A DNA stretch of 18,005 nucleotides from Clostridia bacterium. GTDB taxonomy: Bacteria > Bacillota_A > Clostridia > Oscillospirales > CAG-272. Of the stretch, positions 1 through 18,005 are shown piece after piece. Numbering within the stretch: position 1 is the first letter of the stretch; each line of letters starts with the position of its first letter. The notes under the pieces were generated by a model. The model was given only the letters and a program-made list of their open reading frames with translations, had not been told where the DNA came from and ran no database searches. Location of the stretch: positions 1 to 18,005 of the forward strand of contig JAGAIH010000170.1 in the NCBI GenBank assembly GCA_017626655.1, read 5' to 3'. Both the position numbers and the translations under genes were made by a program.

Positions 1-470
<470 letters not shown>

Positions 471-484
471 TAGGAGGTGGCATT

Positions 485-2152
485 ATGCCGAAAGAAAATG
501 TAGTTACGGGCGTGCACGCTGGTGTTCACAACGCCCCTCACCGCAGCTTATTTCACGCCCTGGGGCTGACCGAGGAGGAGCAGAGAAGACCGCTGATCGG
601 CGTCGTCAGCTCCTACAACGAGATCGTGCCCGGCCACATGAATCTGGACAAGATCGTGGAGGCCGTCAAGATCGGTGTCGCCATGGCAGGGGGAACGCCC
701 ATTGTATTTCCCGCCATTGCCGTTTGCGACGGGATCGCCATGGGACACGTGGGCATGAAATACTCCCTCGTCACCCGGGATCTGATCGCTGACTCCACCG
801 AGGCCATGGCCCTGGCCCACGGCTTTGACGGCCTGGTCATGGTGCCCAACTGCGACAAGAACGTGCCGGGCCTGCTCATGGCGGCGGCGCGGGTGAATAT
901 CCCCACCGTATTCGTCAGCGGCGGTCCCATGCTTGCAGGCAGAGTGGAAGGCCAAAAAACCAGCCTTTCCTCCATGTTCGAGGCGGTGGGCGCCTACAAC
1001 GCGGGCAGGATCACCGACGAAAAGCTCTATGAGTACGAATGCAAGACCTGCCCCACCTGCGGCTCCTGCTCGGGTATGTATACCGCCAACTCCATGAACT
1101 GTCTGACCGAGGCGCTGGGTATGGGGCTTCGCGGGAACGGCACCATCCCCGCCGTCTATTCCGCCCGCATCGAGCTGGCCAAGCGCGCGGGCATGGCGGT
1201 GATGGAGCTGGTCCGCAGGAATATCTGCCCCCGCGATATCATGACCAAAGAAGCGCTTATGAACGCCCTGACCGTGGATATGGCCCTGGGTTGCTCCACC
1301 AACAGTATGCTCCATCTGCCCGCCATCGCCCACGAGTGCGGTGTAGAGCTGAATCTCGATATTGCCAATGAGATCAGCGCGGTCACGCCCAATCTCTGCC
1401 ACCTGGCACCGGCAGGCCGTACCTACATGGAGGATCTGAACGAGGCGGGCGGTGTCTATGCGGTCATGAACGAGCTGACCAAGAAGGGTTTGCTCCACAC
1501 AGACTGCATGACGGTCACGGGCAGGACCATTGGCGAGAACATTGCGGGCTGTATCAATCTGGATCCCGAGGTCATTCATCCCGTGGAAAATCCGTACAGC
1601 GAAACGGGCGGTATCGCGGTGCTCAAGGGCAATCTGGCCCCCGAGGGAAGCGTGGTCAAGCGTTCCGCCGTTCTCCCCGAGATGCTGGTGCATGAGGGAC
1701 CCGCCAAGGTATTCGATTCCGAGGAAGAAGCGCAGGCGGCCATCAACGCGGGCAAGATCGTGGCGGGTGACGTAGTTGTGATCCGTTACGAAGGCCCCAA
1801 GGGCGGTCCCGGTATGCGGGAGATGCTGAATCCCACCTCCGCGATCATGGGCATGGGGCTGGGCAACAGCGTAGCCCTCATCACCGACGGACGCTTCAGC
1901 GGCGCTACCCGCGGCGCGTGCATCGGCCACGTCACCCCCGAGGCGGCGTCGGGCGGTATGATCGGCGTGGTGGAGGACGGCGATCTCATTCGCATCGACA
2001 TCCCCGCAAACACCATTGAGTTGAAAGTGGACGCCGACGTTTTGGCCGAGCGCATGAAGAGCTTTGTCCCCAAGAAAAAAGAGCTGACCGGGTATCTGAA
2101 GCGTTATGCGGCCCTTGTTTCGGGCGGCGCTGCGGGGGCGATTCTGAACTGA
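485..2152 (+). CDS. ilvD: Dihydroxy-acid dehydratase
   Basis: Third common step of branched-chain amino acid synthesis: dehydration of 2,3-dihydroxy-isovalerate or -methylvalerate to the 2-keto acid, with an iron-sulfur cluster. The protein has 555 residues, normal for the family. Visible signatures are [14 protein letters not shown] (cluster Cys near residue 120), [19 protein letters not shown] (cluster Cys near 195), [16 protein letters not shown] and the C-terminal [16 protein letters not shown]. Near residue 50 the sequence reads [10 protein letters not shown]. Plant-type [2Fe-2S] enzymes have a third Cys (PCN) there, while E. coli IlvD, a [4Fe-4S] enzyme, also has PGH. An oxygen-sensitive [4Fe-4S] enzyme is therefore inferred, fitting an anaerobe. 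The start is set by TAGGAGG eight bases upstream. It lies 14 bases after ilvC and one base before the next gene. Confidence 0.97.
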
Positions 2153-2153
2153 T

Positions 2154-3311
2154 ATGAAGGAATTGAAGGATCGTCTCTACGCCCTCTGCATTTTCCGTGA
2201 TCTTTTGGAGGATCCGGTGCTTCACGCCCTGTTTTCCTACGTCAAGCACCCCTCCGCCGCCGCTTACGCCGAATTCGTCTCGCTCCTGTATACCGCGAAC
2301 GGAGGAGACCTGGGCGGGCACGTCAAGGAGATCTGTCTAAACAGCGAGAACCCGTTCGTGAAGCGGGTGGCATCAGGGAAGCCGATCCCCGCCTACATGC
2401 GGGAAGCGGCGGAATACGAGCTGGACACGCTACAGGCTATTTGCTCGTTGGATAAGAGCGCCCTGGCCCCGCTGTGCAAATACGCGGGCTTTCTGCCCGA
2501 TTTTACCTCGACCGAGCTCGGGCTCAAGGAGCTCTATCTCCGCCGCGCCGAGAATATCGGTAAGTACGGCTACGGGATCTACGCCAAGCACAGGATGTTC
2601 TGCGTGGATGGGGATGGCGTCATTGTTCCCGTTCTCCATCCCGACCACACAGAGCTTGGCGACCTCGTGGACTACGAGCGTGAGCGGCAGACCGTCATAG
2701 ACAACACGAAAGCCCTGCTTGCGGGTAAGCCCGCCGCCAACATCCTGCTCACGGGGGATGCCGGTACGGGCAAATCCTCCACCGTCAAGGCGGTGGCCAA
2801 CGCTCTATGGGAGGAGGGACTTCGCCTGATCGAGGTGCGAAAGGATCAGCTTCGCAGTTTTCCCGGGATCCTGGATGAGCTTTCGGGCAATCCGTTGAAA
2901 TTCGTGCTGTTCATTGACGATCTTTCGTTTTCCAAGGACGACGACAGCTTCAACGGACTCAAAGCGGTACTGGAAGGATCGGTCGCCGCGAGGTCCGCGA
3001 ACGTAGTCATCTACGCCACGAGCAACCGCCGCCATCTCATCAAAGAGACCTTCTCCGACCGCGAGGGCGACGACGTACACCGCAACGATACCATGCAGGA
3101 GCTCGCATCTCTTTCGGAACGGTTCGGCATCCATATCACGTTCTCGAAGCCCAACAAGGAAACCTTCCTGCGTATCGTTCATCGCCTGGCGGAGGAAAAC
3201 GGGATCGGCATACCCGAAAGCGAGCTGGATCTGTTGGCCGAGCGTTTCGCGCTGGAGCGGGGCGGTCGGTCGGCGAGGATCGCCAAGCAGCTTGTGGACG
3301 GGATTCTTTAG
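2154..3311 (+). CDS. DUF815-family AAA+ ATPase
   Basis: Predicted cytoplasmic P-loop ATPase of 385 residues, matching the usual size of DUF815 (PF05673) proteins, whose cellular role is unknown. The N-terminal ~170 residues are helical and less conserved. The ATPase core follows: Walker A in LLTGDAGTGKSSTVKAVAN (about residue 200), Walker B in FVLFIDDLSF (about 255), a sensor-1-like stretch VVIYATSNRRHLI, then a C-terminal lid with GRSARIAKQLVDG. The ATG lies one base after the ilvD stop and the upstream GGGGCG is a weak ribosome site, so translation probably depends on ribosomes finishing ilvD. The biosynthetic neighbours do not explain its function. Family assignment is good; function is unknown. 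Confidence 0.9.
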   Translation: MKELKDRLYALCIFRDLLEDPVLHALFSYVKHPSAAAYAEFVSLLYTANGGDLGGHVKEICLNSENPFVKRVASGKPIPAYMREAAEYELDTLQAICSLDKSALAPLCKYAGFLPDFTSTELGLKELYLRRAENIGKYGYGIYAKHRMFCVDGDGVIVPVLHPDHTELGDLVDYERERQTVIDNTKALLAGKPAANILLTGDAGTGKSSTVKAVANALWEEGLRLIEVRKDQLRSFPGILDELSGNPLKFVLFIDDLSFSKDDDSFNGLKAVLEGSVAARSANVVIYATSNRRHLIKETFSDREGDDVHRNDTMQELASLSERFGIHITFSKPNKETFLRIVHRLAEENGIGIPESELDLLAERFALERGGRSARIAKQLVDGIL

Positions 3312-3511
3312 AGGTGAAAGAGGAACGCGCCGCCAGCATCCGCTGCTGAAATCAGAAGGCCCGGATCCTCGGGATCATTGGGTAAACAGATCCGGTGAGA
3401 CTTTGTGGCGGACCAAAGCAGACGAACGCCGTCCCGACGGCAGGTACCAAAGAGAACTCCGCAAACCGTCAGCTCTTCATTGATCGCGGGATACATGGAT
3501 ACCCGGAGCAT
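3308..3511 (-). pseudogene. Short gene fragment of unknown origin next to a deletion scar
   Basis: A 67-codon frame starts at an ATG preceded by AAGGAAAT, only about a dozen bases after the stop of the glycosidase remnant at 3524. It therefore looks like the start of the next gene in a former minus-strand operon. It ends at a TAA whose bases overlap the last codons of the DUF815 ATPase on the other strand, so it is probably cut off by a rearrangement. The product begins MLRVSMYPAINEEL and has no recognisable domain. A 7-bp inverted repeat (CCGGATC/GATCCGG, about 3360-3393) lies inside it, without a T-run. It could also be non-coding. Confidence 0.3.
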
Positions 3512-3523
3512 GATATTTCCTTC

Positions 3524-4067
3524 TTACAGCAGGGTGCCGGAGTCGATCTGAAGCCATGCCCAGCGCGCGTCGCCGCAACGTTCGGTGGACAAATGATAGG
3601 ACTGATCATTGAGTGTCACGAAGGCGGTCTCACAATCGGAGGCAAAGGGGCCAAAGCGGATGCGGATGGACTCAGCGCGGCAATCACCCTTGACCGTGAG
3701 ACTCATTGATTGGGTATTGACTGTGGGATATGCCGTTTCCATATCCATGGTCGCATTCGTATTGACGAGGGGGAAATCCTTGACCGAAACACTCCACCCC
3801 TTGGGAAGACGGGGCATGATTTTGACGGTATCCCCCATACGGGCGAGATACCCGTTACGATATGGAAGCACTTCATAGCCTCGGCTAACTGCACAAGGTT
3901 GCCCAGCTTACCCACCCGGGTGGCGGCGTCAAAATCCAGATGGAGATGGTGGAACAGGGGATCCTCATAGTCGAAGAACTTGGCGTACATGGGCCAGGTG
4001 CCGTACTTGTCCATGAGGCTGTCATCGTGGCTAAGGTAAAATTCGCGGGCCGTATCCATACGCCGAT
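3524..4067 (-). pseudogene. C-terminal remnant of a large glycosidase-like protein, frameshifted
   Basis: Two minus-strand frames join into one plausible protein tail. The upstream frame reads EGLDRRMDTAREFYLSHDDS, then KYGTWPMYAKFFDYEDPLFH and KLGNLVQLAEAM. A one-base shift near 3877 leads into EVLPYRNGYLARMGDTVKIM, then PRLPKGWSVSVKDFPLVNTN, ending SGTLL before a TAA. The pattern (helical end, then LP.LP.GW and a beta-rich end) resembles the C-terminal part of (alpha/alpha)6-barrel glycosidases such as GH95 or GH78; this is a resemblance only. The N-terminal bulk is gone: coding similarity stops near 4067, exactly where a plus-strand AraC remnant begins. The piece is thus both truncated and frameshifted. 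Confidence 0.6.
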
Positions 4068-4780
4068 CCAAACCTTCCATCTTCATTCCCACACCTTCCG
4101 GGAGGTGGTATGCTATACCCAAGGTACCGGGACGGTGGTAATCGACGGGACTCTTGTTGGCTTTGAAACGGAAGATATTTTCTTCCTTCCGCCCGGCAGC
4201 GTTCATTCCGACCACGCCGACGACGGCTTCAAGAATATTCACTATGAATTTGAGGACATCTCCTTCCCTTACCACACCCGGATCAAAATCCGAGACACCG
4301 ATGCGGGTGATTTCCTGTCCGTGATCACAAGACTCTACAATGAATACCAGCTGAAGCGCAAGAATTACGCGGAGATCGTAGACAGTCTTCACGACGTGCT
4401 TCTTCACTATCTCACAGCCTTTTCGGATCTTGTTCCCCATCATCCCTGTGTCGAATTTGCCATCAACCAGATCGTTACCAACTTTTCCGATCCGTTTTAC
4501 GATCTCAACCAGATGATGGCCCACATCCATATGAACCCCGACTATTTCCGTAAGCTTTTCAAAAAAGGAAATGGGGGGTTCCCCCCTGAAGTATCTTACG
4601 CAGATCCGCGTTTCTCATGCGAAGCGGCTTTTGCGCCTTAGGCAACGGTCGCCATGTCGATTCGAGAAATCGCGTGGCTTTCGGGCTTTCGCGACAGCCT
4701 GTATTTCTCCCGTGTGTTTAAAAAGATTACCGGTGCCGCACCGCAGGATTGGGCATACATTCATTTTAATGAATCGTATC
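4068..4780 (+). pseudogene. AraC-family transcriptional regulator, decayed
   Basis: Recognisable as an AraC regulator with an N-terminal cupin (TFHLHSHTFREVVCYTQGTG, then VVIDGTLVGFETEDIFFLPP) and a C-terminal double helix-turn-helix (INQIVTNFSDPFYDLNQMMA; HMNPDYFRKLF; KYLTQIRVSHAKRLLRL; MSIREIAWLSGFRDSLYFSR). The start is missing: the frame runs into the antisense glycosidase remnant instead of a start codon with a ribosome site. An extra A in the six-A run at about 4560-4565 moves the helix-turn-helix into another frame. A second shift near 4640 restores the first frame, so about 25 codons between the DNA-binding helices are read wrongly and a TAG lies in the original frame. Paired indels could be assembly errors, but the lost N-terminus supports real decay. 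It probably once controlled the adjacent glycosidase. Confidence 0.8.
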
Positions 4781-4861
4781 GGTCAGCCGTTTCATTCGCC
4801 GGATCGTTCCGTATTATGACCGTAGACCAATTCTCCGTAATTAAATATATTTTCGAAAAAC

Positions 4862-4925
4862 AAGGATTTTTACCATCCTTCTTTTGCTATACACTATTTG
4901 CCCTTTTTCGGGGCTTTTTCTTTTT
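4862..4925 (+). terminator. Two weak terminator-like hairpins after the AraC remnant
   Basis: AAGGAT/ATCCTT (4862-4879) is followed by CTTTTG. A short GCCC/GGGC hairpin close to 4900-4915 is followed by a long T-rich tract. Both read in the plus direction and would end transcription of the former AraC gene before it meets the opposing small RNA gene. Stems are short and AT-rich. Confidence 0.4.
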
Positions 4926-4952
4926 TTGGGGCTTATATCCGTCGGCTTACAT

Positions 4953-5062
4953 AGAAAAGTGCTGAGCCATTCGCTTACTGAAAAGCTTTTGACTCAGCCC
5001 CTTTTGTGGCGGAGATGGGGGGATGACGGTTAGGTACACAACGCCCTATACTCCTTAAGATG
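4953..5062 (-). ncRNA. Putative small RNA, copy A
   Basis: A short transcription unit without a credible protein. A promoter (5068-5096) precedes about 60 transcribed bases that match a second copy at 16465-16540 without gaps; counting the -10 region, identity is about 63 of 78 positions over 5003-5080. It ends in a hairpin, GCTGAGTC/GGCTCAGC (4961-4968 with 4991-4998), followed by a T-rich CTTTTCTAT. Conserved parts in RNA sense are GCCAUCU, AAGGAGUA, GUUGUGUAC, and a C-rich CCCCCAUCUCC plus CCACAAA just before the terminator. The CUCC can pair with the upstream GGAG. The C-rich segment resembles anti-Shine-Dalgarno regions of Firmicutes trans-acting small RNAs, and also the 3' end of some tRNA-Ser or tmRNA genes (CAUCUCCGCCA). 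No known family was recognised. Confidence 0.6.
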
Positions 5063-5067
5063 GCTAT

Positions 5068-5096
5068 ATTATATCACAAAGATCCGCCCCTGCCAA
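5068..5096 (-). promoter_or_regulatory. Promoter of small RNA copy A
   Basis: Read on the minus strand: -35 TTGGCA (5091-5096), 17-base spacer, -10 TATAAT (5068-5073). This is one mismatch from the sigma-70/SigA consensus, and the placement relative to the conserved core is identical to copy B. Confidence 0.75.
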
Positions 5097-5106
5097 CCGT
5101 TTTGCG

Positions 5107-5570
5107 TCAAAGCCTCCGCAGCCGCCGCACTCTGCTCAAGGCTTCCCCCGCTGTGTATAGCACCGCGATCGCGCGGCAGGTGTCCGAGCCGTACTGATCG
5201 TCGTTGGCGGGGTCTCCGCTGAAGAGGCCCGGGAGCCGTCCGCCCTCTGTGCGGGGATCTCGGGGGCGGTTATCGAGTAGTCGTTGGGCAGGTCCACGGT
5301 GCCGTGGTAGTGGGGGCGTGGAGGATCCGGCCCTTGGAGATGCAGATCTTTTCATAGGACGCCTTTTGGCGGGGTGGTTTCCCGCTGTTCCATGGATTCT
5401 TTTCAGTGGAATGGAGGCCCCACGGCCGACGCAGACCATTTCGGCCTGCCGCACATTGATCCCATCAATGGAGGGAGACAGGATCCCCTTCCATTCGTTG
5501 CCCGTAAACATGGTCTCGCCCGCCTGATGGGCGGTGGTAACGGTATCGGGCAGGGTTACCGTTTTTGCCC
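5107..5570 (-). pseudogene. Frameshifted remnant of a GH2-like glycosidase N-terminus
   Basis: Right after the TAG stop of the 5575 sialidase-like gene, the same frame continues as KTVTLPDTVTTAHQAGETMF and TGNEWKGILSPSIDGINVRQ. The homology then moves to a second frame (KASYEKICISKGRILH) and to a third (HGTVDLPNDYSITAPEIPAQ). VDLPNDYSI-x-x-P is the typical signature of the N-terminal sugar-binding domain of GH2 beta-galactosidases and beta-glucuronidases. No start codon with a ribosome site, no catalytic barrel, and at least two frameshifts are seen. The piece stops near 5107, next to the small RNA promoter. It is most likely the relic of a third gene in the sialidase-like operon. Confidence 0.55.
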
Positions 5571-5574
5571 CTCG

Positions 5575-6663
5575 CTACCGCTCCAGCCTCCAGACCGTCT
5601 GCATGATCACAGCCGGACGGTCCGCCCGCTCTTTGGCATAGAATACCGTAAGAATATCTCCATTAAGAAGTTCTACCGAGGCGGGATAGCCCAAGTCATG
5701 ATGAACGCCATTGATATACAGATCGTGGTCCGTGTCCCAGGTGTGCCCGTTGTCGCGGCTGACCATGACCTTGATGCCGTAAGGAGGCTGGCGGTATCCG
5801 TAGGTGGAGATGAGCGTCCCGTCGGAAAGCTTCAGCAGATGGGGGGGAGAGCCGCCCTGATCGGCCAGGAGGGGCCGCGGAGCCGAGAAGGATCGCCCTC
5901 TGTCCGAGGATTCGGATTGGTAGACCGTGAAGAGGCCTTGCCCCTGCACGCGAATGTGTACCAGGATACGCCCGTCCTCCAGAACGATGGCATGGGGCTC
6001 GTGGCTTTCCAGGCCGGGAATGTCGGGGATCTCCCCCAGCAGCTCGCTTTGCCCATCAGGGGTAAGGCGATACGCCGCCAGATGACGGTCGGGGGAGCGG
6101 GGGGCACCGAAGTATCGGCCCACGTACAAAATGTCCCCTTCCGGTGTCAGCGTAGGCCCGTGAGGGGAGGTAACGGGACACCGCAGAACCTCCCCGAAGG
6201 TCTTACCGCCGTCGTGGCTGACGATGAAGGTAGACCCCAGATAGGCTTCCTCGGCCGACTCGCCGTCCAGCACGTCCAGATAGCCGCTGATGTAGGGATT
6301 GTCGCCGTCCTTTCGCTCGGCGGTCTCCCAGTAGCCCCGATTATAGGCGCGCTGAGCCTCCTTGGTGTTGTTGAAGCTGGTGACGAGCAGGCTACGGTCC
6401 CCGAAGGGGAGGATCCCCGCGTCGCGGTCATCCAGCGGTGTATCCATGATGACGGCAGGGCGGCTCCAGGAAGCGCCTTCATCATCGCTGACACACATGA
6501 CCACCTTCCCGAAGGGGCAGATATGACGGTACCGAAATCCCGAAGCCACCATGGCTAACCGCCCGTCCTGCAAACGGGCCACCGAAGGCCACGCAAAATA
6601 ACCGTTGGCAGGGTTGGTGGGGTTGGAGCAAATGACCTTGATCTCCTTTACGGTAATTTTCAT
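5575..6663 (-). CDS. Sialidase-superfamily (BNR/Asp-box) protein, cytoplasmic
   Basis: A six-bladed propeller-type protein of 362 residues without a signal peptide. Four Asp boxes (S-x-D-x-G-x-[ST]-[WF]) are visible: SDDEGASW, SHDGGKTF, SSDRGRSF and SRDNGHTW. The first blade starts at WPSVARLQDGRLAMVASG. Annotation pipelines would call this exo-alpha-sialidase, but the classical FRIP-type arginine motif is not evident, so activity on sialic acid is not shown. The start chosen is ATG at 6663, preceded by AAAGGAG with seven bases between; an upstream in-frame ATG at 6687 overlaps the previous stop (ATGA) and lacks a better ribosome site. It follows its paralogue at 6684 in the same operon. It probably handles imported oligosaccharides in the cytoplasm. 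Confidence 0.85.
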   Translation of the reverse strand: MKITVKEIKVICSNPTNPANGYFAWPSVARLQDGRLAMVASGFRYRHICPFGKVVMCVSDDEGASWSRPAVIMDTPLDDRDAGILPFGDRSLLVTSFNNTKEAQRAYNRGYWETAERKDGDNPYISGYLDVLDGESAEEAYLGSTFIVSHDGGKTFGEVLRCPVTSPHGPTLTPEGDILYVGRYFGAPRSPDRHLAAYRLTPDGQSELLGEIPDIPGLESHEPHAIVLEDGRILVHIRVQGQGLFTVYQSESSDRGRSFSAPRPLLADQGGSPPHLLKLSDGTLISTYGYRQPPYGIKVMVSRDNGHTWDTDHDLYINGVHHDLGYPASVELLNGDILTVFYAKERADRPAVIMQTVWRLER

Positions 6664-6683
6664 GTGCGTATCTCCTTTCGGGA

Positions 6684-7799
6684 TCATCCGATCAGCTCGT
6701 CGTAGCGGACCTTGGTAATTTTAGCGCTGTTCAGGCAGATCCCGGTCCCGTTGCTGTGATAGTAGGCGACCAGGAATCCGTCGGCGACCTCCAGGATGGC
6801 TGGGTAGCAGTAGCTCTCGCTTTGGTCATCCTCCAGGAGGTAACAGCTTGCGGTGAAGGCATGGAAGCCGCCGCCCCCTTTGGTTGCTTCCACGAAGGAA
6901 AGTCCCCCGTCGCGGCTGACCGCGCACACGTAGGGGGTGCGCTTGGGACTGCCCCATCCTTCCGCATTGGGGTGTAGGCAGGTGTATGAGAGGGGATTGA
7001 ATACCGCCACCGTATAAGCTCCCGCCTCTCTGATCTGCATAGGCGAGTCGGGAGAGGTGAAGCACAGGCAGGGGGTGACGGGCCCCCACGTCTCGCCTCC
7101 GTCGGCGGAGAAGCACTGGTACTGATGGCCGTAGGCGGTCCTGCACCACATCCAGACCCGTCCGTCGGGGAGCTCGTACAGGCCGGGCTCCTGAAGCTGG
7201 GTGGGATCGTCCCGGAAGGGGGAGTAGACTGCCTCGGGGGACATGGTCCAGCTTTGGCCGTCATCGTCCGAGAAGCAGACCCGCAAGGACCCGGGGAGCA
7301 GTCCTCGATTGCCGGACTTGCCATGATAGGCCGCGGGGATCAGGAGGCGGCCGTTTTTCAGTCGGATGAGGCGGTCGTTGTTGACGACGTAGTATCCGTC
7401 CTCAGTCATGCAGGGGACCGGCTCACCAAAGGTCTTCCCCTCGTCCGCCGAGCGTACAAGATAGGGCATACAGAGCAGGTCGTCTCCCTTCATGGACTTG
7501 CGGAGATACAGAAGCCCCAGGTCGCCGTTTTGCATCCGCATCAGGCTGACCGACATGATGTTGAGGGCGTCGGTATCCTTCTCGATCAGGATTCCGCCGT
7601 CATACCAGGTCTCGCCCTCGTCGGAGGAATAGCAGGCCGCCACTCTGGCTGTGGCGTGGTCCTGCCAGCTATCACCGTAATACTGTGTGTAGGCGTACAG
7701 GATGCGCCCGTCCTTCAGACGGAGCAGAGATCCCTCCCCGTTGCGGGGATTTTTCTCGCCGGTGCTCAAAAAAAGCACTTTCTTGCCGATCTTTTTCAT
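6684..7799 (-). CDS. Sialidase-superfamily (BNR/Asp-box) protein, cytoplasmic, paralogue
   Basis: A 371-residue protein of the same superfamily as its downstream neighbour. Five Asp-box-like repeats are seen: SSDEGETW, SADEGKTF, SDDDGQSW, SADGGETW and SRDGGLSF. Other conserved parts are EGSLLRLKDGRILYAYTQYY and QEPGLYELPDGRVWMWCRTA. There is no signal peptide. The start is ATG at 7799 with a perfect AGGAGG five bases upstream; the longer open frame up to 7979 is excluded because it would contain the promoter at 7909-7937. First gene of the operon. The two paralogues in tandem suggest two linkages or two steps on the same glycan. Sialidase activity is a family-level guess; hydrolase or lyase activity on another acidic or neutral sugar is possible. 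Confidence 0.87.
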   Translation of the reverse strand: MKKIGKKVLFLSTGEKNPRNGEGSLLRLKDGRILYAYTQYYGDSWQDHATARVAACYSSDEGETWYDGGILIEKDTDALNIMSVSLMRMQNGDLGLLYLRKSMKGDDLLCMPYLVRSADEGKTFGEPVPCMTEDGYYVVNNDRLIRLKNGRLLIPAAYHGKSGNRGLLPGSLRVCFSDDDGQSWTMSPEAVYSPFRDDPTQLQEPGLYELPDGRVWMWCRTAYGHQYQCFSADGGETWGPVTPCLCFTSPDSPMQIREAGAYTVAVFNPLSYTCLHPNAEGWGSPKRTPYVCAVSRDGGLSFVEATKGGGGFHAFTASCYLLEDDQSESYCYPAILEVADGFLVAYYHSNGTGICLNSAKITKVRYDELIG

Positions 7800-7825
7800 G
7801 ATTACCTCCTGATAGGGGAGTCGGT

Positions 7826-7840
7826 ACGTATGCCATACGT
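7826..7840 (-). promoter_or_regulatory. Palindrome in the leader of the sialidase-like operon
   Basis: Perfect inverted repeat ACGTAT-GCC-ATACGT, between the predicted transcription start (about 7900) and the start codon at 7799. It could be an operator or a small leader hairpin. Confidence 0.4.
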
Positions 7841-7908
7841 TTTGGAAGATCTCTATAAAGAGCCTCGCGTCTCGGACGGCTGTGTCAGATCGTCTGTTCT
7901 GATAATTT

Positions 7909-7937
7909 ATTATACTGTAAATACCGTATTTTGTCAA
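7909..7937 (-). promoter_or_regulatory. Promoter of the sialidase-like operon with operator-like palindrome in its spacer
   Basis: On the minus strand: -35 TTGACA (7932-7937), 17-base spacer, -10 TATAAT (7909-7914), a full consensus match. The spacer contains the perfect palindrome AAATAC-C-GTATTT (7919-7931 on the plus strand). A bound protein there would block polymerase, so repression in the absence of inducer is inferred. The predicted leader is about 100 bases. Confidence 0.8.
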
Positions 7938-8040
7938 CAGGTAATGAGGCTTCTTCACTTGCTTGAAAGATCTGCTCACATAGAGAGTATACCGCGACCA
8001 TCTTCAGATAAGAAGCGGAGATCCCAGTTTCGGCTTACGT

Positions 8041-8087
8041 AAAACCGTGGCCATCCCCCCATCCCACGGACGGAGGACAGCCACGGT
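8041..8087 (-). terminator. Intrinsic terminator of the large discoidin gene
   Basis: In minus-strand RNA: ACCGTGGC (8080-8087) pairs with GCCACGGT (8044-8051), followed by TTTTAC. It lies 20 bases after the stop of the gene ending at 8107. The loop is long (28 bases). Confidence 0.75.
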
Positions 8088-8106
8088 CTCATACCCAAGC
8101 GACCGA

Positions 8107-11100
8107 TCATTCTCGGTCATTCACATAGAGCGATCTGTCAACGCTCTTTTTCTTTTTCAGAGCCACCGCTCCCGCCGCCACGCCAAGGATGGCCGCGCAG
8201 GAGAGCATAGCCGACCCGCAGCCGCTCTTGGGCTTTTCGGCATCGGGTTCGGTTCCGCCGTTAGGGGTGGGCTCGGCGGGGGTATCGGTGTCGGACTTGG
8301 CTGTATCCGACACCACAGGCTCGGTGGGGGTATCGGTGTCTGGATCCGCAGGCTCGGTGGGAATGTCGGTATCCGACCCGTCAGGAGTATCGGGTTCCAC
8401 GAGCCCGTCGGTATCCGGCTCGGCAGGGGTGGTCTCCTCCTCGGTATCCGGCTCGGTCTCGGGCTGGACCGTACGGGAAGCGATGACCTCCAACTCGGAG
8501 ATCTGGGTGGTGTACCCCTTGGAGGCGGGAGTTTTGAAGTGCTTACGGATCAGCACGCGGACGAATCTTGCCTCAACCTCGTCAAAGGCGATCTCTCTGC
8601 CTTTGATGTTGGTGGAGGTATCTCCCGTGACGGTCTTGACGGTATTCCACTCCTCGCCGTCCTCGGAGACCTGGATATCATATTCCTCGGGGAAGAAACG
8701 GCCGTCGGAGCCGCGGGGATACAGGTTCACCCGATCAAAGACATGATCGGTCCCCAGATCCACCGCTACCCAGACCTCCTCGTCCACGGCCTTGTGATAA
8801 TCCGAGGGCCAGGCCGTGAGCCAGTGGCCGCCGTTTGTAGGATGGGTCTTTTCCATGGCGTAGCCATCGGTCAGGAAGGCATAACCCAGGCCTTCGGCAT
8901 CCGAGGTCCAGCCGATCTCGGATGCGAAGACCTTCTTGCCCAGCGCCACATTGTCCCCTTTTTCGTAGGCCACGGGAGCGTAATCGGTCTTACCCACGGC
9001 TACGCTTCCGTCATCCTCGTAAAAAGCCAGCTCGCAGATCTCCACCCCCGTATGGGAAGCACCCGTGAAGGTCAGACGGACAAAACGGGCGGCGGTCTTT
9101 TCCAGCTTGAACACGGGGACCTCCTCGGTGGGACGGGGGATATCCGTAAAGCGCGCCGCCTCACGGAAGGTCACGCCGTCATCCGATACCTCCACGCGGA
9201 TACCAATGGGGAAGGAGGCGCCGCAAGCCACACCGTTTCCTGCGGGAGTCACGTCGAGACGGTCAAAGGTCTTGGCAGAGCCGAGATCGTAGGTCACGGA
9301 GGCCTCCGCGAGAGAGGTCCTCCAACCCATGGATGCGGGTCGGCTGACCGTTACGCCGTCGGTGAGCTTGCTGAAATACCAACCGTCTTGGCTATACGAA
9401 TCATCCGCGTCGCAAGGGAGCTTCTCCGCCAGGAGATTCTTCCCTTCCGCGGCGGGTGCAGTCAGATCCATGCCCGCGGGCAGGGCGTACAGGGCAAAGT
9501 CTCCCGCTCCCAGGGTCAGGGTCAGCTTGCCGTCCTGCAACGCTACGACGGACTCGGGAGCGTTATTTTGGGTCTTATCCAACAGATACAGGGTATCCGT
9601 TCCCTGTACGGTAAAGGTCATGGTGCGGGGGGAATCCAGGTCCTTGTTGACCAGCATAACGTAGTTGCGGCCGCTGTCCCTGTCCTTCATCAAGGACAGG
9701 ATGGCGTAGGCATCCCCTACGGGCTGAATGGCGAAATCAGCGGGGAGCTTTTCATAGGCTGAGGTAGCCGCGCTCTTTTGGCCGGTATGGTAGACCTCCA
9801 TGGCATCCAGCTTCATGAGTCGGGGACCTACGTTGTGTACCTCAGCATGGATGCCCTTGGCCACCTCGTACAGCTCGGTGGGCTTGCCGTTCTTGTCCAT
9901 GATAGCCTCGGTGTATACGGTATCATCATCGGGGCGGGAATCCGACACGAACCATGTGTAGTAGGAGATGTACTTCATGCCGTAGGCCAGACCAGCCGAG
10001 AAATGGTAGGTCAGATCTCCCTCGGTGGGACGGCGATAGCCGTTTACGTAGCCTACGCCCTGAATGTAGTAGCCCGTGTCCATATCCGTCTCCAGACCCA
10101 CGCGGCGAATGGCCTCGAAATTGGAAAACAGAGCCACCTCGTCCACCGCGCGGCTGTTCCACAGGAAGGGATAATTGTCCATGGACAGGATGCTCTTGAC
10201 GCGGGACGGCCCCAACAGCACCGCGTAGTCCCGCAGCACATCGGTATAGACAGCGTAGCCGGGATACACCCCGCCCGGGAGGAAGTTGATCATGGCCCCA
10301 CCAGCGCTGTTTTCATTGATGATGGAGACCACACGGGCGTAGGGGTTGGGGGCGTAGGGCTCGTCCTTGACGTGGAAGCCGTCCAGCATGGGGTAGTTGC
10401 CGTACCGCTCCGCAAAGGAAAAGATCTGCTCGTCGGGAGCCTTGACCAGCGCGTTCTCCAGTTCTCCCGTCAAAATGGACACCCGCATACCCCGTTGTCC
10501 GTTTTCCCATGTCCACCGCAGAGCCTCCACCATCTTCTCCACGTCCTCGATGCCCGTATCATCGGTAGCATCCTTGGTGGCAAGGTTGTGGTGCTTGGTG
10601 ATGACGTCCACCTCTGCCTCCCACAGGTAGCGGATCTGCTCCTCGGTGACGTAACGATCCGTCCACATGGGCACCGAGATGGTGATATTGTCGCGGCTCT
10701 TATCGTAGACCTTGACCGCTACAGACCGGGAGACACCGCTTGCGGTATCCGTGACCGTCACCGTAGTGTCGCCGTAGCTCACCGCGGTGATCTGTCCGTC
10801 AGGGTCGCAGGTCGCCACCGAATCATCGCTCGAAGAAAACCGGAACTCTCCCTCGCTCCTGTCCTTCATCACGGGTCTCAGGGTATCCTTTTCATACCGA
10901 TCCATCCAGATCTCCTCCTTGTTCAACGTAAACAGATCGTCCGGATCCGTATATCGCTCCCCAAAGATCTCCAGCTCCGACAGGGAGATCACGTATCCCT
11001 TGGAGGCTTTTGCCGCAAAGGTCTTGGTTATACGCAACCGCACGAAGGCCGCCCGCGTCTCGGCAAACGCATGGATGCGCCCTTCCTTGGCAGTGCTCTT

Positions 11101-11514
11101 GTCCCCCGCGACTGAGAGCACCTCCTTCCACTCCCTGCCGTCTTCCGAGACCAATATCTGATAATCCTCAGGGAAGAAACGACCGTCGGAGCCGCGGGGG
11201 TAGAGGGCCGCTCCGTTCAGGATACAGGTACCGTCCAGCGCGAAATCAATATATACGTCCACCTCCGCGCTCGGCAGATAGCTGCTCTGCCACGAGGAGA
11301 TACGGGTGCCCTCATGGATGAGCTTCTGCCCGTCGGTGAGGTACTTCATGCCGATCTGATCGACCTCATAGGTGAATCCCTCGTCGTTGGACTGTCCCAC
11401 GAGCCCCGCCAAAAGGTTTGCCCGCTCCGCGGCTCCTGCGGGGAGAAGAGACAGTGCCGACATCATCGGCAGAAGCATGGCGCAGAGCAAAAGCACAGAC
11501 AGCATTCGTTTCAT
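8107..11514 (-). CDS. Secreted, surface-anchored multidomain glycosidase-like protein with three discoidin (F5/8C) domains
   Basis: About 1135 residues. Signal peptide 1-28 (KRMLSVLLLCAMLLPMM, cleavage near AGA-A). F5/8C domain one ~30-190; Ig-like (Big_2-type) ~195-268; (beta/alpha)8-like domain ~270-575 with DGFHVKDEPYAP, whose Glu (~385) is a candidate acid/base of a clan GH-A-like enzyme; a beta-rich domain to ~680 (ALYALPAG); F5/8C domain two ~695-833; F5/8C domain three ~850-1008; a D/T/P/E-rich repeated linker ~1010-1090; then KSGCGSA, a hydrophobic stretch of ~20, KKKK and 12 more residues. Start: ATG 11514 with AAAGGAAGG upstream; an in-frame ATG at 11553 with GGAG is an alternative. 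It probably binds and cuts a glycan at the cell surface. The exact glycoside hydrolase family was not recognised. Divergent from the AraC gene at 11687, its likely regulator. Confidence 0.85.
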   Translation of the reverse strand: MKRMLSVLLLCAMLLPMMSALSLLPAGAAERANLLAGLVGQSNDEGFTYEVDQIGMKYLTDGQKLIHEGTRISSWQSSYLPSAEVDVYIDFALDGTCILNGAALYPRGSDGRFFPEDYQILVSEDGREWKEVLSVAGDKSTAKEGRIHAFAETRAAFVRLRITKTFAAKASKGYVISLSELEIFGERYTDPDDLFTLNKEEIWMDRYEKDTLRPVMKDRSEGEFRFSSSDDSVATCDPDGQITAVSYGDTTVTVTDTASGVSRSVAVKVYDKSRDNITISVPMWTDRYVTEEQIRYLWEAEVDVITKHHNLATKDATDDTGIEDVEKMVEALRWTWENGQRGMRVSILTGELENALVKAPDEQIFSFAERYGNYPMLDGFHVKDEPYAPNPYARVVSIINENSAGGAMINFLPGGVYPGYAVYTDVLRDYAVLLGPSRVKSILSMDNYPFLWNSRAVDEVALFSNFEAIRRVGLETDMDTGYYIQGVGYVNGYRRPTEGDLTYHFSAGLAYGMKYISYYTWFVSDSRPDDDTVYTEAIMDKNGKPTELYEVAKGIHAEVHNVGPRLMKLDAMEVYHTGQKSAATSAYEKLPADFAIQPVGDAYAILSLMKDRDSGRNYVMLVNKDLDSPRTMTFTVQGTDTLYLLDKTQNNAPESVVALQDGKLTLTLGAGDFALYALPAGMDLTAPAAEGKNLLAEKLPCDADDSYSQDGWYFSKLTDGVTVSRPASMGWRTSLAEASVTYDLGSAKTFDRLDVTPAGNGVACGASFPIGIRVEVSDDGVTFREAARFTDIPRPTEEVPVFKLEKTAARFVRLTFTGASHTGVEICELAFYEDDGSVAVGKTDYAPVAYEKGDNVALGKKVFASEIGWTSDAEGLGYAFLTDGYAMEKTHPTNGGHWLTAWPSDYHKAVDEEVWVAVDLGTDHVFDRVNLYPRGSDGRFFPEEYDIQVSEDGEEWNTVKTVTGDTSTNIKGREIAFDEVEARFVRVLIRKHFKTPASKGYTTQISELEVIASRTVQPETEPDTEEETTPAEPDTDGLVEPDTPDGSDTDIPTEPADPDTDTPTEPVVSDTAKSDTDTPAEPTPNGGTEPDAEKPKSGCGSAMLSCAAILGVAAGAVALKKKKSVDRSLYVNDRE
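8244..8465 (-). repeat. Degenerate tandem repeat encoding an Asp/Thr/Pro/Glu linker
   Basis: Repeated units around ctcggtgggggtatcggtgt encode variations of DTDTPTEP between the third discoidin domain and the C-terminal anchor. Such acidic, Pro-rich stalks commonly span the cell wall. The DNA repeats make length variation by slippage likely. Confidence 0.75.
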
Positions 11515-11596
11515 CTTTCGATACCTTCCTTTCGCTGATCCTTGATTTTTCATTGGAAAGCTCCGTCGGTGTCTTGACCGATAGCACCTTCTATGG

Positions 11597-11606
11597 TATA
11601 ATTATA
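11597..11606. promoter_or_regulatory. Symmetric -10 element shared by two divergent genes
   Basis: The ten bases TATAATTATA are their own reverse complement and supply TATAAT for both directions (11597-11602 plus, 11601-11606 minus). For the plus direction, TTGACC at 11574-11579 sits exactly 17 bases upstream, giving a strong promoter for the AraC gene. For the minus direction no good -35 at 17 bases is seen, so transcription of the large surface protein gene may need an activator. An inverted repeat GACAGG/CCTGTC (about 11612-11642) lies between the -10 and the AraC gene. Confidence 0.7.
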
Positions 11607-11686
11607 GCAAAGACAGGCTTTCAATTGTTTGCGATTCCTGTCGGATCCACCGCGATAGTATGGCATTTCTGCTGTAAGGAGGCATC

Positions 11687-12559
11687 ATGAAATACTGTCA
11701 TTTCGCCTTTGACGAGCGTCCCGAGCATTGCAGCTACCACATCAACCGCCATCAGGACAGCTCGGTGTTTCCCTACTACGTCCCCTCCATGGGGATGGAC
11801 GCCCAAGGTCCCCGCTACTTCACGGATCGCTGTGGCTTTGAAATGCTTTTCGTCTGCCTGACTCTGGAGGGAAGCGGCGCAGTCATGGCGGGAGAGGAGA
11901 GCCACATCCTTCTACCGGGGGACCTGATGGTACTGGACGGCTTCAAGCCTCACCGATATGAGAGCCGCTCGGAGCTGTGGCGGTTTTTATGGATTCACGT
12001 CAAGGGATACGGCGCGCGGGAGTTTTTCGGACGCATGGCTCCTTCGGGGCTCCTGTACCGACATATGCGAAACACCGCCCCCTTCCACGAGCTGTACGAA
12101 ACGCTGGTCCCCTTGGTCGAGTCCCCCACCCCCGAAAATAATCTGAAGGCGTCCGAACAGCTTGGAGGCTTTCTACACCGTCTGGCCTATTACACCGTTG
12201 TCAAGGAGGAGCCTGCTCTGCCCGACGCGCTGGGACGGACTCTCACGTATATCCGCGAGCATCTGGAGGAGGATTTGACGGTAGACGGATTAGCCGCGCG
12301 GGAGAATTACAGCACCTCCTATTTCACCCATCTGTTTTCCGACCGCATGGGGATCTCCCCCTATCGATACGTGCTCCGTCAGCGCCTCCAAAGCGCGGCC
12401 TCCCTGCTTCTCTTCACCGAACGGCGGGTGGAGGACATCGCGCGGCAATACCGTTTTTCAGATGCGGGACAGTTCATCGGTCACTTCCGCCGCTATTTCG
12501 GTGTGACGCCTCTGCAATACCGCAAGGCTGCCCGGGCCGAGCAACGACGGGGGGAATAA
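11687..12559 (+). CDS. AraC-family transcriptional regulator (cupin plus HTH)
   Basis: Full-length regulator of 290 residues. An N-terminal cupin sensor domain spans about 30-150 (CLTLEGSGAVMAGEESHILL, then PGDLMVLDGFKPHRYESRSE). Two helix-turn-helix motifs follow: LTVDGLAARENYSTSYFTHLF (about 205-225) and RRVEDIARQYRFSDAGQFIGHFRRYFGVTPLQYRK (about 245-280), a standard AraC C-terminus. Start: ATG 11687, preceded by AAGGAGG with the usual spacing. It is transcribed divergently from the large discoidin protein and should sense a sugar released from its substrate and activate that gene; this is inferred from position. An 80-base leader with a GACAGG/CCTGTC repeat may host autoregulation. Confidence 0.93.
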   Translation: MKYCHFAFDERPEHCSYHINRHQDSSVFPYYVPSMGMDAQGPRYFTDRCGFEMLFVCLTLEGSGAVMAGEESHILLPGDLMVLDGFKPHRYESRSELWRFLWIHVKGYGAREFFGRMAPSGLLYRHMRNTAPFHELYETLVPLVESPTPENNLKASEQLGGFLHRLAYYTVVKEEPALPDALGRTLTYIREHLEEDLTVDGLAARENYSTSYFTHLFSDRMGISPYRYVLRQRLQSAASLLLFTERRVEDIARQYRFSDAGQFIGHFRRYFGVTPLQYRKAARAEQRRGE

Positions 12560-12595
12560 TACGTTTTTGATCGAAATGTGTAGGAGACCGTACTC

Positions 12596-12745
12596 ATGGC
12601 AATGTCATGCTCCACGAAATGCAGAGCATGGGAGTCCCTGCGGCAAAAGCCGATACGCACATTGCCGTCCACGGAGGAGTTGACCTCGTCCGTACGGACG
12701 AGGGAGGATCATGGCACAAGTATGCTCCTTTTCAGCCGATCACAG
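12596..12745 (+). ncRNA. Candidate structured RNA or palindromic repeat element
   Basis: Several helices fit together without conflict. P1: GGCAATGT (12598-12605) with ACATTGCC (12659-12666), extendable by two pairs. Inside it are P2 CATGCTC/GAGCATG (12606-12612 with 12624-12630) and P3 CGGC-AAAA-GCCG (12641-12652), making a three-way junction. After it comes P4, a perfect 20-base palindrome (12684-12703, half site CCTCGTCCGT). A last hairpin (GGAG...CTCC then TTTT, to about 12742) may end AraC transcription. It may be a 3'-UTR element, a riboswitch-like RNA or a mobile palindromic repeat. A 52-codon ORF (12596-12754, MAMSCSTKCRAWESL start, AGGAG upstream) covers the same bases and is an alternative reading. 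No known RNA class was recognised. Confidence 0.45.
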
Positions 12746-12751
12746 TTATTG

Positions 12752-12783
12752 TAAAAACTCCCCCACCCTTGCGGGCGGGGGAG
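12752..12783 (-). terminator. Intrinsic terminator of the GH27/36-GH43 operon
   Basis: In minus-strand RNA: CTCCCCCGCCC, loop GCAA, GGGTGGGGGAG, then TTTTTAC. The one non-Watson-Crick pair is a G-U on the minus strand but an A-C mismatch on the plus strand, which supports minus-strand function. Confidence 0.88.
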
Positions 12784-12818
12784 CGGCTCCCGTTGAAAGG
12801 AGTGGAGGATTTTCAGTC

Positions 12819-12851
12819 AGCCCTCCCCGTTCAGGGGAAACGGAGAGGGCT
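12819..12851 (-). other. Strong hairpin before the operon terminator
   Basis: A 13-bp stem (12819-12831 with 12839-12851) and a 7-base loop lie just after the small lipoprotein ORF. The single imperfect pair is G-U in minus-strand RNA and C-A in plus-strand RNA, so it probably acts in the minus transcript. There is no T-run, so mRNA 3'-end protection is more likely than termination. Confidence 0.55.
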
Positions 12852-12877
12852 GCCTTGAATGGATAGGAAGGTGGAGA

Positions 12878-13120
12878 TCAGTCCTTCGTCTTCAGTGCCG
12901 CAAAGGCGGAGGCGGCGGCCAGGACGGCCACAGCGCTCATGGCGATCGCCGAGCCACAGCCCTCCTTGGCGGGGTCTTCGGTGGCGGGCTCGTCGGTGGA
13001 GGCGTTGGTATCGTCGTCGGTATCGGCGGGGTCATCGCTCCCCGTACAGGCTACGGCTGTCCCCAGCATGAGTGCCGCGAGCAGGATCGCAAGGACGCGC
13101 TTGGTCGTGTTCTTGACGGT
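12878..13120 (-). pseudogene. Tiny lipoprotein-like protein with C-terminal GCGSA tail; start codon lost or non-standard
   Basis: The reading frame encodes a convincing lipoprotein signal peptide (KNTTKRVLAILLAALMLGTA, then VAC with Cys as the candidate lipidation site), a D/T/E-rich linker, and KEGCGSAIAMSAVAVLAAAS ending ALKTKD. About 80 residues in all, with no folded domain. The natural start position, nine bases after AGAAAGGA, is GTC instead of GTG or ATG, and a TAG lies just upstream. The only ATG (13069) is inside the signal peptide and would give 63 residues without a working signal. The gene is therefore either inactivated, uses a rare start, or carries a sequencing error. Last gene of the GH27/36-GH43 operon. 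It may be an internal-deletion relic of a larger surface protein. Confidence 0.6.
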
Positions 13121-13167
13121 ATACGTTCCTTTCTATTTTCGTCTGTATCGCTCATGTTTTTGGGGTC

Positions 13168-14016
13168 TTACTTGACTGCAAGGAAATCGCCCTTGTCCTC
13201 GATCTCAAGGAAAACGGGATGCTCCGACCCCGACGCGTTGGGGGAATGGAAGGTCAGGCAGAGCCTGTCTCCCGCGCGGAAGATCATACCGTGGCCGCCG
13301 TCGCTGGTGACCAGGGGATCCAGATGGGCAAACTCGGTTCCCAGCTGTCCATCCGCGAATTTCACGAGATACTCGGCGTATCGTCCCTCCACGAAGGAGG
13401 ACCAGATCATGAACAGTTCCCCCGACGCCGAGCGGAACAGGAAGGGGCCGTCGGTAACAAAGTGGTCGCCCATGACGGCATCCACTCCCTCCACCGAGGA
13501 GGCGTTGAACAGGACGGTAGCCTCGCCGATGCCTTCGGTCAGATCCTCGTTCAGGCGGCGGTAGCAGATGGTACCGTCGAGGATCTGGGTATGCTCGTGG
13601 CAGAAGACGACGTAGGGATCGCCGTTGGGGGCCACGTACAGGGTGCCGTCCAGGCATTCCCATTCGGTGGGGGTCACCCCGCCCTTGCTGTGGGGGACGA
13701 AAGGCCCCAAAAGGCTCTCGGACCGCAGGATAAAGGTGGCGCGAAGCCCGCACTCGCGGGTAAAGGTGGCGAACATATAGTAGGCGCCGCGGTACTCGTG
13801 TACCTCAGGGGCCCAGTTGACACAGCGGTTCATGCCGTAGGCTTCGGAATCAAAGCAGGGGATGGGATCGCTCCAGGTCTCCAGGTCGGTAGAGGTATAC
13901 ACGTCAAAGCCGCCGGTTCCCTGACCGAAACAGGCGGCGCGGGTCCCGTACATATAGTAGATCCCGTCCTTGCATACGACGAAGGGGTCGCGGATGTTGA
14001 TATCAGAGCATTTCAT
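13168..14016 (-). CDS. Glycoside hydrolase family 43-like enzyme
   Basis: A 282-residue five-bladed beta-propeller hydrolase without a signal peptide. The N-terminal INIRDPFVVCKDGIYYMYGT carries the catalytic base Asp in RDP. CVNWAPEVHEYRGAYYMFAT follows, then LDGTLYVAPNGDPYVVFCHE. At the position of the usual acid motif EGP the sequence has TDGPFLFRSASGELFMIWSS; DGP in place of EGP, followed by MIWSS, is to my recollection typical of a subset of family 43/62/32-type propellers and need not mean loss of activity. Start: ATG 14016, preceded by GGAGG with nine bases between; an in-frame ATG at 14046 lies inside the previous gene. It follows the GH27/36-like gene by 16 bases. Likely substrates are alpha-arabinosides or beta-xylosides/galactosides; not resolvable from sequence alone. 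Confidence 0.85.
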   Translation of the reverse strand: MKCSDINIRDPFVVCKDGIYYMYGTRAACFGQGTGGFDVYTSTDLETWSDPIPCFDSEAYGMNRCVNWAPEVHEYRGAYYMFATFTRECGLRATFILRSESLLGPFVPHSKGGVTPTEWECLDGTLYVAPNGDPYVVFCHEHTQILDGTICYRRLNEDLTEGIGEATVLFNASSVEGVDAVMGDHFVTDGPFLFRSASGELFMIWSSFVEGRYAEYLVKFADGQLGTEFAHLDPLVTSDGGHGMIFRAGDRLCLTFHSPNASGSEHPVFLEIEDKGDFLAVK

Positions 14017-14032
14017 AGGAATTTTCCTCCAT

Positions 14033-15553
14033 TTAACGGTATTCAATGCGGATAAGCAGGGCAGGGGCGGTCTTGTCGTCCGTGGCGAACAGGGTCTTCA
14101 TATCCTCTGCCGTCAAGACAACGGTATCCCCCGACACGAAACAGGTGGTGCAGTCGGTCACCTCATCGCCGATGAGGCTCTGCACCAGGACTCTTGCGGG
14201 GGTCTCGGAAAGGCGCAAACGCATCTCGCAGTTCTCGCCGAACACACCGACCGTCGTCACCCCCTCGGGGATCTCGCAATACAGGGTGCACTCGGGATAG
14301 TGGTGATGGCCTTCGATCACGCGGGGGAACACGCCGACGCTGTAGGCACCGCCCGGATGGAGGGAGGCCGCCACGAAGGGCTTGACTTCTCCCTCCACGC
14401 GGACGGTATCAGCACCTACGTTGCGCGCGATCACGGCGGGGGCGCCTTGCGTGAGTTCTCTGCCGTCGGCACCGCCCCACCAGGAGTCACCCACTTGGTA
14501 CAGGCGGTTATCGAACAGCACCTCGTCGCTGTAGGTCACCTTTCCTCCCGCGAACGGGGGAGCCAGTCTCTGCCAGCGCAGAGCCGCCGTGACCTCTTTC
14601 AGGCGGAAGCCACGGTCGTCTCCCGCTTCGTTGATGGCCTTTTGGCAGTAGTGGCTCCGCATGACACCGCAGGAGCAACCCAGCACGGCGTTTACATAGC
14701 ATTCATCCTCGCCGTTGACGATGGCTCCCGACCACGCCAGGAGGGTTCCGACACGGTCTAAGGTCGTGGGGATACACAGGGCATTCAGCACGTCGTAGCT
14801 GCGGAACACGTCCGAGAAGGCCATGACCTCCCGGGCGAGCGCGGCCACGTATCCTTCTCCCTTGTAGCGCCCCTTGACGGCGGCGTCGGGATGGTCAAAG
14901 GCGTTGACAGGGCCCATACAGATCGCGTGCTCGATGATCAGGGCGGGGTACAGCTCACGGCCCAGCTCGGTCAGCATACGGCGGAAGTCGGGGTTCCCCG
15001 CGTGAACCCCCCAGTCCACCTTCCAGTAGGTGACCCCCGCCTCCAGGCTCCAGAGGATACGCTCGGTCCAGTAGGCTTTGTCGGCGTCACCAAGGGGGGC
15101 TGTGTAGTCCTCCGCCGCCCGATGGGCCGCGACCCAGATGCCCAGTCCCTTCCAGCCGAGGGCCTTGAGCTTTTCGTTGATGGTCTTCATGCGCCTAGCA
15201 GGGGTCTGACCCTTTACGGAGGGGAACCGCTCCTCGCTCATCATGAGGGAGCCGAATTTTGAGTAATGGCTGTCGGGATGGATCCCGTAGTCCACGTCCC
15301 AGCCGTCATCCATGAGGAAATACAGGTCACAGCGGACCTCGGGGTACTGGTGGGCGTAGCCGTTCTCACCGAAGACCAGCTCCTCGTTCAGCATGGTGCG
15401 GGCCAGGCGGGCGCCGTCCCCACCCTGGACCCTTCGTTGGGCTTCCTCGGGGGGGTATTTTTCCATGCAGTCGATCTTGGCGACGGTGTTCTGGGTGTGC
15501 CAGGAGCACCAGTAGGACAGGCTGTTCTCGTTTTTTGACGGTATCAGAGTCAT
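14033..15553 (-). CDS. Alpha-galactosidase-like glycoside hydrolase (clan GH-D, GH27/GH36-like)
   Basis: A 506-residue cytoplasmic enzyme without a signal peptide. The (beta/alpha)8 barrel shows the clan GH-D landmarks: LMDDGWDVDYG (near residue 80), LGWKGLGIWVAAHR, then VTYWKVDWGVHAGNPDFRRM with the candidate nucleophile Asp in KVDWG (about 180). MAFSDVFRSYDVLNA (about 250) would place the acid/base Asp, comparable to the R-x-S-x-D segment of GH27. A beta-sandwich domain fills the last ~130 residues. It is shorter than most GH36 (about 700), lacking the large N-terminal beta domain. Start: ATG 15553, AAGGAG upstream. The gap of 50 bases after the AraC stop has no promoter, so co-transcription with the regulator is likely. 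It probably removes alpha-linked galactose (or a related sugar) from imported oligosaccharides. Confidence 0.8.
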   Translation of the reverse strand: MTLIPSKNENSLSYWCSWHTQNTVAKIDCMEKYPPEEAQRRVQGGDGARLARTMLNEELVFGENGYAHQYPEVRCDLYFLMDDGWDVDYGIHPDSHYSKFGSLMMSEERFPSVKGQTPARRMKTINEKLKALGWKGLGIWVAAHRAAEDYTAPLGDADKAYWTERILWSLEAGVTYWKVDWGVHAGNPDFRRMLTELGRELYPALIIEHAICMGPVNAFDHPDAAVKGRYKGEGYVAALAREVMAFSDVFRSYDVLNALCIPTTLDRVGTLLAWSGAIVNGEDECYVNAVLGCSCGVMRSHYCQKAINEAGDDRGFRLKEVTAALRWQRLAPPFAGGKVTYSDEVLFDNRLYQVGDSWWGGADGRELTQGAPAVIARNVGADTVRVEGEVKPFVAASLHPGGAYSVGVFPRVIEGHHHYPECTLYCEIPEGVTTVGVFGENCEMRLRLSETPARVLVQSLIGDEVTDCTTCFVSGDTVVLTAEDMKTLFATDDKTAPALLIRIEYR

Positions 15554-15603
15554 AATTCTTCTCCTTATTTCGATTCGTATTTTTTGAGGGGAGCTTCCTT
15601 GCG

Positions 15604-16131
15604 TCAGTTCTTTTTCCGGTACTCCGTGGGATTCATCCCGACGATCTGCTTGAAGCTGCGGTTAAAACTGCTGAGGGAGGCGTATCCACACCGCAAGGAG
15701 ACTTCAAGGATGCTCTCCCTCGTGTTTTTCAGCAGATAACAGGCGTGATTCATCTTCACCATCCGAGCATATTCGTGGTAGGGCATACCCGTATTCTCAT
15801 GGAAGAAGCGGGAGAGATAGACCGAGCTGTATTCCAACTCCTTGGACAGATCTCCCAACGTACACGGAGTCTCCTTATGCTGCTCCACATACTCAAACAT
15901 TTTGCCCAGCAGGATATGGCGATCCGCGTAATAGCTTTCCACGCTCGGATCCAGCTGATCGACGAACAGACTCATCAAGGAATACAAGGCCCCCTTGGTA
16001 AAGGCGATGTTCTCGTTTCCCTCTTTCTCCCACAGATGATGCTCAAAGAGGGCTTGGAAGGTTTTTATGCTATACGCGCTCACGTTGCGTAGAACCGGAT
16101 CCTTATCATGTTGCCTTTCATACCTGATCAT
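15604..16131 (-). CDS. Short AraC-family regulator lacking the cupin domain
   Basis: 175 residues: a ~75-residue helical N-terminus followed by a standard AraC DNA-binding domain (CTLGDLSKELEYSSVYLSRFFHENTGMPYHEY, then ILEVSLRCGYASLSSFNRSF, ending GMNPTEYRKKN). Typical family members have 270-300 residues with an N-terminal cupin sensor. Here the ATG at 16131 has a good ribosome site (GGGAGG) and a -10 about 75 bases upstream, so the short form seems to be the real gene product rather than a mis-called start. How it senses a ligand is unknown. It heads the operon with the GH27/36-like, GH43 and small lipoprotein genes and should control it. Confidence 0.88.
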   Translation of the reverse strand: MIRYERQHDKDPVLRNVSAYSIKTFQALFEHHLWEKEGNENIAFTKGALYSLMSLFVDQLDPSVESYYADRHILLGKMFEYVEQHKETPCTLGDLSKELEYSSVYLSRFFHENTGMPYHEYARMVKMNHACYLLKNTRESILEVSLRCGYASLSSFNRSFKQIVGMNPTEYRKKN

Positions 16132-16204
16132 GGTGACCTCCCGTTTTTGGGAAAATGAGACCCACGTGCCGAGCTATGTCAATCATGCTCGCATTTTTCT
16201 CTTT

Positions 16205-16233
16205 ATTATAGCACAGTTTTTTGATATTTTCTA
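16205..16233 (-). promoter_or_regulatory. Probable promoter of the AraC-GH27/36-GH43 operon
   Basis: -10 TATAAT (16205-16210 on the minus strand) with a weak -35 TAGAAA (16228-16233) at 17 bases, in an AT-rich stretch. The poor -35 fits an activator-dependent promoter. Confidence 0.5.
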
Positions 16234-16404
16234 CCCTGTTTTTAACATATATTTTGAATTTTTTAACCCGATCGCCACAGTGAGCCCGATCCTCTCCCTT
16301 GGACAAAACGAACTATCCGGGGGACGGTGAAACGCGGTAGGAAGACAGGATCGGATCGGCCGTGGAAACGGGGCGGGCGGCGTCGGCAAACCGCCACGGA
16401 TCGG

Positions 16405-16522
16405 AGAAAGCAAGAAGGCCCCAACACGAAGATGGGCTTTGCCATGTGTTCGTTTTGGGGCCTTTGTGGAGGAGATGGGGGAATGCCATTCATGTACACA
16501 ACATTCTGTACTCCTTCAGATG
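16405..16522 (-). ncRNA. Putative small RNA, copy B
   Basis: Same organisation as copy A at 4953-5062: a promoter, an ungapped conserved core, the C-rich CCCCCAUCUCC and CCACAAA segment, then a terminator. The terminator stem is very strong: 16 bp with one mismatch (16415-16430 with 16449-16464), followed by TTCTTGCTTTC. The stem sequence is unrelated to that of copy A, so the structure is kept while the bases differ. AAGGAG can pair with CUCCU of the C-rich segment. Behind AAGGAG a very short frame TTG-TGT-ACN-stop exists in both copies (ATG precedes it only in B); it may be chance. It lies between lexA and the AraC operon, both on the same strand, but has its own promoter and terminator. 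Confidence 0.65.
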
Positions 16523-16527
16523 GCAAT

Positions 16528-16556
16528 ATTATAGCATAAAAGGGATTTTATGTCAA
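16528..16556 (-). promoter_or_regulatory. Consensus promoter of small RNA copy B
   Basis: On the minus strand: -35 TTGACA (16551-16556), 17-base spacer, -10 TATAAT (16528-16533). Full consensus, predicting strong constitutive expression. Confidence 0.85.
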
Positions 16557-16707
16557 CAAAATTTTCCTCTCGTTACTCTAACGCAACAGATGCCTACCCT
16601 TGATTCCCGGTTAAGCGGTCGGGAGGATGGCTCGTGTTATTTACGCGATAGATAAAAAATCAATATTCAATTGTCAGTGGCCAAGTGCTGTTATGTGAAA
16701 GGTAAGG

Positions 16708-17328
16708 TTACAGCATCTTTTTCAGCCTATGGGCAACGCAAACGGCAACTCCCTGAATCTGAAGTTCTTCGGGATAGATGTCACCATAGCGTTCTTTGTC
16801 CTCGTTGCAGGAGCGAAGAAAGTATGCTCCCTTGTTATGGTTAAATCCGAGAACTTTAAGGTTATTGACACCTTGATCGAAAGCAACGACAATGTCACCG
16901 ACCTCTGCGGCGTTCTGCTTGCGGATCATAACGTAATCGCCGGGATGAATACCTGCATCGATCATCGATTCGCCCTTTGCAATCAAAGCAAAGAACTCAC
17001 CCTTACCAACCAAGGATTCGGGCATGCGAATGTACTCGATGACCTGTTCGTTTTCTTCCTGACCTTCTCCGCAGGCTACGTAACCAAGCACAGGCATGGC
17101 GTGAGCGACCTGCTCCATCTCCATGCGACGAGTGCTTACGGAACGGCGACCGTTGTACTCAAGCTCACCGTTCTCTTTCATAGCAGAAAGGTAACGATGC
17201 ACGCTGGTAACGGCAATTCCTGTTCCGGCTGCGATGTCACGCACCGTGGGCGTTTCACCGTAGCTTCCGTAGTATTCGTTGATGAAATCAAGGATGATTT
17301 GCTTTTTCGAATCAGTAGTTCTACTCAT
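16708..17328 (-). CDS. lexA: LexA-type SOS repressor
   Basis: A 206-residue repressor and self-cleaving protease. N-terminal winged helix: KKQIILDFINEYYGSYGETP, then TVRDIAAGTGIAVTSVHRYL with the recognition helix. The C-terminal peptidase S24 domain has the cleavage site PVLGYVACGEG (Cys-Gly instead of the usual Ala-Gly), the catalytic Ser in GESMIDAGI, and the catalytic Lys in NNLKVLGF. Start: ATG 17328 with GAGGAGG upstream; an in-frame ATG at 17346 lies upstream of this ribosome site. Two operator-like palindromes flank its own promoter, so negative autoregulation and SOS induction are expected. Only a small, weak hairpin with a T-run (about 16650-16673) is seen after the gene. A LexA-like regulator with a different regulon is the alternative. 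Confidence 0.9.
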   Translation of the reverse strand: MSRTTDSKKQIILDFINEYYGSYGETPTVRDIAAGTGIAVTSVHRYLSAMKENGELEYNGRRSVSTRRMEMEQVAHAMPVLGYVACGEGQEENEQVIEYIRMPESLVGKGEFFALIAKGESMIDAGIHPGDYVMIRKQNAAEVGDIVVAFDQGVNNLKVLGFNHNKGAYFLRSCNEDKERYGDIYPEELQIQGVAVCVAHRLKKML

Positions 17329-17339
17329 AGCGCCTCCTC

Positions 17340-17354
17340 GGAACAAGTTGTTCC
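17340..17354. promoter_or_regulatory. LexA box 1
   Basis: Perfect palindrome GGAACAA-G-TTGTTCC, overlapping the expected transcription start of lexA. The arms GAAC and GTTC are separated by five bases, not four as in the Bacillus box. Confidence 0.75.
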
Positions 17355-17361
17355 ATTTGAC

Positions 17362-17389
17362 ATTATACTACATATTTTTCTTTTGTCAA
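17362..17389 (-). promoter_or_regulatory. lexA promoter
   Basis: Minus strand: -35 TTGACA (17384-17389), 16-base spacer, -10 TATAAT (17362-17367). It is flanked by one LexA box on each side. Confidence 0.8.
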
Positions 17390-17396
17390 TAGGTTT

Positions 17397-17411
17397 GGAA
17401 CAAAATGTTTC
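17397..17411. promoter_or_regulatory. LexA box 2
   Basis: GGAACAAAATGTTTC, an imperfect copy of box 1 with the same five-base spacing, upstream of the -35. Confidence 0.65.
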
Positions 17412-17443
17412 ATTATTTTGCAAAATTTTTTAGTGTTACATAA

Positions 17444-17482
17444 AAATTAGCCCTCGCTCCATTTCGTAACGAGGGCTTTTCT
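17444..17482. terminator. Bidirectional intrinsic terminator
   Basis: Stem AGCCCTCG/CGAGGGCT (17449-17456 with 17470-17477). T-runs follow on both strands (TTTTCT plus; AATTTTTATG minus). It ends the S-component gene that stops at 17484. Confidence 0.85.
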
Positions 17483-17483
17483 A

Positions 17484-18005
17484 TTAGTCGGCAATACCGT
17501 ATTTGACTTTAATTCTATCCATCTTCTCCAGCATCGGTTCTGCGGCGATCATGAGGAAGATGACCGTGCCAAAGCCGTGGATGAGATCCATGGGGAGACC
17601 GGTTACGTAGCAGGCGAGGATGGTCTCCCATTTAAGTGTTTCGCTGGACATCATCATAGCGGCGGCGGGGTTCATAATGCCGCCATAGATAATGACTGCC
17701 GTGAATGCACCGAACACGGCAAGGGACGCTCTCGTGCGACGGAGCCATCCTTTTTTGAACAGCACGCCCGCAAGGAAGCCGATGATACCCATGGCGAACA
17801 TCTGCCACGGTGTCCACGGTCCTTGGCCGAAGATCATGTTGGAGGTCAGCATCGTCATTGCTCCCACGAGAAAGCCTACCTCACCGCCAAAGGCAACGCC
17901 TGCGATAATGGTGAGTGCCAGCACCGGCTTGAACTGCGGAAGCATAAAAAACAGACCTCGTCCTGCGATACCGATGGCGCACAGCACGGCAATCGTTACA
18001 AGCTC
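17484..18005 (-). CDS. ECF transporter S component (5' end outside window)
   Basis: An integral membrane, substrate-binding subunit of an energy-coupling factor vitamin/cofactor importer, working with EcfT and two ATPases. The frame is open to the window edge (visible sequence starts ELVTIAVLCAIGIAGRGLFF), so the N-terminus is missing; about 173 residues are seen. Hydrophobic segments include FKPVLALTIIAGVAFGGEVG, then FLVGAMTMLTSNMIFGQGPW, TPWQMFAMGIIGFLAGVLF, LAVFGAFTAVIIYGGIM and a long one at DLIHGFGTVIFLMIAAEPML. The G-x-x-G-A and QGPWTPWQM pattern is typical of one S-component group. The ligand cannot be told from the sequence; cobalamin or a precursor is one possibility. It has its own terminator and is separate from lexA. 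Confidence 0.85.
   Translation of the reverse strand, partial: ELVTIAVLCAIGIAGRGLFFMLPQFKPVLALTIIAGVAFGGEVGFLVGAMTMLTSNMIFGQGPWTPWQMFAMGIIGFLAGVLFKKGWLRRTRASLAVFGAFTAVIIYGGIMNPAAAMMMSSETLKWETILACYVTGLPMDLIHGFGTVIFLMIAAEPMLEKMDRIKVKYGIAD

Follow-up and report, generated by a model that had tools for sequence, protein, structure and literature searches.

Look-alike stretches in a Clostridia contig are probably joints of mobile islands rather than copies of a new regulatory RNA gene

The two look-alike stretches in the window (the whole 18,005-nt stretch of DNA analysed) are probably not copies of a new regulatory RNA gene but mobile-island joints. Together with their counterparts in related genomes, they are likely to be attachment-site (att) junctions between tandem islands that belong at the 3' ends of tRNA-Ser genes. 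The tRNA identity of their 3' block, the uniform orientation of the copies, their position relative to tRNA-Ser genes and the breakpoints of homology at them are seen directly in the sequences compared. An earlier reading (the first-pass annotation) had proposed a trans-acting small RNA family that pairs through an anti-Shine-Dalgarno (anti-SD) seed; as written, this does not stand; the conserved 3' block is tRNA-derived.

The repeated stretches and their tRNA-Ser block

A repeat search of the window recovers the pair at 5003-5080 and 16463-16540, both on the minus strand: 78 nt, 81% identical, ungapped and spaced by 11460, as first annotated. The ideal promoter said to precede each core and the hairpin with T-rich tail said to follow it are likewise present (Table 1), with 17-nt spacers and with folding energies, over the 70 nt 3' of the core, of -22.6 (copy 1) and -26.9 kcal/mol (copy 2). 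The core pattern AAGGAGTANAGNNNGTTGTGTAC has 2 occurrences in the window and 0 in 200 dinucleotide shuffles. When model R1 is run on the window with filters off, just the two reported copies rise above noise, the third-best match having E 0.17. The Rfam scan advised in the first-pass annotation returns 0 matches in the window at gathering level and, up to E 10, one unrelated, chance-level match in the vicinity of each copy, on the opposite strand. ARAGORN finds no tRNA in the window, and a pattern scan of IMG/VR and blastn against plasmids and phages give no match.

Table 1. Features of the two copies and of the segment between them
Feature	Position	Strand	Basis
Copy 1 -35, TTGGCA	5091..5096	-	Read from sequence, 17-nt spacer; 11/12 jointly with -10
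Copy 1 -10, TATAAT	5068..5073	-	Read from sequence; promoter scoring
Copy 1 motif TTGTGTACCTAA (family consensus TTGTGTACATRA), taken as island right-end motif	5030..5041	-	
Copy 1 CCCCATCTCCGCCA, tRNA-Ser 3'-end block, putative att core	5007..5020	-	12-nt identity to tRNA-Ser(GCU) genes of G001-G003
Copy 1 terminator hairpin and T-rich tract; would be next unit's start in att model	4953..5006	-	Fold and sequence
Copy 2 -35, TTGACA	16551..16556	-	Read from sequence, 17-nt spacer; 12/12 jointly with -10
Copy 2 -10, TATAAT	16528..16533	-	Read from sequence; promoter scoring
Copy 2 conserved motif TTGTGTACATGA	16490..16501	-	
Copy 2 CCCCATCTCCTCCA, tRNA-Ser 3'-end block with one substitution, putative att core	16467..16480	-	
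Copy 2 terminator hairpin and T-rich tract	16405..16466	-	Fold and sequence
Putative island unit between junctions, 11,460 bp start to start	5019..16478	-	Pfam and G002 homology
Cassette boundary inside unit	8040..8043	-	Homology to end of G002 surface-protein block to 8040; to G002 BNR block from 8043

The C-rich block CCCCCATCTCCGCCA is the 3' end of tRNA-Ser, comprising acceptor strand, G73 and CCA. The tRNA-Ser(GCU) genes of genomes G001-G003, which belong to the window's own close group (hereafter the clade), end in CTCCATCTCCGCCA followed by a terminator; in other genomes of the family, tRNA-Ser genes and repeats alike end in CTCCTTCTCCGCCA. By hand count, 13 of 17 clade copies carry CCATCTCCGCCA exactly and the other 4 have one substitution. 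Among the loci listed for 12 other genomes, tRNA-Ser with exact TCTCTCCTTCTCCGCC is found in at least 10; G235 has one with a mismatch, and G139 has no matching tRNA-Ser among the loci scanned. The copies of these 12 genomes carry CTTCTCC, bar one truncated copy in G307. The 3' block tracks the host tRNA, the repeat end changing along with the genome's own tRNA-Ser end; the two are identical in relatives and differ by 0 or 1 change in the window copies. Several copy terminators are identical to those behind tRNA-Ser genes. The motif TTGTGTACATRA, which stands before the tail in the copies, is not seen in tRNA-Ser genes among those listed.

The C-rich CUCC, earlier taken for an anti-SD seed, is part of this tRNA-Ser 3' end, and the first-pass annotation had itself named a tRNA-derived sequence as speaking against its proposal. 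A true multi-copy sRNA family (LhrC- or csRNA-like), in which the C-rich segment pairs with ribosome binding sites, the tRNA-Ser likeness reflects origin and the RNA was retained for a regulatory role, is unlikely. CUCC/CUCCUU is complementary to SD sequences, but the would-be seed is identical to the tRNA-Ser end of its host genome and varies together with it. For the suggested pairing of CUCC with an upstream GGAG, taken together with the hairpin, the proposed pairs form in 82.5% of cells, above the maximum of 65.1% in slid versions, yet they do not clearly exceed letter shuffles, the pair measures being reached by 58, 80, 90, 32 and 52 of 500. Outside the clade, one copy among 11 has GGAG in register (alignment A4). 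Both units fold somewhat better than shuffles (4963-5063, z -1.9; 16408-16527, z -3.3), and the copy 2 value is a point in favour of an sRNA.

Conservation of the family in relatives

Sampling covered 58 relatives, 395 genomes from the larger family group and 394 from the larger order group; copies termed outside the clade come from other genomes of the family, and weak matches in G041 and G548 were left out. The copies form a multi-copy family in relatives, with up to 12 matches per genome, a count that is a lower bound because sampling was partial, filters were strict and few candidates were scored per genome. Conservation outside the clade was measured on 20 rows, excluding the decayed C88 and the near-duplicate C1. 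Mean information per column comes to 0.12 bits for the upstream sequence, 1.58 for TTGTGTACATRA, 0.69 for the ten columns that follow, 1.60 for the tRNA end and 0.34 beyond it. Only TTGTGTACATRA and the tRNA-Ser tail are conserved there, and the upstream sequence is not; inside the clade, conservation runs from the promoter to the tRNA end.

A promoter of at least 10 of 12 precedes 14 of 17 clade copies, versus 0.3 expected from shuffles, and 4 of 22 copies outside the clade. The clade promoters place the -10 at 23-26 nt from the motif, with diverged spacers, and in three of the 14 that score well the -35 matches at just 4 of 6 positions. Of the four promoters outside the clade, that of G307b sits a mere 3 nt away from the motif and could hardly be used. 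Terminator-like hairpins stand 3' of the clade copies. The first-pass proposal of a small RNA family is borne out as far as a multi-copy family with clade promoters goes, and not as a trans-acting sRNA with an anti-SD seed. Promoter hexamers kept while spacers diverge, hairpins behind the clade copies and several copies per genome would all fit an sRNA family, but 18 of 22 copies elsewhere are without a promoter of this quality, and such a family would not predict the uniform orientation or the cassette breakpoints described below.

The clade promoter is kept better than an att site needs, which counts against a pure island reading; because it is so well kept, a short RNA may be made. If the copies are island junctions, the promoter-terminator "gene" would be either a short junction RNA or a by-product that arises when a right end meets a left end. 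One possibility, though a rather improbable one, is that the clade right end gained a strong, fixed-distance outward promoter, such that every junction or excised circle would make a short RNA that might signal or regulate the array's state. Such an RNA would combine an island-end leader with the acceptor strand and CCA of tRNA-Ser and with the terminator of the unit that follows, and might act on factors that read tRNA-Ser, on the site's recombination or on SD sequences. The retained promoter is a puzzle open to testing.

Conservation from promoter to tRNA end within the clade, at up to 12 matches per genome, would also be expected of a small non-autonomous mobile element or tRNA-Ser-derived minigene (promoter, tRNA-like 5' GGAG, new interior, tRNA 3' end, terminator) that multiplied in the clade and moved as one piece. 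Consistent with this, the 5' GGAG(A)AG of some copies resembles the tRNA-Ser 5' end. Such an element is nonetheless very unlikely: the 5' half is absent outside the clade, and left and right flanks recombine independently at the core, with hundreds of bases shared on one side only. Least probable by far is translation of the motif as a micro-ORF or leader with an SD in front (TTG-TGT-ACN-TRA, Met-Cys-Thr-stop), acting like an attenuator. Its frame is nearly invariant and several changes keep Thr or the stop (ACC TAA in copy 1, TAA in others), but Ala replaces Thr in several copies, others have lost TTG, a single copy of 11 outside the clade has an SD in register, and the downstream gene is not consistent.

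Further candidates were rejected. The peptide MNGIPPSPP has no start in copy 1, and its frame is not kept past the core. A cis-regulator of AraC or another downstream gene was discarded since neighbours vary by copy and have no gene in common (Pfam, 20 neighbours). A conserved RNA fold is weak against shuffles, and a pseudo-tRNA lacks its 5' acceptor strand in most copies outside the clade.

Orientation, homology breakpoints and recombinases

Contigs with at least two copies carry them all on one strand in 10 of 10 cases (25 copies; 3e-5 if random). With partial copies left out, the same holds in 8 of 8 contigs with 19 copies (5e-4, by the same arithmetic, done by hand). Among the matches listed, the copy lies downstream of the matching tRNA-Ser gene on the same strand in all five contigs having both, all of them outside the clade, at 2.6 kb (G126), 8.8 kb (G136), 9.0 kb (G090), 9.5 and 21 kb (G307) and 25 kb (G336).

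The copies also mark places where homology blocks end or switch. In 4 of 7 pairs made up of a tRNA-Ser gene and a same-genome copy, homology of the right flanks sets in at bases 1-3 (174 bp at 84%, 201 bp at 91%, 125 bp at 95%, 38 bp at 89%), three of the pairs having been picked once the match was already seen; in 3 of 7, a shared left end is absent. A G001 copy shares its left flank with one G002 copy (288 bp, 97%) and its right flank with another (~420 bp, 94%). The 10-kb block common to these genomes between such sites is mostly 97-98% identical, with one 1.5-kb piece at 86%, versus 77-85% for their tRNA-Ser flanks. A shared 97% element near tRNA-Ser starts 0.3 and 3 kb after that gene in G001 and G002, and no second core is recognised at it. 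An empty site that stays clean over kilobases was not encountered, the sequence common to G126 and G085 on the right of the site being limited to 62 bp.

Within the window, the 11.46-kb segment presumably is, or was, an island unit. Pfam scanning of ten window ORFs identifies, between the copies, two AraC-type regulators, a GH43 protein, two BNR-repeat proteins and an F5/8-type-C protein; a 506-aa protein there has no Pfam match, and no recombinase is present among the ten. A G002 block flanked by a core with terminator and by a degenerate copy matches the BNR pair (5553-8043) at 89% identity, and this homology stops ~460 bp before copy 1. At 8040/8043 it abuts homology to the end of a G002 surface-protein block; on two G002 contigs, a partial site copy lies ~35 bp after that block.

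Recombinases were searched with PF00239 in 16 genomes and PF00589 in 8. A serine recombinase lies within 7 kb, a limit set after the data were seen, of 5 of 20 copies outside the clade (~0.3 expected) and of 0 of 20 inside it. A tyrosine integrase is close to only 1 of 20 clade copies, 0.6 kb away. The G002:C233 unit runs from a copy, with an Xer-like integrase 0.6 kb in from that edge, to a tRNA-Ser tail that is longer. CcrB-like genes lie 1.5 kb (G001) and 4.2 kb (G002) from tRNA-Ser. The four serine recombinases tested near copies or tRNA-Ser are CcrB- or XisF-like, all below curated cut-offs; against the CcrB model (cut-off 900 bits), that near tRNA-Ser in G001 gives E 2e-54 and 185 bits, and that near the G369 copy E 7e-36 and 124 bits. 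A site-specific recombinase of CcrB-like serine or tyrosine type would appear to act on the sites.

In the proposed mechanism, the 3' half of each copy (CC(A/T)TCTCCGCCA) would be a copy of the tRNA-Ser 3' end serving as recombination core. The unit ending upstream of it would contribute its right end, which bears TTGTGTACATRA and, in members of the clade, the outward promoter. Downstream would lie the left end of the next unit, bringing a terminator that, on the chromosome, would end tRNA-Ser transcription. Recombination of one core with another would add, remove or reshuffle units, and would account for the independent swapping of upstream and downstream sequences at this point.

Implications and comparison with known systems

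If this model is correct, the sites explain ordered stacks of carbohydrate, surface-protein and defence cassettes in these Clostridia and give a hint of the way in which cassettes are stacked in these gut bacteria. Island borders in metagenome-assembled genomes could then be found by a 36-bp signature consisting of TTGTGTACATRA, ten variable positions and the 14-base tRNA-Ser tail. A caution also follows: promoter-core-terminator repeats can mimic an sRNA family when their core is in fact the tail of a tRNA, serving as attachment site.

LhrC of Listeria is a multicopy sRNA with C-rich segments. The present family likewise has several copies with C-rich segments, but here the C-rich segment is the tRNA-Ser end.

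Among mobile elements, SCC and other ccr islands resemble the present case in that the G001 and G369 recombinases match the CcrB model, though with scores far under its curated cut-off (185 and 124 of 900 bits). In one account (PMC10581047), ccr-bearing islands sit in rlmH or rimL, and the occupants of tRNA-Ser genes are prophages instead of ccr islands. Tycheposons and tRNA-bounded flexible islands are also cargo islands at tRNA genes, but use an XerD-type recombinase and other tRNAs (PMC10872708). Searches of the open-licence literature listed no title or abstract opening that describes comparable tRNA-Ser islands in gut Clostridia. Streptococcal CIMEs and tandem ICE/IME accretion (PMC7563491) offer a parallel in which att-bounded units lacking a recombinase of their own pile up at the 3' end of a single gene, as proposed here, although the target genes are others.

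Dehalococcoides ssrA (tmRNA) islands are, according to McMurdie et al. 2011 (PMC3146451), tandem, associated with DsiB/DsiA serine recombinases and bounded by 20-bp direct repeats of the ssrA 3' end. By contrast, the present target is tRNA-Ser, the motif is TTGTGTACATRA and the clade right end carries a promoter; the clade copies lie on contigs without that tRNA, with a recombinase nearby in one only, and excision is putative. The parallels with the ssrA islands are a tandem layout following a structured-RNA gene, borders formed by direct repeats of that gene's 3' end (12-14 bp in the present family), a conserved motif that immediately precedes each repeat and has no match in the RNA gene, cargo that varies, and, more tentatively, CcrB-like serine recombinases in part of the units.

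Window copies and their relatives

A repeat search of the window recovered two minus-strand copies of 78 nt (81% identity) at a spacing of 11,460, confirming the duplication described in the first-pass annotation; their core pattern occurred in none of 200 shuffled versions of the window. The proposed order of promoter and hairpin also holds, each copy having a promoter close to consensus, its two hexamers 17 nt apart, and then a terminator hairpin. That annotation had called the gene apparently undescribed, and an Rfam scan of the window gave no family at gathering level; a tRNA search of the window found none.

A core-pattern scan of genome contigs found five loci, spread over three Clostridia MAGs from the ruminant gut that belong to the window's clade (G001, G002 and G003). 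These gave 12, 15 and 11 blastn matches at E<1 (16 in sum at E<1e-4); the first search model, R1, at a cut-off of E<0.01, recovered at least 7, 12 and 3. With R1, at least 4 of 58 relatives had any match, the fourth (G041) being weak, and a match at E<0.001 was seen in at least 11 of 395 genomes sampled from the family. The broader model, R2, matched at least 16 of these 395 at E<1e-4 and at least 4 of 394 in the order sample, one (G548) in the core alone. IMG/VR (searched by pattern), plasmids and phages gave no match to the copies.

Other repeats were seen. A short stretch beside copy 1 matches three places in G003 (78-87% identity), and a second interspersed repeat, GGGGGAGCGGCTCCCGTTGAAAGGAGTGGAGGATT..., recurs in L046, a relative's locus, fused to one element copy whose core is interrupted. 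An AraC-family regulator in the window is seemingly broken into two frames, reflecting a frameshift, a pseudogene or an assembly error.

Coordinates of features in the window and in loci of relatives
Feature	Position	Strand	Sequence
Copy 1	5003-5080	-	window
Copy 2	16463-16540	-	window
Repeat beside copy 1	4823-4960		window
AraC-family regulator, broken	3940-4965	+	window
AraC-family regulator pieces	3940-4641 (ligand-binding part), then 4571-4819 and 4654-4965	+	window
GGGGGAGCGGCTCCCGTTGAAAGGAGTGGAGGATT... repeat	~12750-12830	+	window
GGGGGAGCGGCTCCCGTTGAAAGGAGTGGAGGATT... repeat	~10300-10420		L046
Unit with gene pair	9536-11691	-	L203
Second kind of site	8095		L045
Second kind of site	35099		G001:C62
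Second kind of site	1501		L255
Second kind of site	6807		L216
Apparent inverted tRNA-Ser piece	after 1512		L114 (G003)
Apparent inverted tRNA-Ser piece	after 1513		L101 (G090)

The core and the 3' end of tRNA-Ser

In other genomes of the family, a copy comprises TTGTGTACATRA, about 10 variable bases and CTCCTTCTCCGCCA, with a terminator-like hairpin next in most. In eight such genomes, the CTCCTTCTCCGCC pattern matched copies, tRNA-Ser genes and a handful of further places; in the window's clade, CTCCATCTCCGCCA is the end of tRNA-Ser(GCU). Exact CCATCTCCGCCA is present in 13 of 17 clade copies, the other four, copy 2 included, having one substitution. Among 15 genomes searched, the exact end was found on a tRNA-Ser in at least 13; in G235 the tRNA-Ser end has a mismatch, and the loci scanned in G139 held no tRNA-Ser with a matching end. 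Because the cores match tRNA-Ser ends both inside the clade and in other genomes, the C-rich block, previously proposed as an anti-SD seed, is the 3' end of tRNA-Ser, varying together with the host tRNA; the seed is not borne out.

Across 20 copies outside the clade (leaving out the decayed C88 and the near-duplicate C1), information per column was 0.12 bits upstream, 1.58 in TTGTGTACATRA, 0.69 in the next ten bases, 1.60 in the tRNA end and 0.34 after it. The core also contains a four-codon frame, TTG-TGT-ACN-TRA, in which changes often retain Thr and a stop; an SD in register is nearly absent outside the clade.

Probable junctions, cargo and recombinases

Ten contigs were found with at least two copies, and within each the copies, 25 in total and some of them partial, all lie on the same strand; excluding the partial ones leaves 19 copies, again on a single strand in 8 of 8 contigs. 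The copy lies downstream of the matching tRNA-Ser, on the same strand, in all five contigs carrying both. The DNA right of tRNA-Ser was compared with that right of a copy in the same genome for seven pairs; in four of them homology starts at bases 1-3. Left flanks of copies are shared independently of right flanks, the switch point lying in the core. G001 and G002 have a common 10-kb block between sites, mostly 97-98% identical; their tRNA-Ser flanks are 77-85% identical.

In the window, homology to the terminal part of a G002 surface-protein block ends at 8040; from 8043 the match is to a G002 BNR block. Two G002 contigs carry a partial copy ~35 bp after the surface-protein block; on a third, the BNR block has a terminator-bearing core at 10462 on one side and a degenerate copy at 13358 on the other. 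The unit end at copy 1 is inexact, since BNR homology in the window ends ~460 bp short of it.

Units carry metabolic genes (window; G136 region) and defence-model matches: an AriA/HEC-02-like ATPase (G126), type I restriction (G292) and Fic (G085). A 2.6-kb unit in L203, from tRNA-Ser(GCU) to a copy, holds two genes on the tRNA's strand. One encodes an AriA/HEC-02-like ATPase; the 223-aa product of the other matched nothing in PADLOC or NCBIfam, and the pair possibly forms a two-gene defence system.

A serine recombinase lies within 7 kb (a limit chosen after the data were seen) of 5 of 20 copies outside the clade and 0 of 20 clade copies, with ~1 in the 40 expected by chance overall. A 512-aa recombinase in G001, its gene 1.5 kb from tRNA-Ser, and one upstream of a copy in G369 match the CcrB model, both well below cut-off. 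In G002, a unit on contig C233 runs from a clade copy to a site of a second kind, where the tRNA-Ser tail is longer; an Xer-like integrase lies 0.6 kb in from the clade copy. Sites of this second kind, without TTGTGTAC, were seen at four places; in three the tRNA-Ser-like tail is longer, with TTCAATATCTCT or TTCAAATCTCT preceding CCWTCTCCGCC, as ordinary tRNA-targeted islands likewise have a longer tRNA tail. In G003 and G090, an apparent inverted tRNA-Ser 3'-half piece directly follows tRNA-Ser and its terminator, and a further tRNA-Ser tail lies within 224-232 bp past it.

Island junctions or a small RNA

Taken together, the window copies are probably junctions of ssrA-type tandem islands, here at tRNA-Ser. 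Counter to this reading, recombinases are nearly absent beside clade copies (one has an integrase nearby), a clean empty site was not found, and the promoter is well preserved in the clade. Of 17 clade copies, 14 match the promoter consensus at 10 or more of 12 positions, against 0.3 expected from shuffles, and in these 14 promoter and motif are 23-26 nt apart; outside the clade 4 of 22 copies reach this score, against 0.7 expected. The preservation in the clade leaves room for a junction RNA made at the sites. The original reading of the copies as a small RNA family is unlikely but retains some weight.

The nearest described system to these probable island junctions is that of the Dehalococcoides ssrA islands. 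In that system (PMC3146451), repeats of the RNA gene's 3' end border tandem units, a conserved motif lies immediately upstream of the repeats, and CcrB-like recombinases are present.
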